64,000 nucleotides of DNA, from assembly GCF_007860185.1 (NCBI RefSeq), contig NZ_SJPY01000004.1:124001-188000 (forward strand). Reading direction: 5' to 3'. Each line of letters opens with the position of its first letter. Position 1 is the stretch's first letter. This DNA comes from Novipirellula aureliae. GTDB taxonomy: Bacteria > Planctomycetota > Planctomycetia > Pirellulales > Pirellulaceae. Under the pieces are notes generated by a model. It searched no databases and had not been told where the DNA came from. It worked only from the letters and a program-made list of their open reading frames with translations. Below are positions 1 to 64,000 of the stretch, in pieces. The translations under genes and the position numbers were made by a program.

Positions 1-632
1 TCGGCAACGCCCGTCAATTCGTTATGCAGAGCGATGCGAACACTTTGCTCGACGCTTCGGTAAGTCCATACACCCACGATCGCCGTCGGTAAAACGGCAG
101 CTAGGAATAACCATCCCGAATTGACCCGCTGAGTCCGACGAGACTTTTTTGCAAACAGAATATCACTGGGGGAACTTCGGTGATGCGATCGATCGGTTTC
201 GAGATCGCGAGGAGACGCATGGGTCCGCAGGGCACCACCATGCTGTGTGATTTCCGATGGCGAAACCGTTTTGCGAGCAGGACGAGGATCCGCCTTTTGA
301 GGAACCTCGCTCCGTTGGTCGTCATCCCCTCGCTTGGTGTCGTCGTCAGACCCCTGTTTTGCAGGAGGTGACTGTTTTGCAGGAGGTGACTGCGTTGATC
401 GGGCCATCGGCGCAGAAGTGGGGATGTCGATCGGCGAAGTGACCGGCATCGCGTTTTCACCTTCGGCTCGTGCGGAATCAGGATCGTGCTCTCCCAATAG
501 AGACATCACCTCTTGAACCAGCTCGGCATCGCCGTTGGCTTCGGCTTCGACGAAAGCTCGTTGGTCTTCGGGTGGCAACTCGTCGGCGGCAAGAAAGAGA
601 TCCCGAATGCGATCATACCGCTTCGCATCCAT
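1..632 (-). CDS. Membrane signalling protein, N-terminal part only (runs off window start)
   Basis: An open reading frame begins with ATG at 632 and stays open to the window edge (210 codons seen). Its ATG overlaps the TGA of the ECF sigma gene by one base (TGATG), so the two are translationally coupled. Residues 1-50 form a charged helical segment ending in LLGEHDP, which is typical of the proteins that follow ECF sigma factors in planctomycetes. Residues 60-165 are a low-complexity Pro/Ser/Asp linker with two tandem copies of SPPAKQ. A single membrane segment lies at about 172-190, followed by the start of what should be an extracytoplasmic domain. No kinase motif occurs in the visible part. 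From family knowledge it could be a transmembrane Ser/Thr kinase or a nucleotide cyclase. The C-terminus needed to decide is outside the window. Confidence 0.75.
   Translation of the reverse strand, partial: MDAKRYDRIRDLFLAADELPPEDQRAFVEAEANGDAELVQEVMSLLGEHDPDSARAEGENAMPVTSPIDIPTSAPMARSTQSPPAKQSPPAKQGSDDDTKRGDDDQRSEVPQKADPRPARKTVSPSEITQHGGALRTHASPRDLETDRSHHRSSPSDILFAKKSRRTQRVNSGWLFLAAVLPTAIVGVWTYRSVEQSVRIALHNELTGVA
354..389 (-). repeat. 18-bp tandem repeat, two copies
   Basis: Two exact 18-base copies (354-371 and 372-389) lie in frame inside the linker of the partial membrane protein and encode SPPAKQ twice. Because the unit is a multiple of three, copy-number changes would lengthen or shorten the linker without breaking the frame. 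Confidence 0.85.
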
Positions 633-1246
633 CAATCCGACTCGCCCTGTGGCGCATCGGGGCGGCTAGCTTTCGGTGTTGAGGATTCCTCCGATTCACG
701 CCGAAGTTCACGCCGCATCCAGGCACGAGCCATCGCCCAATCCTTTTCAATTGTCCGTAGCCCAAGGTTCATTTCGGCCGAGATTTCTCGCATCGTCATG
801 CCGCCAAAAAAACGTAGTTCAACGATACGAGCTTGACGCGAACTTAAATTCGCTAGCGTATTGAGTAGATCGTCCAAGGCGACGACATCTTCATCCTTAC
901 TCAGCTCGAACGTCACATCATCGGTTAGCATTCGCCGGTCCCATCCGCCGCCACGTTTCTGGGAACGAACCTTGCGGGCATGATCGACCAAGATACGACG
1001 CATCACTGTCGCGCCGATGGCGAAAAAATGTGTCTTGCCTTGCCAATCGATTCGCGTTTGGTCGATCATCCGCATGTACGCTTGATGGACCAGCGAAGAG
1101 GAACTGAGCCGATCGCGAATCGGCTCGTGTTGCAGGAACTTTCCCGCCAACCGGCGGAGGTCTTCATACATGGCAGTGAATAAACGATCCGTGTCGGCGA
1201 GGTGTCCATCGACACTCTTTTCGACGAGATCGTTCAAACTACTCAT
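632..1246 (-). CDS. ECF-type RNA polymerase sigma factor
   Basis: This 204-residue protein has the layout of planctomycete ECF sigma factors. A region 2 segment covers about residues 20-105 (DRLFTAMYEDLRRLAG, LVHQAYMRMID, HFFAIGATVMRRILVDHARK). A region 4 helix-turn-helix covers about 130-180 (LSSRQARIVELRFF, MTMREISAEMNLGLRTIEKD). It matches the family known as TIGR02999, whose members direct transcription of small regulons and usually lack a classical anti-sigma factor. The downstream gene overlaps its stop codon by one base and is likely its signalling partner. It is divergent from the coiled-coil gene at 1490, with about 240 bases between them that should hold both promoters. Confidence 0.95.
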   Translation of the reverse strand: MSSLNDLVEKSVDGHLADTDRLFTAMYEDLRRLAGKFLQHEPIRDRLSSSSLVHQAYMRMIDQTRIDWQGKTHFFAIGATVMRRILVDHARKVRSQKRGGGWDRRMLTDDVTFELSKDEDVVALDDLLNTLANLSSRQARIVELRFFGGMTMREISAEMNLGLRTIEKDWAMARAWMRRELRRESEESSTPKASRPDAPQGESD

Positions 1247-1489
1247 GCTGAAAAAGTTCCATTGATAAAATAGGCTGTCCTGTTATTCCCTAGAATAACC
1301 GCCAAATCGTGATTCCGATAGTCATTTTGACCACTGACAAGCATCCTTAAGCAAGCGAACATAAATAAAAATGTTCCGATTCTGCCAAGAACCCCCGTTT
1401 CGTTGCGAATAAGTGGTTGTGAGGCATCAAGTCCGTGCCAAAAACGTAACGAAAATACGTATCCAAACCTTCCGTATAGGGGATTTCAA

Positions 1490-2293
1490 ATGTTGAAAAA
1501 ACTAGTACTTGCCGGTGGTGCCGCCGCACTGCTATCGTCGATGGCCGTTTTTACGCCGCTCTATAGCTACGCTCGCTGCGGCATGGGCTGGCTAAAATCG
1601 TCTGCTTCCGATTCAATGCCACTGGAGTGGGAACTGAAGCGGGCACGTCAAATGATTGCCGACCTGAAGCCCGAGATCGAGTCGAACGCCCAGCGTATTG
1701 CACTTGAAAAAGTGCAGGTCGCTCGTCTGGAAAAACAGTTCAATGATTCGGAACAACGGTTGGCAAAAACCCAGTCCGATATCGAGCGGCTTTCCGATGA
1801 CTTGCGAAATGATAGCACTGTCTATACTTACGCAGGTCGGACCTACACGTCGACTCAGGTCAAAACCGATCTGGGCAACCGTTTCAAGCGGTTCAAGACT
1901 CGCAAAGCGACCGCCGACAAACTCAATCAGATGCTCACAGCCCGCAAAGCGACCCTCGAAGCGGCTCACGAGCGAATGGATGCAATGATCAATGCACGCC
2001 AACAATTGGAGGTGGAAGTCGAAAACCTGCAAGCTCGCTTGGGAGCCCTTCGCGTGGCTCAGACGAGCAACGAAATGTCACTCGACGACAGCCATCTGTC
2101 GCGGACTCGCCAATTGCTTGACGAGATTGCGACACGAATGGAAGTGGCCGAAGAAACGATGAGTGTGGATGCCGAGTACTTTGGCGAAATCGATCTGGAT
2201 GAACCGACCGACGAGAACCTGCTCGACGAAATCGCCAGCTATTTCGATCAAGACAAAACCGCCGATTCGTTGGTTTCCATCCAACTTGATTAG
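1490..2293 (+). CDS. Secreted coiled-coil protein of unknown function
   Basis: I chose the ATG at 1490, with AGGGG about eight bases upstream. An upstream in-frame start at 1403 would put a charged leader before the signal peptide. Residues 1-28 form a signal peptide (MLKKLVLAGGAAALLSS, cut near SYA). Residues about 45-130 and 165-235 are strongly charged helices that should form coiled coils. A short segment between them (TVYTYAGRTYTSTQVKTDLG) breaks the helices. The C-terminus is acidic. The gene precedes an FHA-like gene by 10 bases and a Ser/Thr kinase gene by 1 kb, so a role in an envelope signalling group is plausible. No enzymatic motif is visible, and I do not assign a function. Confidence 0.8.
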   Translation: MLKKLVLAGGAAALLSSMAVFTPLYSYARCGMGWLKSSASDSMPLEWELKRARQMIADLKPEIESNAQRIALEKVQVARLEKQFNDSEQRLAKTQSDIERLSDDLRNDSTVYTYAGRTYTSTQVKTDLGNRFKRFKTRKATADKLNQMLTARKATLEAAHERMDAMINARQQLEVEVENLQARLGALRVAQTSNEMSLDDSHLSRTRQLLDEIATRMEVAEETMSVDAEYFGEIDLDEPTDENLLDEIASYFDQDKTADSLVSIQLD

Positions 2294-2303
2294 GACGTTC
2301 GTT

Positions 2304-2897
2304 GTGACCCCATTTCCTAACCCACGATCGCAGCCAAAAAAGCCTCTCTCCGATACAGGTCGGTGGAGGCTTTGGGTCGATGGCTGTGGCGGTTTCTTGC
2401 TGCTCACAGGCGATCGTTGGTCACTCGGTGGCATCGCTTCGGCAAACCACAGTGATATCATGATCCAAGCGGATTGGCCGCGAAACGCGGGGATGATTTC
2501 TCGCCAGGAAGACCACTATGTTTGGACGCCGAACCAAACCAATAATGAAGAGAAACCGGCACTGATTGAGTTCGGCAAAGTGATACCCGTCGCCGGGTCT
2601 GCGAAACTAAGGCTCGTTCAGCCGAATCCGTTAAGCCCGACAGCGGTATTGATGCTCGAACCACCCCATCGTTTTGCGGATCATGTGGATGGAGTCATTT
2701 TGGCCGATCAAACGATTTTGATTGGCCCAGCGGCGGATTGTCACGCCCGAGGAACCATGCTGACCGGAAAAGTGCTGTTGGTTCATCGCAGCGAAGGTTG
2801 GTTCGCCAAGGCGGTGGGGGACAAAGAATTCGTAAAATTGTTGATTGGCGAGCGGACGGAGTTGGCGGAGGTCGGCATGACACTCGAAAATGCTTGA
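2304..2897 (+). CDS. FHA-like domain protein
   Basis: The open frame extends upstream into the coiled-coil gene, but only the part from GTG 2304 looks like protein, giving 197 residues 10 bases after the previous stop. The C-terminal half (from about residue 110) resembles a forkhead-associated fold. It has a strand with DQTILIGPAADCHARG, where the IG and the later H-A-R are in the places of the conserved G-R and S-x-x-H, then LLVHRSEGWFAKA. The canonical G-R-x-x-x-x-D pattern is not fully kept, so phosphothreonine binding is not assured. The first 90 residues contain WRLWVDGCGGFLLLTGD, a short segment typical of proteins with a preceding beta fold. Its place between a coiled-coil protein and a Ser/Thr kinase supports a signalling role. 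Confidence 0.65.
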   Translation: MTPFPNPRSQPKKPLSDTGRWRLWVDGCGGFLLLTGDRWSLGGIASANHSDIMIQADWPRNAGMISRQEDHYVWTPNQTNNEEKPALIEFGKVIPVAGSAKLRLVQPNPLSPTAVLMLEPPHRFADHVDGVILADQTILIGPAADCHARGTMLTGKVLLVHRSEGWFAKAVGDKEFVKLLIGERTELAEVGMTLENA

Positions 2898-2966
2898 CTT
2901 TTGGACAACTCTCGCTAATCGACACCAAGTTTCGTAGAAAAATCGTGCTCGTCCTGTAGGAAAAAT

Positions 2967-3082
2967 GGTACTCGTACTCCTGCTCGGATGCCCAAGACCC
3001 GGATGCCTAAGACCCTTCGAGTACGAGTACCACCGGAGCGAGTACCACCGGAGCGATACCACCGGAGCGAGTACCACCGGAG
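2967..3082. repeat. Compound intergenic repeat (inverted repeat plus tandem 15-mers)
   Basis: The gap between the FHA-like gene and the kinase gene (2898-3291) holds three nested structures. A perfect 13-base inverted repeat pairs 2967-2979 (GGTACTCGTACTC) with 3019-3031. Its loop contains a 15-16 base direct repeat (CGGATGCCCAAGACCC and CGGATGCCTAAGACCC). The right arm runs into four copies of GAGTACCACCGGAGC at 3025-3082, one of them lacking one base. It could fold as a long RNA hairpin or be a dispersed short repeat family. I cannot tell which from one copy. Confidence 0.8.
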
Positions 3083-3291
3083 ACTGAGTGCGAGTACGAC
3101 AATGCAGCCTTTCAGACGTTTGGCAGCGATGGTTGATGTCATTTACCGAGAAACGTCGACGATTGCGCCCCGAAATTGAATGCTTCGAGCCTGATACGAT
3201 AGTTAGTATCGGTAATTCAAACACTGGTGTCAGGCGAAGACGAAGAACAGGGCACGACGAAAATGATTTTTCAAGGGGTTAACAAGAAACA

Positions 3292-6045
3292 ATGACTGCA
3301 ATTCTTAGTAAACTACAAAAGACGGCTCCCTCGACACCTGCTTCCAATGCTATGACCTTCACGTATTCCCCCGGATCGACTCCATTGCCTCGATACACGA
3401 TTCGTCGTGGGATCGGGATTGGCGGGTTTGGTGAAGTCTATTTCGCGATCAGCGAAGCGGGCAAAGAGGTCGCATTAAAACGGATCCAGCGAAATCTGGA
3501 CGTTGAGCTGCGTGGCGTGTCTCATTGCCTGAACCTAAAACATCCCAACCTGGTTTCTCTGTTTGACATCTGTCGTGATGCAAATGAGGAGTCCTGGGTT
3601 GTGATGGAGTACGTCGCGGGCAAAAATTTGCGGCAAGTGCTCGATGAATCGCCGACCGGCTTGACTGAAAGTGAAGCGAGACGTTGGTTTGCTGCGATTG
3701 CTGCTGGGGTTCATCACTTGCATGCCGCTGGTTTGGTTCACCGCGACTTGAAGCCTGGGAACGTTTTCGATGATCTGGGGATCGTCAAGGTTGGCGATTA
3801 TGGGCTAAGCAAGTTTATCTCGTCCTCGCATCGTGCCGGGCATACCGAAAGCGTTGGTACGTTTCACTACATGGCACCCGAGATCGGGCGTGGTGAATAC
3901 GGCCGTGAAATCGATATCTATGCTCTCGGCATCATGCTCTACGAAGTGCTGACTGGCATGGTCCCGTTTGATGGGGAAAGCAGTCATGAAATCATCATCA
4001 AGCACATGACGGCAGAACCCAATTTGACGTTGGTCGGCGAGCCCTATCGGTCGGTGATTGCCAAGTGTCTGGAGAAAGACCCTCAAAAACGTTTTCGCAG
4101 CACGGTGGATTTAACCGATGCTCTCGGCATGAGCCGACCAGATAACCCGGTATTGTCTGGCAGTCCGGGTTTGCCAGGCTCGCGAGTAGATGAGCCGCCT
4201 GCCGACTCGGCAAATTCACCGTACGAAGAACCGATCATGGCTTCGTTATCATCGGCGAACTCAAACCCGCGTTCCTATCCTTCTCCGCTTGCGAATCACC
4301 CACCGAGCAGGGCTCACGAGAGTACTTCGGATTTGCAGCGATGGTGGCGTTCGCTCGATCAATCGCCTGGTGCCAAGTTCTTTTTGGTCTTGGGTATCGT
4401 GTTGGTCACGATGACAGCCGGTCTGTGGCCGCTATTGATGTTGGCCGCGATCGTGTACGTGCCCTACTATGTGGTTCGTCAAATGGTACCGCAGGTGAAT
4501 CAGCAGCCCCGTTATGCAGGAGCATCGTCGTTGCAATCAAATGCGGCCTGCGCCCAGTCGTCTGGCCGAATTCCTGCGACGACGCGTCCGCTCAGCAAGT
4601 CCGAGTGGCGAAGTCAATGCCGAAAGGAGTTGTGTGCCAAACCGAGGATTCATCGAGTCGCCGAACTGAGTACTTCTTGGATGACCGCTTGCTTGACGAC
4701 GTTTGTCCTAGCTGTGGTTGCGGGGGTGATCGGGCTTGGCAGCGGGCCGACTGATGCGGCTGCGGTTGCTCCTTATGCCGCCATGGCGATGATCGTGTTG
4801 GTGTCTTCATTGGCAATGCTCTGGCTGGGCAAGTATTGGGAACGAGACGAAGGTGAAAGTTTGCCGCGGCGATTGGTGCTGGCAGGAGTCGGTGTGTTTG
4901 TCGGAGCGTTCGCCTACGCTGTCACACAGTTCTTAATGCTTCCACTTGACTACGGTTTAACCCGAGAGATCGACTCGACCACACTTCCGCAAGCTCTTTA
5001 TCTAGGCAACAAAATCCCACGCGCCTCGGCTTTGATGACTCACTTTGCCCTGTTGTTTGCTGCCCTTCGCTGGTGGAAACCGGTGGACCCGCTACGTCGT
5101 CGACGACTTAGTTTGTGGAGCGTTGCGGTGGCCGTGGTGAGCGAATGGGCCGTTCATCAAATCTTGCCGATTCCTCAACCCGCTGGGATGCTAATCGCCG
5201 GTGGCATCGCAATCGCCGTGCAAATGTCCTCGCCATGGTTGAATCCACGTCCGAAAACAATCCTGCGGAAAACTTCATTGGCCACCGCCGCCGCAGCGAT
5301 GTTTGTCCTGTCCACGGCATCGATGACCGTTCACGCCACTGAAGTGTCCACTGAAGCCGCAGAAGTAGAGGTCGCAGACGTGGAATCCGCAGACGTAGAA
5401 TCCACAAAAGTAGAAGCCACAAAAGTAGAAGCCGTAGAAGTAGAGGTCGCAAAAGTAGAAGCCGTAGAAGTAGAGGTCGCTGAAACGCAGGCCAAGTCGA
5501 CCGAGTTGTCTGTCGTTCCCCTCGACCAAACGGTCTACCCGAGTGACCGACCCGATTGGATCGATCGTCTTGCCGATGACGAAAATCCAACCGCCGAGGA
5601 GGATTACACGGTGGTTGTCACCTCATTGCCGTCGGAAACGCGTGAAGAGAGTGCGGCAGGGCTGCAGTTGATGAAGCGAGCGGCTGTGCTCAACACGATC
5701 AAGAGTTTTGTTCCACGAGGCCGAGGTATCAAATCGGATTTGCTTGATGACGATTGGATTGACCACTGGTTGGTTCAGCGAACCTACGAGGGCGAAGTTA
5801 CCAAAGGCGACATGGTGCTGCACGAGCATGCAGCGGAGCTCGTTTTTGATAAAGAGGCTCGCGACGAAATTCGCGAGTTGTGGAAGCGAGTGCAGCTGCG
5901 AAACCGTTTGGGATTCTTAGGTCTGGCAGGCTTCGGCGGGTTCTGTTTGCTCGTGATGAGTTCCGTCGCGACGGGTTTTCTAAGCCGTCGATTGTCGCTC
6001 CGCTCTCCGAGTGGAGAGTGTTTTCGTACGGAAGGTGAAAGTTGA
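3292..6045 (+). CDS. Transmembrane Ser/Thr protein kinase
   Basis: This 917-residue protein carries a Hanks-type kinase domain at about residues 35-275: glycine loop GIGIGGFGEVYFA (40-52), lysine K63 in VALKRI, catalytic HRDLKPGNV (150-158) and APE (195-197). The metal-binding DFG motif is DYG (169-171). A Pro/Ser linker follows. About seven or eight hydrophobic segments lie between residues 365 and 690, so the middle is a polytopic membrane region. After it come a signal-like hydrophobic stretch ending in VHA (about 675-690), a Glu/Val-rich repeat, an acidic domain and a last membrane segment near residue 880. ATP-dependent phosphorylation of Ser/Thr is expected from the motifs. The membrane part is not a PASTA or other standard sensor, and its ligand is unknown. 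Confidence 0.9.
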   Translation: MTAILSKLQKTAPSTPASNAMTFTYSPGSTPLPRYTIRRGIGIGGFGEVYFAISEAGKEVALKRIQRNLDVELRGVSHCLNLKHPNLVSLFDICRDANEESWVVMEYVAGKNLRQVLDESPTGLTESEARRWFAAIAAGVHHLHAAGLVHRDLKPGNVFDDLGIVKVGDYGLSKFISSSHRAGHTESVGTFHYMAPEIGRGEYGREIDIYALGIMLYEVLTGMVPFDGESSHEIIIKHMTAEPNLTLVGEPYRSVIAKCLEKDPQKRFRSTVDLTDALGMSRPDNPVLSGSPGLPGSRVDEPPADSANSPYEEPIMASLSSANSNPRSYPSPLANHPPSRAHESTSDLQRWWRSLDQSPGAKFFLVLGIVLVTMTAGLWPLLMLAAIVYVPYYVVRQMVPQVNQQPRYAGASSLQSNAACAQSSGRIPATTRPLSKSEWRSQCRKELCAKPRIHRVAELSTSWMTACLTTFVLAVVAGVIGLGSGPTDAAAVAPYAAMAMIVLVSSLAMLWLGKYWERDEGESLPRRLVLAGVGVFVGAFAYAVTQFLMLPLDYGLTREIDSTTLPQALYLGNKIPRASALMTHFALLFAALRWWKPVDPLRRRRLSLWSVAVAVVSEWAVHQILPIPQPAGMLIAGGIAIAVQMSSPWLNPRPKTILRKTSLATAAAAMFVLSTASMTVHATEVSTEAAEVEVADVESADVESTKVEATKVEAVEVEVAKVEAVEVEVAETQAKSTELSVVPLDQTVYPSDRPDWIDRLADDENPTAEEDYTVVVTSLPSETREESAAGLQLMKRAAVLNTIKSFVPRGRGIKSDLLDDDWIDHWLVQRTYEGEVTKGDMVLHEHAAELVFDKEARDEIRELWKRVQLRNRLGFLGLAGFGGFCLLVMSSVATGFLSRRLSLRSPSGECFRTEGES
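5361..5490 (+). repeat. Val/Glu-rich degenerate tandem repeat inside the kinase gene
   Basis: Units of about 15 bases related to GTAGAAGCCACAAAA encode a run of VEV-A, VESAD, VEATK and VEAVE steps. Two longer copies of GCCGTAGAAGTAGAGGTCGC occur exactly. It lies just after the last large membrane block, so it should form a flexible acidic stalk, and it is a likely place for copy-number change. Confidence 0.75.
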
Positions 6046-6087
6046 GCAAAGTCAATCGGTGGATGCTGCTCGGAACGTTGAGCGATC

Positions 6088-7230
6088 TTACAGCCCCTCG
6101 GCTGGGAAAGGCTCACTGGCAATTCCACGGTCGACGGCCCAGACATTGCGAAATAGCACCTCGTTGTTGTGGTCTTGGAGAAGGGTTGGAAGCAACGTCG
6201 GTGATTCCTCTTTGCCATGTCCGGTTTGCTGGGGCAATTCAACGTCGTCTTGCACTTTCACCCCATTGACCCAGCTGGTAATTCGGGCGCCTCGTAGTTT
6301 CGAACCGTCGGCCGCCCAACGCGGAGCGGTAAACTGGATGTCATAGGTCTGCCAAACCAAGGGTGGCAGGCACATGTTGATGTCCGGTTTTCGGAACCGG
6401 TAAATTGCACCCAAACCGTCAAAGACAGAGGGTGTGGCAAAGGAATCGAGTATCTGGCATTCATACCGACTTTGGAGGTAAATGCCGCTATTACCACGCC
6501 TCTGACCATTCTCCTTAGGCATATAGGGCAAGCGAAATTCGAGGTGTAGATTGAAATCCTGAAGCATCGGCTTGATGGTTGCCCCTTGCTTCAAGAGTCC
6601 ATCCTCCGTCATCTTCGCAGCGGTAAACTGGTCCGTTGAAGTTCCATCGAAAAGCACGATTGCATCTTTGGGCGGTGCGGCACCCAGCGTCGGGCTTTGC
6701 CGATTCACTCGAGCCAGATTGCCGATTCGAGCTCCCTTTCGATCAAGAACGATGCAACCATCCTTTTCGGCGATGATCACAAACGGGCCTCCCGATAGAG
6801 TGACAAACCCGTCACTTCGGAGTCCGACCAATTGAACGGGTTTGCCTTGTTGTGCCGGTTGTCCCGGCAGCCCACCGGTGTACTGGATCGCCTCAAGGCT
6901 GTTGTCTCCAAATACTCGTATTTGCAGCCCAATTTGTTGTGCCTTTTCGCCCTTGGGATGAATCTTGCCAGCGAATTCACCCATCAGAGGGAAGCTTGGT
7001 CCATACTGTGCTGCCTCATCGGATCCTGCCTCATCGGCTCCTGCCTCATCCTCAACTTTAGCCGTGTCCTCAGCAGCTTTGTCTATACTTGGAGCATCGT
7101 TTGTGGTTGATCCCGCTTCGGCCGCCGGAACCGCTTTGGTCGCGTTTTCTTGGGCGAACAAGCGAGGGCTTCCTGGATTGGGAATCAATAACAAAGCAGC
7201 GGCAGCTAGAAGGGTACGTGTCGATCTCAT
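6088..7230 (-). CDS. Secreted DUF1080 (3-keto-disaccharide hydrolase-like) protein
   Basis: The 380-residue product starts with a signal peptide (MRSTRTLLAAAALLLIPN, likely cut after LFA). A low-complexity Ala/Glu/Asp segment with ADEAGSDEA repeats follows. The second half, from about residue 190, is a DUF1080 domain with DAIVLFDGTSTDQF, FNLHLEFRLPYMP, RRGNSGIYLQSRYECQILDSF and the C-terminal DHNNEVLFRNVWA. This family is a concanavalin-like fold, very abundant in planctomycetes, and some members hydrolyse 3-keto sugars. The insert between the signal peptide and the domain (residues 80-190) is not recognised. It converges with the kinase gene, with only 42 bases between the stop codons. Confidence 0.9.
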   Translation of the reverse strand: MRSTRTLLAAAALLLIPNPGSPRLFAQENATKAVPAAEAGSTTNDAPSIDKAAEDTAKVEDEAGADEAGSDEAAQYGPSFPLMGEFAGKIHPKGEKAQQIGLQIRVFGDNSLEAIQYTGGLPGQPAQQGKPVQLVGLRSDGFVTLSGGPFVIIAEKDGCIVLDRKGARIGNLARVNRQSPTLGAAPPKDAIVLFDGTSTDQFTAAKMTEDGLLKQGATIKPMLQDFNLHLEFRLPYMPKENGQRRGNSGIYLQSRYECQILDSFATPSVFDGLGAIYRFRKPDINMCLPPLVWQTYDIQFTAPRWAADGSKLRGARITSWVNGVKVQDDVELPQQTGHGKEESPTLLPTLLQDHNNEVLFRNVWAVDRGIASEPFPAEGL

Positions 7231-7525
7231 GGGGCATCGTCAAAAGAAGGGTGGGAAGGTGGAAAGGCGTCGAGGTTATCCAATAGCTTAATTCAAACAA
7301 GGCGAGCGGACAACGAACAAGGTGATGCCTGACGCAAAATAGTATAATTGCTCCGAAGGCCCTTGGCGATTGATTCAAATGTCTGTATTTGTTTCTCGAA
7401 TGGGATTGCCTTGATCCTCTCGCTACAATTTTCGGTGACAACTAGCGACTACCCAGTGAAATGACTTTTATCTAAATAAGATGGCTCTCGGATTTTGCTG
7501 AGCCAAAAAGGCTAACAAGCTAACG

Positions 7526-8893
7526 ATGACCGATTTGGACCAACCTGACGACGAAGGCACGAACGCCCAAGGCGGAGCCACGCAATTGGGGTTTGCCCAT
7601 GCCGCGGTGAAGGTAAAAACGTTTCCACAAGTACCAGGTGTCTATCTGATGAAAGATGATGCTCAGCGGGTAATCTATGTGGGGAAAGCGAAGAATCTTC
7701 GCAGTCGTGCGGGCAGCTACTTTCTAAAAACTGCCGCCGAGGATCCGCGGACATCGTCTTGGATCGGCGAAATTGCGGACATCGAATTTGTCGAGTGCGA
7801 TACCGAAGTCGATGCTTTGCTGATGGAATCGCGGTTAATCAAAGACATCCAACCGAAGCACAATAAGGATCTGAAAGACGATAAAACCTTCCCCTATCTG
7901 ATGATTACGACTCGCGAGGAATTTCCTCGTGTCGAGGTCACACGTGAACCACGCGACAAAGGGGTCAAGTTATACGGTCCGTTTCCGAGTGCTGGTTCGC
8001 TACGAGGAGCGATCCAGGTATTGCAGCGGATCTTTAAATTTCGCACTTGTACGCTTGATATCAGTGAATCGGATGAACGTTGGAAATGGTTTCGTCCCTG
8101 CTTATTGGCTAGCATCAACCAGTGTACGGCGCCCTGCAATTTCCGTATTAGTAAAGAAGACTATCGCCGTGACATTCGGCGATTGCAAACGTTCTTGGAG
8201 GGAGGTAAGAAACGGCTGCTCAAGGAGATGCAGGATGAAATGATGGCCGCCAGTAAATCGCTTGATTTCGAACGGGCGGCGGTATTGCGCGACGAGATCA
8301 AGATGCTTGAGAAATTAGAAGATCGTGGGGAACTCGACACGCACGTTCAACCGGAGGTTTTTTATGTCGATCCACAGAAAGGGGTCGCGGGTCTCCGCAA
8401 AGTCTTAGGGTTGTCAAAGTTGCCGCGGGTGATTGAGGGGATGGATATCGCGCATCTCGGTGGCGGCGAGACGGTTGCCAGTTTGGTTCAGTTTATCGAC
8501 GGACTACCATTCAAGCCTGGCTATCGGCGGTTTCGGATTCAAGATGTCGATGGGATTGACGATTTCCGTAGTCTGTACGAGGTCGTTTCGCGGCGGTTTC
8601 GGCGGTTGTCAGACGAGGGCGATTCGTTTCCTGATATTTTATTGATCGATGGTGGGAAAGGGCAGTTGAATGCGGCAATGGCGGCATTCCGGGATCAAGA
8701 AATCACGCCACCTACCGTTATTTCACTGGCAAAACGCGATGAAGAAATCTTTCGGCCGGGTGAGTCGGAACCGATTCGGCTTAGTAAAACAGCGTATGCA
8801 CTTCGCTTATTGCAATACGTCCGCGATGAGTCACATCGCTTTGCCCAGCATTATCATCATCTTCTGCGATCCAAATCGACGTTCGATCGCTAG
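7526..8893 (+). CDS. uvrC: UvrABC excinuclease subunit C, short form
   Basis: The 455-residue protein is UvrC, which makes the dual incisions in nucleotide excision repair. The GIY-YIG nuclease spans about residues 30-115 (GVYLMKDD, IYVGKAKNLRSR, catalytic Glu near 101). Four cysteines placed as in iron-sulfur UvrC proteins lie at 175, 192, 200 and 204. The UVR helix pair that contacts UvrB lies at 230-265 (DFERAAVLRDEIKMLEKLE). The RNase H-like second nuclease runs from about 295 to 450 with GMDIAH (D307), LIDGGKGQ (D375) and ESHRFA (H437). The usual C-terminal helix-hairpin-helix domain is absent. The frame ends in STFDR, and the next 120 bases show no displaced HhH coding. Canonical UvrC is about 600 residues. 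Confidence 0.95.
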   Translation: MTDLDQPDDEGTNAQGGATQLGFAHAAVKVKTFPQVPGVYLMKDDAQRVIYVGKAKNLRSRAGSYFLKTAAEDPRTSSWIGEIADIEFVECDTEVDALLMESRLIKDIQPKHNKDLKDDKTFPYLMITTREEFPRVEVTREPRDKGVKLYGPFPSAGSLRGAIQVLQRIFKFRTCTLDISESDERWKWFRPCLLASINQCTAPCNFRISKEDYRRDIRRLQTFLEGGKKRLLKEMQDEMMAASKSLDFERAAVLRDEIKMLEKLEDRGELDTHVQPEVFYVDPQKGVAGLRKVLGLSKLPRVIEGMDIAHLGGGETVASLVQFIDGLPFKPGYRRFRIQDVDGIDDFRSLYEVVSRRFRRLSDEGDSFPDILLIDGGKGQLNAAMAAFRDQEITPPTVISLAKRDEEIFRPGESEPIRLSKTAYALRLLQYVRDESHRFAQHYHHLLRSKSTFDR

Positions 8894-9022
8894 GAATGGT
8901 GTATTCCATCGCCCTAAGCGTCGGCTCAACTTACTGCCTAGGAGATCGCTCCTTTCCTTACCCCAAGGCGATAATTTGACTACAATAGAACCGTCCGTTT
9001 ACTGACTAACTTACCATGCCAC

Positions 9023-10414
9023 TTGGAGGCACTTTATTTAATCGTGCGAGAACAACACCAACTTCGAGATGATTCGCCGGAGCGAAGCATCTTGGCTCGA
9101 CTGATTCTGCCTGACCAAACGGTCGAGACGGATCCGCTTGAGGAACTGCATGGATTGGCGGTCACCGCCGGGACCGAAGTGGTCGATGAATTGATTCAAA
9201 GACGCTCTCACCCTGAATCTTCTACTTTTTTGGGCAAAGGAAAAGTCGAAGAGCTTCGCTTGATGGTCGAACGGCACGATGCGGATATGGTGATCTTTGA
9301 CAACGTCTTGTCGCCTGCACAGATTCGCAACCTCGAACGGGCTACCAAAGCGAAGGTGCTTGACCGCACCGAAGTGATTTTGGACATCTTTGCTGCGGGG
9401 GCACGGACCTATGAATCGCGTTTAGCGATTGAACTTGCCCAGCTTGAGTATTCGATGCCACGGTTAAAACGTATGTGGACTCACTTGTCACGCCAAGCGA
9501 TGGGCGTTGGGATGCGTGGTCCAGGTGAAAAGCAATTGGAAGTTGACCGCCGCTTGGCTCAAAAAAGAATCTTTGATTTGAAGCAGGAACTTGGCAAGAT
9601 CGAGCGACGTCGCGAACAACAGGTTTCAGCACGCAAAGAAGCCCCGACGGTTTCCTTGGTCGGTTATACGAACGCCGGGAAAAGTACGCTGATGAACGCG
9701 TTGACCGAAGCCAACGTCTTCGCAAAAGACAAGTTATTTGCAACGCTCGATACGCGAACTCGTCGCTGGCAATTGCCCGGGTGGGGCGTTGTCCTGCTGA
9801 GCGATACCGTTGGTTTCATTCGTGACTTGCCCCACTCGTTGGTTGCCAGTTTTAAATCGACCCTTGAAGAAACTCGCCAAGCGGACCTGCTCTTGCACGT
9901 AGCCGACGCCAGTAGTCCGGTGGTGTTTGATCAGATCACTGCGGTCTACAACGTCTTGAAAGAGTTGGGGATTGAAGAGAAGAACACGCTTTTGGTGCTC
10001 AATAAAATCGATGCGATTCAAAGTGCCGCCGTGCTCACTCGCGTGCTAGACCGCTATCCAAATGCGATCCCGGTAAGTGCAATAAGTAAAAAGGGATTGG
10101 TCCAATTACAAGAGGCGGTAGGCGAAGCTCTAGGTCGCGAATTTTACGACATTGAAGTGGACGTGCATCCTGGCGATGGGAAATTGCTGTCCTATCTCGA
10201 GGCAAAGGGCGAGGTTTTGTCGCGTGAGTATGGCGATGAAACGACAACGTTCCATCTGCGAATACCTGCGGGTGCGATGGGGCCGGTTCATCGCGACGCA
10301 GTGGAGATCCGTCCGTTGCCCGGTTCCTACCATGCTCTCCAGCGTTCAGCAGATCATTCGGAAGCCGACGTCGAAACCGAGAGCGAGTTCGATCCAACCA
10401 GCGAAGTAGCCTAA
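9023..10414 (+). CDS. hflX: GTPase HflX
   Basis: This is a ribosome-associated GTPase of the HflX family, known for rescuing stalled or heat-damaged ribosomes. The N-terminal nucleotide-binding domain contains the hallmark TFLGKGKVEEL (about 68-78). A helical linker with MGVGMRGPGEKQLE (160-173) follows, then the G domain with GYTNAGKST (214-222), DTVGF (261-265) and NKID (327-330). The C-terminal 50 residues are acidic. The start is uncertain. The first in-frame codon is TTG 9023 with no ribosome site, while GGAGG at 9025-9029 precedes GTG 9044 by 14 bases, which would shorten the protein by seven residues. The next gene begins 5 bases after the stop, so the two are co-transcribed. Confidence 0.95.
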   Translation: MEALYLIVREQHQLRDDSPERSILARLILPDQTVETDPLEELHGLAVTAGTEVVDELIQRRSHPESSTFLGKGKVEELRLMVERHDADMVIFDNVLSPAQIRNLERATKAKVLDRTEVILDIFAAGARTYESRLAIELAQLEYSMPRLKRMWTHLSRQAMGVGMRGPGEKQLEVDRRLAQKRIFDLKQELGKIERRREQQVSARKEAPTVSLVGYTNAGKSTLMNALTEANVFAKDKLFATLDTRTRRWQLPGWGVVLLSDTVGFIRDLPHSLVASFKSTLEETRQADLLLHVADASSPVVFDQITAVYNVLKELGIEEKNTLLVLNKIDAIQSAAVLTRVLDRYPNAIPVSAISKKGLVQLQEAVGEALGREFYDIEVDVHPGDGKLLSYLEAKGEVLSREYGDETTTFHLRIPAGAMGPVHRDAVEIRPLPGSYHALQRSADHSEADVETESEFDPTSEVA

Positions 10415-10418
10415 GAAT

Positions 10419-11213
10419 ATGCGTTGGAAAGCAAAGGATGCGGTTGCGATTGTTACCGGCGCAAGCAGTGGGATTGGGAGATGTTTGTGCCAGCGACTGC
10501 TCGATCGAGGATGCAATGTGGTGGGCGTGGCGCGTCGTAAAGATCGATTGCTTACGCTCGAAAAACAACATCAAGAAACAGGCGATCCGAATAACACGTC
10601 GCAGTTCGTGCCTCTCGTCGGTGATATAACCGACTCAGCCGTTCGTGAGAAAATTGTATCGGCGGCGAGCGAGATCCATGATGGCCGAGTCGATTTGCTC
10701 GTCAATAACGCCGGCATCGGAGCGATTGGGCCGTTCGCCGATTCCTCTCCCGATCGGCTTCGTCGAATCATGGAGGTTAACTTCTTTGCACCTGCGGAAC
10801 TGATTCGTTTGACGGTGCCATTGCTGCGTCGTGGAAATCATTCGGTGATCTGCAATATCAGTAGTGTCCTTGGTCACTGCGCCGTGCCCGATAAGAGCGA
10901 GTATTGTGCAAGCAAGTTTGCGATGCATGGGCTAAGTGATTCCCTTAGGGCGGAATTGGCCGCCGATGGGATCCAGGTAACCCTGGTGAGTCCTAGTACG
11001 ACCGAGAGCGAGTTTTTTGATTCGCTTATTGATACCGAAGAGGGCCAGACATCAAAGAGTGTTGGAAGTTGGACACCCGACCGTGTAGCCAGAGCAACGT
11101 TATCAGCGATCGAACATCGCCGCAGCGAAGTCATTTGCAGCCTCGGAGGCAAAGCACTCGTTTACGCCGACCGCTTGTCACCCCCTCTCATGAATCGCAT
11201 CTTGTCGAAGTGA
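10419..11213 (+). CDS. Short-chain dehydrogenase/reductase (SDR)
   Basis: The 264-residue protein is a classical SDR. The cofactor motif TGASSGIG is at residues 13-20 and NNAGIG at about 96-101. The catalytic Ser is in ISSVLGH (148-149), with Tyr162 and Lys166 in YCASK. ARR after the second strand suggests NADP(H) preference. The C-terminus (ALVYADRLSPPLMNRIL) is like the extended dehydrogenases of the DltE/YqjQ type. The substrate cannot be read from the sequence. It starts 5 bases after hflX and is probably translated from the same message. Confidence 0.9.
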   Translation: MRWKAKDAVAIVTGASSGIGRCLCQRLLDRGCNVVGVARRKDRLLTLEKQHQETGDPNNTSQFVPLVGDITDSAVREKIVSAASEIHDGRVDLLVNNAGIGAIGPFADSSPDRLRRIMEVNFFAPAELIRLTVPLLRRGNHSVICNISSVLGHCAVPDKSEYCASKFAMHGLSDSLRAELAADGIQVTLVSPSTTESEFFDSLIDTEEGQTSKSVGSWTPDRVARATLSAIEHRRSEVICSLGGKALVYADRLSPPLMNRILSK

Positions 11214-11334
11214 CAAACGCGCGGATGAAAAACTTCATGGTCCATTCAGCCGTCCTTAATAGAAACCGAGTGTTCAGACCGTATCAATGGCCTTCGACCG
11301 TTACCTGACGCTAACCTACAAGGCACCTCATTCA

Positions 11335-12678
11335 ATGCGTTACCTTTTTCTATTTTCCATCGCTTGTTTACTCGGAACGATGCTGCCGGCGATAGTGATG
11401 GCCCAAACGAATGAAGTCGTTTATCTCGACGGTGAAGTGAGCGAATGGCAACCGTCAGACGTGCTCGCAAACGATCCGGCCGGAGATACGGAAGGGATCA
11501 TCGATTTGGCTGCTGTGTCAGTACGGATGAATGGCTGCGTGATGTTTGTTCGGCTGAAAACTCATGAACCCGTTGGGTTGCAATCTGGTAGACCCGAAGA
11601 GGGAACGCTGCGAATGATTGTCAAAATGCCAACAGCTCGGAAATTGACGATCGATTTCCGCAATCGTTCAGCCACCCTTTCGGGATCGGATTCTGAATCC
11701 ACATTAGCGTGGGCCGATTTGGATTTTGTCTGTCTGCCAACCTTTGCATCGAATGACTTTGAAATGCGCATCGATCTTGGTAGGTTAGGCGTCGAACCAA
11801 ACGATGAATTAACGATAGGCTTTGATGGTTCCGATTCTCTTGATGGTATCCTTTCTATTTCGGTGCCCCAGAGAGCGATGGCGACGACTCGAGAGCCATT
11901 CATCGCCGAACGCTCACCGGGATGCATTCGAATTGCCAGTATGAACACGTTGCATCAAGGCACTTGTGACCCAGAACGGTCGGCATCGATTCGTCGACTG
12001 TTCGTGTTTGCAAACGCGGATGTCTATTGTTTCAACGAGGAATGGGACGAGTCCGGATTCCGCCAAGGAGCTCCGGGCGTCATCCCCAACGCTAGTCAAG
12101 ATACGAGTTATCACTGGCAAAACGGATGCGGGATTGCAACCAAATTTGAGCTTACACCGATTCCCCTGTCGCTCTATCGCGGTGCCGCAGCACTCATTCA
12201 ATTTCCGAACGGCGAGCGAATTGTGGTGATATCAATCCACTTCGATTGCTGTGGATCGAGTGGCAGTAAAGAGGATCGGCTTCGAGTTTATGAGGCTGAG
12301 CATGTGCTTGCTCAAATAGCCAGAATACGAACCGGTGAATTTGGCGAGCAGGCAAAGGACGCAGGAGTCGTGCTGCTTGGCGACTACAACTTGGTTGGCT
12401 CGCGAAAACCACTGGACATTCTCAACCAGGGTGGCTTGCAGGACATCATGCTCCGTTCGCCCGTCGATGGTTCGGCGGTGACCTGGCGAGCCATTTCGCC
12501 ACGTGAATCGTTTTGGCCGGGACGACTTGACTACGTCACGGTAGACACCTCGCGATTGCAAACCGTTGGCGGTTTCCTCATTCATTCAGACGAGTTTTCG
12601 TCAGTTGATCAAAACGCAGCAAACATGGTGACGGCTAGCGACCATGCGATGATGGTGGTTGATTTAGAAGAAGGCTAA
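11335..12678 (+). CDS. Secreted endonuclease/exonuclease/phosphatase-family protein
   Basis: I place the start at ATG 11335, since it begins a good signal peptide (MRYLFLFSIACLLGTMLPAIVMA). The upstream in-frame ATG at 11287 adds 16 residues of unlikely leader. Residues 25-195 form a beta-rich domain with YLDGEVSEW, like CBM9-type or DOMON-like folds seen in other secreted proteins. The rest is an EEP domain with its active-site residues in order: ASMNTLH, NEEWDESG, SIHFDCCG, LLGDYNLVG, RLDYVTV and SDHAMM. Activity on DNA, nucleotides or phosphate esters is possible. The 3' end overlaps the convergent HAD-EEP gene by 4 bases. Confidence 0.85.
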   Translation: MRYLFLFSIACLLGTMLPAIVMAQTNEVVYLDGEVSEWQPSDVLANDPAGDTEGIIDLAAVSVRMNGCVMFVRLKTHEPVGLQSGRPEEGTLRMIVKMPTARKLTIDFRNRSATLSGSDSESTLAWADLDFVCLPTFASNDFEMRIDLGRLGVEPNDELTIGFDGSDSLDGILSISVPQRAMATTREPFIAERSPGCIRIASMNTLHQGTCDPERSASIRRLFVFANADVYCFNEEWDESGFRQGAPGVIPNASQDTSYHWQNGCGIATKFELTPIPLSLYRGAAALIQFPNGERIVVISIHFDCCGSSGSKEDRLRVYEAEHVLAQIARIRTGEFGEQAKDAGVVLLGDYNLVGSRKPLDILNQGGLQDIMLRSPVDGSAVTWRAISPRESFWPGRLDYVTVDTSRLQTVGGFLIHSDEFSSVDQNAANMVTASDHAMMVVDLEEG

Positions 12679-14504
12679 TCTTTGGCCCAATACACGGAAC
12701 TGACTACGGGTAAATGATCCGAATAACCGGTTTCATGAAACGAATTGCCTGAGAACGAGCGACTCGGCCTGGGGATGGCGTCGCCGAGTGGATCGTACAG
12801 TTGGTTGGGTGTTAAAACGACAGGCCGAGTCGATCCCAAAACCCAAGAGACTCCGTTGGGAATGAGCATTCCCGGCGAAACAAAGATTTGGTCGAGTGTT
12901 TCCCATTGATTGTTGTAAACGTAGGTTCCAGGGGGATTGATTGATTCCAAGGCAAACATCGTATTGAAGAGGGTCCCGCCACGGATCTCGTTTAGATCTG
13001 TGGTCGCTCCTAAAGCAGTGCGAATCGATTCGTCTTCGGGATGATCATTGAAATCGCCCATCGCGATGATGTCAGCCAAAGCATCTACATTCAACAACTC
13101 GTCGATGCGTTTTCGCAGCGTGATGCCGGCGGCGATTCGGAACGAAGCTTCGTGACTACGCGCGGGCCAATGGTTGACAAAAACAGTCAAATCTTGTCCG
13201 TTTCGGGTGAACGTTGCTTCGACAATGTCTCGTGTCGTTCCAGCGTCGACGAAATGAAACTTTGAATCTTTCAAGTCAACAACGTCTGAATCATAAATGA
13301 TTGCACAATCAATGCCGCGACCGCTCGGCGAATCCTGATGCACGATTTTGTAGTTCCGGCCGATCGACGTTAAAGTTTCAATGAGATGCTCCAAAACGAC
13401 AGAATTCTCAACCTCGGATAGGCCTAGTATGTCAGGGCCTTGATGGTCGTCCATTCGAGCGATGATCGTAGCAAGATTTTTTAGTTTGATCTGATATCGG
13501 TCCTGTGTCCATTTCTTCGGTCCTGTCGAGGTGAACTCCTCATCCCCTTCGACGTTTGGATCATCCTCGGTATCAAACAAGTTTTCGACGTTCCAAAAAG
13601 CGACCCCCAGTTTTGGCTTGGCGTGCTTCAATTGCTGTAGGTCGCGAAGTCCACGGTTGAGTGGCTTCATCCATTCACCGTAGGCCGGATTGGGCAACAC
13701 AATCCAATTCCTTCCCCATTGAGATCGAGCTTGGTCCACGGCGAGCTTTCGATGTTCAATTGCCGCCGTTGTCTCCGCAATTGTTGAATCGTTGTTCAGC
13801 AGCGGCGTCTTGAACAATTCGTCGAAATCTCTCAGGTTGTCACCGATGTTCAAGAGAACTTCAAAGCCATCTTGAATTACCTCAGCTCGACGTTCGGTTT
13901 TGTCGCTCGTTGTGGTACTCAGTTTCAATTCTCGGTCGTCCTTGATTGGAATTCCCAACCGGTCGAGTGTTCGTTTCGTCTGTTCGCGAAAGCAGTCGTT
14001 GCGATTACTGATAAAGAACACCGTCACGCCGAGCGAGCGGGCAGCGAGAATGAACTCCTTTGCAGCTGGAATTAGTTCGACTTCGTTGCCCCCTTGTTGT
14101 TCCCACTGATCGAACAGTCGTTGGTCATACGCAAGTCCTGATTGAAAGAGATGCGTCTGAAAACCAGCGTTATCGATGACGGTCTCGTCCAGATCCATCA
14201 CCACCGCCAGCTTGTCAGTTTGGGTGTTTTTCGACTTGAGTTGTTGACGCAAACGTTGAGAGGCACATTGATAAGCCTGAATACAAGCGGCGCGATATTC
14301 CGCGGAGGTTTGCATAAAGAGATTTGCATTCAAACCCCTCTGAACCTGCTGTTCCAATTTGAACCCAGGCGATCGTACGGCATTTGCCACCGATTGCGCG
14401 TAGCAGGGGGTGATCAGACCGAGAGCGACAAACGCAAACGGGAAGAATGCGAACGGCTTCCTGAAACTGATTTCGAGGAGCCGACTTGTGTAGACCAACA
14501 ACAT
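12675..14504 (-). CDS. HAD acid phosphatase fused to an EEP-family nuclease/phosphatase
   Basis: The 609-residue protein has a signal peptide (about 1-36, ending CYA) and two complete phosphohydrolase domains. Residues about 50-265 form a HAD class IIIB acid phosphatase like lipoprotein e(P4), with VVMDLDETVIDN, FFISNRND, KTERRA and NIGDNLRDFDELF holding all four HAD motifs. Residues about 300-605 form an EEP domain with WNVENLFD, LSEVEN, VNHWPARS, MGDFNDHP, LDQIFVSP and YSDHLPVV. One long frame covers both, with no break. A natural reading is that the EEP part cuts DNA or nucleotides outside the cytoplasm and the HAD part removes phosphate from the products. That coupling is my inference. 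Confidence 0.9.
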   Translation of the reverse strand: MLLVYTSRLLEISFRKPFAFFPFAFVALGLITPCYAQSVANAVRSPGFKLEQQVQRGLNANLFMQTSAEYRAACIQAYQCASQRLRQQLKSKNTQTDKLAVVMDLDETVIDNAGFQTHLFQSGLAYDQRLFDQWEQQGGNEVELIPAAKEFILAARSLGVTVFFISNRNDCFREQTKRTLDRLGIPIKDDRELKLSTTTSDKTERRAEVIQDGFEVLLNIGDNLRDFDELFKTPLLNNDSTIAETTAAIEHRKLAVDQARSQWGRNWIVLPNPAYGEWMKPLNRGLRDLQQLKHAKPKLGVAFWNVENLFDTEDDPNVEGDEEFTSTGPKKWTQDRYQIKLKNLATIIARMDDHQGPDILGLSEVENSVVLEHLIETLTSIGRNYKIVHQDSPSGRGIDCAIIYDSDVVDLKDSKFHFVDAGTTRDIVEATFTRNGQDLTVFVNHWPARSHEASFRIAAGITLRKRIDELLNVDALADIIAMGDFNDHPEDESIRTALGATTDLNEIRGGTLFNTMFALESINPPGTYVYNNQWETLDQIFVSPGMLIPNGVSWVLGSTRPVVLTPNQLYDPLGDAIPRPSRSFSGNSFHETGYSDHLPVVSSVYWAKD

Positions 14505-15485
14505 AAATTTCTCCAGACATTAGGCTTGCAAAGGCATGATTATCGCTTGTTCCTTTTTGCAAGCGCGCAGTATGGATTAATATATTGTTAAATTCCTACG
14601 CCCGGTTTCATTTCGATGTCACCGCTACGTCACTTCGACGGAAAAGCTTTCAAACGGACTGCTGTGTATTGCGAAGTTGGAATCATGTTAGACACCCATA
14701 GTTGCGACGATCGCCTCTTTGGAACTTCGTGAATATTTTATGTGGTATAGATGGAGACGTCATGGTTTCGAGTGTTTGACCAGTCTCTGTGACCCCTACT
14801 CAATCAATTGGGTTTTTTAAGCATGCTCGCAGTCAGTACGAATTCAGAAGTTTTCTTTGTGGGCCGGAGCGAAGTCCGATCGTCGGCATTCAAGATCTGG
14901 CGAATCGACATATTGCGGGACAATGAACGGGCGAGCATCTATGCCAAGGTTTGCAGAATTCCCAACGGAGACGAACGGTCTCGAGTGGGCAGTTTGCGAC
15001 AGCTTTCCTAGATAGATGTGAGCGAGTTCGAGTACCGTGAAAACTAATCGCGATCCAACTTGCCAATTGGGTTGCATTGGCCGTTGAAATTTAGATCATT
15101 CTTGATCGCACAATAAGCTGAAACTTGGCTTCCCGGCTCTGCGATCTAGAAGCTTCAAGTCACCATGATCCATCAAAATCAAATGGACACGGGAATCGAA
15201 CCGGATCGTCATGGCGGGCTCTTCTTGTCATTGAACGATTGTTCTTCCCGGGGTATTCATCAACCGAAGAGAGATAGACTTTGGCCACGTCTTATACGGA
15301 AATGATAGGGGAATGCCATTAAATTTGGCCAATATGAATTTTACTTGAACTCCATGAAGTTTTCTTTAGCGTTGTAGGTTTCGAGCCGCTTTGATGGTAT
15401 CGATGTGGTACGATCCCGACGAAAGTTTCGCTACTCGGTCGTAGCGATTGTCTGTTGTCTCGACTAAAGAAAGAGATCCTGAAAA
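14505..15485. other. Long intergenic region without a supported gene
   Basis: This 980-base gap lies between the divergent HAD-EEP gene and the lamin-tail PEP-CTERM gene. Short open frames occur (for example 14808-15011), but they lack a ribosome site, a recognisable domain and a protein-like composition. A stretch at 15186-15204 resembles a tRNA T-arm on the minus strand, but it does not fold into a tRNA. The region must hold both promoters. No clear operator or RNA gene was seen. Confidence 0.5.
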
Positions 15486-16226
15486 ATGCGTGTTTGTTTA
15501 AGTCTCGCGTTTGCCGCGTTGTGCACACTGCCAACGTTCGGTGCAAACCTAATCATTTCCGAAGTGGTGGATGGCACCTTATCGGGAGGGCTCCCCAAGT
15601 TCGTCGAATTGACCAACACGGGAACCACAGCGATCGATTTGTCGCTGTACAGTATTGGCAACCAAAATAATTCCAATACCGAATTGGGAGCGGGCTCGTT
15701 GGCTCTAACCGGAACGCTTGCCGCAAGCGATTCGTACGTGATCAGTTATGAGTACAGCGATGAACTTGGGGACGGAACGTTCTTTACGACCTACGGCTTC
15801 GACCCCGACTTCTTTGATACCGGGGCGTTCATTAACGGCGATGATCGAATCGTTCTGTTCGAAGGATTGGCTGACGGCACCGACCCGGTCGACGGAACCG
15901 GTGCAACCATCGTCGACATCTATGGATACGATGGTGTCGACGGCAGTGGCGAAACATGGGAATACACCGACGGTTATGCCATTCGGAACGCGAGTGTAAC
16001 GACTAGCAGCGGCATCTTTACCGAATCCGAATGGACATTCGGCGGAGTGGACTCACTTGAGGGCGCAGACGACGCGGCTAAGATCGCACTCCTCTTGGCT
16101 AATACGACCCCAGGAACCCATGTCACTTCGCCCGTCCCAGCTCCGAGCTCTCTGATGGGATTGGCTTCGCTCGGTCTGATTGGCCTAAACCGGCTTCGAC
16201 GTCGTGGCCGCAAAGCAATGCGATAG
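15486..16226 (+). CDS. Secreted lamin-tail-domain protein with PEP-CTERM-like sorting tail
   Basis: The 246-residue protein has a signal peptide (MRVCLSLAFAALCTLPTFGA) and a lamin-tail-like domain with LIISEVVDG, KFVELTNTGTTAIDLS, YSIG and DRIVLFEG. Such domains occur in secreted bacterial nucleases and surface proteins. The C-terminus is a sorting signal of PEP-CTERM layout: VPAPSS, a hydrophobic helix and an Arg-rich end (RLRRRGRK). The Glu of the usual VPEP is Ala here. It is a likely substrate of an exosortase. A strong terminator hairpin lies 28 bases downstream, so it is probably a single-gene unit. Confidence 0.85.
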   Translation: MRVCLSLAFAALCTLPTFGANLIISEVVDGTLSGGLPKFVELTNTGTTAIDLSLYSIGNQNNSNTELGAGSLALTGTLAASDSYVISYEYSDELGDGTFFTTYGFDPDFFDTGAFINGDDRIVLFEGLADGTDPVDGTGATIVDIYGYDGVDGSGETWEYTDGYAIRNASVTTSSGIFTESEWTFGGVDSLEGADDAAKIALLLANTTPGTHVTSPVPAPSSLMGLASLGLIGLNRLRRRGRKAMR

Positions 16227-16253
16227 GTAGACGTAAGTAAGGGATGATTTGAA

Positions 16254-16290
16254 CGCGTGTGGCAGTGCTTCTGCCCCACGCGATTTCTTT
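16254..16290 (+). terminator. Intrinsic terminator after the lamin-tail gene
   Basis: CGCGTGTGGCAG and CTGCCCCACGCG form a 12-base stem with one mismatch around a 5-base loop (TGCTT), followed by ATTTCTTT. It sits 28 bases after the stop of the plus-strand gene. Confidence 0.75.
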
Positions 16291-16335
16291 ATCGACTCAC
16301 CCCCCCTTAACTCAACCCTCTTGTGATGGGACATC

Positions 16336-16551
16336 ATGAAAATCAACCATCTAAGTCAAAATGCTCAGAAATGCTTGCGGATCAATATCGGTGAAGATGC
16401 GGGACGAGAAGTAGCGGACTTACTAACCGAACTGATCAGCGAAGTCGAGCGACTTCGTCATTCGAAAGTAAATGTAACCCAAATCGTACCGGACGAATAT
16501 TTCGACAATCTCAATCGCGGACTCGGGCGAGAACCGCTCCAACCACGATAG
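16336..16551 (+). CDS. Small hypothetical protein (71 residues)
   Basis: A short frame starting MKINHLSQNAQKC, with an amphipathic charged middle (EVADLLTELISEVERLRHSK). The composition is protein-like and the frame lies in an otherwise empty gap after a terminator. No domain or signal peptide was recognised. A ribosome site is weak (GGGA a few bases upstream). Confidence 0.45.
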   Translation: MKINHLSQNAQKCLRINIGEDAGREVADLLTELISEVERLRHSKVNVTQIVPDEYFDNLNRGLGREPLQPR

Positions 16552-16628
16552 AGATGGGTTGGTTGGATTCCAAGCTTTTGGCGATTCAAGAGTCTCGCCA
16601 ATCGGCTAAAGCATGGACTCCAACCATT

Positions 16629-16916
16629 TTATTCATTATTGATCGATTGAAAAATGGCTAAGGGATCGTCGACATTGGGCAACCATTCCCCGAGCCGGAC
16701 TTTTTCGGCACGAAAGGGCTCAACCAACTTTTCGATGTCTTCAGGCAAGGGCAACCAATGAAGTGGAGTGTGAGCGCCTTCGTACTCGGAGGGACGAAGC
16801 CCCACAATCGCACACGCTTTTTCAAAGGGCATGCCGTGAATTCGCATGAAAGCCTCGACTTCCGTCGACTTTTCTCTCATTGCTGACGCGATGTCTAACT
16901 CAAGTTCTTCATCCAT
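16629..16916 (-). CDS. Small hypothetical protein (95 residues)
   Basis: The product starts MDEELELDIASAMREKSTEVE and is acidic, with a likely helical N-terminal half and a Trp/Pro-rich second half (LHWLPLPEDIEKLVEPF). No signal peptide or membrane segment is present, so it should be cytoplasmic. It is not recognised. The protein-like composition and its fit between neighbours are the only support. Confidence 0.5.
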   Translation of the reverse strand: MDEELELDIASAMREKSTEVEAFMRIHGMPFEKACAIVGLRPSEYEGAHTPLHWLPLPEDIEKLVEPFRAEKVRLGEWLPNVDDPLAIFQSINNE

Positions 16917-17069
16917 CGTTCATTCATCTTGCTGGTTCGAGAACAGAACTGGCATCCACATGGACGCGTTTCTCTTCTTCTTTCATGGCACCAAGCTTAA
17001 TCAGCCCAATCGAAGGAATGATGAAGTTCAACGAAGAATTCAATGAGTTGCCAAACAAGAATCCCAAGA

Positions 17070-17507
17070 CTACCGATTTGATTTGACATCCAAGTCGATT
17101 TCTTGTTCGCCCGGTTTGACTTCGATCGAAAAGGGGGTAGCCGAAGGGTCCATGTATATCGGTGAGACTCGCGGTGCGGGCGGCGGACCACTGCCGCGGT
17201 AATTCTCCGATGCAAGATCCTCGATCGTCACTCGATGCCAGCCAGCCGCGGCTCCCTCTTCCCTTCCGCTGCCCGTATAGACGAGCCGATAGTGTCCTTG
17301 GTCGTCCGTCGTGGCCCGCGACATCTTGGCATCCGTCCCTTTCAGCGAGTCTGGCATGAACGATACGAGAACGCCGTCAAGCGGCTTTCCGTTTTTCGTC
17401 ACCACCCCTGTGACGACACCTTTGGCGGGCTCGCTGCTACAACCGAAAACGGCTATCGAACAGCAGGCGATGACAAGCAACCCGGATATCGATTTTAAGT
17501 GAAACAT
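17070..17507 (-). CDS. Lipoprotein with carboxypeptidase-regulatory-like fold
   Basis: The 145-residue protein has a lipobox (AVFGC, Cys at residue 23) after a short signal peptide. A single beta-sandwich follows, beginning VTGVVTKNGKPLDGVLVSF and going on to TTDDQGHYRLVYTG, the pattern of a carboxypeptidase-regulatory-like or transthyretin-like domain. Small lipoproteins of this type regularly accompany DUF1559 genes in planctomycetes, and here the DUF1559 gene ends 33 bases upstream on the same strand. The pair is likely one operon. The function is unknown. Confidence 0.85.
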   Translation of the reverse strand: MFHLKSISGLLVIACCSIAVFGCSSEPAKGVVTGVVTKNGKPLDGVLVSFMPDSLKGTDAKMSRATTDDQGHYRLVYTGSGREEGAAAGWHRVTIEDLASENYRGSGPPPAPRVSPIYMDPSATPFSIEVKPGEQEIDLDVKSNR

Positions 17508-17540
17508 TGTTGTAACCTATCAGTGAAAACAAGAATCGAG

Positions 17541-18593
17541 TTACTCTTCGTATTGGATGACTTCGTTCCCGTGCTTGGTACTCAGGGCGCGGAACAAAAC
17601 CATGTTGACACTCTCGGTAAGGAATCGGACACTGCCATCGGAAAACGCAAAGTTGGCACCGCCCGAGTGCCCGCTTCCATAAGCCGACATACGGAAATTC
17701 ACCGACGAATAATTTTGACCATCACTTTCGGATGTCATGTAGTTAATGGGAACACGCGTGCTTCCAAACAAATGAGTCGTTCCGTTACCACCGCCGGTCC
17801 ATCCCCATGCCGACCATTTATGGATTGGGTAGCGGCTGAACTTAGTAGGGCTGTCGTACAGTTGGTTATCGAAAATTGGGTCGTAGTGGAACCGTTCACC
17901 AAACAGTAGCGTTTGGCTCGTACCATCGATGATGGAAGCAAATTTTGAAGGCGGTTCACCATCGCGGAGAAATCGCTGGAACGTTTCCGGCTGAGAGTCT
18001 TCACCGGTCATGGAAAAGACGCCATCGGACTGCATGTCAGCGTCTCGAAAGTAGGTGGAATGCGTGCCTCCGTTTGCGATGTAGCTGGTCTGGCCGAAAA
18101 AACCGGTTGAGTATCCCATCACCGAATAATCGAGTTCGATTGGCCTACCGTTCTCGGTAATGTCCGACGGGCACAAAAACGTGCTTACCATTTGCGCCGA
18201 AGCTGCATCCGTCGATTTCGAGCGAATATCGGCAGGATCACGAGTGTTTTGGACCGCCGCTTCAAAGGTTTCGGACCAATCCCACATTTCATGAATACTT
18301 TGCGCTTCGATGAACGGCAAGATGTAGGCGAAAACGCTGTTTCCATACCAATTGATGGGTGCACCTGTTTTTGTGTTCTTGTGGACAAATGTCGTCAAGC
18401 CTGGCGGAAGATGCTTGTAGGTGCTTTCAAAATTGTGGGTTGCCAAGGCAATCTGCTTCATGTTGTTTTGGCATTGCATCCGCCGGGCGGCTTCACGAGC
18501 TGATTGAACGGCTGGCAATAATAGGCCGACTAACACGCCGATGATCGCGATGACCACCAGCAATTCGACCAACGTAAACGCTTTGCGCTTCAT
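17541..18593 (-). CDS. DUF1559 protein with prepilin-type N-terminus
   Basis: The start is ATG 18593, with GGAG eight bases upstream. An in-frame start 14 codons earlier is less likely because it would hide the prepilin leader. The N-terminus MKRKAFTLVELLVVIAIIGV is a type IV prepilin-like cleavage and methylation signal (cut before Phe6), continuing LLLPAVQSAREAARRMQC. The C-terminal part has the DUF1559 hallmarks, including HSGGANFAFSDGSVRFLTE. Planctomycetes carry many paralogues, thought to be exported pseudopilin-like surface proteins. Length (350 residues) is usual. Confidence 0.95.
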   Translation of the reverse strand: MKRKAFTLVELLVVIAIIGVLVGLLLPAVQSAREAARRMQCQNNMKQIALATHNFESTYKHLPPGLTTFVHKNTKTGAPINWYGNSVFAYILPFIEAQSIHEMWDWSETFEAAVQNTRDPADIRSKSTDAASAQMVSTFLCPSDITENGRPIELDYSVMGYSTGFFGQTSYIANGGTHSTYFRDADMQSDGVFSMTGEDSQPETFQRFLRDGEPPSKFASIIDGTSQTLLFGERFHYDPIFDNQLYDSPTKFSRYPIHKWSAWGWTGGGNGTTHLFGSTRVPINYMTSESDGQNYSSVNFRMSAYGSGHSGGANFAFSDGSVRFLTESVNMVLFRALSTKHGNEVIQYEE

Positions 18594-19261
18594 TTTTTTA
18601 TCTCCACTAAATATCAATTGAGTTTTTATCGACACTTTTGCGAACGTCCTGTTTCAATACGGTGCGTTGAGGTGTTGATTTGCAAATCATGTCTGATGGT
18701 TACTTTTGGTGATTTATAGGCGAGAACGCTGCACAAACAAGGCTTAACCAGGCAACTACATTCAAACTTCATCGTTTGAAAGAAGTCTTCAAGTTTTGCT
18801 CTTCGAGCCTTCCGTTCTGCCTACTTCATTCATGCCTATGCTTAAACAATGACGATGAAAGTCGGGGTGACATTACAAAGTTGTAACGTGGCATCCCTGA
18901 CCCATCAGCGACTGAACTTGAGGCCGAAGATCATTCAGAAACTTGGTTGATGATGGCACGCTAGCGAAAACGAGCAAGCTGATTTCACGAAACCTTAACA
19001 AGCTTCTTTAAACGTTTATTTTCGACGATTGCAGTATGGTGATATTCGCAATTCTTGTGTCCGGAATCAATGAGTACGGAACCGCCAAGCCGCTTCCGGT
19101 CGTGTACCAAGAAGGCTCGAAATCTGAGTCGATAAAGAGGTTACAAGCCCGCAGCGATATCACCGGAACGGTCGCCAAGACGGCTGTCGAAAACACTCAC
19201 AAACGGGCTGTGCCCGAAAAGGCGGACTTCCGTTGAGTTGATCGATTCACTTCGTTCAAAC
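18594..19261. other. Intergenic region upstream of the DUF1559 operon
   Basis: No gene is supported in these 668 bases. A short perfect inverted repeat, TTACAA-AG-TTGTAA (18873-18886), lies about 280 bases upstream of the DUF1559 start and could be a protein-binding site. A plus-strand frame at 19036-19236 was judged spurious. Confidence 0.4.
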
Positions 19262-20005
19262 CTAGCTGTTTGCAGTGACTAGATTCTGAGTCGATTTTGT
19301 GCTAACGCCTAAGTTGTGGAGAGAAAGAAGGTGTGCGTACAGTAGTTCGAGCATGCCGTTGCGAGACAACTTTTCGAGTTTGTCACCCGGAAGTGTCTTC
19401 AGTTTCTCGCGATCCACAATAAAGAAACCGGTCAGACGAGTTTCTGTGCCTTCGGGTGAGGTTAATTTCGCCTGCTTCGCATCCAAAAGGTCGAGTTCTC
19501 GCAATTGACTGCAAAAGAGTTCTGTCATTTGCGAACTGCGTTGAAAGTCTTGATTGAACTGAACCAATTGATTCAGAAACTCGGTGCGCTCGCCGTTCTC
19601 GTCAAACAGATTCTCTCCGGATCCATCCCGATTGCAGCCACCCCAACTCTCATCAATACAGAGCGTGAAATTGTTCGCAGTACCCGCATTCGCGAATACG
19701 AATGGGTAACGTCGTAAGAACGCTGGAATGTATCTGGCGGTCCATTCACCATCGTTGGACAGATGCAAGTCTTCACCTTCTCGAACGCTGAGAATCGCCA
19801 TCGGGGCGACATCATTTCCATTGCCTGTCGGAGCGAACACGACAGCGTACTCACGTGCGGCCTGCGGGATTTCAGCGGCAACGATTGGCACGGTGCGTAC
19901 GCCCCGAGCGAACTCGTATCCAAAACTGGTATCCACGCCTAGCGATCCGTGCCGCTCCTTCGATACCGGTACGACTTGGTCATAGATCATCTGTTGCTTC
20001 GTCAT
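19262..20005 (-). CDS. SapC-family protein
   Basis: The 247-residue protein follows the SapC pattern: HGSLGV near the N-terminus, VPIVAAEIPQAAREYAVVF, MAILSVREGEDLHL, YIPAFLRRYPFVFAN and TLCIDE. SapC was named from S-layer loci of Campylobacter. In many marine bacteria it sits near polysaccharide uptake or halogenase genes, and its reaction is not known. No signal peptide is present, so it should be cytoplasmic. It lies 72 bases after a PEP-CTERM gene on the same strand and may share its transcript. Confidence 0.9.
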   Translation of the reverse strand: MTKQQMIYDQVVPVSKERHGSLGVDTSFGYEFARGVRTVPIVAAEIPQAAREYAVVFAPTGNGNDVAPMAILSVREGEDLHLSNDGEWTARYIPAFLRRYPFVFANAGTANNFTLCIDESWGGCNRDGSGENLFDENGERTEFLNQLVQFNQDFQRSSQMTELFCSQLRELDLLDAKQAKLTSPEGTETRLTGFFIVDREKLKTLPGDKLEKLSRNGMLELLYAHLLSLHNLGVSTKSTQNLVTANS

Positions 20006-20077
20006 ATCTAATCTTCGTATTGATTGGAGGAACTAGTTGAAAGAACGCGAATTTGAATTGGTGTTCCTTGAATCGAT

Positions 20078-20797
20078 TCAACGCCTTTTCCGTCGTTTAG
20101 CGGCGACGCCCCACACAAAGAGGCTCAGCAAACCACTGAGGGCAGTTGGTTCGGGGACGACATGTGCGGTTCCGTAAAAGTCCAGATTCAAGTCGACGCC
20201 TTCGGGACCGGTAACTGCGAGTTCCACCGAGCGGATGGAACGGAAGTCGAAGCCGCTTGTCTGTGTGAAATCGGCGAATTCGAACAGCTCGGTTCCAGAC
20301 GACAAATTCGATCGTGTCAGTGTTGCTGTTCGGCTAGATGTATCGACTAGGCGAAAGGTCAACTCGGCGGTTTGATCGACACTGATCAAGCTAGCCGCCA
20401 ACAAGTTGTCGACACCACCATTGGTCAAGTCTGTATTGAGAGATGACGTTCCGATGCCATCCCACAGCACACGGCTGGTGCTTTTCACGCCGGCACCATT
20501 ATTGACGTTGAGAACACCACCCAAGATAGGCAGGACGTTCACACTCGCTTGCAATCCTGGGTTCTGAGTAACCTCAAAAAACATCTCGCGTTCCAAGCCA
20601 AGAATACTCGGATCGGTACGCGCCGAATAGGTCGTTCGGGTCGGCGAGGCCGTCAAATAATCGAGACTGTTGATTTGGGGAGTCGGATCATCGAAGCTAT
20701 CGATGACGGTACCGACGACAATCGGCGCAGCCGTCGCGGATTGGGGGTAAATCGCGGCGAACGTTGGATACAGAGCGAGCAATACAAGGAGACGCAT
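20078..20797 (-). CDS. PEP-CTERM surface protein
   Basis: The 239-residue product has a signal peptide (MRLLVLLALYPTFAA, cut near ATA). It has a beta-rich body with no recognised domain and a canonical sorting tail: VPEPTALSG, a hydrophobic stretch and KRRKRR at the very end. It should be exported, cleaved by an exosortase and retained at or released from the surface. The body starts IVVGTVIDSFDDP, a choice-of-anchor-like beginning. Confidence 0.85.
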   Translation of the reverse strand: MRLLVLLALYPTFAAIYPQSATAAPIVVGTVIDSFDDPTPQINSLDYLTASPTRTTYSARTDPSILGLEREMFFEVTQNPGLQASVNVLPILGGVLNVNNGAGVKSTSRVLWDGIGTSSLNTDLTNGGVDNLLAASLISVDQTAELTFRLVDTSSRTATLTRSNLSSGTELFEFADFTQTSGFDFRSIRSVELAVTGPEGVDLNLDFYGTAHVVPEPTALSGLLSLFVWGVAAKRRKRR

Positions 20798-20881
20798 TAT
20801 AGTTTATTACAGGAAGTTATAAAAAGATTGAAAGGGACGATTTCACCATGGCTCGAACAATGCAACGACGCTCCGGGCGAA

Positions 20882-20917
20882 CCGGCGTCCTGGCATCGCA
20901 GCCAGGACACGAGCCGG
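20882..20917 (-). other. Stem-loop between two PEP-CTERM genes
   Basis: GTCCTGGC, a 6-base loop (ATCGCA) and GCCAGGAC form a perfect 8-base stem, extended outward by CCGGC/GCCGG across a small internal loop. It lies about 180 bases after the stop of the gene at 21094 and 85 bases before the next start. There is no U-run on the minus strand, so it is not a standard terminator. It could be an RNA-stabilising or regulatory hairpin. Confidence 0.5.
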
Positions 20918-21093
20918 GGGGGGCGTCCGGTGCGGAGGATAACCGCTCGAACTCTCCAGTCGTGTATCGAGGTCTAACTGTCTAAGGACTGAAGCTTTCG
21001 AAACGTTGTAAACGAATACACTTGTTTCTTGGCAATAACGTGCGTTAGGACAGTCAACACTTCGAGCGAATTTCCATGAAAGCATTCTTGGGC

Positions 21094-21762
21094 CTAGGTA
21101 CACGCCGCGTTGACTCGGCCAGTCTTTCTGCGTCGTAAAACCAGCGAAGACAATACCAGCATGGGAAACAGGCAACAAACCGATGGTTCCGGGACAGCAC
21201 TCGAAACCACTGTGATGGTTCCGGTGAAGTCGCCCGCCGCGAGTTGGCTTCCCCCACCAAAGTATCCAAAGATTGGGTTTTGACCCGTTAAACTATCGGT
21301 GTTGAGCGTGAGATCAATCGATTGGCCCGCCGTCAAACCAGAAGTGTCAACGGTGAACCGGAACAGCTCGCTTCCGTCCAGTGTGACGAAGTTCTCGTTG
21401 GTGGCAAAGAGTGTCCAATCGGCACCTACCAAGCCTGCCGTAGGTCCAGCCCCCAAACCTGCACCATCACCCAAGAATGGATCGAAAGCAGGACTCTGAC
21501 CGAAAACGCCCAACGTGTTATTCACGTTGGTGATGAAAGCCGGGACATTTCCAGCAAACGCTTCCATGGGATCATTGCCAACCGCAATGAATGTTGCAAA
21601 AGACGTGACCTGATCGCCACCATCGGCGAACACGATGACATCAGCACTCGTCGTCCCTTCCGTAATCTGAATGTCGGAAAGGGTAAGTACAGCTTCGGCA
21701 TTGGCGTCTTTGATGACAAACAACGCTACAATCATCGAGCAAGTTAGGATAAGAAACTTCAT
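21094..21762 (-). CDS. PEP-CTERM protein with ITEGTTS module (copy A)
   Basis: The start is ATG 21762, with GGAG six bases upstream; the TTG four codons earlier overlaps that site. A signal peptide (MKFLILTCSMIVALF, cut after ANA) is followed by one domain of about 170 residues. Landmarks are DIQITEGTTSADVIVFADGG, DQVTSFATFIAVG, SPAFDPFLGDG, GLVGADWTLFATNE, LDGSELFRFTVDTSGL, LTGQNPIFGYFGGGS and GDFTGTI. The sorting tail is VPEPS, a hydrophobic helix and LRRRKTGR. It is a clear paralogue of the gene at 26819 and of an internal domain of the giant protein just upstream. The domain is not one I can name. It lies 78 bases after the giant gene's stop and is probably co-transcribed with it. Confidence 0.9.
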   Translation of the reverse strand: MKFLILTCSMIVALFVIKDANAEAVLTLSDIQITEGTTSADVIVFADGGDQVTSFATFIAVGNDPMEAFAGNVPAFITNVNNTLGVFGQSPAFDPFLGDGAGLGAGPTAGLVGADWTLFATNENFVTLDGSELFRFTVDTSGLTAGQSIDLTLNTDSLTGQNPIFGYFGGGSQLAAGDFTGTITVVSSAVPEPSVCCLFPMLVLSSLVLRRRKTGRVNAACT

Positions 21763-21839
21763 ACGATTCTCCAAGGTTTTTGTTAATCAATTAAACATGA
21801 TTTAGGCGATGCACAAACACAGTGCTGCTTGTGACTGGT

Positions 21840-24800
21840 TTATCTGACATAGGTCATAGCTTCAAGCGAAAGATTCTCGATTCGACCGAACTTATCCCTT
21901 TCTTCATCGAGACCAAACAAAACATCTGCTAAAGATTCATTTACAAGATGATCGACAGCTTGGGGAGAAATCATCTTCAACGCACTGATAAAGTTTGTTG
22001 GATTTGCACGAGCGATATCGGAGTCGAGGGAATTCACAAAACGGTCCTTGTTGATGTCATAAACATCATCGACCAGAGCAGCGTTTAGGAAGTTCCTTGG
22101 ATTGGCGCGAATCGTATCCGCGTCCAACGCATTGACGAATGCACTGCCGGTGTCATTCAAAGAATCACCGACCGCGTTACCCCAATAGTGGGTGTCCGCC
22201 GCAGCGAGTCCAGTGTTGGCATTGTTGAGCACCGTGACTTGAAGCCATTCTTTTTCAATCGCGTTGTCGGCCCACTTAATGACAACTCGATCGGAACCAC
22301 CCTCACCGCCACCCACAATGTGAGTCACACTGGTGGGCGCCGTTGCTAGGGCCCACGTTGATGGGGTGTTGCTATTTCCGACTCGGAACTCAAAGTCGTT
22401 CACGGTCAAGGTGCCAGCCGGATTGTCGATATCCACCATGATGCCGTTAATGCCGCGGTTATATGCGGTATAGTTGTCACGCGTTGCGGTTTGCCCCTGT
22501 AGGAGAGCCGATTTTCCGGTGTCGATCGCAGCATCGTCATTTGGGCCATCGTTGTTGGCTCCGTTGCCGTCGAAGAACGACTTGTCGTAGAAAATGTGGC
22601 GACTGACGATTGCGGAAGAAGGAGCTACGACACTTATGTTTACATCAAAGTCGCCCGTTGCGGAGGTTGACCCGCCTCCAAAAAGACCAAACGTTGGCGG
22701 CTGGCCTGTGATCATTTCCGTATCGAGTGATGCCGAAATGGATTGCCCGGCATTCAAGCCGGATGTGTCAACCGTAAAGCGAAAAAGCTCGCTTCCATCG
22801 AGCGTTACATAGTTCGTCGCGGTCTCGAAAAGTGACCAACTAGGATCCACGGCGGTAGATGATGGCGTGGTTAGCGGATCGCCAAAAAAGATATATGGAT
22901 CAAAGGCTGATGATAAGCCAAAGACTCCACTTGAACTGTCAATTCCCGTCACCATCCAAGAGTCAGTACCACCAAACACTGGGCCGCCGTCCCCGGCCTG
23001 TACGAAGGTAACGAATGACGTAACTTGTTGGCCACCATCTGCATAAACTACGACATCGACCGACGTGGTGCCCTCCGTGATCACCACATCAGGTATGGAC
23101 AGAATCGCTTCGGAATCATTGTCAAGGATATTGGCGTAAACGTTAGCGAGTTGCACGTCTTGATAAAAAGGATCCGCAGTGGTTATTGAGAATGCGATCT
23201 GTCCGCTATGAAAACCCTCACTCAAAGAATCATCATATGCAAGTACGGTGACTTCGGTTGGAGTCAATGCATTTAGACCGTCGAATACGCGTTCAACTGC
23301 CACACCGACGCCATTTCCGAGATCCAATTGACTATTGGGAGTGATGGTGACAGTCACGACCGAACTAGGGATTGTATCCAACCCAACAGTGAAATGATCA
23401 ACCGTCCCACCTTCGGTGACATCGGTACTCCCTCCAGATTGAACGATCGAAATCCCCGCAATGTCGTTATCCGTTATGTTGACGATAATGTCATCGACGA
23501 CCAAGTTGTTAAAGCCAATGTCATTGCTGGTCGTTGAAACCGTAACGATGCCTCCATGAGTTGATTCTGCGACACCGTCATCGTTGGCGTTCACCGCGAT
23601 GCTGATTCCGGTCAGTGCGTTGATACTGCTAAATGTTTGTTGGACGGAGACACCGGGACCACTGCCTAGGTCAAGTTGACTATCCGGTGTAAGCGTCACG
23701 ACCACGTCGTCGCTAGGTTCGGTGTCAAAGGCGATCGTAAAATTGTCACCCATGCCACCTTCGCTCACATCGGTGCTGCCGCCCGATTCGGTCACGATCA
23801 AGTTGGCGACAACCACTGCGGGGGCGTTTCCTGGTGATCCAACGTCTGAGCTTGAAAACGGAAAACCGTTGGCTTGGACAGCATCGTCGCTACCAAACAC
23901 CGACCGCGCCCAATTTGTCCCAACATTGTTGTCTGCTCGGATGTCGGTTAAGAAGAGACTCGCTCCGTCGGGATCATCACTCGGCCAAGATCCCTCGTCA
24001 TCAAAGTTGACTTCGTCTTCTAAGAATCCGAATTGATTCTTGAGCTGCAACAACTCGTTGATTGGCGACGGATCGTTGTCCAAATCACTCCATTCGACCG
24101 GGATCACGAGGGCCGAAGCGGGGATGTTCCAGGTACTTCGAAAACCGGCCGGCGTGGTGATCGGTGTGTCGACGCCATCGAAGAGAATGGCGGTCTGGCC
24201 GGGCTGCAATAGCGTCGATGATGGGATCACCCCCCAGTCGCCGTCTTCATCCGACAATCTCCATCCGCTGATGTCTTGCGTGGCGGTTCCCGCATTGACA
24301 AGTTCGACCCACTCAGTCGAAAACGCACCCTCGCTGCCGGCCGGGTTGTACATGATCTCACTGATCACGATCGATGGCGGCGGCAGCGGTTCGTCGTCCA
24401 AAACGGTGACGCTGATGTCATCAATGGATAGCGATGCGTAGCTAGGATCGGAAGTGCTGATGGTATGTTCGACCAAGCCTGCATGGATACCTTCGGCAAA
24501 CAAATCGTCGAAGGCCGCGACCGTGATGATCTGCGGCGACATTGCACTGCCACCCGCGAAGGTCAATTGAATCGGCGCTCCCGGACCGCTCCCTAAATCC
24601 AAGTCATCACTCGGATCCATTGTGACGAGGACATCGTCGGTTGGGACCGATGTGAGTGCGATTGAATAGGAGTCCGTCGCTCCAGTTTCGGCAACTTCTA
24701 ACGCATCGCTATTCAAGATTGAAAGACCGATTGGCCTCGGCAGATTGTAGGCATTCGGCGTCGGCGTGGTCGCGACAAAGGATTGGGTTTTCCTAGCTAA

Positions 24801-26630
24801 ACCGCCGTCCGGTATCCGCGAGATCGACTGGGTGTTCTGGGCTCCGTTTTGGTTCTCGTTGATCTGAGGTGAACCGGGTAACAGCAGCGATAACAAACCT
24901 GCATCATCGGCATCGTCCGTGTCATAGACAACGGCATCGACTAGGTTGGCCGTTGTCACGGAAGCACCGATTGGAAACTGCGAGACATTTGCGTCGTAGA
25001 GTGCTACTGCATCCGCACCGTCAGACAATAAGCCGCTTGCGAACGTCAGATGGATGTTTGGCACTCCGGCATCCCCCATAACGAAGAAGCCGTTGGCATC
25101 CGTCGTGTAACCATCTAAATCAAGTGTCGAGTACACCGAGTCGGTCGCGCCATCGATGAGCACGAGAGTTTTGCCCGTCAAAGGCGTGTTGCCGATTCCT
25201 CCATCAAAAAGTTCAATGAACTCGCGGTTGTTGGTCGTTGCGGCATCCACTTCGTTTATCAGAATCGTTGGTGATTCGTTGTCCACAATGATGACATCAA
25301 CATTCTTGTTTGAAAGCGTGTTGTAGTTGGCATCCGAACTGTTGAACGAATGAGTGATACCGCGAGCCAGGTTACCGGTACTGACAAGATCATCGACTGC
25401 TTTGACCATCACCGTTTGTGGAAGGAAAGCGGTTTGTGGTGTGAACACCATTTGTGTTGCCACCCCGGGTCCTTGCCCTAGATCGATCTCGGCGGTTGGC
25501 GTGACGGTCACAGTGACGTCGTCGGCGGGGGTTGTGTTCAGCGCAACCGAGTAGGAGTCAAAGTAGCTGTTTTCTGCAACGATGGTGCTGCCATTGGACT
25601 CACTGATCGTAACACCGACCGGAACGGTTTGGAATTCGTAATCGACGACCACGGGGATGTGATCGCTGGCGTTTCGCAGTGCATCCAAGACGTTCGCTGC
25701 GGCACCGGTCCCGGTCAGTCCACCATTGAGACTATGGGTACCGTTATTACCAAAGGCACGGTAGGTGCCGGGGATGTAGTCGAGCCCACCCGAAACGAAT
25801 AACTCGCCACTGGCAAATTGCAAGTCAAAGCGATCGTCCATGCCCCCGAAACCGCTGCGAGGATCTTGAGTATGAATACTCTTGAAAGCGTTATTGTTAG
25901 TCCAATTGCCGGGCGAATTGATCGGGTCAAGCACCTGCCCCGCACCGCTGGCGGTCAAGTTGGTGTAGGCTCCTTCGAAACTGTTTTTCATATTGAAGTC
26001 GCCGACGATCAAGACGTTCTCGCCTTCTCCAAGCGCATCGGCGTTGGCTCGTAATTGACTTGCTTCTAACGCTCGCGTGCTTGAGTCACCGCCGCCGGAG
26101 TCGGCTTTCAAGTGGGTTGAATAGATATAGAAGTCAGCATCGTTGGCGGTCGCATCGAGCGGTTGGAAGTGTCCACGAAGCGGTGGCCGAGTGAACGAAC
26201 CCGAGACGTTTTGTGTGCCCAGTAATTGCAAGGTGGCCGTGTTGTAAACAAAGCCGTAACTCAGTCCCGAATAGCTGGGGGACAGGACGAAAGAGTAGTT
26301 GTCGGTATAGAGCGAATCAAGAATACTCTCAATCCGGTTGATCGACGTGTTATTGGTTTCCTGCAGAACCAACAAGTCGACGGGCTGTGTGATGCTGGCT
26401 TTGGTTTCGTTGCCAATCGCCTCCAAAATGGTACGAAAGTAAGCGTCCTCGCTGGCATTGTCAGGACCGTGCAAAACGTTGTAGCTGGCGACTCGCATCG
26501 CGGCGAGTAGTCGGCGGTCTTCGAGTGATTCAAACAGCGCGGCACGTCGGAAATCACGCGAAGATGTTTTCCGATTACGGCGACCTGTCGATCGGTCGGT
26601 GTTGAAGAATCTCTCAAGAATGGCAAACAT
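21840..26630 (-). CDS. Giant secreted multidomain protein A: EEP nuclease, lamin-tail and Calx-beta-like repeats, dockerin
   Basis: The product has 1596 residues. The N-terminus has no classical signal peptide but carries LFESLEDRRLLA (residues 32-43), the LEPR-XLL-like export motif of giant planctomycete proteins. Residues 45-332 are an EEP domain with intact active-site motifs (ASYNVLH, LQETN, STHLK, IVGDFNM, SDHIPVV). Then come Calx-beta-like repeats of about 110 residues (338-450, about 630-740, 920-1145), two lamin-tail domains (about 455-620 and 745-910, the second with VISEIMYNPAG) and one ITEGTTS module (about 1150-1310). The last 220 residues are an anchor-like domain and two dockerin-type repeats (DINKDRFVNSLD). 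An extracellular DNase held on a surface scaffold is the simplest reading. Cohesin partners are not visible here. Confidence 0.9.
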   Translation of the reverse strand: MFAILERFFNTDRSTGRRNRKTSSRDFRRAALFESLEDRRLLAAMRVASYNVLHGPDNASEDAYFRTILEAIGNETKASITQPVDLLVLQETNNTSINRIESILDSLYTDNYSFVLSPSYSGLSYGFVYNTATLQLLGTQNVSGSFTRPPLRGHFQPLDATANDADFYIYSTHLKADSGGGDSSTRALEASQLRANADALGEGENVLIVGDFNMKNSFEGAYTNLTASGAGQVLDPINSPGNWTNNNAFKSIHTQDPRSGFGGMDDRFDLQFASGELFVSGGLDYIPGTYRAFGNNGTHSLNGGLTGTGAAANVLDALRNASDHIPVVVDYEFQTVPVGVTISESNGSTIVAENSYFDSYSVALNTTPADDVTVTVTPTAEIDLGQGPGVATQMVFTPQTAFLPQTVMVKAVDDLVSTGNLARGITHSFNSSDANYNTLSNKNVDVIIVDNESPTILINEVDAATTNNREFIELFDGGIGNTPLTGKTLVLIDGATDSVYSTLDLDGYTTDANGFFVMGDAGVPNIHLTFASGLLSDGADAVALYDANVSQFPIGASVTTANLVDAVVYDTDDADDAGLLSLLLPGSPQINENQNGAQNTQSISRIPDGGLARKTQSFVATTPTPNAYNLPRPIGLSILNSDALEVAETGATDSYSIALTSVPTDDVLVTMDPSDDLDLGSGPGAPIQLTFAGGSAMSPQIITVAAFDDLFAEGIHAGLVEHTISTSDPSYASLSIDDISVTVLDDEPLPPPSIVISEIMYNPAGSEGAFSTEWVELVNAGTATQDISGWRLSDEDGDWGVIPSSTLLQPGQTAILFDGVDTPITTPAGFRSTWNIPASALVIPVEWSDLDNDPSPINELLQLKNQFGFLEDEVNFDDEGSWPSDDPDGASLFLTDIRADNNVGTNWARSVFGSDDAVQANGFPFSSSDVGSPGNAPAVVVANLIVTESGGSTDVSEGGMGDNFTIAFDTEPSDDVVVTLTPDSQLDLGSGPGVSVQQTFSSINALTGISIAVNANDDGVAESTHGGIVTVSTTSNDIGFNNLVVDDIIVNITDNDIAGISIVQSGGSTDVTEGGTVDHFTVGLDTIPSSVVTVTITPNSQLDLGNGVGVAVERVFDGLNALTPTEVTVLAYDDSLSEGFHSGQIAFSITTADPFYQDVQLANVYANILDNDSEAILSIPDVVITEGTTSVDVVVYADGGQQVTSFVTFVQAGDGGPVFGGTDSWMVTGIDSSSGVFGLSSAFDPYIFFGDPLTTPSSTAVDPSWSLFETATNYVTLDGSELFRFTVDTSGLNAGQSISASLDTEMITGQPPTFGLFGGGSTSATGDFDVNISVVAPSSAIVSRHIFYDKSFFDGNGANNDGPNDDAAIDTGKSALLQGQTATRDNYTAYNRGINGIMVDIDNPAGTLTVNDFEFRVGNSNTPSTWALATAPTSVTHIVGGGEGGSDRVVIKWADNAIEKEWLQVTVLNNANTGLAAADTHYWGNAVGDSLNDTGSAFVNALDADTIRANPRNFLNAALVDDVYDINKDRFVNSLDSDIARANPTNFISALKMISPQAVDHLVNESLADVLFGLDEERDKFGRIENLSLEAMTYVR
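22011..22603 (-). repeat. 593-bp repeat, copy in giant protein A
   Basis: This stretch encodes the C-terminal anchor/dockerin module of giant protein A and matches 27751-28343 base for base at an offset of 5740. By eye I count about eleven mismatches in 593 bases and no gap. Similarity falls sharply at the 28343 side and fades more slowly on the other. The two copies are in the same orientation. Confidence 0.9.
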
Positions 26631-26746
26631 GAAGGGCTCTAGGGAAAGTTCTACGTTGGGGGCTAACCGTTCGCCGCACCTCGGTCGTTATGTAGTGAAC
26701 GTGAGATGTGGCGGACGACTAGTACGAACGGTATTTTGAAAACTGG

Positions 26747-26786
26747 AAAACGCTCGCTGGGGGCGTGCCCCGCAGCGAGCCGTTTT
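26747..26786 (-). terminator. Bidirectional-looking terminator hairpin between PEP-CTERM copy B and giant A
   Basis: AAAACGCTCGCTGGGGGC, a short loop and GCCCCGCAGCGAGCCGTTTT form a long stem with two small bulges and A/U ends. It lies 33 bases after the stop of the gene at 26819 and 117 bases before the next start, so it probably ends the upstream transcript and gives the giant gene its own promoter. The U-run is short. Confidence 0.65.
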
Positions 26787-26818
26787 GATAATCAACATTG
26801 GGTCAAAGTCAGTGACGC

Positions 26819-27460
26819 TTAGGCGTTTCTGCGACGACGGCGAATGGCTGCACCACAACCAACCAATCCGAGCGACGCCAAACCAGCCAAGCTGGTTGGC
26901 GATGGGACGGGGGCCACGCTGATCGTTCCCGTAAAATCTCCGGTCGCCAAACTGGATCCACCTCCGAACAGGCCAAAAATCGGGTTTTGTCCGGTCAAGC
27001 TCTCTGTGTCAAGCGTAACATTGAGCGAGTCGCCAGCCATTAAACCAGAAGTATCAACGGTGAAACGAAACAGCTCGCTGCCGTTCAGTGTGACGGAGTT
27101 GGCATTGGTAGCAAATAGTGTCCAATCTGCACCTACCAAGCCTGCCGTAGGCCCAGCCGCTAAACCTCCACCATCACCCAAGAATGGGTCAAAAGCAGGG
27201 CTCTGACCGAAGATGCCTTGGCTGTTGTCCACATTGGTGATGAACGCATTGACGTTTCCGGCAAACGCTGCAGCCGGATCGTCACCAACCGCAATAAACG
27301 TTGCGAACGACGTAACTTGATCACCACCACTTCCGTATACGATCATATCGACGCTGGTAGTTCCTTCCGTGATGTTTACATCACCGACATTCAATACCGC
27401 GGCGTGTGCTGGAACGACCAACACCGCGAGGGCAATCGCGAAACTGTACACAAATCTCAT
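26819..27460 (-). CDS. PEP-CTERM protein with ITEGTTS module (copy B)
   Basis: The start is ATG 27460, with GGAG nine bases upstream. The signal peptide (MRFVYSFAIALAVLVVPAHA) is followed by the same domain as copy A: DVNITEGTTSVDMIVYGSGG, SPAFDPFLGDG, DWTLFATN, LNGSELFRFTVDTSGL, LTGQNPIFGLFGGGS and GDFTGTI. The tail is VPSPTSLAG, a hydrophobic helix and IRRRRRNA, with Ser in place of the Glu of VPEP. DNA identity with copy A is near 80% over the middle by eye. It follows giant gene B by about 110 bases, mirroring the order of giant A and copy A. Confidence 0.9.
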   Translation of the reverse strand: MRFVYSFAIALAVLVVPAHAAVLNVGDVNITEGTTSVDMIVYGSGGDQVTSFATFIAVGDDPAAAFAGNVNAFITNVDNSQGIFGQSPAFDPFLGDGGGLAAGPTAGLVGADWTLFATNANSVTLNGSELFRFTVDTSGLMAGDSLNVTLDTESLTGQNPIFGLFGGGSSLATGDFTGTISVAPVPSPTSLAGLASLGLVGCGAAIRRRRRNA

Positions 27461-27492
27461 TTCAACATTCTCCAAATACGCGTTCTAAGTTG

Positions 27493-27521
27493 ACGCCCAC
27501 CGGCGACGCGCCAGTGGGCGT
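27493..27521 (-). other. Strong stem-loop between giant B and PEP-CTERM copy B
   Basis: Read on the minus strand, ACGCCCACTGGCG, a CGT loop and CGCCGGTGGGCGT form a 13-base stem with one T-G wobble. It lies 46 bases after the giant gene's stop and 33 bases before the next start, just ahead of the ribosome site. There is no U-run after it. It could be an RNA-processing or stability element that sets the ratio of the two products. Confidence 0.6.
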
Positions 27522-27567
27522 AAAAACACTTCTTCTAACTTCTCCGAACTAAGACTTCCGAGAAGAT

Positions 27568-30500
27568 TTAAAACAAAAGGTCCGACGACGAATACTGTGC
27601 GAACAATGCGTCTGCAGCCGCTTCTGGCTCGTCTGTATCCTGAGCTTGATTGGCAATGAGATCGACGAGGCCCAAGAAGGACCCATTTGCCATTGCCGAA
27701 GGAGCACTAATCATTTTTAAGGCGCTGATGAAGTTCGTCGAATTTGCGCGAGCGATATCGGAGTCCAAGGAATTCACGAAACGGTCCTTATTGATGTCAT
27801 AAGCATCATCGACCAGAGCTGCGTTTAAGAAATTCCTTGGATTGGCGCGAATCGTATCCGCGTCCAACGCATTGACGAATGCACTGCCGGTGTCATTCAA
27901 AGAATCACCGACCGCGTTACCCCAATAGTGGATGTCCGCCGCAGCGAGTCCAGTGTTGGCATTGTTGAGCACCGTGACTTGAAGCCATTCTTTTTCAATC
28001 GCGTTGTCGGCCCACTTAATGACAACCCGATCGGAACCACCCTCACCGCCACCCACAATGTGAGTCACACTGGTCGGCGCCGTTGCTAGGGCCCACGTTG
28101 ATGGGGTGTTGCTATTTCCGACTCGGAACTCAAAGTCGTTCACGGTCAAGGTGCCAGCCGGATTGTCGATATCCACCATGATGCCGTTAATGCCGCGGTT
28201 ATATGCGGTATAGTTGTCACGCGTTGCGGTTTGCCCCTGTAGGAGAGCCGATTTTCCGGTGTCGATCGCAGCATCGTCATTTGGGCCATCGTTGTTGGCT
28301 CCGTTGCCGTCGAAGAACGACTTGTCGTAGAAAATGTGGCGACCTGCGATGGACGCGGAAACCGTTGCGTCATTCGTGGCACCGGGGGTCGGTGCTTGAA
28401 TGGCGAAGCCGCTGGCGATCAGGCCGTTGGGGACTCGTGAGACCGAATCCGCGTCACTGGTACCGTTTGCCGACTCATCGTACTGGACGGTTTCACCAAG
28501 GGCGGTAAGCAATGCGGCGTCGTCGGCGTCGTTGGTACCATAGACGACGGCATCACGCAGATTCGTGGTCGATGCCGGTGTCGCGGTTGCGAAGACGGTG
28601 TTGAACGCGGTGGCATCACCGGTATACAGGGCGACTGCGTCGGGACCATTCTGGACGCCGTTGGTGGTAAACTCGACCATATCAACATTCGGCACCGAAG
28701 CACTGCCGATCACGAAGTAGCCATCCGCAGGGATCACTTGACCATCGAGGTCGATCGCGTCGTAGGCACCATCGTTGCTGCCGTTGTAGAGCACCAAGAC
28801 CAAACCATCGAGCGACGTGCCCGCAGGACCATATAACTCGATAAACTCATCAGCATCCGTACCGACGGTATCGGAGTCGACTTCGTTGATCACGATGTCC
28901 GCGGTCGTGGCGTTGACACCCGTGCCACTGATTGCGAAGTCATAAGCACCCTCGTCAGCATCGTCGCTGGTGATGTTCACCATCGCGTTGCGAACGCCAG
29001 TGGCACTCGGATCAAAGTCAACTTCGAACGAGAAGTTGTCGCCTGGTGCGATTACGACCGGTCCGCTAAAGGCGGGATCGACGGCGAAGTCGCCTGCGTT
29101 AACTCCGGTGATACTGATAGCCGAGACCGTCAAGTCGGCGGTTCCATCGTTGGAAATAAAGTATCGCTCGGTCTCGGTACCGACGGCGACGTCGGAGACA
29201 CCGAACTGAGTACTATCAGCCACGTCTGGGGTCGTATCGCCATCAACGATCTCGATGAAGTTACTCTCGACAGTGATCTCTGGGACGAGTGCAGCTGTCG
29301 CAATGCCGGTAATCGCGAAATCGTAGGGATTCTCGTTCGAGTCGGTGTTGGCAATTTTAATCGTCGCCGCCTTCGTTCCCGCCGTAGTTGGATTGAAGGA
29401 GACATCGAAGCTAACCGAACCCCCGGAGGCGATTGTGACCGGTAAGCCGAGGCTACCGGTGATTGCGAAGTCGGCGGCGTCGACGCCCGTGATGCTGATC
29501 GCGGTCACGTCCAAAGATGCACTACCTTCGTTTTCAATCGTGAAGGTCTTAGTGATCGGCGAGCCAATTACGATGGCACCAAAGTCGGTACCGTCGGCGG
29601 TCGATGGAGTCGCATCGCCGTCAGCAATGTTTATTGTTGCACCGGTGAGATTGATTTCAGGCGAAGGAGCACTGTTAACCGCTCCAGGGGTACCGAAATC
29701 AGGCCCCGCACCAATGGTTGCCGAAGAAGCTTGCCAATTCAGAAAATCGTCGTTACCGACTTCGGGATCTACCGTAGCGAGTACCGATGGCAACAGCTCG
29801 AGCGAAGCTCCGGTGACATCGGGGAAGTCCGCGTCGGTGTACACCACGCGATCGATTTCGTTTCCGGCCGCATCCGTCAGGATCACTTCATCGTCACCAT
29901 TGGCAAGCTCGAAGCTCAATCCGTCGTATTGGTAGTCGACATTGACTCCGCCATTGGTCGCGAAGTCAGCGTTTCGACCGAGCACCAAATATCCGCCCGC
30001 GGGAACGTTTAACGATCCGCCGTTCGCAATCACGACGGAATCGCTTCCGTCATCGGAAAGGGTCCAGCCATTGATGTCGATCGTCGAAGCGGTGGTGTTA
30101 TAGACCTCGAAGTATTCACCATCGGCATCACCAACTGCATTTGGGTCTTTCATGATTTCGTTGACCACGATGTCGCCGACGTTGTAGCCGACTGCGACCT
30201 CGTTATCGAAAATGCTGATCGTGGCCGACGCACCGCTAATCGTCGCCGTACCCGACGTGACGCTATCAAGTGTGACGATCAAGTCTTCCGTACCTTCAAA
30301 GATCGCATCGTCGATCACGAACACATCAATGTCTGCTGAAGTGCTGTTCATCGGAATCGTCACACTGCCCGACAAAGCGGTGAAGTCACCGGGGGCTGCC
30401 GCGTCACCACTAACGGTATAGCTGATGATCGTGTCGGTTGCACTGACGCCCGACTGAGTCACGGTGAACCGACCGTTGACAGGACCCGTTTCGTTACCAT

Positions 30501-33500
30501 CGGCACCTGCAGCGATGCTAACCGAAGCCGCACCGGCAACAATCGGCGGAACGAACCCAGGTGAACCTTCGTCGGTGACGTCGTAATTCGGACCAGTCGG
30601 GTTGATCGAAACGGGGTCTTGAGCTGGCGACGCCTGCACATCCGACTGCGCCCAACTTGTGCCGACATTGTTGTCAGCAGAAAGGTCGGTCAAGTAAATA
30701 CTTGGACCACCTGGATCGGATGGCCAATCGCCACTGTCGGCAAAGTCGACTACGTCAATCTCGTTGCCGCCGACACCATCTAGAAGTTGCAAGACTTCAT
30801 TGCCAATCGCAGGGCCGTTCGCAAGACTACCCCACGGCACGGCGATGACCTGAGCGGATGCGGGAACACCCCATTCGCTTCGGAAGACAGAGCTTGTAAA
30901 TGCGTCACTGTGAACGACGGCGACTTGCCCAGCACTTAGCGTCGTGCCAAGAGGGATCTCGCCCCAGTTATAGGAGTCTTCGTCATCAAACACCCACCCG
31001 CCAATGTTGACGGAGGTCGTCCCCGTATTGACGATTTCGATCCATTCGCCTTCACCAACGTTTTCAATGGTGTTTGGGTTGTACATGATTTCGCTAATCA
31101 CGATGCTTGGCGTTCCGCCGCCAACTTCGTTGTCAGTGATCGCGACGCTCAAATCACCAGCCGTTGTTCCGATTGGGTAATTGGCATCGGTTGACGCGGT
31201 AACTTCGAAGGAAATCAGTCCGGTGTGAGGCCCTTCGTTAGCCGCATCATCCACGGCGTCGATGTTGACCGAAATCGGAGTCGCCGAGGCGTTGAAGACG
31301 ACGTTGGTGGCAACACCAGCACCGTTGCCGAGATCAAGCTGCGCATCCGGTGTGACCGTGACGGTGACAACTCCGGTTGGTGTTGCACCAGCGAGCGAAA
31401 TCAAGATCGAATCACTAGCACCTCCTTCGGCTACTGACGTGCCAGCTCCGGTGGCCGTTACCAAAATTCCGCAAGTGACCGTGTTGGCTGCGTCCGGTGT
31501 GTTGATCGCCGTGCCTGGGTTGGCTGGTAGCGAACCTTGGAACGGGTAGCCAGGAAGTCCGAAGCCTTCGAAGTCGTTTCGAATCCACTCCGATGCCGAG
31601 GTCGTTGCAGTGATGGCATCGGGAATACGCGAAGCACCACTGACACCGAATGTGTCTCCATCGTTAAGTGTCGTGGAAGACAACTGAACCAGACCGAAAG
31701 TGTCGCTAACGTTTTCCGCTGTCGACACCGAATCGCGGACGCTGGCCCAAGGAGCGACCGTGTAGGTGGCTCCCGCGGGAACCGGAACCTGATCAAAATC
31801 GAAGACGCCGTCATCATCGAAATCCAAGTCCGCCGCAACGGAGCCGCTAAAACCTTCTGCCAAGATGATGCTCATGCCATCATACAAAGTGTCAACGAAG
31901 ACGGACGTCGCAAAGCCGCTGGCATTAGCAGTTGTCAAAGCCCCCGTGTCGACAATCTCGCCGGTAGATCCGTCGACCGCGACGATCGTCAGCGAACTAA
32001 GGTTGGCCGAAGGAGTCGAACGGACTTCGACAAAGTCGTACGAGTCCCCTCCTCGATGATTCAAGACAAACTCGTTCAAGAATGTCGCAGGTGCGGCAGT
32101 GTCATTGTCCGCAATATTGGCTGTCACCGATCCGGACAAATTGTTGTAGTCGCCATCGCTGCTGGCCGTTGAGATCGTGATCAAACCGGTGTGAATCGCC
32201 GCTTCAACCGCTACGTCGTCGACCGCGTTGACCGTGACCGTTTGCGGGGCCTTGTCGGTGAAGTTTAAGATGACGGCAACACCCGCACCATTACCAAGGT
32301 CGATCTGGCTGTCAGGCGTTACCGTGACCGTAACGGGTGAAGTTGGATTGGTATTGAAGCCGATCAAAAAGGAATCCGATGAACCCGATTCCGTCACGTC
32401 GGTGGATCCGTCCGTTTGGGTAATCGCCATTCCCGGCGTGCCAGCAACGGCCGCGTTGGGTGCCAAGGGGGTGTTGATCGCATTGCCTGCAACGGTTGTA
32501 AACGTGTCCCCAAAGCTATCAAGCCCATCGCCTGCAAAGTCATTTCTCAGCCAATCCGCTGACGAATTGGTATCGATGCCGTTTGGAATTCGCGACGCAC
32601 CACCGGGATGGAACGTGCTTCCATCGCTCAGCGTTGCAGCCGAAAGCACCGTCGTCGAATACGCTGAGTTGCCGGCATCGCCGTTACTCAATGCGACATC
32701 GTCCAGCAGAGCAGACCAGGGGGTGGTATCCAATGTACCGTCGTCGTCGGTGTCAAGGTCGTCACCGACATTGCCGGTGAACCCTTGGACCAACAAGATC
32801 GATTGATCGGCACCGTTGGTAAACGTGTCCTGTGCCTGAATCCCACCACCGGCGTACTGCAAGCCGTTCGAGTCGGCAGTTCCGAGCGAGAGGGCGTGCT
32901 TGATAACGCCCTCCGTTCCTGAGCCGTCGAGTACGAGCACCGTATAAGCTGACATATCCGCCGATGGAGTGCTCAGGATTTCGATGTACTCGTCGGTGTC
33001 CGTGCTGGTGTGACTGAAGACAAATTCGTTAATCACCGCGGGAATCACGGGTGTATCGTCATCTTGAATCGTACCCGATGCCGATGCCGTTCCAATGATC
33101 GCATTCACAGGACCCGTTAGATCGACGGTGAAGTCTTCGTTTGATTCGGCCAGCGTATCACCAACCACATTCACCGTGACGGTCTTCGTGGCCTCCCCAG
33201 CCAAGAACGACTCAGTGCCTGTCAAAGCCCCCGTGAAGTCCGCCGCGTCGGTGTCGATGTTGTTCACGGTCCAAGTGACGTCCGATGCCCCCGAGGTATC
33301 GCCGCTGCGAGTGATATCAAACGTAAACTGCGTGGCCGGGGCAGTGCCCGAGTCGCCTTCGGGCTTAACGGTATCCGTCGCTGCTATACCAAGAATCGCT
33401 CCACCGCCTGTCGCGTCCCCAGATACGACCATCTGGTCCATCGCAATATCTTCGTCACCGGAGTCGAGCTGAAAGGTGACTCGAATGTCAAGGGTATTAC

Positions 33501-34107
33501 CCAGCCCGGGAATGGGAGCGGTGAAGTTTGCAAAGGTGTCTGTCAGCGCGGTTGAATCTCCCGTGCCGTCGAAATCTGTGTCAAGCAAAGCTTCAGAGTT
33601 GTATGTTGAACCATCGTTCTCGAACCAGATCAAGGGCTCATAGTTGCCGCCGTCAATGGAGTAATCGAAGTGAACGAAATCGGAATTGTCCCAGTCTTGA
33701 TTTGCTCCGTCGGCATCCTCGGCCAAATCAACCGAAAAACTCAAGTTAGTCTGGCCTGAAATGTTGACCTGGTCCATGTTCAACGTTGCAGGAAGGCTAC
33801 CGTCCGCATCGATGTCCATGGCAGTGAAATACCCAGTGCCTGTTTGCCCGGTGACGTTGTAGTAACTCCCAATGGAATTTGTAGGGATTTGCGTAAAGAA
33901 GTCGCCGCCGCCGTCTGAGAATTCGGCCTGGTTGGTACTATACCCATCACCCTGAGTTTCGAAGTCGACCGACCCCAGTACGGCCATCAGTCGTCGGCCT
34001 TCCAAGTTCTCCAACATCACCTTGCGATTGTTCCGCACCGCAATGCTGCGACGGCGTTTCTTGTTCTTTTTCTTCTGAGACGTGAAGATTGAATCTAGTA
34101 GTTTCAT
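27568..34107 (-). CDS. Giant secreted multidomain protein B: Calx-beta, lamin-tail, choice-of-anchor D, dockerin
   Basis: I place the start at ATG 34107 (GGAG six bases upstream), giving 2179 residues; an open frame extends 27 codons further upstream. The N-terminus is very basic (QKKKNKKRRRS) and then has MLENLEGRRLMA, the LEPR-XLL-like motif. Domains in order are a choice-of-anchor-like beta domain, a Calx-beta domain (about 255-375), and alternating lamin-tail-like (FVFSHTSTDTDEYIEI, VISEIMYNPN, IVVNEIMKDPNA) and Calx-beta-like repeats. Next are two choice-of-anchor D domains (GTDFGAIVIGSPITKTFTIE and STQFGVSDV), a last lamin-tail domain (VINEVDSDT), then the anchor/dockerin module shared with giant A. 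No enzyme motif is evident, so it is probably a structural or adhesive surface protein. Confidence 0.9.
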   Translation of the reverse strand: MKLLDSIFTSQKKKNKKRRRSIAVRNNRKVMLENLEGRRLMAVLGSVDFETQGDGYSTNQAEFSDGGGDFFTQIPTNSIGSYYNVTGQTGTGYFTAMDIDADGSLPATLNMDQVNISGQTNLSFSVDLAEDADGANQDWDNSDFVHFDYSIDGGNYEPLIWFENDGSTYNSEALLDTDFDGTGDSTALTDTFANFTAPIPGLGNTLDIRVTFQLDSGDEDIAMDQMVVSGDATGGGAILGIAATDTVKPEGDSGTAPATQFTFDITRSGDTSGASDVTWTVNNIDTDAADFTGALTGTESFLAGEATKTVTVNVVGDTLAESNEDFTVDLTGPVNAIIGTASASGTIQDDDTPVIPAVINEFVFSHTSTDTDEYIEILSTPSADMSAYTVLVLDGSGTEGVIKHALSLGTADSNGLQYAGGGIQAQDTFTNGADQSILLVQGFTGNVGDDLDTDDDGTLDTTPWSALLDDVALSNGDAGNSAYSTTVLSAATLSDGSTFHPGGASRIPNGIDTNSSADWLRNDFAGDGLDSFGDTFTTVAGNAINTPLAPNAAVAGTPGMAITQTDGSTDVTESGSSDSFLIGFNTNPTSPVTVTVTPDSQIDLGNGAGVAVILNFTDKAPQTVTVNAVDDVAVEAAIHTGLITISTASSDGDYNNLSGSVTANIADNDTAAPATFLNEFVLNHRGGDSYDFVEVRSTPSANLSSLTIVAVDGSTGEIVDTGALTTANASGFATSVFVDTLYDGMSIILAEGFSGSVAADLDFDDDGVFDFDQVPVPAGATYTVAPWASVRDSVSTAENVSDTFGLVQLSSTTLNDGDTFGVSGASRIPDAITATTSASEWIRNDFEGFGLPGYPFQGSLPANPGTAINTPDAANTVTCGILVTATGAGTSVAEGGASDSILISLAGATPTGVVTVTVTPDAQLDLGNGAGVATNVVFNASATPISVNIDAVDDAANEGPHTGLISFEVTASTDANYPIGTTAGDLSVAITDNEVGGGTPSIVISEIMYNPNTIENVGEGEWIEIVNTGTTSVNIGGWVFDDEDSYNWGEIPLGTTLSAGQVAVVHSDAFTSSVFRSEWGVPASAQVIAVPWGSLANGPAIGNEVLQLLDGVGGNEIDVVDFADSGDWPSDPGGPSIYLTDLSADNNVGTSWAQSDVQASPAQDPVSINPTGPNYDVTDEGSPGFVPPIVAGAASVSIAAGADGNETGPVNGRFTVTQSGVSATDTIISYTVSGDAAAPGDFTALSGSVTIPMNSTSADIDVFVIDDAIFEGTEDLIVTLDSVTSGTATISGASATISIFDNEVAVGYNVGDIVVNEIMKDPNAVGDADGEYFEVYNTTASTIDINGWTLSDDGSDSVVIANGGSLNVPAGGYLVLGRNADFATNGGVNVDYQYDGLSFELANGDDEVILTDAAGNEIDRVVYTDADFPDVTGASLELLPSVLATVDPEVGNDDFLNWQASSATIGAGPDFGTPGAVNSAPSPEINLTGATINIADGDATPSTADGTDFGAIVIGSPITKTFTIENEGSASLDVTAISITGVDAADFAITGSLGLPVTIASGGSVSFDVSFNPTTAGTKAATIKIANTDSNENPYDFAITGIATAALVPEITVESNFIEIVDGDTTPDVADSTQFGVSDVAVGTETERYFISNDGTADLTVSAISITGVNAGDFAVDPAFSGPVVIAPGDNFSFEVDFDPSATGVRNAMVNITSDDADEGAYDFAISGTGVNATTADIVINEVDSDTVGTDADEFIELYGPAGTSLDGLVLVLYNGSNDGAYDAIDLDGQVIPADGYFVIGSASVPNVDMVEFTTNGVQNGPDAVALYTGDATAFNTVFATATPASTTNLRDAVVYGTNDADDAALLTALGETVQYDESANGTSDADSVSRVPNGLIASGFAIQAPTPGATNDATVSASIAGRHIFYDKSFFDGNGANNDGPNDDAAIDTGKSALLQGQTATRDNYTAYNRGINGIMVDIDNPAGTLTVNDFEFRVGNSNTPSTWALATAPTSVTHIVGGGEGGSDRVVIKWADNAIEKEWLQVTVLNNANTGLAAADIHYWGNAVGDSLNDTGSAFVNALDADTIRANPRNFLNAALVDDAYDINKDRFVNSLDSDIARANSTNFISALKMISAPSAMANGSFLGLVDLIANQAQDTDEPEAAADALFAQYSSSDLLF
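27751..28343 (-). repeat. 593-bp repeat, copy in giant protein B
   Basis: This is the partner of 22011-22603 and encodes the segment from HIFYDKSFFDGNGANNDG to the second dockerin motif. The junction is abrupt in the codons just before the first H, where the two proteins have unrelated sequence. After the dockerin the two tails differ: giant B continues with about 40 extra residues, giant A with about 50. Confidence 0.9.
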
Positions 34108-34612
34108 GCTGGCTCCGAAAGGAAAATGGAGAGTGATTGTTCGAATTTGAACGGGCGACGAATTCGGATCGTTGACTTTTTCGATCACGTGTTAGTTGGT
34201 CGCAATCATACGGATTCTGCGACGATGTCCAGCCAAGTTCTAGAGATATTCATGAACTTAACACTTTCTTATTCTTTGTCCCAAAACACCGCGAAAGACA
34301 GCAACAATTCCTTCGCCAAAAGCAACGATGTCTTAACTAAAACTTCAAAAAGGTGTCGCCAGATTGGAACGTCCAGATGGGAGCGATGAGAATCGAACAC
34401 CTGGAAGTGACAGGCGATCAACGCAGATGGGTGAACACAGCCGCTTAAATGGGGCCATACACCTAGTCGCAGTATCGGCATCTGCGAAGAAGTTGTTGGT
34501 TAGGCATTGAATTACTGTGGGCTGCGTCTATAACGGTACTAACGCAACCGACGCGCGATGCTCAACTTATTGCGACAAAGAGATTTGACTGCCGAGTCTA
34601 TATGCCAAACCA
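34108..34612. other. Divergent intergenic region
   Basis: These 505 bases separate the divergent giant gene B and the small monooxygenase-like gene and must contain both promoters. Only short, unlikely frames occur. No repeat, hairpin with U-run or RNA gene was recognised. Confidence 0.4.
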
Positions 34613-34951
34613 ATGATTATTGAACTCACCCATTTGCACGTTCACCCGAATGCGGAAGCTCGCTTTGAGGAAGCGTTTTTGGATGCTGCGGACGTGCTTT
34701 CCAAAGCGGATGGCTATCTCAGGCATTCCCTGCTGAAAAATCACGACGAACAAAACCAGTATCTGTTGGTCGTCCATTGGCAGCGCAAAGAGAACTCAAC
34801 CATCATGTTTAGAGAGTCGGGGCGGTTGAACTCGGTCAAGTCGACTCTGCACCGGTTCTATGAGCTCATGCCTGAAACAAGCTATTATGAAGCCGTGAAC
34901 TTATCGGGATTACCGGTCGAGAAACGCCACGAACCAGATCACGCGGGGTGA
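34613..34951 (+). CDS. Antibiotic biosynthesis monooxygenase (ABM)-like protein
   Basis: The 112-residue product has the ABM ferredoxin-like pattern: an N-terminal strand (MIIELTHLHVHPN), a helix with EEAFLDAADVLSKADGYL, RHSLLKNHDEQNQYLLVVHW, then a final F-YELMPETSYYE segment. Families of this fold include small cofactor-free monooxygenases, haem-degrading enzymes and stress proteins. The substrate cannot be inferred. It stands alone between a giant surface gene and the polysaccharide locus. Confidence 0.75.
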   Translation: MIIELTHLHVHPNAEARFEEAFLDAADVLSKADGYLRHSLLKNHDEQNQYLLVVHWQRKENSTIMFRESGRLNSVKSTLHRFYELMPETSYYEAVNLSGLPVEKRHEPDHAG

Positions 34952-34981
34952 ATGCGCTCATTCTTGAGAAATTTGGCTCAT

Positions 34982-35038
34982 CCCGATGATTCACCGGACT
35001 CAAGACAATCGTCCTCACTTGTTTCGTAATCATCCGGG
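34982..35038. terminator. Possible bidirectional terminator
   Basis: CCCGATGATT (34982-34991) and AATCATCCGGG (35028-35038) are an inverted repeat with one bulged base and a loop of about 36 bases. It lies between the convergent ends of the ABM-like gene and the lipoprotein gene. No U-run follows, so this is a weak call. Confidence 0.3.
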
Positions 35039-35068
35039 CTTAGGTTTCGATGGAGTCGTGCGAAAGCG

Positions 35069-35473
35069 TTAGCGTTCCATACTGCCAAGCCAATCTCTCA
35101 AAGAGGTGTCGTGATCGGATGGCGTCGTTTCATCGGCCGAATCGTTGGCGGGCGGCACGGGATCCCAATCGCTGGAAATGACGAAACCCGACGAGTCAAC
35201 GCCGTATTCATTGAAAGTGGTCGGTGCTCGGCAAACCGCCCCAAAGGACTCGGCGGGTTGCCATTGAGTCGCATGGTACCCGAGAAAGGACCGTGGCTGA
35301 CAAGCATCGTGCTTGTCCGGAGCGACTGTGCTCTTGCGCCACAGCGTCGAGGGGGCGTGAATCGAGCGGCACCCCAACAACAGTGCGGGTAGCAAAAGAA
35401 TCGTTCCCACCACCAGCAACTTGCGAACCGAACGTCCCACCAAGCGATAGCCTGGCAACTCAAATGATTTCAT
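35069..35473 (-). CDS. Putative lipoprotein next to the export gene
   Basis: With the start at ATG 35473 (GGAG six bases upstream) the product has 134 residues. A basic N-terminus and hydrophobic stretch (LLVVGTILLLPALLLGC) end in a lipobox Cys. The remainder is polar, with DSSGFVISSDWDPVPPAN and an acidic C-terminus, and has no recognised domain. It begins 57 bases after the polysaccharide export gene stop, so an accessory role in polysaccharide export is possible. Confidence 0.65.
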   Translation of the reverse strand: MKSFELPGYRLVGRSVRKLLVVGTILLLPALLLGCRSIHAPSTLWRKSTVAPDKHDACQPRSFLGYHATQWQPAESFGAVCRAPTTFNEYGVDSSGFVISSDWDPVPPANDSADETTPSDHDTSLRDWLGSMER

Positions 35474-35529
35474 CTTGGCTCCGATGACACGCAAATGGTA
35501 ATGTTCCCTGAAGCAAATCGACGAGCGTT

Positions 35530-36816
35530 TTAGAAACGTCGCGGATTGCCGCCACCTTCTAGTACGTTGCCCGATAGACGTGTGGCCGTTTCTGCACCCA
35601 AAATGCTGAATCCGAGAATGCGTTCAAGTGGGGCTATCAACTTGGCCAGATTGTTATCGAACGCGACCAGTGAGTCTTGTTGAATGTACAGCCGATCGCC
35701 TGGCATCATTTGGTAATTCGTGGTCGTCGCTGCCAATGAGGTTAATTCGTTCCAATCAATCGGAAGCACCTGATATTCGTTCGATTTTGGAGATGGCCGA
35801 GCAATCCACATGCGATGGCTAGAGCCCGGCGGAATACCTTGGATCAAAGACAATGCATCGAGGACCGTTTCCCCACCGGTAACCGGAAAACGGAATACAG
35901 CATCACCGATGCCAGGACCTTGTGTGATCACATAAAACAGCTTGCTGTTGTAGGCCAGGACACTGGTCGCTACACGCGGCTCATCGAGAACCATCGACAA
36001 CTTTTGTTCGATTGCAAAACTAGCTTCTTCCAACGTCAATCCGACGACCGGAACGGTGCCGTAGATCCCAAGCGAAATGTGTCCGTCCGGTCCAACAAGG
36101 TGCTCGCCGACCACTTGTTGTAACGAACTGGCTTGGAGCAAGTTGATTGTAATGTTTGGTTCGTCGAAATGCTTTTGGAAACACTCCATCAGAATCTTCT
36201 TTGCATCCTCAAGCGTGAGACCGTCGAGGTTGACGCTACCATAGGGCGGGCCGAAGTCGACCGTGCCGTCAATTTCAAGAGCAAACTCACCGTCGACTGG
36301 GACGCCTGCTTCCGCAATCGCCACGATCGCATTCGATGCAACCAGTTGCTTCTCAAGTTGGCTTTCAATGGCTTTCTGAGCCTCGTCAAGGCGAAGCCCC
36401 GATAGTCGAACCGAGCCGTAGGGATTTCCAAGGCTAATCGATCCATCCGATTGGATAATGAAGTTGCCGTCGAGTGAGGCGACAGCCGGAGCGCCAGGCA
36501 CTCGCAGCGCCAGCATATCACCCGGGGCCAAGCGATCGATGCTATCGCGTCGAACCCGAATCCGCAATACATCCGTCGTGTTCAATCGATAATCCGATCG
36601 CGGTACGAGACGAACGACCTCGATATCCAAAATGTCCGGTGGCTCGATCTGATACATTGGCAAGGTCGCCTTGCACAGTTCGCGAGGTGCCGAATCGGGG
36701 CGAATGGTTGGGACCGTTTCTTTGACACCAAGACGCGACTTCGAACGAAGTGCGCCGCAACCACCTAGGCAGGTTACGAGCATGGCGATGGTAAACAATT
36801 GAATCCGTTGGATCAT
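35530..36816 (-). CDS. Polysaccharide export outer-membrane lipoprotein (Wza/Poly_export type)
   Basis: The start is ATG 36816, which places a lipobox (LGGC, Cys20) after a short signal peptide; the longer frame adds 33 unlikely residues. The 428-residue protein has polysaccharide export features: YQIEPPDILDIEVVRL and TDVLRIRVRRDS near the N-terminus. Three tandem modules share the pattern xDGxxxxGxPYGSVxLxGLxLxEA, at about residues 122-150, 182-210 and 242-270. SLBB-like segments and a C-terminal MMPGDRLYIQQDS follow. It should form or line the outer-membrane channel for the polysaccharide made by the genes at 46-63 kb. A tyrosine-kinase or Wzc-like partner is not in this window. Confidence 0.9.
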   Translation of the reverse strand: MIQRIQLFTIAMLVTCLGGCGALRSKSRLGVKETVPTIRPDSAPRELCKATLPMYQIEPPDILDIEVVRLVPRSDYRLNTTDVLRIRVRRDSIDRLAPGDMLALRVPGAPAVASLDGNFIIQSDGSISLGNPYGSVRLSGLRLDEAQKAIESQLEKQLVASNAIVAIAEAGVPVDGEFALEIDGTVDFGPPYGSVNLDGLTLEDAKKILMECFQKHFDEPNITINLLQASSLQQVVGEHLVGPDGHISLGIYGTVPVVGLTLEEASFAIEQKLSMVLDEPRVATSVLAYNSKLFYVITQGPGIGDAVFRFPVTGGETVLDALSLIQGIPPGSSHRMWIARPSPKSNEYQVLPIDWNELTSLAATTTNYQMMPGDRLYIQQDSLVAFDNNLAKLIAPLERILGFSILGAETATRLSGNVLEGGGNPRRF

Positions 36817-37102
36817 TAACTTCTGTCTCCCCCAGGCGCCGCGAGTCTCAGGACTTGCAGTCACAGTCGGATCATGAAACCGTCCGTTATTCTTGAGCAA
36901 CCTTGAGGCAGGCAAAATCGGACCTACTGGAAGAATCGGAATATTCGATCCCGCATATAGAATCCATCTTGTCGAGGCCGCAAAGTCTTCCTAAGCCGAG
37001 CGAAACATGGGTTTTTGTTAAGAATGTGTGGCCGATCTTCATGAAACCTTCATCTTCAAGATCGCTACCGGCTTTGATTTGGTCGGCTTTTAAACAAAGC
37101 AG

Positions 37103-37124
37103 CAAAAAAAAGGGTGCCACCCGC
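37103..37124 (-). terminator. Weak terminator after the TPR gene
   Basis: On the minus strand GCGGGTGGCACCC is followed at once by seven T. The stem is only GGGT/ACCC with a three-base loop, so it is weak. It lies 18 bases after the stop of the TPR gene. The rest of the 325-base gap (36817-37141) holds no gene I can support. Confidence 0.4.
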
Positions 37125-37141
37125 AGCCGTCTAGCTTCCAT

Positions 37142-40100
37142 TCACAACGCCGCTTCGAGTTCTATCTGCCATTGCTGATCTCGACGCCCCAGGTTTTGCA
37201 CCTGCAAATGATTCGACAGTGCAAGTTGGTAGTCTTCGATTGCCTTGGCCTTTTCGCCGACTCGTAGATAAGCAATGGCTCGGTGCAATAGGTAGACAGG
37301 ATCGTTTGTCCCTAAAACGCGAGTGGCCTCCTTCATTAGTTCAAGGGCTTTCGTGGCGTTGCCTCGTGACAATTCAATCACGGCGCGAGTATCAAGGACG
37401 GCCGGGTTTCGCCCTGCAATGGCCAAACTTCGGTTTGAAAATTCGACGGCTTCCAGCAAACTCGCATCGTCTTCGCTGAGCGAGACGGCCAAGTTGTTAA
37501 GGGCTACCAAATTGTTTGGCTCTCGGCTCAAAATAGCCCGATAGGTATCACGGGCCTTCTGGTGGTCGCCCTGCGCTGTTCGGGTGGACGCTTTTACCAT
37601 TTCGAGTTGCGAGGAATTGCCGTACGAAGCGATCCAGTCGCCTACCTTTTTCTCTACCCTTTCCAATTGCCTTTTCTCAAGCTGGCTCGAGCGAACGAGT
37701 TGATCAAGGATTGGAACCGCTAGGTTTAACTCGTCCTCTTGTATCGTCGTTTCTTCTAACAAGTCGATGATTGAATCGGGATCCTCACCGCGTTCCATCA
37801 GAACTCGAGCCAGATCAAAGCGACGTTCTCGGTCCTGCTGCGATGCTTCGCGAAGCGTTTGTTCGACGACGGACAAATACGCTTCGTTTTCATTGTCGGA
37901 TACCAATGACGCGACCGATTCCATCCAACGGGTCAATGGGACCACGTTCTTGGCGTCGACGCTTTCGGATTGGTCTCTCATCAAGCGAACCGCCATTTCA
38001 TGATCGCCATTTCTCGCAAGCCACTCGACACGTAGGCGGGCCGCGATCTGCTCAGCACCTTCCATCTCCTCCAACCGATCTAGCCACAATTTCGCATCGG
38101 GCAATTCGTTGCGTTCGGCTTGCCAAGCGATGTATTGACCGATGTAGCGAGCACGGTTTAACGGGTCGGTACTCAGCGCAATGGCACTGCGAATCTCTTT
38201 GGATGCCTCGAGCCAATTGCCTGTGTCGACTAGCAATCGTGCAAGCTGAAAATGATCCTCTGGGAAAACCCCTTCGCGCTTTGCTACAAGCGAACGCCAA
38301 CTCGAAATCGCCTGCGATCGACCTGACGATTTAAGTTGCGAGCTTAAAATCATGGCTCGGGTTCGCAAGTCGGGTACGCTTTCAGGATTGGCGGCCAAAT
38401 TCAAATTCACCAATTTGATCGCATCGTCCGTACTCTTTTCCCCGCCGCTACCCGATTTCATCAGTGCCAACTGTCGGCGAGACCATTGCAAGGTGTCGTT
38501 GCTGACCGAGCTGAGTTCCATCAGCCTTTGCAGCATTGCTTCAGCGTCATCGTGCTGATTTTGTCTCAGGAAGAATTCAGCTGCCGCCCGTAGCATGGTT
38601 TCATCGTTGGGCGGTTCAGCCACTGCGTTCTCCAGAACATTCTTTGCTCGATCCGAGTTCCCGATCAGCTCGTGCATTCGAGCCATCGCCAGCGGATTCG
38701 ATTTCGATAGCGGCGATTGTTGAAGCTCGTCAACAAGTCGCACAGCATCCTCTTTACGTTCCTCTTCGACAAGTAACGCAACGAGACTTAGACAGGGCTG
38801 GGGCTCAGCGGGAGACAACTCGACCGCCTGCCGAAACGCAGCTTCCGCTTCACCTCGCAGTGCGGAACGCTGCAACCCGAACTCCTCACGGTTGCTGCAA
38901 CGAGCCGCCAATTGACCAAGCCACAGAATGTCACGATAATCGGATGAAACGTTTGCGGTCTGACGGGCTATCATTAACGCCCGGACGTAATCGTTTCGGT
39001 TGGCGGAAACCATCGACGCGGTTCGACCGAGCCCGTCCATTCGCGAAAGATTTGCATCGTCGATCAAATGAATCAATTCATCGGCACGATCGTAGTCACC
39101 CGTCCGATGTAACAGGACGATGGAGTTGCGAAGTGTCGTCGCCGATCGATCCCCTCGTTCGATTGCTTTCGTGAGCGATTCGATCGCAGCTTTGGGGTCG
39201 TCTTGGCGAAGCGCGATATCCGCTTTCATCAACAACGGTGCCGGCGACCTCGGCATCTGCTTTTCTGCATCCGCTAAATGTTGAAGTGCCTTGTCATAGT
39301 TTGGCTGATTCGACTTCGTTTGAAGATCAATCTGCTGCTTGGATTCCGCCAGATGCCAGAGGCCCGTTTCACCTTGAGCCGATTTCAGTTGCCCAAGTGT
39401 CTCGGACAGCAATTGTGAGTCATTCGTGGCGTTGGCAATTTGCAGCCCTACGGTCCAGACATCCTCATTCTTCAACCCCGACTCGACTAGTTCGTGAAAC
39501 AACTGTTTGCTTAGCGGCATCAAATTGATATTGAGTGCTAGCCTCGTTACGTGCAGTTTTAATTCTTGCTGCTGCTGGGCTGACAAGACGGAGGCATCGG
39601 CGAGCAGTTCGGTAAGTGGCTTCGTCGCTTGGTCACGGTATCGAGACGCCAGCAAAGTAGCCCGAAACGTCATAATCAGTAAATCGTCTGGACAATCCTG
39701 TTCAGCCCGATGGAGTATTTCTTCTGCCTGCTGCCAATCCTGTTTTTCGATAGCGATCTTGCAAGCTGCAATTGAAAGTGTTCGCATCGCTGTATCGAAA
39801 TTCCCGCTATCATCGCTTTCTCGATTGGACATGCTCGATACTGTTTCACTGAGGAAGCTCTCGGCTTTCTCGATCTGCCCCTGTGCGCGATAGATCTCGG
39901 CACGTAGAAGAGCGATCTCAACACTCGTCGGGTTCGCTGTCTCAGCCCGCTCGACAAATTGAACCGCTGTCACCCAGTCTCGTTCCTTGTTTGGTAAACG
40001 GTAGTTCTGCTCAACACAGCGACGAGCCAATAATGTCCACCCTTCGGCTGGTGCCGATGGTAGACGCATCAATTCTTGTAATTCCTTGTAAGCATCGTCC

Positions 40101-41440
40101 GGTTGACCTTGCAAGTCATACAATTCGACTAACGCTAAACGTGGTTGGACCCATTGAGGATCCATGCCGATGGCACGACGCTGCGCCGTTACCGCCTGTT
40201 CAAATTGATGGGTTGCCTGAAAAGACTTACCGAGTAAGAAATCGATCTTTTTCAATCGGTCTGGGCTATTGACGAACGCCAGCCGAGCCGACTCGAGACG
40301 CAGCATGGCGTCATCCCAAGCCTCGTTGATGACGGCAATGCGTCCTTCTAGGTAAGCAATGGTGGCAGGATCGGCCTTCAGAAACCGTAGTTGTTCAATG
40401 GAACTGGGAACTTTGTCCAGTTGTTTCTCATCGAGCTGTAGATTGGCAAGCCTAACCAACAACGCTTGCTTGCCCGAATTGGAGGCAACACTTGCTATAC
40501 CTTGCTCAAGCCAATCGATTGCCTTTCGCCGTCTATCCACAGCCGTTTCAATGTCTGAGAGCATCAGATACGTTTGTGGCGAAGTCGGATCGACCTTTTG
40601 AGCGGTCTCAACATGCTTTCGGGCAAGGTCCGTGTCTTTCTGCTGGAACTCACAACTCGCCAATAACAACAGCGCGGGCAGACTGGTTTGATCAAGCGAG
40701 ACTGCTTTGGATGCCATCCGCAAAGCATCGTTGGATTTTTCGATCGCGACCGATGAGTGACCTTCTTTGCGATACTTTTCCGAAACACTCTGTAAGTATT
40801 GTGCTACCTGCAAATGCGCATCCGAAGACGTTGGGTTGTTTGTAATCAACTCATCCATGACGGCATCGGCTGAGTCGGGCTGATCGAGTTCGTCTGTCAA
40901 AAGCAGAGCGAGCCGAAAGTAGGTTTCCAATCGGTCTGGTTCCCTTTCGATGGATTGACGATAGGCGGTCTCGGCTTCTCGATACTGGTTGGCGGCTTGT
41001 TTGCAGCGAGCTTCCCAAAGTAGAAGTTCCCCATCCGCTTCACGATTAGCTAGTCGACGAAGGTGCTCGTTAGCGTCAGTATAACGTCCCAATGAAACCG
41101 CCGCACTTGCCGCATCGCGACGCGCCGCTTGGTTCGACTCGTCCACCCTTAATAGGGTTTCGAGCTCTTCGAGTGCCCCATTGAAGTCGCCAATTGCCAA
41201 TAGCAAAGAAGCTAACTCGCGGCGTCCTTCCGTGGAATCGGGTTGCAAACGAAGATGCGATCGGTAGCTACGCAGAGCACGTTCAACTTGGTCATTCTCG
41301 ACGGATTTACGTGCCTCCTGCAAGAACAACGCACCACTGCGGCCCGATTGCAAGTGATGAAGGCCAGCGATTGCTGCAACCGTTCCTATGGCCAACGCTG
41401 TAAGGATCAGCAGCAATTTGGAATTGATAACGCGTTTCAT
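37142..41440 (-). CDS. Giant TPR-repeat protein of the exopolysaccharide locus
   Basis: The start is ATG 41440, giving 1432 residues; 26 codons of upstream frame were left out because the next Met begins a clear anchor segment (INSKLLLILTALAIGTVAAIAGLHHL). The rest is almost entirely helical, with many tetratricopeptide units. Examples are ALRSYRSHLRLQPDSTEGRRELA, SYRQSIEREPD and ALNNLAVSLSEDDASLLEAVEFSNRSLAIA. Large anchored TPR proteins of this kind act in export or polymer assembly (PelB, AlgK and PrsT type). It is followed, after a 325-base gap, by the export lipoprotein, which fits that role. Confidence 0.85.
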   Translation of the reverse strand: MKRVINSKLLLILTALAIGTVAAIAGLHHLQSGRSGALFLQEARKSVENDQVERALRSYRSHLRLQPDSTEGRRELASLLLAIGDFNGALEELETLLRVDESNQAARRDAASAAVSLGRYTDANEHLRRLANREADGELLLWEARCKQAANQYREAETAYRQSIEREPDRLETYFRLALLLTDELDQPDSADAVMDELITNNPTSSDAHLQVAQYLQSVSEKYRKEGHSSVAIEKSNDALRMASKAVSLDQTSLPALLLLASCEFQQKDTDLARKHVETAQKVDPTSPQTYLMLSDIETAVDRRRKAIDWLEQGIASVASNSGKQALLVRLANLQLDEKQLDKVPSSIEQLRFLKADPATIAYLEGRIAVINEAWDDAMLRLESARLAFVNSPDRLKKIDFLLGKSFQATHQFEQAVTAQRRAIGMDPQWVQPRLALVELYDLQGQPDDAYKELQELMRLPSAPAEGWTLLARRCVEQNYRLPNKERDWVTAVQFVERAETANPTSVEIALLRAEIYRAQGQIEKAESFLSETVSSMSNRESDDSGNFDTAMRTLSIAACKIAIEKQDWQQAEEILHRAEQDCPDDLLIMTFRATLLASRYRDQATKPLTELLADASVLSAQQQQELKLHVTRLALNINLMPLSKQLFHELVESGLKNEDVWTVGLQIANATNDSQLLSETLGQLKSAQGETGLWHLAESKQQIDLQTKSNQPNYDKALQHLADAEKQMPRSPAPLLMKADIALRQDDPKAAIESLTKAIERGDRSATTLRNSIVLLHRTGDYDRADELIHLIDDANLSRMDGLGRTASMVSANRNDYVRALMIARQTANVSSDYRDILWLGQLAARCSNREEFGLQRSALRGEAEAAFRQAVELSPAEPQPCLSLVALLVEEERKEDAVRLVDELQQSPLSKSNPLAMARMHELIGNSDRAKNVLENAVAEPPNDETMLRAAAEFFLRQNQHDDAEAMLQRLMELSSVSNDTLQWSRRQLALMKSGSGGEKSTDDAIKLVNLNLAANPESVPDLRTRAMILSSQLKSSGRSQAISSWRSLVAKREGVFPEDHFQLARLLVDTGNWLEASKEIRSAIALSTDPLNRARYIGQYIAWQAERNELPDAKLWLDRLEEMEGAEQIAARLRVEWLARNGDHEMAVRLMRDQSESVDAKNVVPLTRWMESVASLVSDNENEAYLSVVEQTLREASQQDRERRFDLARVLMERGEDPDSIIDLLEETTIQEDELNLAVPILDQLVRSSQLEKRQLERVEKKVGDWIASYGNSSQLEMVKASTRTAQGDHQKARDTYRAILSREPNNLVALNNLAVSLSEDDASLLEAVEFSNRSLAIAGRNPAVLDTRAVIELSRGNATKALELMKEATRVLGTNDPVYLLHRAIAYLRVGEKAKAIEDYQLALSNHLQVQNLGRRDQQWQIELEAAL

Positions 41441-41700
41441 TTTTGTAACTCGACGATCGCTGCGGTACAATTTCTGCAGAAATGGCGCACAGGCAAACCG
41501 GTGGATGGATACCCTCAAGCGGAGAATCTAGTCGAGGGAACGAGCCGCGATGGGACGCTGCTTTGACACTCGCAGCCGCGACGAGAGAAAGCGTAACAAA
41601 GACGCTTGAAGATAAGAGTATGATTTCTTTAAGAAATCATTTGGTTCGTCGGTGTCTGAGCGGCTAGCCAAATCGACAGCCGTACGTGTACCGCAAAAAC

Positions 41701-42090
41701 TCAACGCTGCAATGATGGATAGAATGTCGAGTATTGCAGGAATCCAGCGTGAACACCCGTCGTCGCGTTTTGGCGGTTGGGCGTAGCGACACGACTTTGC
41801 ATCGAACGAATCGTTCGCTGCTGCTGTTGAATCGTCGTGGATTGCTGAACCAACGTTTCTCTCAAACGAATTTGTGGCCGAACGAACTGCTGATAATTCG
41901 GCAGAACGCCGCCGTTGAACCGTAGCAGGTCTAAATAGGGGCTCAATGTCGGCGACGGAGCAAACTGGCCACGACCGCCAACCACGATTCCCTGAGCGGA
42001 TGCGGAATGACAATCGCACAACGAAACGATCGTGATAACGCCCAGGAATGCAACAAAACGGATGACAAGAACCGGTTTGATTGTGTTCAT
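41701..42090 (-). CDS. Small secreted protein, unknown
   Basis: With the start at ATG 42090 the 129-residue product has a clean signal peptide (MNTIKPVLVIRFVAFLGVITI, cut after ASA). A mature part rich in Gln, Arg and Pro follows: PSPTLSPYLDLLRFNGG, PNYQQFVRPQ and a Gln-rich coiled segment (QQSTTIQQQQRTIRS). The SPYLDLLR..G...NYQ pattern is common in small secreted planctomycete proteins of unknown function. A longer frame in another register (41528-42145) is its shadow. Confidence 0.65.
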   Translation of the reverse strand: MNTIKPVLVIRFVAFLGVITIVSLCDCHSASAQGIVVGGRGQFAPSPTLSPYLDLLRFNGGVLPNYQQFVRPQIRLRETLVQQSTTIQQQQRTIRSMQSRVATPNRQNATTGVHAGFLQYSTFYPSLQR

Positions 42091-42307
42091 CAATAACGAG
42101 CCTATCGAAGCGTTTACGCGGATTGCTAAAGTGAGAAACAGACACTCATTATAGAACATCGACGAAAGTTGGAATGGAAATGAGTATTTATTTTTAACAA
42201 TGGCAACGATGACCATTGCTGCTGCAAAATGCGAAAGCTATGTTTTTCAACAACACCAGGGCAATGATGCTCTCTTGTAAACAAATCGCATCAGCCGAGG
42301 AGCGAAG

Positions 42308-43015
42308 ATGATGGGTAGGTCTCTCTATATTTATGGAGGCAAAAGTACTGCGATTGAAATCGCGGAAACGGCTAGGTCGTTTCTTCATGAAGAGTTCGCG
42401 AATGTTTTTCTAGTCGTTCCTCCTGACGAGCAACCTGATGGGATTCAAAGAATCTCGATTGATAAAATGCCCGAGCATGTGCCTCTTCACACACCCGAAC
42501 ATGGGAAGGGGCATGGGAAGGGGACTCCCCCCGCTGTCTTTATCCTCTCGATGAGCAACCCAAAGATCCGCTACAAGTGTCTTCACGCTGCGCTCCAAGT
42601 GGGACTCTCACCCGCAAACGTGATTCACCCAACGGCTTCGGTTTCGCCTTCCGCACGACTCGGCAATGGTATCTACTTGGCGGCCCAATGCGTCGTCTCG
42701 TTCGACGTCGGAATCGAAGATCATGTGATCATCAACTACCAAGCCGTGGTTGGTCATGAGACAAGCGTGGATCAACACACGGTCCTGAACCCTGGTGCCA
42801 AGATCGGCGGAAATTGCCGAATGGGGAGACGTGTTTTGGTCGGAGCCAATGCGTTTGTATTGCAAGGAACGACCATTGGAGACGATGCGCAAATCGACGC
42901 ACTGACCTATGTCGATCGTCATTTAGACAGCGGCTACCTGATGAGCAGCCGCAATCCGCAACCTGTCAAACGTCCGTTCTTTCGTCTTGGTGAATTTGAT
43001 GCGGACGCCGGCTAA
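42308..43015 (+). CDS. Sugar O/N-acyltransferase, NeuD/PglD-like (hexapeptide repeat)
   Basis: The 235-residue protein has an N-terminal Rossmann-like part (SLYIYGGKSTAIEIAETA) and a C-terminal left-handed beta helix starting at VIHPTASVSPSARLGNG. It contains VVGHETSVDQHTVLNPG, where the His-Glu pair matches the catalytic base of PglD-type acetyltransferases. Such enzymes acetylate UDP-4-amino sugars or sialic acids using acetyl-CoA. A Gly/Lys/His-rich insert (PEHGKGHGKGTPP) breaks the first domain. In this locus it is the best candidate for the PglD step. Confidence 0.85.
   Translation: MMGRSLYIYGGKSTAIEIAETARSFLHEEFANVFLVVPPDEQPDGIQRISIDKMPEHVPLHTPEHGKGHGKGTPPAVFILSMSNPKIRYKCLHAALQVGLSPANVIHPTASVSPSARLGNGIYLAAQCVVSFDVGIEDHVIINYQAVVGHETSVDQHTVLNPGAKIGGNCRMGRRVLVGANAFVLQGTTIGDDAQIDALTYVDRHLDSGYLMSSRNPQPVKRPFFRLGEFDADAG
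42500..42523 (+). repeat. 12-bp tandem duplication inside the acyltransferase gene
   Basis: Two exact copies of CATGGGAAGGGG lie at 42500-42511 and 42512-42523. They encode HGKG twice, in the linker after PEH. The unit keeps the frame and looks like a slippage product. Confidence 0.85.
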
Positions 43016-43023
43016 GGGACTTG

Positions 43024-43767
43024 CTATGCGGTGCTTCCGGCGTCGACCACTAAATCGGTGCCGGTGATCGAGTTGGCCGAATCGCCTAGTAAGAATGCCA
43101 CTGAGGCGGCTACCTCTTCGACCGATGCCAAACGCCCCAACGGACTACGACGTTTGATGGTCGCCAAGTTATCGTCATCGATCGTCGATGTCATGTCCGT
43201 TTGCATGTATCCAGGTGATACACTATTGACCGTTATGCCAGCTTTACCAAGTTCGCGGGCCAGTGATTTGGTGAACCCCAGTAGTCCTGATTTCGTCGCC
43301 GCATAGACGGAGAGTCCACTGAATCCCGTATGACCGATAATGGAGGCAATGTTGATGATCCGTCCGCAGCGATTCAGTAGCATCGAACGACTTGCGTGTT
43401 TGGTCAATAAAATCGTTCCCAACAAGTTGACATTGATCAACCCCGATATTTCCGATTCATGCATGGTTCCCAAAACGCCAGCGTGTCCGAGTGCCGCATT
43501 GTTAACCAGTCCATAAAGATGTTTGCCATCGCGAGTGAGGCTGCGGACGGTTTCGCGAATTTGAATTCTGTTCGCAAGGTCGATCTCTACAAAATGGACT
43601 TGGCCGGGAACCGATCTTTCCATCAGTTCAGCGAGCGGTTGACTTAGACGTCGCCCCGTTGCGATCACCTGATAGCCATCGCTCGCCAATTGACGAGTAA
43701 TCGCCAACCCTAGCCCGCGCGTCCCGCCACTGACCAATACACGTCGTTGTTCGTTGGGTATATTCAT
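43024..43767 (-). CDS. FabG-like 3-oxoacyl-ACP reductase / SDR
   Basis: The 247-residue classical SDR has GGTRGLG (14-20), NNAALG (89-94), Ser142 in IASIIG, and Tyr155 with Lys159 in YAATK. The C-terminal SVSPGYMQTDMTS and SANSITGTDLVVDAG are as in FabG. TGRR after the second strand favours NADPH. Its start overlaps the upstream AMP-ligase stop (ATGA), and an acyl carrier protein lies upstream of that, so an acyl-ACP substrate is likely. A sugar or alcohol substrate is possible, since many SDRs of this family are not fatty-acid enzymes. Confidence 0.9.
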   Translation of the reverse strand: MNIPNEQRRVLVSGGTRGLGLAITRQLASDGYQVIATGRRLSQPLAELMERSVPGQVHFVEIDLANRIQIRETVRSLTRDGKHLYGLVNNAALGHAGVLGTMHESEISGLINVNLLGTILLTKHASRSMLLNRCGRIINIASIIGHTGFSGLSVYAATKSGLLGFTKSLARELGKAGITVNSVSPGYMQTDMTSTIDDDNLATIKRRSPLGRLASVEEVAASVAFLLGDSANSITGTDLVVDAGSTA

Positions 43768-45167
43768 GATACGGGCCTCTGTGAAGTGACTTGTTTGTTA
43801 GCGATCCTCAGCGGTCCCGGAAATTTTGATTGCCTGGCATCTCGCCGCAGTTTGCCTGAGCTCGACAACGGTATTGAATGAACAACATCGATTTTCACAG
43901 GAACTTGATAGGGTTCCAATCTTTCACGGCAATGGGCTATCAGTTTTGCTTGAAGATCAACTTGAATCCCATCTTGAACGACAACCTCTGCTGCAACGAG
44001 CGAGCCCGTGAAGGGATTCTTGTGAGCGTACGCGCGTGCTATTTCCACGCCTGGATAGCATTGAAGTATGTTTTCAACGTGGCTGGGATGAACCTTGCGT
44101 CCCCCCACGTTGATCACCCCGTTGGCACGACCTCGGAACAGATATCGATCGCCGACCCGTTCGACCAAGTCTCCCGAATCGATCCAGCGATCCGCCTCCT
44201 GGCCAGTACCAACCAACAAATGACCGTCGTCGTCAACTTGGATTGGCACTCTACCGGGCGACGGATCAATGAAGCTAGCTGGAAAACCTGCTCGCCCATC
44301 ACGAACGACAAATCCAACGCCTGTCTCGGTGGACGCATAGACATGAACCATCTTTGCCTTTGGAAATAGATCCCGTAACGAATCAAGAATCGATTGATCT
44401 GCGATTTCACCTCCAAGCGTGATTTGCTGAAGTGGCAATTTGCGAATGTCGGTTGACATGAGCAACATACGCCACATCGTTGGCGTCGCTGACAGGGCGT
44501 TGCATCCAAGTTGTCCAATCTGCACGATCCGTTGCTGCCAAGTTTCGTGGTGGTCACAAAACAAGTAGCTTGATCCGGCCATCCAACTTTGCAGAAAGAC
44601 TTGTAGCCCGGCAAAGCTGCGTAAATTGTATAGCGATCCCCATGCATACTTTGCTCCGACGCGGACGTCCATTTTCGTCGACCGAGTCAGTGAGCGAAAT
44701 GAGTGGGGAATCAATTTGGGAGTACCGGTTGTTCCCGATGTTGGTAGCAACCACCGGGACGGTCGGAGCGGCAAATCGTATTGTGATCCATTTGCGATTG
44801 ATGTTTGTATCGCCTCATCCGCAGAAACGACGCGGACACCAATCGTTTGCAACGGCAATGGATTTCCAGCGGCAATGACAACGTCGGATCTGGCTTTCGC
44901 AACCATTGAAGCAATCAGGCTGCTATCGGATGTCGACGGCAGAATTAAAATTTGCTCACACCGTCCATCCAAAGCGACCATTAACTTCGCTAGATCTACG
45001 TCATGATCCGCAATCAACGCGACTCGATGGTTATCGAATTCGCGAAAAAAATTATGCGACGATCGGAGCCATTCGGTCAGGTCGCCCGACGATGTCGAAC
45101 CGGCGATCGGTTGTCGCCAAAGCACCCGAGTCGGCTCGAGGCGTTTCAGATTTTCTTGTAGGGACAT
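43764..45167 (-). CDS. AMP-forming acyl-CoA/acyl-ACP synthetase-like ligase
   Basis: The 467-residue protein is a member of the ANL superfamily. It carries the P-loop LPTSGTTGTPK (141-151), YASTETG (278-284), DSGDLVERVGDRYLFRGR (330-347) and the C-terminal SSSGKLRRD with the catalytic Lys. It is shorter than usual acyl-CoA ligases (about 520-550), mainly in the N-terminal part. It should activate a carboxylate as an adenylate and pass it to CoA or to the carrier protein encoded 20 bases upstream. The substrate is unknown. A comparable exosortase-associated acyl-CoA ligase family is known in Proteobacteria (TIGR03098). Confidence 0.9.
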   Translation of the reverse strand: MSLQENLKRLEPTRVLWRQPIAGSTSSGDLTEWLRSSHNFFREFDNHRVALIADHDVDLAKLMVALDGRCEQILILPSTSDSSLIASMVAKARSDVVIAAGNPLPLQTIGVRVVSADEAIQTSIANGSQYDLPLRPSRWLLPTSGTTGTPKLIPHSFRSLTRSTKMDVRVGAKYAWGSLYNLRSFAGLQVFLQSWMAGSSYLFCDHHETWQQRIVQIGQLGCNALSATPTMWRMLLMSTDIRKLPLQQITLGGEIADQSILDSLRDLFPKAKMVHVYASTETGVGFVVRDGRAGFPASFIDPSPGRVPIQVDDDGHLLVGTGQEADRWIDSGDLVERVGDRYLFRGRANGVINVGGRKVHPSHVENILQCYPGVEIARAYAHKNPFTGSLVAAEVVVQDGIQVDLQAKLIAHCRERLEPYQVPVKIDVVHSIPLSSSGKLRRDARQSKFPGPLRIANKQVTSQRPVS

Positions 45168-45187
45168 TGCTGTGACGTGGGTAATGC

Positions 45188-45445
45188 CTAACAGGCTTTC
45201 ATTCGCTCTTGTTCATAAACGCGAACCAGGTCGCCTAACGTTCGTGGGTAAACGGCTTCCTCCATTAACGCAAACGGATCCAAGTCGAAAACCTGCTCCA
45301 ACTTTGCAATGACGATTGCGAAATCAAGCGAGTCAAGTCCGATCTGCAATAGCACGCTATTGTCGTCCAAATTCGGTTCCAGTTCTTTATTACTGTCCTT
45401 CGCAACCTGATGAATGGTGCGAAGGATGATGTCACGGGGCTTCAT
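45188..45445 (-). CDS. Acyl carrier protein
   Basis: The 85-residue acidic protein has the four-helix ACP pattern, with the phosphopantetheine site GLDSLDFAIVIAKLE (Ser39). It is the first gene of a three-gene minus-strand unit: ACP, ligase 20 bases later, SDR overlapping. That order argues for a dedicated carrier rather than the housekeeping AcpP of fatty-acid synthesis, which normally sits with fab genes. Confidence 0.9.
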   Translation of the reverse strand: MKPRDIILRTIHQVAKDSNKELEPNLDDNSVLLQIGLDSLDFAIVIAKLEQVFDLDPFALMEEAVYPRTLGDLVRVYEQERMKAC

Positions 45446-45632
45446 TGCTAATCCTTTTATTTTTGTGATTGAGAAGCAAACATGGCGAAAATGTAGCGTC
45501 TCAATGTAAACATCTTGTTATGGTTCCGCACAGATTACGATTTAGTCTGTTTGAGATCCTTTTGGATCTGATATAAGAGCCAGTGAACAGAAAATGATTC
45601 GTTGCAACCGCAGAAAATTTTGACTTTCAAAC

Positions 45633-46067
45633 ATGAAGATCGCGAGATGGTTCTTAAGATTGTTCGCATGCCTCTATTTCGTGGGCTTGACCTCGCTGCT
45701 CCTCTTGCCATCGACAAAATCGCTTGCCTCAAGCATTTCCGCGAATGCGTCGTGGCTTCTCTACTTGGCCGTCGTTGTACATTTTTTGTCGATGACAATC
45801 CTAGGCACCCTCTGCTCGATTGCAGTACCGCCACGCCAGCGTCTCCGCTTATTCGGTGGACTATTTTTCTATGCGATTGTAATGGAACTGCCACACCTCG
45901 TCCTGAAAGAGCGGTCGTTTGAATGGATCGACATGGGCCAAAACCTACTAGGCATCTCGATCGGATTGCTGATCGCAAATTGGGTCCGCCTCCTTACGCG
46001 GGCACAGCAAGGGGGCAGCCAAGAAACAGTGCCGTTAGCCCAGGTGTTGGTTCGACAGCATCGATAG
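45633..46067 (+). CDS. VanZ-like membrane protein
   Basis: The 144-residue protein has four hydrophobic segments (about residues 8-27, 38-62, 70-88 and 108-125). Its ending HLVLKERSFEWIDMGQNLLGISIGLLIAN matches the VanZ pattern of an acidic residue, F..D...N..G...G. VanZ-like proteins often sit at exopolysaccharide and exosortase loci, with unknown function. It stands on the opposite strand from its neighbours, so it has its own promoter in the 187-base gap shared with the ACP gene. Confidence 0.75.
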   Translation: MKIARWFLRLFACLYFVGLTSLLLLPSTKSLASSISANASWLLYLAVVVHFLSMTILGTLCSIAVPPRQRLRLFGGLFFYAIVMELPHLVLKERSFEWIDMGQNLLGISIGLLIANWVRLLTRAQQGGSQETVPLAQVLVRQHR

Positions 46068-46115
46068 GCCGGCAAGACTCTGTTGTTTCAGAAGTCGGTG
46101 TTTCACGGTTCTTGC

Positions 46116-46127
46116 CGCCCCGGGGCG
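46116..46127. terminator. GC palindrome between convergent genes
   Basis: The 12-base perfect palindrome CGCCCCGGGGCG lies between the ends of the VanZ-like gene and the aminotransferase gene. It has no loop of its own and no U-run, so termination is only suggested by its position. Confidence 0.25.
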
Positions 46128-46143
46128 ACGATTAAGCTGCCAA

Positions 46144-47340
46144 TCAGCCGATCGCCAAATCAGCTTCACGCGGCGACGCTGGAACCTTTGGTTTGTGCAC
46201 TCGGGAGATCGTGCTAGCACGGAGAGAACGAATGCAAGCGATCACGGATGCTTGATCCTTCTCGCTCATCGCCGAACCGCTTGGCAATGAAAGGCCGTCC
46301 CGAAACAATATTTCAGAGACTCCATTCGTAACAGAGCGATACTTTGCAAAAGCCGGCTGCAAGTGCATTGGCTTCCACAGCGGTCGCGACTCGATGTTGA
46401 GCGATTCGAGCTTTAAACGTATCGCCTCGCGATCGGCGCCGAAAATGTCTGGGTTGACCAGAATCGAGGTTAACCAACGAGTGGATTCGCAGTTTTCGGG
46501 CTCGGGCATGAACGAAATTCCAGGAAGATCGGCAAGTTCATCCTGGTATCGTTTAAAGATTGCCCTCCGTCGACCGACTCGATTGGGTAGAACGGACAAT
46601 TGCCCTCGCCCTACAGCCGCCAACAAGTTGCTCATGCGATAATTATAGCCAACTTCGGTGTGCTCGTAATGCGGGGCCGGTTGGCGAGCTTGAGTGATCA
46701 AGTATTTTGCACGCTGAGCCCAAGCTTCGGAATTGCATGTCAACATTCCACCGCCGCTTGTGGTAATAATCTTATTCCCATTGAATGAGAAACAGGAAAT
46801 GTCGCCAAAGGAACCTGCGGGTCGACACTGATAGGTCGCACCGAGGGCTTCAGCCGCATCTTCGATCACTGGAACATCATACATTCGTGCCAACTGTAAT
46901 ATCGATTGGTAGTTGGCACATTGCCCATTCATATCGACTACCATTATCGCCTTCGGCAGCTTGCCTACTCGATGTGATCGTTTCAGTTCCTTTTCCAGGA
47001 GTTGTGGATCCATGTTCCAGGTTTCTCGTTCACTATCGATGAAGACCGGGTTTGCAAGCTGGTAACAAATCGAGTTTGCCGAAGCCACGAACGTGAAGGT
47101 CGAAACCAATACGTCGTCACCGTGCTGAACTCCAAGAATCCTCAGTGCAACATGAAGAGCGGCTGTTCCGCTACTCGTTGCAACAGCATGCTTCGCGCCG
47201 ACAACACTTGCAAACTCGGTTTCAAAAGCATCGACATGGGGTCCGATCGGGGCAACCCAATTGGAATCAAAGGCGTCGATCAGCAGTTCTCGCTCGCGTT
47301 CACTCATGTGAGGCGCCGAGAGGTAGACACGTTCAGACAT
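46144..47340 (-). CDS. DegT/DnrJ/EryC1 aminotransferase (PglE-like)
   Basis: The 398-residue protein is a PLP-dependent sugar aminotransferase. It begins MSERVYLSAPHMSERE, has NWVAPIGPHVDAFE and SSGTAALHVAL, the acidic PLP contact in VIEDAAEALG (159-167) and the Schiff-base lysine Lys190 in FSFNGNKIITTSGGG. The NWVAPIGP start and overall length are those of the PglE/LegC group, which aminates UDP-4-keto-6-deoxy sugars at C4. The 4-keto substrate would come from the dehydratase at 61390. It starts 45 bases after the sugar transferase stop. Confidence 0.93.
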   Translation of the reverse strand: MSERVYLSAPHMSERERELLIDAFDSNWVAPIGPHVDAFETEFASVVGAKHAVATSSGTAALHVALRILGVQHGDDVLVSTFTFVASANSICYQLANPVFIDSERETWNMDPQLLEKELKRSHRVGKLPKAIMVVDMNGQCANYQSILQLARMYDVPVIEDAAEALGATYQCRPAGSFGDISCFSFNGNKIITTSGGGMLTCNSEAWAQRAKYLITQARQPAPHYEHTEVGYNYRMSNLLAAVGRGQLSVLPNRVGRRRAIFKRYQDELADLPGISFMPEPENCESTRWLTSILVNPDIFGADREAIRLKLESLNIESRPLWKPMHLQPAFAKYRSVTNGVSEILFRDGLSLPSGSAMSEKDQASVIACIRSLRASTISRVHKPKVPASPREADLAIG

Positions 47341-47385
47341 CAGAGGGCCTCTGGATAGTGTTAAAAACGTTTGAGAATGGGGACG

Positions 47386-48069
47386 CTATTTATTCAGATG
47401 CGGCGTATTAGCGACGGCGTGCAGATCGGTTTGAGTGGACGGTTTTTTCGTCTCGGATGGTGATTCCATTTTTGCAGCCGGTCTGCCATCAAATGCCGGC
47501 ATGGTCACATGTCCCTCCGCCGCAATGTCTTCTCGCAAGAATACCTTCCAGAACGTCATCGCTAGAATCTTGAGGTCAAGCCAATACGATTGATTGTCCA
47601 CATACCACACGTCCAAACGAAACCGCCGGTCCCAATCAATGCGGTTTCGTCCGTTGACTTGGGCCCAACCGGTGATTCCAGGACGAACATCATGACGCCG
47701 CTGCTCTTCGGCCGTATAGTACTTCAGGTAATCCATCAGTAGTGGACGGGGCCCCACGAAGCTCATCTCGCCCTGAAGCACGTTGAACAGTTCGGGAAGT
47801 TCATCCAAACTGGTCGAGCGAAGGAATCTTCCCAGACCGGTCATCCGTTCTTCGTCCGGTAGCGGGACTCCGTTACGATCAACGGCATCTTTCATGGTCC
47901 GAAACTTCAGCAAGGTAAACGGCTTGCCTCGCAGCCCCGGACGAACTTGCCGAAACAAGACGGGTCTACCAAGGAAGACAATGACGGCAACGCCGATGGT
48001 TAGCAGTACGGGTGCCAACAGCACGATCAGTATCGAGCTTCCGATTAAGTCAATCGTTCGCTTCATCAT
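47386..48069 (-). CDS. PglC-like phosphoglycosyltransferase (undecaprenyl-phosphate sugar-1-phosphate transferase)
   Basis: The 227-residue protein is the compact, single-anchor type of the bacterial sugar transferase family. It has a re-entrant N-terminal helix (MMKRTIDLIGSSILIVLLAP), FRQVRPGLRGKPFTLLKFRTM, the catalytic Asp-Glu pair in SLDELPELFNVL, GEMSFVGPRPLL and RPGITGWAQVNGRN. It loads the first sugar phosphate onto undecaprenyl phosphate. The last 40 residues are a polar tail not usual in the family. Its ATG overlaps the stop of the GT4 gene (ATGA). Confidence 0.95.
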   Translation of the reverse strand: MMKRTIDLIGSSILIVLLAPVLLTIGVAVIVFLGRPVLFRQVRPGLRGKPFTLLKFRTMKDAVDRNGVPLPDEERMTGLGRFLRSTSLDELPELFNVLQGEMSFVGPRPLLMDYLKYYTAEEQRRHDVRPGITGWAQVNGRNRIDWDRRFRLDVWYVDNQSYWLDLKILAMTFWKVFLREDIAAEGHVTMPAFDGRPAAKMESPSETKKPSTQTDLHAVANTPHLNK

Positions 48070-49307
48070 ACCGTTCGCTCGGAATCAAGGTTTCGTCCAA
48101 TGTAGGCGGAAGCGGATAGGGACTGGTTTCGCTGCTTCCATCGCGATTGCTTCGAAGACTCAGAATAGATCCCCTGCAATTCGTCCCAGATCGTCTCTGG
48201 ACGAAAGTCCCGTTCCATCCTCTGCTGCGCGTTTTGTCCAAGCTTGTTTCGCAACTTCCGGTTGTGTGAAAGTAATACCATCGCATCCGCCATTGCTCCC
48301 CAATCTGCAACCGTGACAAGAATGCCAGTCGATTGGTCTTCGATTGCATCGCTTGTTCCAGTTGCTCGATAACCGATTGTAGGAATCCCCGCCGCGGCAG
48401 CCTCCAGGACGACCGTCGGAAAACCTTCGCGGTAGCTCGGCAACGCCAAGAAATCGAAGACCGGATACCATTGTTCCGGACGGTCGACATTTCCCTGAGT
48501 ATGAATCCAGGGCTCGGCATCGATCCGCGAACGAGTCACGGGATCGACCGGATCGCTCTGATCCCAATCCCCCAGCAAAACACAGTGCAGTTCGGCAACT
48601 TGGCTGCGAGCTATTTCTAAAGCGGAAAGCAGATCGGTGATACCTTTGTCTTTGGTGAATCTACCGACAAACCCGACCACCGTGGCCGCAATCGGAATAC
48701 CGAGTTCCCGACGAACGGCTTGCGAATCGGTTTGCTCGTTTGCCAATCGGTATTTCTTTACGTCAATTCCATTGAAGCTTCCATTACCGATGATGCATAA
48801 CTTTGCTTCGGAGCAAAGTCGATCATCGATGGCGATTTTTAGGACGCCGGAGCTGACACAAATCACCTTTGTGCTTAGATTGCAGACCAATTTCTCAATC
48901 CATTCTAGACAACGACGCTTGCGTCCAGTGCATGTTTCGTAGCGAAGGCCATGAAGCGTGTAGATTCGATTGCGATGTAACGAGAGCGTTGCCGCAATGA
49001 TACCCACCAGGGCGCCCTTGGGGGTATGGCAATGAATTACATCGAAGCGATTGCGAATGAAGTAAGCGAGCAAACGCGAAATGGACACGAGATCCCGTTG
49101 CGGACTAATGCCGCGATGCATCCCAACTTCGAAGATGTGGACCGGGATCCGTTTACGAATCTCTTCCAGGTCCTGTCCAGGTGAAGAGACAATCGTGACG
49201 TCATGACCCTGGCCTACCAACCAGCGTAGCTGATCAAGCATCAAGACTTTGGCGGTTGCCGGAACCGATACGACAATACAGATCTTCCTGGAAAGCTGAG
49301 GTTTCAT
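48066..49307 (-). CDS. Glycosyltransferase family 4 (PglA-like)
   Basis: The start at ATG 49307 overlaps the upstream stop (ATGA), with GGAG eight bases before it. The 413-residue GT-B enzyme has RKICIVVSVPATAKVL, DVIHCHTPKGALVG, YTLHGLRYE, GFVGRFTKDKGI and PSYREGFPTVVLEAAAAGIP, the retaining GT4 signature. The N-terminal VSVPATAKVLM and FDVIHCHTPK motifs are those of PglA-type enzymes that add GalNAc to diNAcBac-lipid. The actual sugar cannot be read. Confidence 0.9.
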   Translation of the reverse strand: MKPQLSRKICIVVSVPATAKVLMLDQLRWLVGQGHDVTIVSSPGQDLEEIRKRIPVHIFEVGMHRGISPQRDLVSISRLLAYFIRNRFDVIHCHTPKGALVGIIAATLSLHRNRIYTLHGLRYETCTGRKRRCLEWIEKLVCNLSTKVICVSSGVLKIAIDDRLCSEAKLCIIGNGSFNGIDVKKYRLANEQTDSQAVRRELGIPIAATVVGFVGRFTKDKGITDLLSALEIARSQVAELHCVLLGDWDQSDPVDPVTRSRIDAEPWIHTQGNVDRPEQWYPVFDFLALPSYREGFPTVVLEAAAAGIPTIGYRATGTSDAIEDQSTGILVTVADWGAMADAMVLLSHNRKLRNKLGQNAQQRMERDFRPETIWDELQGIYSESSKQSRWKQRNQSLSASAYIGRNLDSERTV

Positions 49308-50590
49308 TTGTTCCAACTCCTTAACGTACGGCGTCTAAGTTCCAGGTAGTGGGTTGTCCTTCGAGATTCGAGAACGCTTTGACGGAAATCACTCGCCAGT
49401 AAAACGTTTCTTTGCGCAACGGCGTCGAGTTCATGTGATTGGGTTAATGCAGACTCAATGCAATCGGCGAGAGCGTTCGCGTCGCCCGGGGGTACAAGAA
49501 AGCGAGCTGAAATCAACTCGGGAATACCGCCAACGTTGCTCGCTACGACCGGGCAACCACGAGCCATCGCCTCTATCATCGCTCGCGGTAAACCTTCCTG
49601 AATAGACGCATTCAAGAAAATATCAATGTGATCGAGAAAATCAAAAATTGCTTCACCCGCCGGAAGTCTGCCCAAAAACTCAACTTCGCCAGCCACGCCA
49701 AGTCGCTTAGCCACCGCCTCGAGTTCAGCTTGATGCTGACCTTCACCGACCATAGCCAGCACAGCATTGACACCACGTTGTCGCAACCGCTGCAAAGCTT
49801 GAATATGAATGTGCGGTGCTTTGTAGAGAGCCGAGAATGTTCCTATGAATCCGAGGATGACAGGCTTTTCGCTGCCAGCTTTGCACCGCGAAGCGATCGA
49901 GGCAAGTTTCTTTTTGCGTGCTGACATGTCGTCGACCACGGCGGAATTGGGCAACTCCACCGACGAATAGTGTGTCACGAATGCGTTTGACGATGGTGGA
50001 TAGCGGCGTTGCAACGTTTCCGCCGTCACGTATGCTGCGGTGGTGGCATCCCCACAAAGTCGCTTCAAGTCGTACCTTGCCTTTCGCCTGATGATCGGAC
50101 GAAAACGGGATTGAACGCACCCCGGCGCAAGGCTGTCCCAGGGATCACCAACGACTTCAACCCCGAACCGGCGTCTCTTTCTTCGTAACTGGTTGCCAAC
50201 CAAGGTTCCGACCATTCCCGGCACCCGCAACAAGTACGCATCGGTCAATTGAACCGCATCCGCTGTTACCTGATGAAGCCTTTTACCATGCTTGATCCGA
50301 CCACCTGCACCGTGAAAGTCAGGCAAACGCATGAACCGGATCCCTGGTCCTGTTGACAGAATGAACGATTCCGGCGGCTCGTCCCGCTCCTGACACCTCG
50401 CTAAGACAATGACTTCATCGAAGCCTTTCAGATAGCGGTTCCAAAAAGAACCGTAGCCGAGGTTTTCCGAATAAACCTCGCTACCACACGACACAAAATG
50501 GGATTCTAAAGCGACGAGAACGCGCACGAGACTTGCTGCGAGTTGGAGTACGTTTGTATTGGAAAGCTTGTTGAGGGCTGATCTTGCCAC
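49304..50590 (-). CDS. Glycosyltransferase family 4
   Basis: The C-terminal half is a standard GT4 domain (LGFIGTFSALYKAPHIHIQAL, VEFLGRLPAGEAI, NASIQEGLPRAMIEAMARG). The N-terminal half contains LVALESHFVSCGSEVYSEN. The start is uncertain. GTG 50590 has GGAGG four bases upstream and overlaps the polymerase gene by 85 bases. A later GTG at 50527 fits the usual beginning of the domain (VRVLVALESHF) but has no ribosome site. The frame itself extends to 50674. Confidence 0.85.
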   Translation of the reverse strand: MARSALNKLSNTNVLQLAASLVRVLVALESHFVSCGSEVYSENLGYGSFWNRYLKGFDEVIVLARCQERDEPPESFILSTGPGIRFMRLPDFHGAGGRIKHGKRLHQVTADAVQLTDAYLLRVPGMVGTLVGNQLRRKRRRFGVEVVGDPWDSLAPGCVQSRFRPIIRRKARYDLKRLCGDATTAAYVTAETLQRRYPPSSNAFVTHYSSVELPNSAVVDDMSARKKKLASIASRCKAGSEKPVILGFIGTFSALYKAPHIHIQALQRLRQRGVNAVLAMVGEGQHQAELEAVAKRLGVAGEVEFLGRLPAGEAIFDFLDHIDIFLNASIQEGLPRAMIEAMARGCPVVASNVGGIPELISARFLVPPGDANALADCIESALTQSHELDAVAQRNVLLASDFRQSVLESRRTTHYLELRRRTLRSWNK

Positions 50591-51861
50591 GTCGCCTCCG
50601 CGATTTTGGCGAGTTGTTGCACGATTGCCCCAAGCCAGATGAGTTGATATTGCCAAAACACGTTGAGCGTACAATCGAAAGTCATGTTGCTAACGATCGA
50701 GCAGACGAGCCACCAAGGAGTAGCCGTAGCAATCGCGGTAGCAAAAGAAGAAGTATCGATCCGTAACAACAGCCGACTGTCTTTCCAAAGTCGAAAGCAC
50801 CAGATCACAAGCCACGTGAATCCGCAGAGGCCGAAACAGAGTAAAAATGAAATGAAACCGTTGTGGGCGTAGGCACCTCGGGCAGCGAATTGAGTTTCCC
50901 CGACACCGAAAAATAATGTTGCAATACCACCCGACCAGCGAATCGAGTTGCCAATGTTGTCCAAACGACCTGTCCCGTGCAGCGCACCTTCCTCGGCACT
51001 CGCTTGTGCCTCGGTACGGCTGACCATGTCTTCGACCGCACTGCGATAACTTGGCAACGTCGCGAACGTAGCCACCGCCAATGACATGCAAGCTGCCACC
51101 GCGATACGATGGCGAGAGAAGATCAAGATGCCCATCGCAACGACCACAAGACCGACAAATGCGCTACGGCTGCCTGCAGCGATCATCGTTCCGAACAATA
51201 CGACACACGCCGAAAATGCCACCACGCGAGTACTGATTTTGAACCGATGCACGACAAGGTAACCCACCATGATGGTCGCCAAGGCCAAGTTGGTTCCGGC
51301 GGACCCTGGACCCAAAAACGGGCCGGTCGCGCGGTAACGCAACAGTTGTTGTTCTTCGGATTTCACGACGTAGAACCAATCTGCAAATGGTAATTTCGCC
51401 CAATCGGCCATCGCCAATACCGCCGCTGTCGTTAAGGCGGCAGCATAGAAGAAAAACATCCATTTGGCATGTTCAGGTTGACTGATTGCCGATACCACCG
51501 TCAATCCAAAGACGACTTTCACGGTCATCTTCAACATATTGCGAACCGTCGAATCAAGCATCTCACCACCGCTCGATAACAGTCCCGTCAACTCGCCACA
51601 ACCGTAAATCACTAAAAACACAAGCAGGAGAGTCCCAGCGAAACCAATTCGATTCGGTTTGCCAAAAATAAACCAAGCGACGGCGGTGCAGAGGATCAAC
51701 AGATCGTCAAACCCAGCGTTCAGCGGCAGCATGCCGTAAGTCAGGCGATGCGGATAAACCATGATTACCGGCCACAACAGGTAGACCAATAGCCTTGGTT
51801 TCCAAGCCGCGATGCATGCCATCCCCAGACATGCGATCAATCCGAATCCAGCGACAATCAT
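50506..51861 (-). CDS. O-antigen ligase / Wzy-like polymerase
   Basis: The ATG at 51861 overlaps the previous stop (ATGA). The 451-residue protein has about ten to twelve hydrophobic segments and a large periplasmic loop with SRTEAQASAEEGALHGTGR and YAHNGFISFLLCFG, the HN pattern of the Wzy/WaaL family. The loop just before it contains GTNLALATIM and GSRSAFVGLVVV. It would polymerise or ligate the repeat units delivered by the flippase at 59076. There is no dedicated Wzz chain-length regulator in the window. Confidence 0.85.
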   Translation of the reverse strand: MIVAGFGLIACLGMACIAAWKPRLLVYLLWPVIMVYPHRLTYGMLPLNAGFDDLLILCTAVAWFIFGKPNRIGFAGTLLLVFLVIYGCGELTGLLSSGGEMLDSTVRNMLKMTVKVVFGLTVVSAISQPEHAKWMFFFYAAALTTAAVLAMADWAKLPFADWFYVVKSEEQQLLRYRATGPFLGPGSAGTNLALATIMVGYLVVHRFKISTRVVAFSACVVLFGTMIAAGSRSAFVGLVVVAMGILIFSRHRIAVAACMSLAVATFATLPSYRSAVEDMVSRTEAQASAEEGALHGTGRLDNIGNSIRWSGGIATLFFGVGETQFAARGAYAHNGFISFLLCFGLCGFTWLVIWCFRLWKDSRLLLRIDTSSFATAIATATPWWLVCSIVSNMTFDCTLNVFWQYQLIWLGAIVQQLAKIAEATWQDQPSTSFPIQTYSNSQQVSCAFSSL

Positions 51862-53093
51862 GGCTTTCGATCGATCACTCGCTGCAATAGGTTGCAAATT
51901 TTTTGCTGTTGTTGAGCCGTCGCAAAGTGTTCACGAACTCGCTTCAAACCAGCCTTACCCATTTGGGTCCGCAACCGAGGTCCGGCCAACAAGCAATCCA
52001 TCGCAGACGCAAAGGCACCCACATTGAGCGGGCAAACAATCCCGGTTTCTTGATGTGAAATCACCTCGGGGATGCCGCCACGATCCGATCCGATACACGG
52101 TTTCTGTAAACTCATGGCTTCGGCCAATACCAAGCCAAAACTTTCGCAGTCGCTGCGCGACGGCAGAATGGCGATATCGGCCGTATGTTGGACGTAGGAA
52201 GCGTCGTTTCGCCAGCCAAGAAAGTGGATTCGGTCGGTCAAACCAAGTTCCTTCACTCGTCGTTTTAACGACTCGCCGAACGCCCGGTCGCCTCCCGCCA
52301 ACACGTCACCACAAAACCAAAGTTGACAACGGTGTCTTGTCGCAATTTTTGCAAAGGCGTCGATAGTCAAATCGGGGGCCTTCTTTGGCGTCAACGCTCC
52401 AACTTGGACGATCACCCGTTCGCCTTGCTGACGGTTCGGCAAAGGATGACCATTCGATTGCATCGCTGCTTTTCGTATCGCGTCGGCATCGACCGAGTTG
52501 TACACGACTTCGATACGATTGGGATCGACATCGGCACGGACGAGGAACTGCCGCGTGATCTCCGATACCGCTATCACCGCATCGAACCGAGCGTTCAATC
52601 GACGTACGGCAGAGGATGAAATCTCGCGTTCAGATTTGTGGCCATGCGAATGAAAAACAAGTCGTGGTCCCGAGCGGGGCAAGGCACGCGAGAATAGATT
52701 CGCAACGGGGAGGAAATTAAAATAGATAACGTCAGGTCGATGAATGCGATTCCACTGGTGAAGGGCGGATAAGGTACGAAGCATCCAAGGGGTTCGCCGT
52801 GCGATGCGAAAGACTCGATCGATTTGGTTTGCCCCGCCGATAAACGGAGTAATGGGAGGACGGTTCACCAGGGGCTCGACCTTGATGGAGGTGTTGCGGA
52901 ATCGATCGGCGTAGGCCTGATTGTGATACGGATTGATCGCCACGATCCGGTAGTGATCCGTCAGGCGTGGCAACAGCGTCGACATGACGCTCTGAATTCC
53001 ACCCTTTCCGGTAAATAGATCGAACACGCCTATTAACGGGCGATCCCTATTATTGTGCTTCTCCATCGGTTGTTCTTGAATGTTGATTGACAT
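51858..53093 (-). CDS. Glycosyltransferase family 4
   Basis: The 411-residue protein has the GT4 arrangement: GVFDLFTGKGGIQSVM, RPDVIYFNFLPVANLF, VFHSHGHKSERE, VSEITRQFL, VYNSVDADAIR, VQVGALTPKKAPD and PSRSDCESFGLVLAEAMSLQKP. It starts 7 bases after the previous gene and its stop overlaps the next start. An alternative start at the second Met (MEKHNN) would remove nine residues. Confidence 0.9.
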   Translation of the reverse strand: MSINIQEQPMEKHNNRDRPLIGVFDLFTGKGGIQSVMSTLLPRLTDHYRIVAINPYHNQAYADRFRNTSIKVEPLVNRPPITPFIGGANQIDRVFRIARRTPWMLRTLSALHQWNRIHRPDVIYFNFLPVANLFSRALPRSGPRLVFHSHGHKSEREISSSAVRRLNARFDAVIAVSEITRQFLVRADVDPNRIEVVYNSVDADAIRKAAMQSNGHPLPNRQQGERVIVQVGALTPKKAPDLTIDAFAKIATRHRCQLWFCGDVLAGGDRAFGESLKRRVKELGLTDRIHFLGWRNDASYVQHTADIAILPSRSDCESFGLVLAEAMSLQKPCIGSDRGGIPEVISHQETGIVCPLNVGAFASAMDCLLAGPRLRTQMGKAGLKRVREHFATAQQQQKICNLLQRVIDRKP

Positions 53094-53100
53094 TGTCTCC

Positions 53101-54294
53101 TCAGACGATCGCCCCTAAATCGCTTGGGTGTAACGATTGTCGAATTTGCTCGTCCACGAAACCACTGATCCAAGTCCAGTTGTATCGTTCGATGATTCGT
53201 TGCCGTCCCGCCACAGCCATTTCATTGCACTTCCGGGGAGATAACAACAATCGGACGATTGCATCGGCCACGGCGGAGACATCGTTGGGGGGAACCAATT
53301 CACCGTTGACGCCATGCTGGACCGCATCGGGAATTCCACCGACGTCGGATCCGACAACGGCCAATCCATTCGCATTCGCCTCCAAAAAGCTAATTCCAAA
53401 ACCCTCGACTTCGCCGAGTTCCCCAGGTCGTGACGGCATCACAAACAAGTCGGCTGCTTGGTACAAGTTTGTTTTCGTTTGTTCATCAACCTCGCCAAGG
53501 AAGTCAATGTTCGCTGATTGCCCGAGCTCTGCAGCGAGATCGATAAAGTCTTGTTTGTGAGGGCCATCCCCCGCGACCACATACCGACATCCCGGGTGCG
53601 ATCGACTGATTTCAGGTAACGCTCGGATAACCAGATCCATCCCTTTGCGACGGTGCTGACGACAGACCGAAAGGATCACCGGTTCTTTGGACCAGCCGAG
53701 AATCTTCCGTGTCGCTGTCTTGGTCCGTAGATGCTCAAGCGATTCTGTCGAGACCCCGCAACCGGTTACTGCGACGCGATCGGCAATCGCTGGCACCTTG
53801 TCCTTGACAAAATCGCGACTGTACTTGCTATTGAAAAATACCAGTTGGCTTGCTGTCGCGCACTCGCGAAAGACATCTGCGGAACGACCGTTTCGTCTCG
53901 CGAACATGCCGGCAACGTCATCCCCATGAACGTACAGGAAATACGGGATTTTCAAAGCTTGGAAGACGGGATGAAAGTAGGGTTTGAAGTTTGTGCAAAA
54001 GATCGCATCGGGACTCATCTCGGTCAAAGCCTTGGTCAGAGCAATACGATTCTTGCGGTTGCAATTCGCAATCGCAACGGACTGCGCGATTGGGGTTCGC
54101 AGCGATGGCAGTGGATCGATCACCCGATCGACCTTGTCCAAAAGCCGGTCTTGTTCGACACTACCACGCGTCCTTTCCGTTAGGACGTGAATGGAGTGTC
54201 CGTGATGCGAGAGACCGCGACTGAGCTGCCAACTCAGTTCCGCAATTCCCCCTTGGCGAGGCTTGAAGTCGTTTGCAATGACAGCGATTTTCAT
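53101..54294 (-). CDS. Glycosyltransferase family 4
   Basis: I chose ATG 54294, since MKIAVIANDFKPRQGGIAEL is the classic GT4 beginning; the open frame runs 34 codons further up through the previous gene's end. The enzyme has 397 residues and includes VHGDDVAGMFARRNGR, FNSKYSRDFV, GCGVSTESLEHL, ILSVCRQHRRKGMDLVIRAL, YVVAGDGPHKQDF and PSRPGELGEVEGFGISFLEA. The last is the sugar-nucleotide site. Confidence 0.9.
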   Translation of the reverse strand: MKIAVIANDFKPRQGGIAELSWQLSRGLSHHGHSIHVLTERTRGSVEQDRLLDKVDRVIDPLPSLRTPIAQSVAIANCNRKNRIALTKALTEMSPDAIFCTNFKPYFHPVFQALKIPYFLYVHGDDVAGMFARRNGRSADVFRECATASQLVFFNSKYSRDFVKDKVPAIADRVAVTGCGVSTESLEHLRTKTATRKILGWSKEPVILSVCRQHRRKGMDLVIRALPEISRSHPGCRYVVAGDGPHKQDFIDLAAELGQSANIDFLGEVDEQTKTNLYQAADLFVMPSRPGELGEVEGFGISFLEANANGLAVVGSDVGGIPDAVQHGVNGELVPPNDVSAVADAIVRLLLSPRKCNEMAVAGRQRIIERYNWTWISGFVDEQIRQSLHPSDLGAIV

Positions 54295-54298
54295 TTTG

Positions 54299-54826
54299 TT
54301 ATTGGTGCAGTCGTTTTTTTGAATGTGATTTCTCCGATTCCGCGTTGACTTTTTCTGCGGGAATTCCAACCACGGTCGTGTGTGGATCGACGTCATTGAT
54401 CACGACGGCGTTGGCTCCGACTTTTGCGTCCTTGCCAACACGAACCTTCCCCAGCACTTTTGCACCCGCATAGACATTTACGCCATCCTCGAGTGTCGGC
54501 CATGCACCCGTTTCGCGTTGCCCGATGACCACACCCGAGAACAAGAAAACGTTCTTGCCGAGCATTGCACCACTTCCAATCACGACGCCAACAGGGTGTG
54601 GCAACACCAAACCGGAATCGATGATGGCTTGCGGCGAGAGATCGGCTCCAGTGCTCGATACCGTATGGCTGCGAATCCAACCTGGTAGAAACGGTATCCC
54701 TCGCTTTGCAAGTCCGCTTGCGACACGAAATAAGAGCACGGCACGAAATCCCGGGTTGACCCAATAAGCCTTCGCCATGCCGAGATAGCTTTCCACTCCG
54801 ATTGCTCGTGCGTCCGCGGTGATCAA
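54299..54826 (-). CDS. Serine-acetyltransferase-like hexapeptide acyltransferase
   Basis: The start is probably TTG 54826, which overlaps the upstream TGA. The 175-residue protein resembles the C-terminal part of CysE/WcaB-type enzymes: SGLVLPHPVGVVIGSGAMLG, SGVVIGQRETGAWP, VGANAVVINDVDPHTTVVGIPA. CysE members of this length in polysaccharide loci acetylate sugars rather than serine. The usual H of SATase (GVVIG.T) is kept only as VVIGQRE. An internal ATG at 54778 is possible. Confidence 0.85.
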   Translation of the reverse strand: MITADARAIGVESYLGMAKAYWVNPGFRAVLLFRVASGLAKRGIPFLPGWIRSHTVSSTGADLSPQAIIDSGLVLPHPVGVVIGSGAMLGKNVFLFSGVVIGQRETGAWPTLEDGVNVYAGAKVLGKVRVGKDAKVGANAVVINDVDPHTTVVGIPAEKVNAESEKSHSKKRLHQ

Positions 54827-55863
54827 TGGTCACTCAAACTTTCGGTCAGCATCAACCGGGTTGTTGACGAACGTTTCAAGTCCGCAGTTCGGTTGTGTAC
54901 CGGATCGCCCCACAGCAATTGATCAAGCTGGTGACGTCGAATCGATCTGCCGATTGTCATTCCTCGTCCCCAGCCTAGCAGGGCAGAACGCAGATAACGG
55001 ATCGGATAGTTTTCTTGGCCGCGTAGTCGAGCGATAACGTCTCTGGGAAAACGGACAACGAGACGCCTCGACAGCACCCACCAGACGCTACGTCCGTGTT
55101 TCGCCAACACATAATCCTCGTTGTATCGCGAATGGGCTTCGACCACCTTGGTATCTTTTCGCTGCGGACCTTGCTTTCTCGGAGCACACCAATGTTCGTT
55201 CACCGACTCCGCATCAAGCAAGACTCGATACCCTGAGCGAATGACGAGCAGGCACAAATCGAGTTCGTATCGAAAGCCATCACCGAACAGTGTCTCGTCG
55301 CATTTTGCCAGCAGACTTCGCCGGAAACTCATGTTCGATCCTGTTAGCGATTCGACATTCCATTTGCCATCGAAAGGATACATTTGTCCGCCGTGTGGGC
55401 GACCGAATCGGTCGATGCGTTGACAATGGGGATCGAATTCCATATCGCTGTAGAGCACTTGGTTGTTGAGATGGTTGATGATCCGCCCGCCAACCGCTCC
55501 GACCGAGGGATCACGATAGTTGTCGAGTAGGTTTTCAATCCATCTCTCCGGCGCGGTACTATCGTCGTCTAGAAAGGCGACGACATCGCCTTCAAGTAGC
55601 GGAAAAGCCGCATTGTTTGCCGCGATCACGCCCGGTTGGGTGACGATCACAGCCTCAATCGGCAGGCGTTGGAATTGAGCTTGCAATTGACGAACCGTTT
55701 GTTGGGTTTCTAAGTCCTCGTCTCGCATGACCACGACGACTTGGGTTGGAGGAACCGTTTGTGCATCAATCGATCGCAAGCATGCTGCCAAGTATTTCGG
55801 TCGCCGATAGCTTGTAACCAGAACACTAACCGACAACGACGGGGAATCGTTTGCAGGAATCAT
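54823..55863 (-). CDS. Glycosyltransferase family 2
   Basis: The 346-residue GT-A enzyme has VSVLVTSYRRPKYLAACL, GVIAANNAAFPLLEGDVVAFLDDDS (the DDD metal site), VESLTGSNMSFRRSLL and FRYELDLCLLVIRSGYRVL. The ending RLVVRFPRDVIARLRG and RYLRSALLGWGRG is common in such enzymes of capsule loci. It overlaps its neighbours by ATGA-type junctions on both sides. Confidence 0.9.
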   Translation of the reverse strand: MIPANDSPSLSVSVLVTSYRRPKYLAACLRSIDAQTVPPTQVVVVMRDEDLETQQTVRQLQAQFQRLPIEAVIVTQPGVIAANNAAFPLLEGDVVAFLDDDSTAPERWIENLLDNYRDPSVGAVGGRIINHLNNQVLYSDMEFDPHCQRIDRFGRPHGGQMYPFDGKWNVESLTGSNMSFRRSLLAKCDETLFGDGFRYELDLCLLVIRSGYRVLLDAESVNEHWCAPRKQGPQRKDTKVVEAHSRYNEDYVLAKHGRSVWWVLSRRLVVRFPRDVIARLRGQENYPIRYLRSALLGWGRGMTIGRSIRRHQLDQLLWGDPVHNRTADLKRSSTTRLMLTESLSDH

Positions 55864-56909
55864 TTTAGTTTTGACTGAAGTTCGAAGGACTTTGTTGTAG
55901 TGACTTTATTATCGAAGAACGTTCGGATTAGAAAAGCTTTTGTGGAGCGAGCAACATCCAGAGTCCCTGGTGGAAGTATTGACTGCACCAGCGTCGGAAG
56001 GTGTGGCACGATCGGTTGCCACATTGCAGTCTCTCTCCAAATAGAACGAGCACTCGCTGAATCTCTTTTTTCGTCGTGAAAACGGATCCCCAAATTTCGA
56101 CCTGCCATCCGAATCCTCGGATACAAACGAATCCGTTGCTTAAGAGTCAAGGGTCCATAACGCATTAACGGCGCTGTGCTCGACGCATATCGATCCGCCA
56201 CGGTTCGAAAATTTGCATTCGTGCAAATGCTATTCTCCCGATTGCGGTATTCCGTCAACACTTCATCCACATAACCAAACGTTGCTCCATGGTATGCCAA
56301 ATCGAGAGCTAACAACCAATCTTCGCCCCACCGAAAGGCGGTATCAAAACCGTTTTGTTGCAGCAAGCTTGATCGTATGAGAAGGGTGTTGGTATGAAGG
56401 AAATATGTTGAAAGCAAAGCGGAAAAGACGTCACCGGTCAGCACAGAGCCACCCTCTCCAATCTCGACCGGACGGCAATCCTTCGGGTTCATCCGGCTGG
56501 CCGGACTGGTCGATCCGCGATCGGTTACGGTCCCACAGCGATCTTTCTCATACCAGTCGCAAAACACGATATCGACGTCGGGCGATCTCAAGATTAACAT
56601 CGCTTGGCGAGCTAACTTTTCCGGGTACCAACAATCATCGGCATCAAGAAAAGCGACCCAATCCGAGTTCGCTTCGGCAATGCCGCGGTTTCGTGCCGCC
56701 GCCGGCCCTGCATTCGGCTGGTGAACCAAGCGAACCATCGTCGAGAATGCCTGAACTTGCCTCGCGGTATCGTCCGAACTGCCATCATCAATCACAATGA
56801 TCTCATTCGGCTGCAGCGATTGGTCTAACACCGACCGAATCGCATCGCCAACCGTTGCGGCTGCATTGTAGGCAGGAATCACGACGCTAATCGAAGGGGT
56901 ATTTGTCAT
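55860..56909 (-). CDS. Glycosyltransferase family 2
   Basis: The start is ATG 56909, overlapping the previous stop. The 349-residue protein begins SISVVIPAYNAAATVGDAI and has VIDDGSSDDTARQV, AAARNRGIAEANSDWVAFLDADD (metal site) and FDTAFRWGEDWLLALDL. The C-terminus has about 90 residues after the catalytic part, with RDSASARSIWRETAMWQP. It probably adds one sugar of the repeat unit. Confidence 0.9.
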   Translation of the reverse strand: MTNTPSISVVIPAYNAAATVGDAIRSVLDQSLQPNEIIVIDDGSSDDTARQVQAFSTMVRLVHQPNAGPAAARNRGIAEANSDWVAFLDADDCWYPEKLARQAMLILRSPDVDIVFCDWYEKDRCGTVTDRGSTSPASRMNPKDCRPVEIGEGGSVLTGDVFSALLSTYFLHTNTLLIRSSLLQQNGFDTAFRWGEDWLLALDLAYHGATFGYVDEVLTEYRNRENSICTNANFRTVADRYASSTAPLMRYGPLTLKQRIRLYPRIRMAGRNLGIRFHDEKRDSASARSIWRETAMWQPIVPHLPTLVQSILPPGTLDVARSTKAFLIRTFFDNKVTTTKSFELQSKLK

Positions 56910-57910
56910 TGGGAACCAGCATTCCATTCCAGAGCAGCCATCCGGCTCGGTTCGTGCCAAACCTGTAATGGTGCTTTGATCGCCTTGACCAATTCTGCCG
57001 CTGCTTCGCCGAATTCAGCAGACGCCAGATGTCGCCGCGAGCGAGCAAGTCGCCAGCGGAGCAGCCAATGGCTCAACAGTTTCAAACTGAGTCGATATCG
57101 CGGTTGACCGCGACGCAGCGATGCTTCGTAGGCACACCGCATCATTTCTTGACACTGTTCGGACCGCCGACTTTGCGTCTTGCAGTCGTTATGCAATTGA
57201 CTCATCGAAAGCACGTCTTTCAGTCGGTGCAGCTTCGTAAGCTCTTCAAATCGAAGCCACAGTTCGTAATCCATCGCCAAATGATTGTCTTCACGCAGTC
57301 CTTCGACATGGTCCCAGAGAACTCGACTCCAAAACGTTGATGGTTGAGGTAAAAAGTACCCGGGCGCACCGTATCGCCAATACTCTAGAAGAGCCTCCGA
57401 CGAACGTATCCCCGCTTCAAACCGCTCGACTTCGTTGGTTTCAGAATGAATGAATTCGCCGTCGCCGGCCAGCCATTCGCATTCAGGATGCCGAGCGAGA
57501 TAGTCGCCGATTTTGATCAAAGCCCCGGTGGCAAAGAGATCGTCACTGCATAGCCAACCGCAGACGTCGCCATCGGCGATCGCCATTCCCTTGTTGATCG
57601 CATGGCTTTGGCCGCGATCGGGTTCGCTCACCCAGTAGGAAAGATGATCATGATAGTGCTGGAGGATCTCGACGGTGTGATCCGACGAACCACCGTCGAT
57701 CACGATGTAGTTCAAGTTTGGGTAGCCTTGCAGCAAAACCGATCGAATCGTCGATTCAATAAATTCGGCTTGATTGAAACTAGGGGTCACAATACTGATT
57801 CGTGGCAAGTGGTTGCCCCACGATTGTGGATGCAAAACTGGCTTAGGCTCAGCCGATGCGATCCATCCCAATAGCGGAGTCAACGGTTCAGGAAGCTCAG
57901 GTGTCAACAT
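56906..57910 (-). CDS. Glycosyltransferase family 2
   Basis: The 334-residue protein has an unusual N-terminal extension of about 35 residues before PRISIVTPSFNQAEFIESTI. It contains VIDGGSSDHTVEIL, SHAINKGMAIADGDVCGWLCSDD (SDD in place of DxD), LPQPSTFWSRVLWDHVEGL and DYELWLRF. This is the group of GT2 enzymes with a Q-P-S-T-F-W acceptor motif that follow such loci. Confidence 0.9.
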   Translation of the reverse strand: MLTPELPEPLTPLLGWIASAEPKPVLHPQSWGNHLPRISIVTPSFNQAEFIESTIRSVLLQGYPNLNYIVIDGGSSDHTVEILQHYHDHLSYWVSEPDRGQSHAINKGMAIADGDVCGWLCSDDLFATGALIKIGDYLARHPECEWLAGDGEFIHSETNEVERFEAGIRSSEALLEYWRYGAPGYFLPQPSTFWSRVLWDHVEGLREDNHLAMDYELWLRFEELTKLHRLKDVLSMSQLHNDCKTQSRRSEQCQEMMRCAYEASLRRGQPRYRLSLKLLSHWLLRWRLARSRRHLASAEFGEAAAELVKAIKAPLQVWHEPSRMAALEWNAGSQ

Positions 57911-57928
57911 GTCGTTTCCTTGAAGATT

Positions 57929-58786
57929 TCAGGCTTGCGGTGAGCTATGATCGACATCAACGCCGCTACGATTCGCCGCTCCGATCTTTCCTTTGTTGAC
58001 TTGCCGTTCATACTTTCGTAGTGACAGATGGCTCATCTTGACGTACCAGGCATAGAAAAAACTTAAGAAGATTGGTGTCGGCCCATCGAAAATCGCTCGG
58101 GTGCCAATCAAGTTCTCTCGGAGAGCTTGGTAGACATCTCGCAGCATTTGGGTCCAAGAAAATCGCTCTTGTCGAGCATAGCGAGCCTCGCCTTCATGAC
58201 GAATGTAGCGAAGGTGTTTTTCAAACAGACTGCGGTAACTATCGATCCAATAATGGCGGACCGGATTGGTTTGCGTCGCAGCGATCCGAATTTGGCTATA
58301 GCCAGGCTTTGGTGCCACGACGCCGCTATGCACATGCACACGCCATTCGACTCGGTCCCGATGAAAGATTCTAGTCATGTATTGAACTTTGCCCCAACGC
58401 GTGGTGTGAAGGCGTTTGCCACGAAAATAGTAATGATGTGGCAATTGAATCGAGGCGACGTTTGAATCCGCATTGGCAACCGTTTCGCGAATTTGTTCTG
58501 CCAATTCGTCGGGAATGACTTCGTCAGGATCGAGTCGAAGGATCCAATCATGATCGGCGGTTGGTACAACCGCAGGCAAGACTTTTTCGCCAAAGGGAAC
58601 TTTCGCATGCGTCCGACACTCCGCACCGCATTTCTGAGCGATCGCCACGGAATGATCCTCGGATCCAATATCAACGGCGACCCGTTGATCGCAGAACCCA
58701 AGGCTGTCTAAGCAGTCCTTCAAGCGACGTTCTTCGTTGAATGTCACTACGATCGCGGTGAATGAAAGGGTTTGTTGGTTGGACAT
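57929..58786 (-). CDS. Glycosyltransferase family 2 (WaaE-like)
   Basis: The core is TAIVVTFNEERRLKDCLDSL, DIGSEDHSVAIAQKCGAEC, ILRLDPDEVIPDELAEQI (DPDE metal site) and YWIDSYRSLFEKHLRYIRHE, as in WaaE and other two-domain GT2 enzymes of the core-lipid type. The open frame begins at 58927, but the domain begins just after ATG 58786, which I used; neither start has a good ribosome site. The 148-base gap upstream may hold a promoter. Confidence 0.85.
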   Translation of the reverse strand: MSNQQTLSFTAIVVTFNEERRLKDCLDSLGFCDQRVAVDIGSEDHSVAIAQKCGAECRTHAKVPFGEKVLPAVVPTADHDWILRLDPDEVIPDELAEQIRETVANADSNVASIQLPHHYYFRGKRLHTTRWGKVQYMTRIFHRDRVEWRVHVHSGVVAPKPGYSQIRIAATQTNPVRHYWIDSYRSLFEKHLRYIRHEGEARYARQERFSWTQMLRDVYQALRENLIGTRAIFDGPTPIFLSFFYAWYVKMSHLSLRKYERQVNKGKIGAANRSGVDVDHSSPQA

Positions 58787-59075
58787 GGCGACGGTTGAAT
58801 CTCTATTCATGGTTTGCATCAATACGGATACCCCAATCAGATCGAGCAATTGATTGACGATCTCTTCGTTTAAGTCTTCCATCCGAAATCGATAGCAGCG
58901 TCGACTCGCGGTCTGCTCCAATATCATTTGATGCCATTTTGTCCAAAACCATATCGCCCGATGCTCCTTTGAATCCGACAGAAACCAGTTTCCGGTATGT
59001 CTTTTTTGGGAATCGGTGGAACCGTGAGGACCCGAAGGAGATCGATTTTCTACCGATGGTCTTGCTCCTTTTGGC

Positions 59076-60665
59076 CTACTGCGGTTTGGTCACAACCGTA
59101 TCGAGTTTCTTGTCGTGCTGTAACGATGGCAACAGCCTAGTGAAAACGTTTTTTAGATCCGTACGATCGGCAGGACGTAGCGATCGTTCTATTGCAACAA
59201 AGTAAACGATCATTCCCATGAAGGTCATGGTTCCAAGCTCAAACCAACTCGACGGGCTCATTGTCCACTTCAAACATATAAGGACACTGCCACACGCCAA
59301 TGCGGGAACCATTCCTGGAATCAACGATTCCCAAGCCCACTTCGTAAAGGTGACTTCCGCCAACGTTCGTCCAAGTTTCCACCAGAGCAGCGGATGAAAA
59401 ATGACGATGCCAACCGCGATCGCTATCACCACCGCCTTCGCACCCAGTCCAGTGCTGAGCAGCAAGACTCCTGAAACCAATAGAGTGATGAAATCCGTGA
59501 CCGCCATCGTTTTGGCCAACGCATCGGGTCGAGCATGAGCATGAACCAATGGCCCCAACATTCCATTGGCCATTTGGATTGGCAGAATCAACATCGTGAT
59601 GAATAAGACCAAAGCCGCGTCAGGAATCGTTCCATGGGTATAGAGGTCAATGGTCTCCGAGGCGAACACCATCAATGGGGTCGCAGCCAGCATCGAGATC
59701 CACAGCATCAAGCGATTACCTCGCAAGTAGGCGTTGGCCAATCCGGTTTGGTTCCCAGTCGCAAACATGGCAATCATTGGCGTTTCCAACGGACTAAATA
59801 TTTTTGACGAAACTTCTTTGATCTGGCGATCTGGCAAACTGCCAATGTAGAAAGCTGTTGCTTGCCCCGGAGCTGCGAAGGCATTGAGCAGAAAGGGAAT
59901 GCTGCCAGCTCGTACGCTCGCCGATGTTTGCCGAACCAGCGTCCAACTATTGAACGCAAACATTCCCTTCAACGATCCAAAGTCAATCCAATCCACTCGG
60001 AAACGCAGCGAAGGAAGCAATCGGCAAGAGACAATCAGGGTTGCCATGACGTTGAACACCGTTCCTGCAAATTGGGCGACGATGAACCATTTCACTTGAG
60101 GTCCAATCCCCAACATCAACCACAACATGCTGGCGGCACTGATCAAAGCCCCCCCCATCAAAATCACATTCTGCAAAACCTGTTTCTGGCAAACGTATAG
60201 TCCAACCGAAAACGGAGTCGCGAGTAAACGTAGTGTCATTCCTAAGAAGACAATCACCAGCATGAATCGAACGTCGGCGATATGATCTGAGGCAACATTC
60301 AATAGTTTGGGGGCTAAAGTACAAAAGACCGTCATGATGGCGACCAACACCATTGCGACGAGCAGGTAGACCGGAACAATACTCGAAACAAGACGTGTTA
60401 TCTTTTCGTCGTCCGATTGAGAGTATGCCTCCACCACATACCGTCCGAGCCCCGCAGTCAACGCGGTTGTCATCAGTGGCGAAAAAGCGACGACGCCCAT
60501 GACCACCGGCAGTAAGTCCATTTCTGCTGGCGAAACGTGGCTAAGCAAGTATTGGTTGCCCCACAACAGGATCGCAAAATTGCAGGCGTGCGCTATCAAC
60601 GCACTGAGTGCGTTGATAGATACCAACTTCTTACTGACAGGAACTCGGTTGGTGGTTTGTGTCAT
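59076..60665 (-). CDS. Oligosaccharide flippase (Wzx-like, MOP superfamily)
   Basis: The 529-residue integral membrane protein has about twelve to fourteen hydrophobic segments with few charges between them. It begins MTQTTNRVPVSKKLVSINAL and continues into a run of helices such as LIAHACNFAILLWGNQYLL and ISAASMLWLMLGIG. It should move lipid-linked repeat units to the periplasmic side for polymerisation by the Wzy-like protein. Its ATG overlaps the FkbM stop (ATGA). Confidence 0.85.
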   Translation of the reverse strand: MTQTTNRVPVSKKLVSINALSALIAHACNFAILLWGNQYLLSHVSPAEMDLLPVVMGVVAFSPLMTTALTAGLGRYVVEAYSQSDDEKITRLVSSIVPVYLLVAMVLVAIMTVFCTLAPKLLNVASDHIADVRFMLVIVFLGMTLRLLATPFSVGLYVCQKQVLQNVILMGGALISAASMLWLMLGIGPQVKWFIVAQFAGTVFNVMATLIVSCRLLPSLRFRVDWIDFGSLKGMFAFNSWTLVRQTSASVRAGSIPFLLNAFAAPGQATAFYIGSLPDRQIKEVSSKIFSPLETPMIAMFATGNQTGLANAYLRGNRLMLWISMLAATPLMVFASETIDLYTHGTIPDAALVLFITMLILPIQMANGMLGPLVHAHARPDALAKTMAVTDFITLLVSGVLLLSTGLGAKAVVIAIAVGIVIFHPLLWWKLGRTLAEVTFTKWAWESLIPGMVPALACGSVLICLKWTMSPSSWFELGTMTFMGMIVYFVAIERSLRPADRTDLKNVFTRLLPSLQHDKKLDTVVTKPQ

Positions 60666-61393
60666 GCGATAGAAGGAAAATGCTTTTCGTTGACAAACAT
60701 CGCATCGGCTTGCGTGATTTGTCCTTCAGGGCGAAGCCACACATCGGACAGGTAGAAGAGTCGAAAGTGGTGTTGCCTTAGATACTCACTGACTTGGCAG
60801 AACAACGGCTGACCGCTGTAAAATTCAACGAACGAGACCTCCGCAACAATGACCTTTGTCTGCTTCAAGACGCTGCCCGCCCCCCGCAGGGCTTCCAATT
60901 CATATCCTTGCAAATCCAATTTCATCAGATCGATCGATTGGCCAGAAAACAACGTATCCATCCGTACGGTTTCGACCTCTTCGTTACGATCAAAGCCCAT
61001 TGCCTCAGGATGCCACTGCTTTGCGGGCTGTCCTGGTTGGTAAAGGCTGGCGCAATCGGGACGAGCCGTGACATGAAACGTAGCCGTACCTTCCTGGCTG
61101 GACAACGCTGCGTGATGACAGACGATACGTTGATTGTCCGCAAACCGCGATTTCATGCTCTCAAAAAGTTCGCCATTCGGTTCGAACGCATGAATTTGCT
61201 GATTCGAAAAAACGCGGCTCATTCGGTCCGCAACGTCGCCTTTAAAGGCACCACCGTCGATAACGATTCCATTGCAGCAACCACCAAGTAATCGTTTGGT
61301 ATCGAGTAGCCAATCGCGGCGGATGTGGCATTCACTTTCGGTCGGTGGTGCTACCGGTCTAGGATTGAAACGTTTTTTGAGGCATTGGATCAT
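60662..61393 (-). CDS. FkbM-family methyltransferase
   Basis: The 243-residue protein has the FkbM Rossmann pattern: GIVIDGGAFKGDVADRMSRV (SAM motif I), IHAFEPNGELFESMKSRF, CHHAALSSQEGTATFHV and the characteristic IDLMKLDLQGYELEALRGAG. It probably O-methylates a sugar hydroxyl. It is tightly overlapped by the dehydratase gene before it and the flippase gene after it. Confidence 0.92.
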   Translation of the reverse strand: MIQCLKKRFNPRPVAPPTESECHIRRDWLLDTKRLLGGCCNGIVIDGGAFKGDVADRMSRVFSNQQIHAFEPNGELFESMKSRFADNQRIVCHHAALSSQEGTATFHVTARPDCASLYQPGQPAKQWHPEAMGFDRNEEVETVRMDTLFSGQSIDLMKLDLQGYELEALRGAGSVLKQTKVIVAEVSFVEFYSGQPLFCQVSEYLRQHHFRLFYLSDVWLRPEGQITQADAMFVNEKHFPSIA

Positions 61394-63321
61394 ACAAGTA
61401 CTTCCGTAGTTAGCTCAGGTTCGAATTCTTGCTGGCGATCAAGGGACATTAGTAGACGGCGAATCTCGGCCACCGAAGTGCGCTGAGATGTCAATTGACG
61501 GATCAGTTCCTGAAGAGCACCGTTGGAATATTCGAGTGGTTGAATCGACATGATCTTGGGATGGTCCGTTTGCGAAATCTCACCTTCATTGTCTGCCAAC
61601 TCTTCGTACAGCTTTTCACCGGGGCGGATCCCAGAATAGACGATCTCGATCGCGCCTTCTGGAAGACCCGACAAACGAATCATATCGCGAGCGAGATCGA
61701 CAATCCGAATCGGTGTCCCCATATCCAGCACAAACAAATCACCACCGTGGCCCATCGAAGCCGCTTGCAGAACCAATTTTGATGCTTCGGGGATCGTCAT
61801 AAAGAACCGCGTCATCTTTTCATCGGTAATCGTCAAGGGCCCGCCATCGCGAATTTGCCGTTTGAATAGCGGCACGACACTTCCGGCCGAGCCGAGCACA
61901 TTGCCAAACCGAACGGTCATGAATCGCGCCGCCGAACGGGTCGCGATCGATTGAATGTACAACTCGGCGACCCGTTTCGTCGCACCCATTACACTGGTCG
62001 GTCGAACGGCTTTGTCACTGCTAATCATTACAAATCGCGACGTTTCATACTTGTCGGCGGCGTCGGCGACGTTCTGCGTACCGGTGATATTGTTAACCAC
62101 CGCTTCGCGAACATTGCGTTCCATCAACGGTACATGCTTGTGAGCGGCCGCGTGAAAGACGACTTGCGGCGAGAACTCAGCGAACACATCATCGATTCGC
62201 GAACGATCACGTATGTCGGCAATGACGGTTTCCAATTTGGTCGTGCCACGACGCGACAATAGTTCCTGCTCGATCTGATAGATTCGATTTTCACCCCTTC
62301 CGAGCAAAACCAGCAATTCAGGCGAAAAGCGAATCAATTGTCGACATATCTCTGATCCAATGCTACCGCCTGCACCCGTTACCAAAACCCTTTGTCCTTC
62401 GATCAATTCACGGATGTTCTCTAGATCCAACTCGGCCGGTTGTCGGCCCAGTAGATCGTCGATATTGATGTCACGTGTTGGGATCATCCCATTGCCGTGC
62501 ATCCGTTGCTCAAAACGCGGGACAATCTGCAATTTGACATTTAGATCTCGGCAAACATCCATCAATTTTCGCATCGTTTTGCCAGACAACAAATCAGTAT
62601 GAACCAGGACCGTATGAATCGCTTGACTGCGAACGATCTTGTCAATTTGATCTAGAGTTCCTAGCACCGCAAACCCGCCCATCAATCGTGGATGGGGTGT
62701 GCTCGTGGCACTGACCAAGCCGCAAATCCGCATCGGCAATCGCCCATACGACTGAATTTGGCCTGCCAAAAATACGGTCTCCGGGTCCGTTCCAATCATG
62801 ATTGCGGGTGTGTATTGGTCCGAGACCAATTGAGGGCGAACCATCTCTAAGAAGACACGGCAACTCGACCGAAGCCCGCCCACAATGACCATCGTCAGTA
62901 CCGCGTCCAAGATCACGACGGATCCTGGAATGCTTAGGCTGTTGCTAAAAAAAGCTGCCGCAGCAAACAATGAAAGCGACGCTAAACAGGTCAAACTAAT
63001 CGCGATCATGTCGCGAAACGTGACGATCCTCCACCATCCATGAAGTTGTCCTGACAGAAAAAACACGGCGAGTTTCGTCGAAACGACCGCCGGCATCGTC
63101 ACCCAAAACGCAATCCTGTAGTGTTCGGGTATTACAAGGTCAAAACGAATTGCAAACGCCATTGCGTAGGCGAGACAAAACAAGAGGAGATGGATTGCGG
63201 AGAGGAGTACCACGCGATAGGCAAGCAGCGTTCTAAGTGCAATCCCATTGGTGGCCCAACGAGACTCAAATTCCGAATTGAAATTTGCATCTTCTTTTTG
63301 TGTTACTAGGTTTTGGATCAT
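61390..63321 (-). CDS. Membrane-bound UDP-sugar 4,6-dehydratase (PglF/CapD/WbpM type)
   Basis: The 643-residue protein has four N-terminal membrane helices (residues about 35-150), a CoA-binding-like linker domain and a SDR catalytic domain. Motifs are VLVTGAGGSIGSEICRQL (cofactor, 312-329), HAAAHKHVPLME (390-401) and ISSDKAVRPTSVMGATKR (433-450). The last holds the Ser, Met and Lys that replace the usual Tyr-x-x-x-Lys pair. These enzymes convert UDP-GlcNAc to the 4-keto-6-deoxy sugar, the first step toward bacillosamine or related sugars. It starts 40 bases after the EpsI stop. Confidence 0.95.
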   Translation of the reverse strand: MIQNLVTQKEDANFNSEFESRWATNGIALRTLLAYRVVLLSAIHLLLFCLAYAMAFAIRFDLVIPEHYRIAFWVTMPAVVSTKLAVFFLSGQLHGWWRIVTFRDMIAISLTCLASLSLFAAAAFFSNSLSIPGSVVILDAVLTMVIVGGLRSSCRVFLEMVRPQLVSDQYTPAIMIGTDPETVFLAGQIQSYGRLPMRICGLVSATSTPHPRLMGGFAVLGTLDQIDKIVRSQAIHTVLVHTDLLSGKTMRKLMDVCRDLNVKLQIVPRFEQRMHGNGMIPTRDINIDDLLGRQPAELDLENIRELIEGQRVLVTGAGGSIGSEICRQLIRFSPELLVLLGRGENRIYQIEQELLSRRGTTKLETVIADIRDRSRIDDVFAEFSPQVVFHAAAHKHVPLMERNVREAVVNNITGTQNVADAADKYETSRFVMISSDKAVRPTSVMGATKRVAELYIQSIATRSAARFMTVRFGNVLGSAGSVVPLFKRQIRDGGPLTITDEKMTRFFMTIPEASKLVLQAASMGHGGDLFVLDMGTPIRIVDLARDMIRLSGLPEGAIEIVYSGIRPGEKLYEELADNEGEISQTDHPKIMSIQPLEYSNGALQELIRQLTSQRTSVAEIRRLLMSLDRQQEFEPELTTEVLV

Positions 63322-63361
63322 CTCGCTAAATCGCTTCCATCGAAAAGGTTCAGATCTAATA

Positions 63362-64000
63362 TCAATTTGCGGCCGTTGGGTTTGCAGTCGGATGGGGGGT
63401 TGACTCAGACACCAAAATCACATCGTGCAACCGCCCCGCCAAGTCGCTGAGGAAGGCTTCGGAGCGACCGAGGCCCGTATCAGAAGTTTCAAGCATGAAC
63501 TTCATCAGAGGTGGCCAATGCGTTTGTCCCCAACAAACCTTTCGCCGCAACAATCGATGTTGGACGCGGTCCAGGAAAATGTTCTCGCCGAGTTGGAACC
63601 AATACAGCACTTGAATATTGCGCCCCGCTTGGCTAAAGCGAAGCACCTTCGCGTTGAACTCCGCTCCGCTAGCGCACTGGATCAAAACATCCTCGGAATC
63701 ACGAAGTTCCCAGCCCGCTTCCCGATAACATTGCTGAGGAAAATGCAAACGGATGTAGTCATCCGTCCAAACCGCATGCACGAGTACGTTTTCGCCCGAT
63801 TCATTTAAGTAGACACGGTCAATACCATCCTGGGCACGCAAAACGTCACGTATTCGATCATCGGCCGGTAGCTCCTTGCCAACCCAATTGCCGAGTTGCA
63901 GAGACGTTTGCCCCAGTTCTTTCTCGGGTGGAACGACTTGCCCCTTTGAGTAGCCGCTACGGATGTGTCCGATTGCGACATTTCCAAGGATTAGAAGTGC
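63362..64000 (-). CDS. Exosortase-associated EpsI-family protein, C-terminal part (runs off window end)
   Basis: The reading frame is open through 64000, so the N-terminus is missing; 212 residues are seen. The first visible residues are hydrophobic (ALLILGNVAIG), and a mature periplasmic part follows. It has the EpsI layout: LPADDRIRDVLRAQDGIDRVY, VLVHAVWTDDY, FPQQCYREAGWEL and FNAKVLRFSQAG, then NIQVLYWFQLGENIFLD. The HSP-CY of the family is HFPQQCY here. EpsI domains occur fused to or beside exosortases, which process PEP-CTERM proteins. The exosortase itself is probably just beyond the window. Confidence 0.85.
   Translation of the reverse strand, partial: ALLILGNVAIGHIRSGYSKGQVVPPEKELGQTSLQLGNWVGKELPADDRIRDVLRAQDGIDRVYLNESGENVLVHAVWTDDYIRLHFPQQCYREAGWELRDSEDVLIQCASGAEFNAKVLRFSQAGRNIQVLYWFQLGENIFLDRVQHRLLRRKVCWGQTHWPPLMKFMLETSDTGLGRSEAFLSDLAGRLHDVILVSESTPHPTANPTAAN

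Follow-up and report, generated by a model that had tools for sequence, protein, structure and literature searches.

Surface anchoring by cohesin-dockerin pairs is a known principle, and adaptor scaffoldins of the ScaC type carry a cohesin and a dockerin in one protein. For the Nemodlikiaceae, a freshwater lineage, a hypothetical cohesin/dockerin "planctosome" has been proposed, the anchor of which, in the section of that paper cited here, is a lamin-tail protein bearing a cohesin that existing models recognize (PMC6461901). ScaC is named among the monovalent adaptor scaffoldins of Ruminococcus in the cited part of PMC11557425. According to the relevant passage of PMC6780208, dockerins use loop positions 1, 3, 5, 9, and 12 for calcium and positions 10 and 11 for recognition, and like repeats are taken as a sign of dual binding. 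Nothing joining PEP-CTERM proteins and dockerins was found in the literature searched, and exosortase and cohesin together returned one paper which, by its indexed text, deals with methanotrophic archaea; a review of noncellulosomal cohesins (Peer et al.) may list planctomycete cases.

Organization of the locus

The window (the whole stretch of 64,000 nucleotides of Novipirellula aureliae DNA analyzed here) contains two giant genes, each directly followed by a small gene encoding a PEP-CTERM-like protein. All four lie on the minus strand in the ORF list of the window, and the coordinates originally predicted for them were confirmed (Table 1); for giant A, which can be read from a GTG, the earlier edge corresponds to an in-frame ATG at position 34107. 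The distance from the stop codon of the giant gene to the first start codon of the small gene is 65 bp (B) or 92 bp (A). The domain of the small proteins bearing the motif ITEGTTS is here called DOM, and the C-terminal module of the giants is called MOD.

Table 1. Features of the giant/small gene locus and its surroundings (positions in the window)
Feature	Position	Strand	Remarks
Small gene B	21094..21774	-	226 aa; signal peptide, DOM (cohesin-like), VPEP-type C-terminal tail; signal peptide and tail by eye
DOM of small B	21199..21708	-	Profile that includes window copies
Giant B	21840..26630	-	1596 aa; Planctomycete extracellular motif, EEP-type nuclease/phosphatase domain, lamin-tail domains, DOM, MOD
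MOD of giant B	21957..22616	-	Profile; beta domain and dockerin-like double repeat
Second loop DINKDRFVNSLD of giant B	22023..22058	-	Fits calcium pattern 1, 3, 5, 9, 12
First loop of giant B	22122..22169	-	Longer, canonical only in part
Third DOM, in giant B, directly before MOD	22620..23117	-	Single-sequence match from G126, E 2.2e-9; profile
Exo_endo_phos (EEP) domain of giant B	25659..26489	-	Residues 48-324; E 2.7e-9
Small gene A	26819..27475	-	218 aa; signal peptide, DOM, VPSP-type C-terminal tail
DOM of small A	26909..27415	-	Profile
Giant A	27568..34188	-	2206 aa from GTG; lamin-tail, Calx-beta, choice-of-anchor D domains, MOD
MOD of giant A	27697..28356	-	Profile; within 635-bp common block
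Second loop DINKDRFVNSLD of giant A	27763..27798	-	
Exopolysaccharide locus	35530..64000	-	Export protein, glycosyltransferases, sugar transferase, EpsI-like at window edge

The small genes, which had been judged to be ~80% alike in DNA, are indeed alike, but the measured identity is 76.5% over 460 bp; the proteins are 67% identical. As predicted, the giants resemble each other in the C-terminal module and not elsewhere: a single common block of 635 bp (96.85% DNA identity) coincides with MOD, and the next best DNA matches outside it cover at most 61 bp. Since the bodies of giants A and B differ, the locus is no plain tandem copy of a cassette. The small genes are paralogous, and so are the modules, but the bodies of the giants are not; whole-cassette tandem duplication was therefore rejected as the main account, and that part of the original prediction stands for the small genes and modules only.

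Gene conversion may be the way in which the two modules stay alike. Local paralogy could even be all that there is to the locus, with recent gene conversion keeping both MODs alike and the small genes being a by-product without a shared function; a near-identical block that equals MOD, giants otherwise unlike, and small genes that are 76.5% alike would all fit. Against this, the same DOM/MOD pairing occurs in other families and in Phycisphaerae, and we regard so local an explanation as highly improbable.

Both ITEGTTS-type copies of the original prediction are present, but the count was too low, as the third DOM, in giant B, had been missed. This copy shows 55% protein identity to small A, and giant A has no DOM that the profile could find. 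When the host genome (7.27 Mb) was searched with DOM alone, the three window copies were the only matches (E <= 0.01), and the full small protein including its tail gave one further weak host match (E 0.0057; residues 143-211). MOD is present in two more proteins of the host genome besides giants A and B.

DOM is cohesin-like

With the window DOM as the query, one bridging match (genome G126, E 4e-4) was obtained from 296 genomes of the order; no convincing relative was found in 241 genomes of the family, and there were no relatives in the plasmid, genome-contig, and viral-contig sets. Weak matches at loci L014 to L018 and L021 were dropped as chance, and the minus-strand ones among them had been judged on the wrong strand. 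A profile built via G126 unites all three window copies with a wider family, of which the window DOM is, by sequence comparison, a divergent member. Thus, the search for ITEGTTS in relatives that had been suggested earlier finds the literal type in this genome only, with the one bridge, and it is the profile-defined family that is linked to MOD. This family was detected in at least 33 of 396 genomes of the order (profile, E <= 1e-5), and scanning named genomes yielded 19 loci, four of them labeled Phycisphaerae or Phycisphaerales and one from a metagenome-assembled genome labeled Verrucomicrobiota.

No convincing model match was found when 25 DOM members were compared with Pfam and NCBIfam, and none of the 25 matched the Pfam cohesin model (PF00963) at E <= 1; the DOM profile had one insignificant match (E 0.59) to PDB sequences. 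An AlphaFold model of the DOM-MOD part of homologue L133, based on 35 aligned sequences, reached a pLDDT of 87.5 and a pTM of 0.79, and the window's own small protein (3 sequences) reached a pLDDT of only 40. The ten best PDB matches of the L133 model were all cohesins (TM-score 0.56-0.68 by target length), and a structure search of a viral library gave mostly loose beta-sandwich matches. The PDB matches refer to the whole DOM-MOD model, and the cohesin likeness was placed in DOM by profile comparison. Against 21 planctomycete Pfam-cohesins (22 of 27 Pfam-cohesin loci, less L167 with its frame problem), the DOM profile scored 26.3 over 105 columns, compared with 16.0 for the reversed control, and this score was reached by none of 200 column shuffles (maximum, 12.5). 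The beta part of MOD scored 12.2 against the same cohesins, which 7 of 200 shuffles reached. The HHalign probability for DOM versus the planctomycete cohesins was low (27%). We therefore call DOM "cohesin-like," since the cohesin fold was found on a homologue and the Pfam cohesin model finds no match; the fold is predicted from the homologue model, and the likeness is placed in DOM by the computed profile score.

Among the weaker-scoring PDB matches of the L133 model were NCX1, antibody fragments, and further beta sandwiches, and the genes adjoin an exopolysaccharide locus, as could be expected if DOM were a carbohydrate- or matrix-binding beta-sandwich merely resembling cohesin and the small proteins were matrix components. 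Given that cohesins take all ten best structure places and that none of 200 shuffles attains the profile score of DOM with cohesins, we think there is little chance that this is the case.

MOD is dockerin-like

MOD comprises ~210 residues, a beta domain and a dockerin-like double repeat. Its profile matched 19 PDB sequences at E <= 1, all cellulosomal or dockerin proteins by name, the best being CipA (2b59; E 2.4e-4). Entries 2b59, 3kcp, and 4wi0 among these matches are, we assume, X-dockerin structures. The designation of the giants as dockerin proteins in the original prediction is supported by the family profile but not by the window copy itself, on which Pfam Dockerin_1 (PF00404) scores 13.7 bits versus a curated cut-off of 22.9. 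This model matched 15 of 27 MOD family members at E <= 1 (best, 7.8e-7), and a giant of another genome (L114) has a Dockerin match of 54.5 bits. The host genome contains 31 Pfam dockerin stretches above the cut-off, which are located elsewhere or are of another type.

The duplicated calcium-loop/helix motif is present in the MOD alignment, where the second loop of the window copies fits the calcium positions and the first, which is longer, fits in part. At positions 10 and 11, the two loops of one protein carry the same residues at a frequency of 0.525, versus 0.139 after shuffling (0 of 20000), and the residues differ between lineages. The excess is largest at position 10 and is also seen at positions 7, 9, 11, 13, 14, 16, 17, and 18, with none at positions 6, 15, and 19. 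For this comparison, 52 of 64 MOD stretches were kept (gap-free loop windows, exact repeats removed) and reduced to 40 representatives of <62% identity.

DOM and MOD are linked in other genomes

The loci used for counting linkage were chosen by DOM homology alone. The two gene types, which the original prediction had expected not to stand apart in most relatives, were linked, with MOD within the ORF itself or in a neighboring one, for 34 of the 43 profile-defined DOM ORFs that had a resolvable neighborhood. In the full set of 63 DOM ORFs, 7 encode MOD themselves, 26 have a MOD ORF within 600 bp (24 on the same strand), and 1 is an additional small gene that follows a linked pair; 9 have no MOD although at least 2 kb was seen on both sides, and 20 are too near the edge of a contig or stretch. 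According to their coordinates, the same-strand neighbors have the giant upstream in 19 cases and the small gene upstream in 5. Adjacency refers to stop-to-stop ORFs, with 10 named loci (judged to be duplicates of contigs already counted) and the stretches fetched for MOD left out.

The arrangement varies. G031 has the order giant, small, giant, with DOM in all three, and in a member of the host's genus (G400), the small gene precedes the giant and a further MOD follows ~5 kb on. In G202 and G222, which belong to the same family but to different genera, a single frame joins MOD, DOM, and the PEP-CTERM tail (flagged by a loose pattern), and the giants of L127 and L133, like giant B, hold DOM and MOD in one chain.

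At the genome level, MOD was found in 31 of the 33 DOM-positive genomes of the order (all except G324 and G515). Among 197 genomes that are at least 90% complete, MOD was present in 16 of 17 genomes with DOM versus 12 of 180 others, the DOM of G013, G030, G052, and G126 having been added from the order-genome search. The first count becomes 16 of 18 (p 3e-14) if G324 is included and 12 of 13 (p 7e-11) without the added four, p-values that do not refer to independent events, since the genomes are related. No DOM was called in 12 of the 28 MOD genomes of this set. In 11 of these 12, the neighbors were viewed and judged by eye, ignoring obvious nongenes and using a loose pattern as the PEP-CTERM flag for relatives: beside the MOD giant, a small PEP-CTERM gene with weak likeness to DOM was seen in G133, G208, and G524, and one without a clear DOM in G231, G152, and G125; no small PEP-CTERM neighbor was seen in the other five, which are partly at contig ends. 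The genome searches considered the best 9, 10, or 15 candidates per genome, so that the counts of DOM and MOD are minima. MOD can far outnumber DOM (56 stretches versus at least 6 matches in G513 and 32 versus at least 4 in G062), which would be expected if a small number of receptors served a large number of dockerin proteins.

In a single-run Mantel test with 23 of 33 linked ORFs (close relatives and any second copy having been removed beforehand, phylogeny still in the signal), DOM distances followed those of the dockerin part of MOD (r 0.33, 37 of 5000 permutations; partial 0.30, 84 of 5000) and did not follow those of its beta part (r 0.17, 755 of 5000).

Pairing by itself indicates joint use and not binding. 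The two products could be operon companions without direct contact, co-exported into the exopolysaccharide matrix, DOM having another ligand and MOD another partner; the 9 unlinked DOM ORFs and the host dockerin stretches mentioned above are in line with this. However, a cohesin-like fold beside a dockerin-like module, the DOM-MOD fusions, the matched loops, and the linkage of DOM to the dockerin part of MOD rather than the beta part argue for contact, and mere companionship appears unlikely, if less so than the other two alternatives.

Sorting signals and payloads

Small A matched the NCBIfam PEP-CTERM model with 14.8 bits (cut-off, 16), and for small B no match to a PEP-CTERM model was obtained at E <= 0.1. 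Both show, by eye, a signal peptide and a VPxP motif (VPSP or VPEP), a hydrophobic stretch, and a basic end. An exosortase gene (TIGR02602; 142 bits versus a cut-off of 105.55; L120, 5340-6326) is located ~2.3 kb past the window end and ~32 kb from giant A.

The EEP domain of giant B contains the motifs LQET, GDFN, and SDH, presumably its catalytic motifs, and the domain scan found no glycoside hydrolase domain on the giant and small genes of the window. In nine MOD giants of other genomes that were scanned, the payload domains vary: laminin-G domains are present on three and FG-GAP repeats on two, and a subtilase, an M12B peptidase with a P-domain, a C-type lectin with cadherin-like repeats, and carbohydrate-binding domains were each found on one. 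The constancy of the DOM/MOD pair while the payloads vary fits an anchoring role.

A putative surface display system

The probable role of the gene pair is to attach giant proteins to the cell surface. The reading that we favor, and consider likely, is a cohesin/dockerin-like display system in which the small protein would be an exosortase-sorted surface receptor onto which the giants dock. We infer that both giant and small protein are exported, that the MOD of the giant would bind the DOM of the small protein in a Ca2+-dependent manner, and that the exosortase would fix the small protein at the cell surface or in the exopolysaccharide matrix, where giants with varied payloads would be displayed. 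Since giant B carries a cohesin-like socket beside its dockerin-like plug, it might take up a second giant, giving short chains. The original prediction that the products act together as a scaffold and its partner agrees with the computed results, i.e., a cohesin-like DOM with a sorting tail, a dockerin-like MOD, and their linkage.

Some planctomycetes have many dockerins, while a recognized cohesin is uncommon: one above the Pfam cut-off was found in 29 of 246 genomes of the phylum, and the host, with its 31 dockerin stretches, has none. With a cohesin-like partner that is encoded in the adjacent gene and carries a surface-sorting tail, the question of the dockerin partner can be tested directly in vitro. 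If correct, the display reading would join the cohesin-dockerin and PEP-CTERM/exosortase systems, which were not found linked in the literature searched, and would account for the retention of very large proteins on the surface of planctomycetes; new orthogonal cohesin-dockerin pairs would also be useful tools. We give about equal weight for and against a wider proposal, in which DOM would be an unrecognized cohesin family in Planctomycetota serving as surface receptors for part of the orphan dockerins of the phylum, an exosortase-sorted docking station for dozens of giants in some bacteria, with two-module giants polymerizing into surface chains.

Comparison with known systems

The original prediction knew of no described system with this pairing, which agrees with the literature searches as far as the pairing itself is concerned; cohesin-dockerin anchoring is nevertheless known, and the "planctosome" is in print, as the cited section shows (PMC6461901). 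In cellulosome anchoring, the type II X-dockerin of CipA resembles MOD in having a beta domain followed by a dockerin at the C terminus of a large protein, and the cohesin-bearing SLH anchoring scaffoldins resemble the small proteins in combining a cohesin-like domain with a surface-anchoring part. Unlike in that system, DOM has no Pfam cohesin match, the sorting tail resembles PEP-CTERM rather than SLH or LPXTG, and the cargo consists of varied giant proteins. No multicohesin scaffoldin was seen, with one DOM per window ORF and no Pfam cohesin above the cut-off in the genome. As in the ScaC-type adaptors, giant B and the giants of L127 and L133 hold DOM and MOD in one chain, but here the adaptor portion forms the tail of a giant that has a payload of its own.

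Similarities to the "planctosome," as described in the cited section, include the planctomycete host, the presence of cohesin and dockerin modules, large proteins with lamin-tail domains, and the M12B peptidase, found here on one MOD giant (PMC6461901). The present locus differs from that description in its small exosortase-type anchor, its new cohesin-like domain, its occurrence in another taxonomic order, and its conserved gene pair. With the PEP-CTERM/exosortase system, it shares the signal peptide and the C-terminal tail, as judged by eye, and an exopolysaccharide locus accompanied by an exosortase and EpsI; the cited portion of that paper does not describe the receptor role for dockerin proteins proposed here (PMC1569441). 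Compared with cellulosome anchoring, which the proposed display would resemble in its working, the sequence, anchor, and cargo are different.

Dockerins and MOD proteins of the host

The whole host genome contains 31 Pfam Dockerin_1 stretches above the cut-off, and no Pfam cohesin was identified in it above the cut-off; thus, the host has many dockerins without a known partner. Two host proteins encoded outside the window also carry MOD, the C-terminal module of giants A and B. Their residues at recognition positions 10 and 11 of the loops differ from those of the window MODs (AL and SL), suggesting that these two proteins may have other partners. MOD is present on huge proteins too, since in two other genomes it was identified inside open frames of 11,328 (genome G140) and 12,660 (genome G513) codons.

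Small PEP-CTERM genes

Three small PEP-CTERM genes directly adjoin MOD giants but showed no clear match to the cohesin-like domain DOM; they may encode more diverged partners or else other proteins. DOM is also absent from a further PEP-CTERM protein (21.4 bits; cut-off, 16) encoded directly downstream of small B.

Coordinates of MOD proteins, PEP-CTERM genes, and other window genes
Feature	Location	Remark
Host MOD protein	L118:17861-18520 (locus on host contig C10)	Positions 10/11, IN
Host MOD protein	L119:5031-5672 (host contig C4)	Positions 10/11, VF
MOD in 11,328-codon frame	G140:C2:1072624-1073259	
MOD in 12,660-codon frame	G513:C896:788-1420	
PEP-CTERM gene beside MOD giant	L146:7305-7955	
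PEP-CTERM gene beside MOD giant	L150:5013-5615	
PEP-CTERM gene beside MOD giant	L156:6370-8046	
PEP-CTERM protein next to small B	window 20078-20797	
Phosphatase/ExeM-like nuclease gene and lamin-tail protein gene	within window 12675-16226	
TPR protein	window 37142-41518	1458 aa

Other genes of the window

The exopolysaccharide locus includes a gene for a TPR protein. Elsewhere, 1 kb beyond the phosphatase/ExeM-like nuclease gene, lies the gene for a lamin-tail protein whose tail is PEP-CTERM-like, and these two genes, together with the nuclease domain of giant B, hint at extracellular nucleic-acid use.
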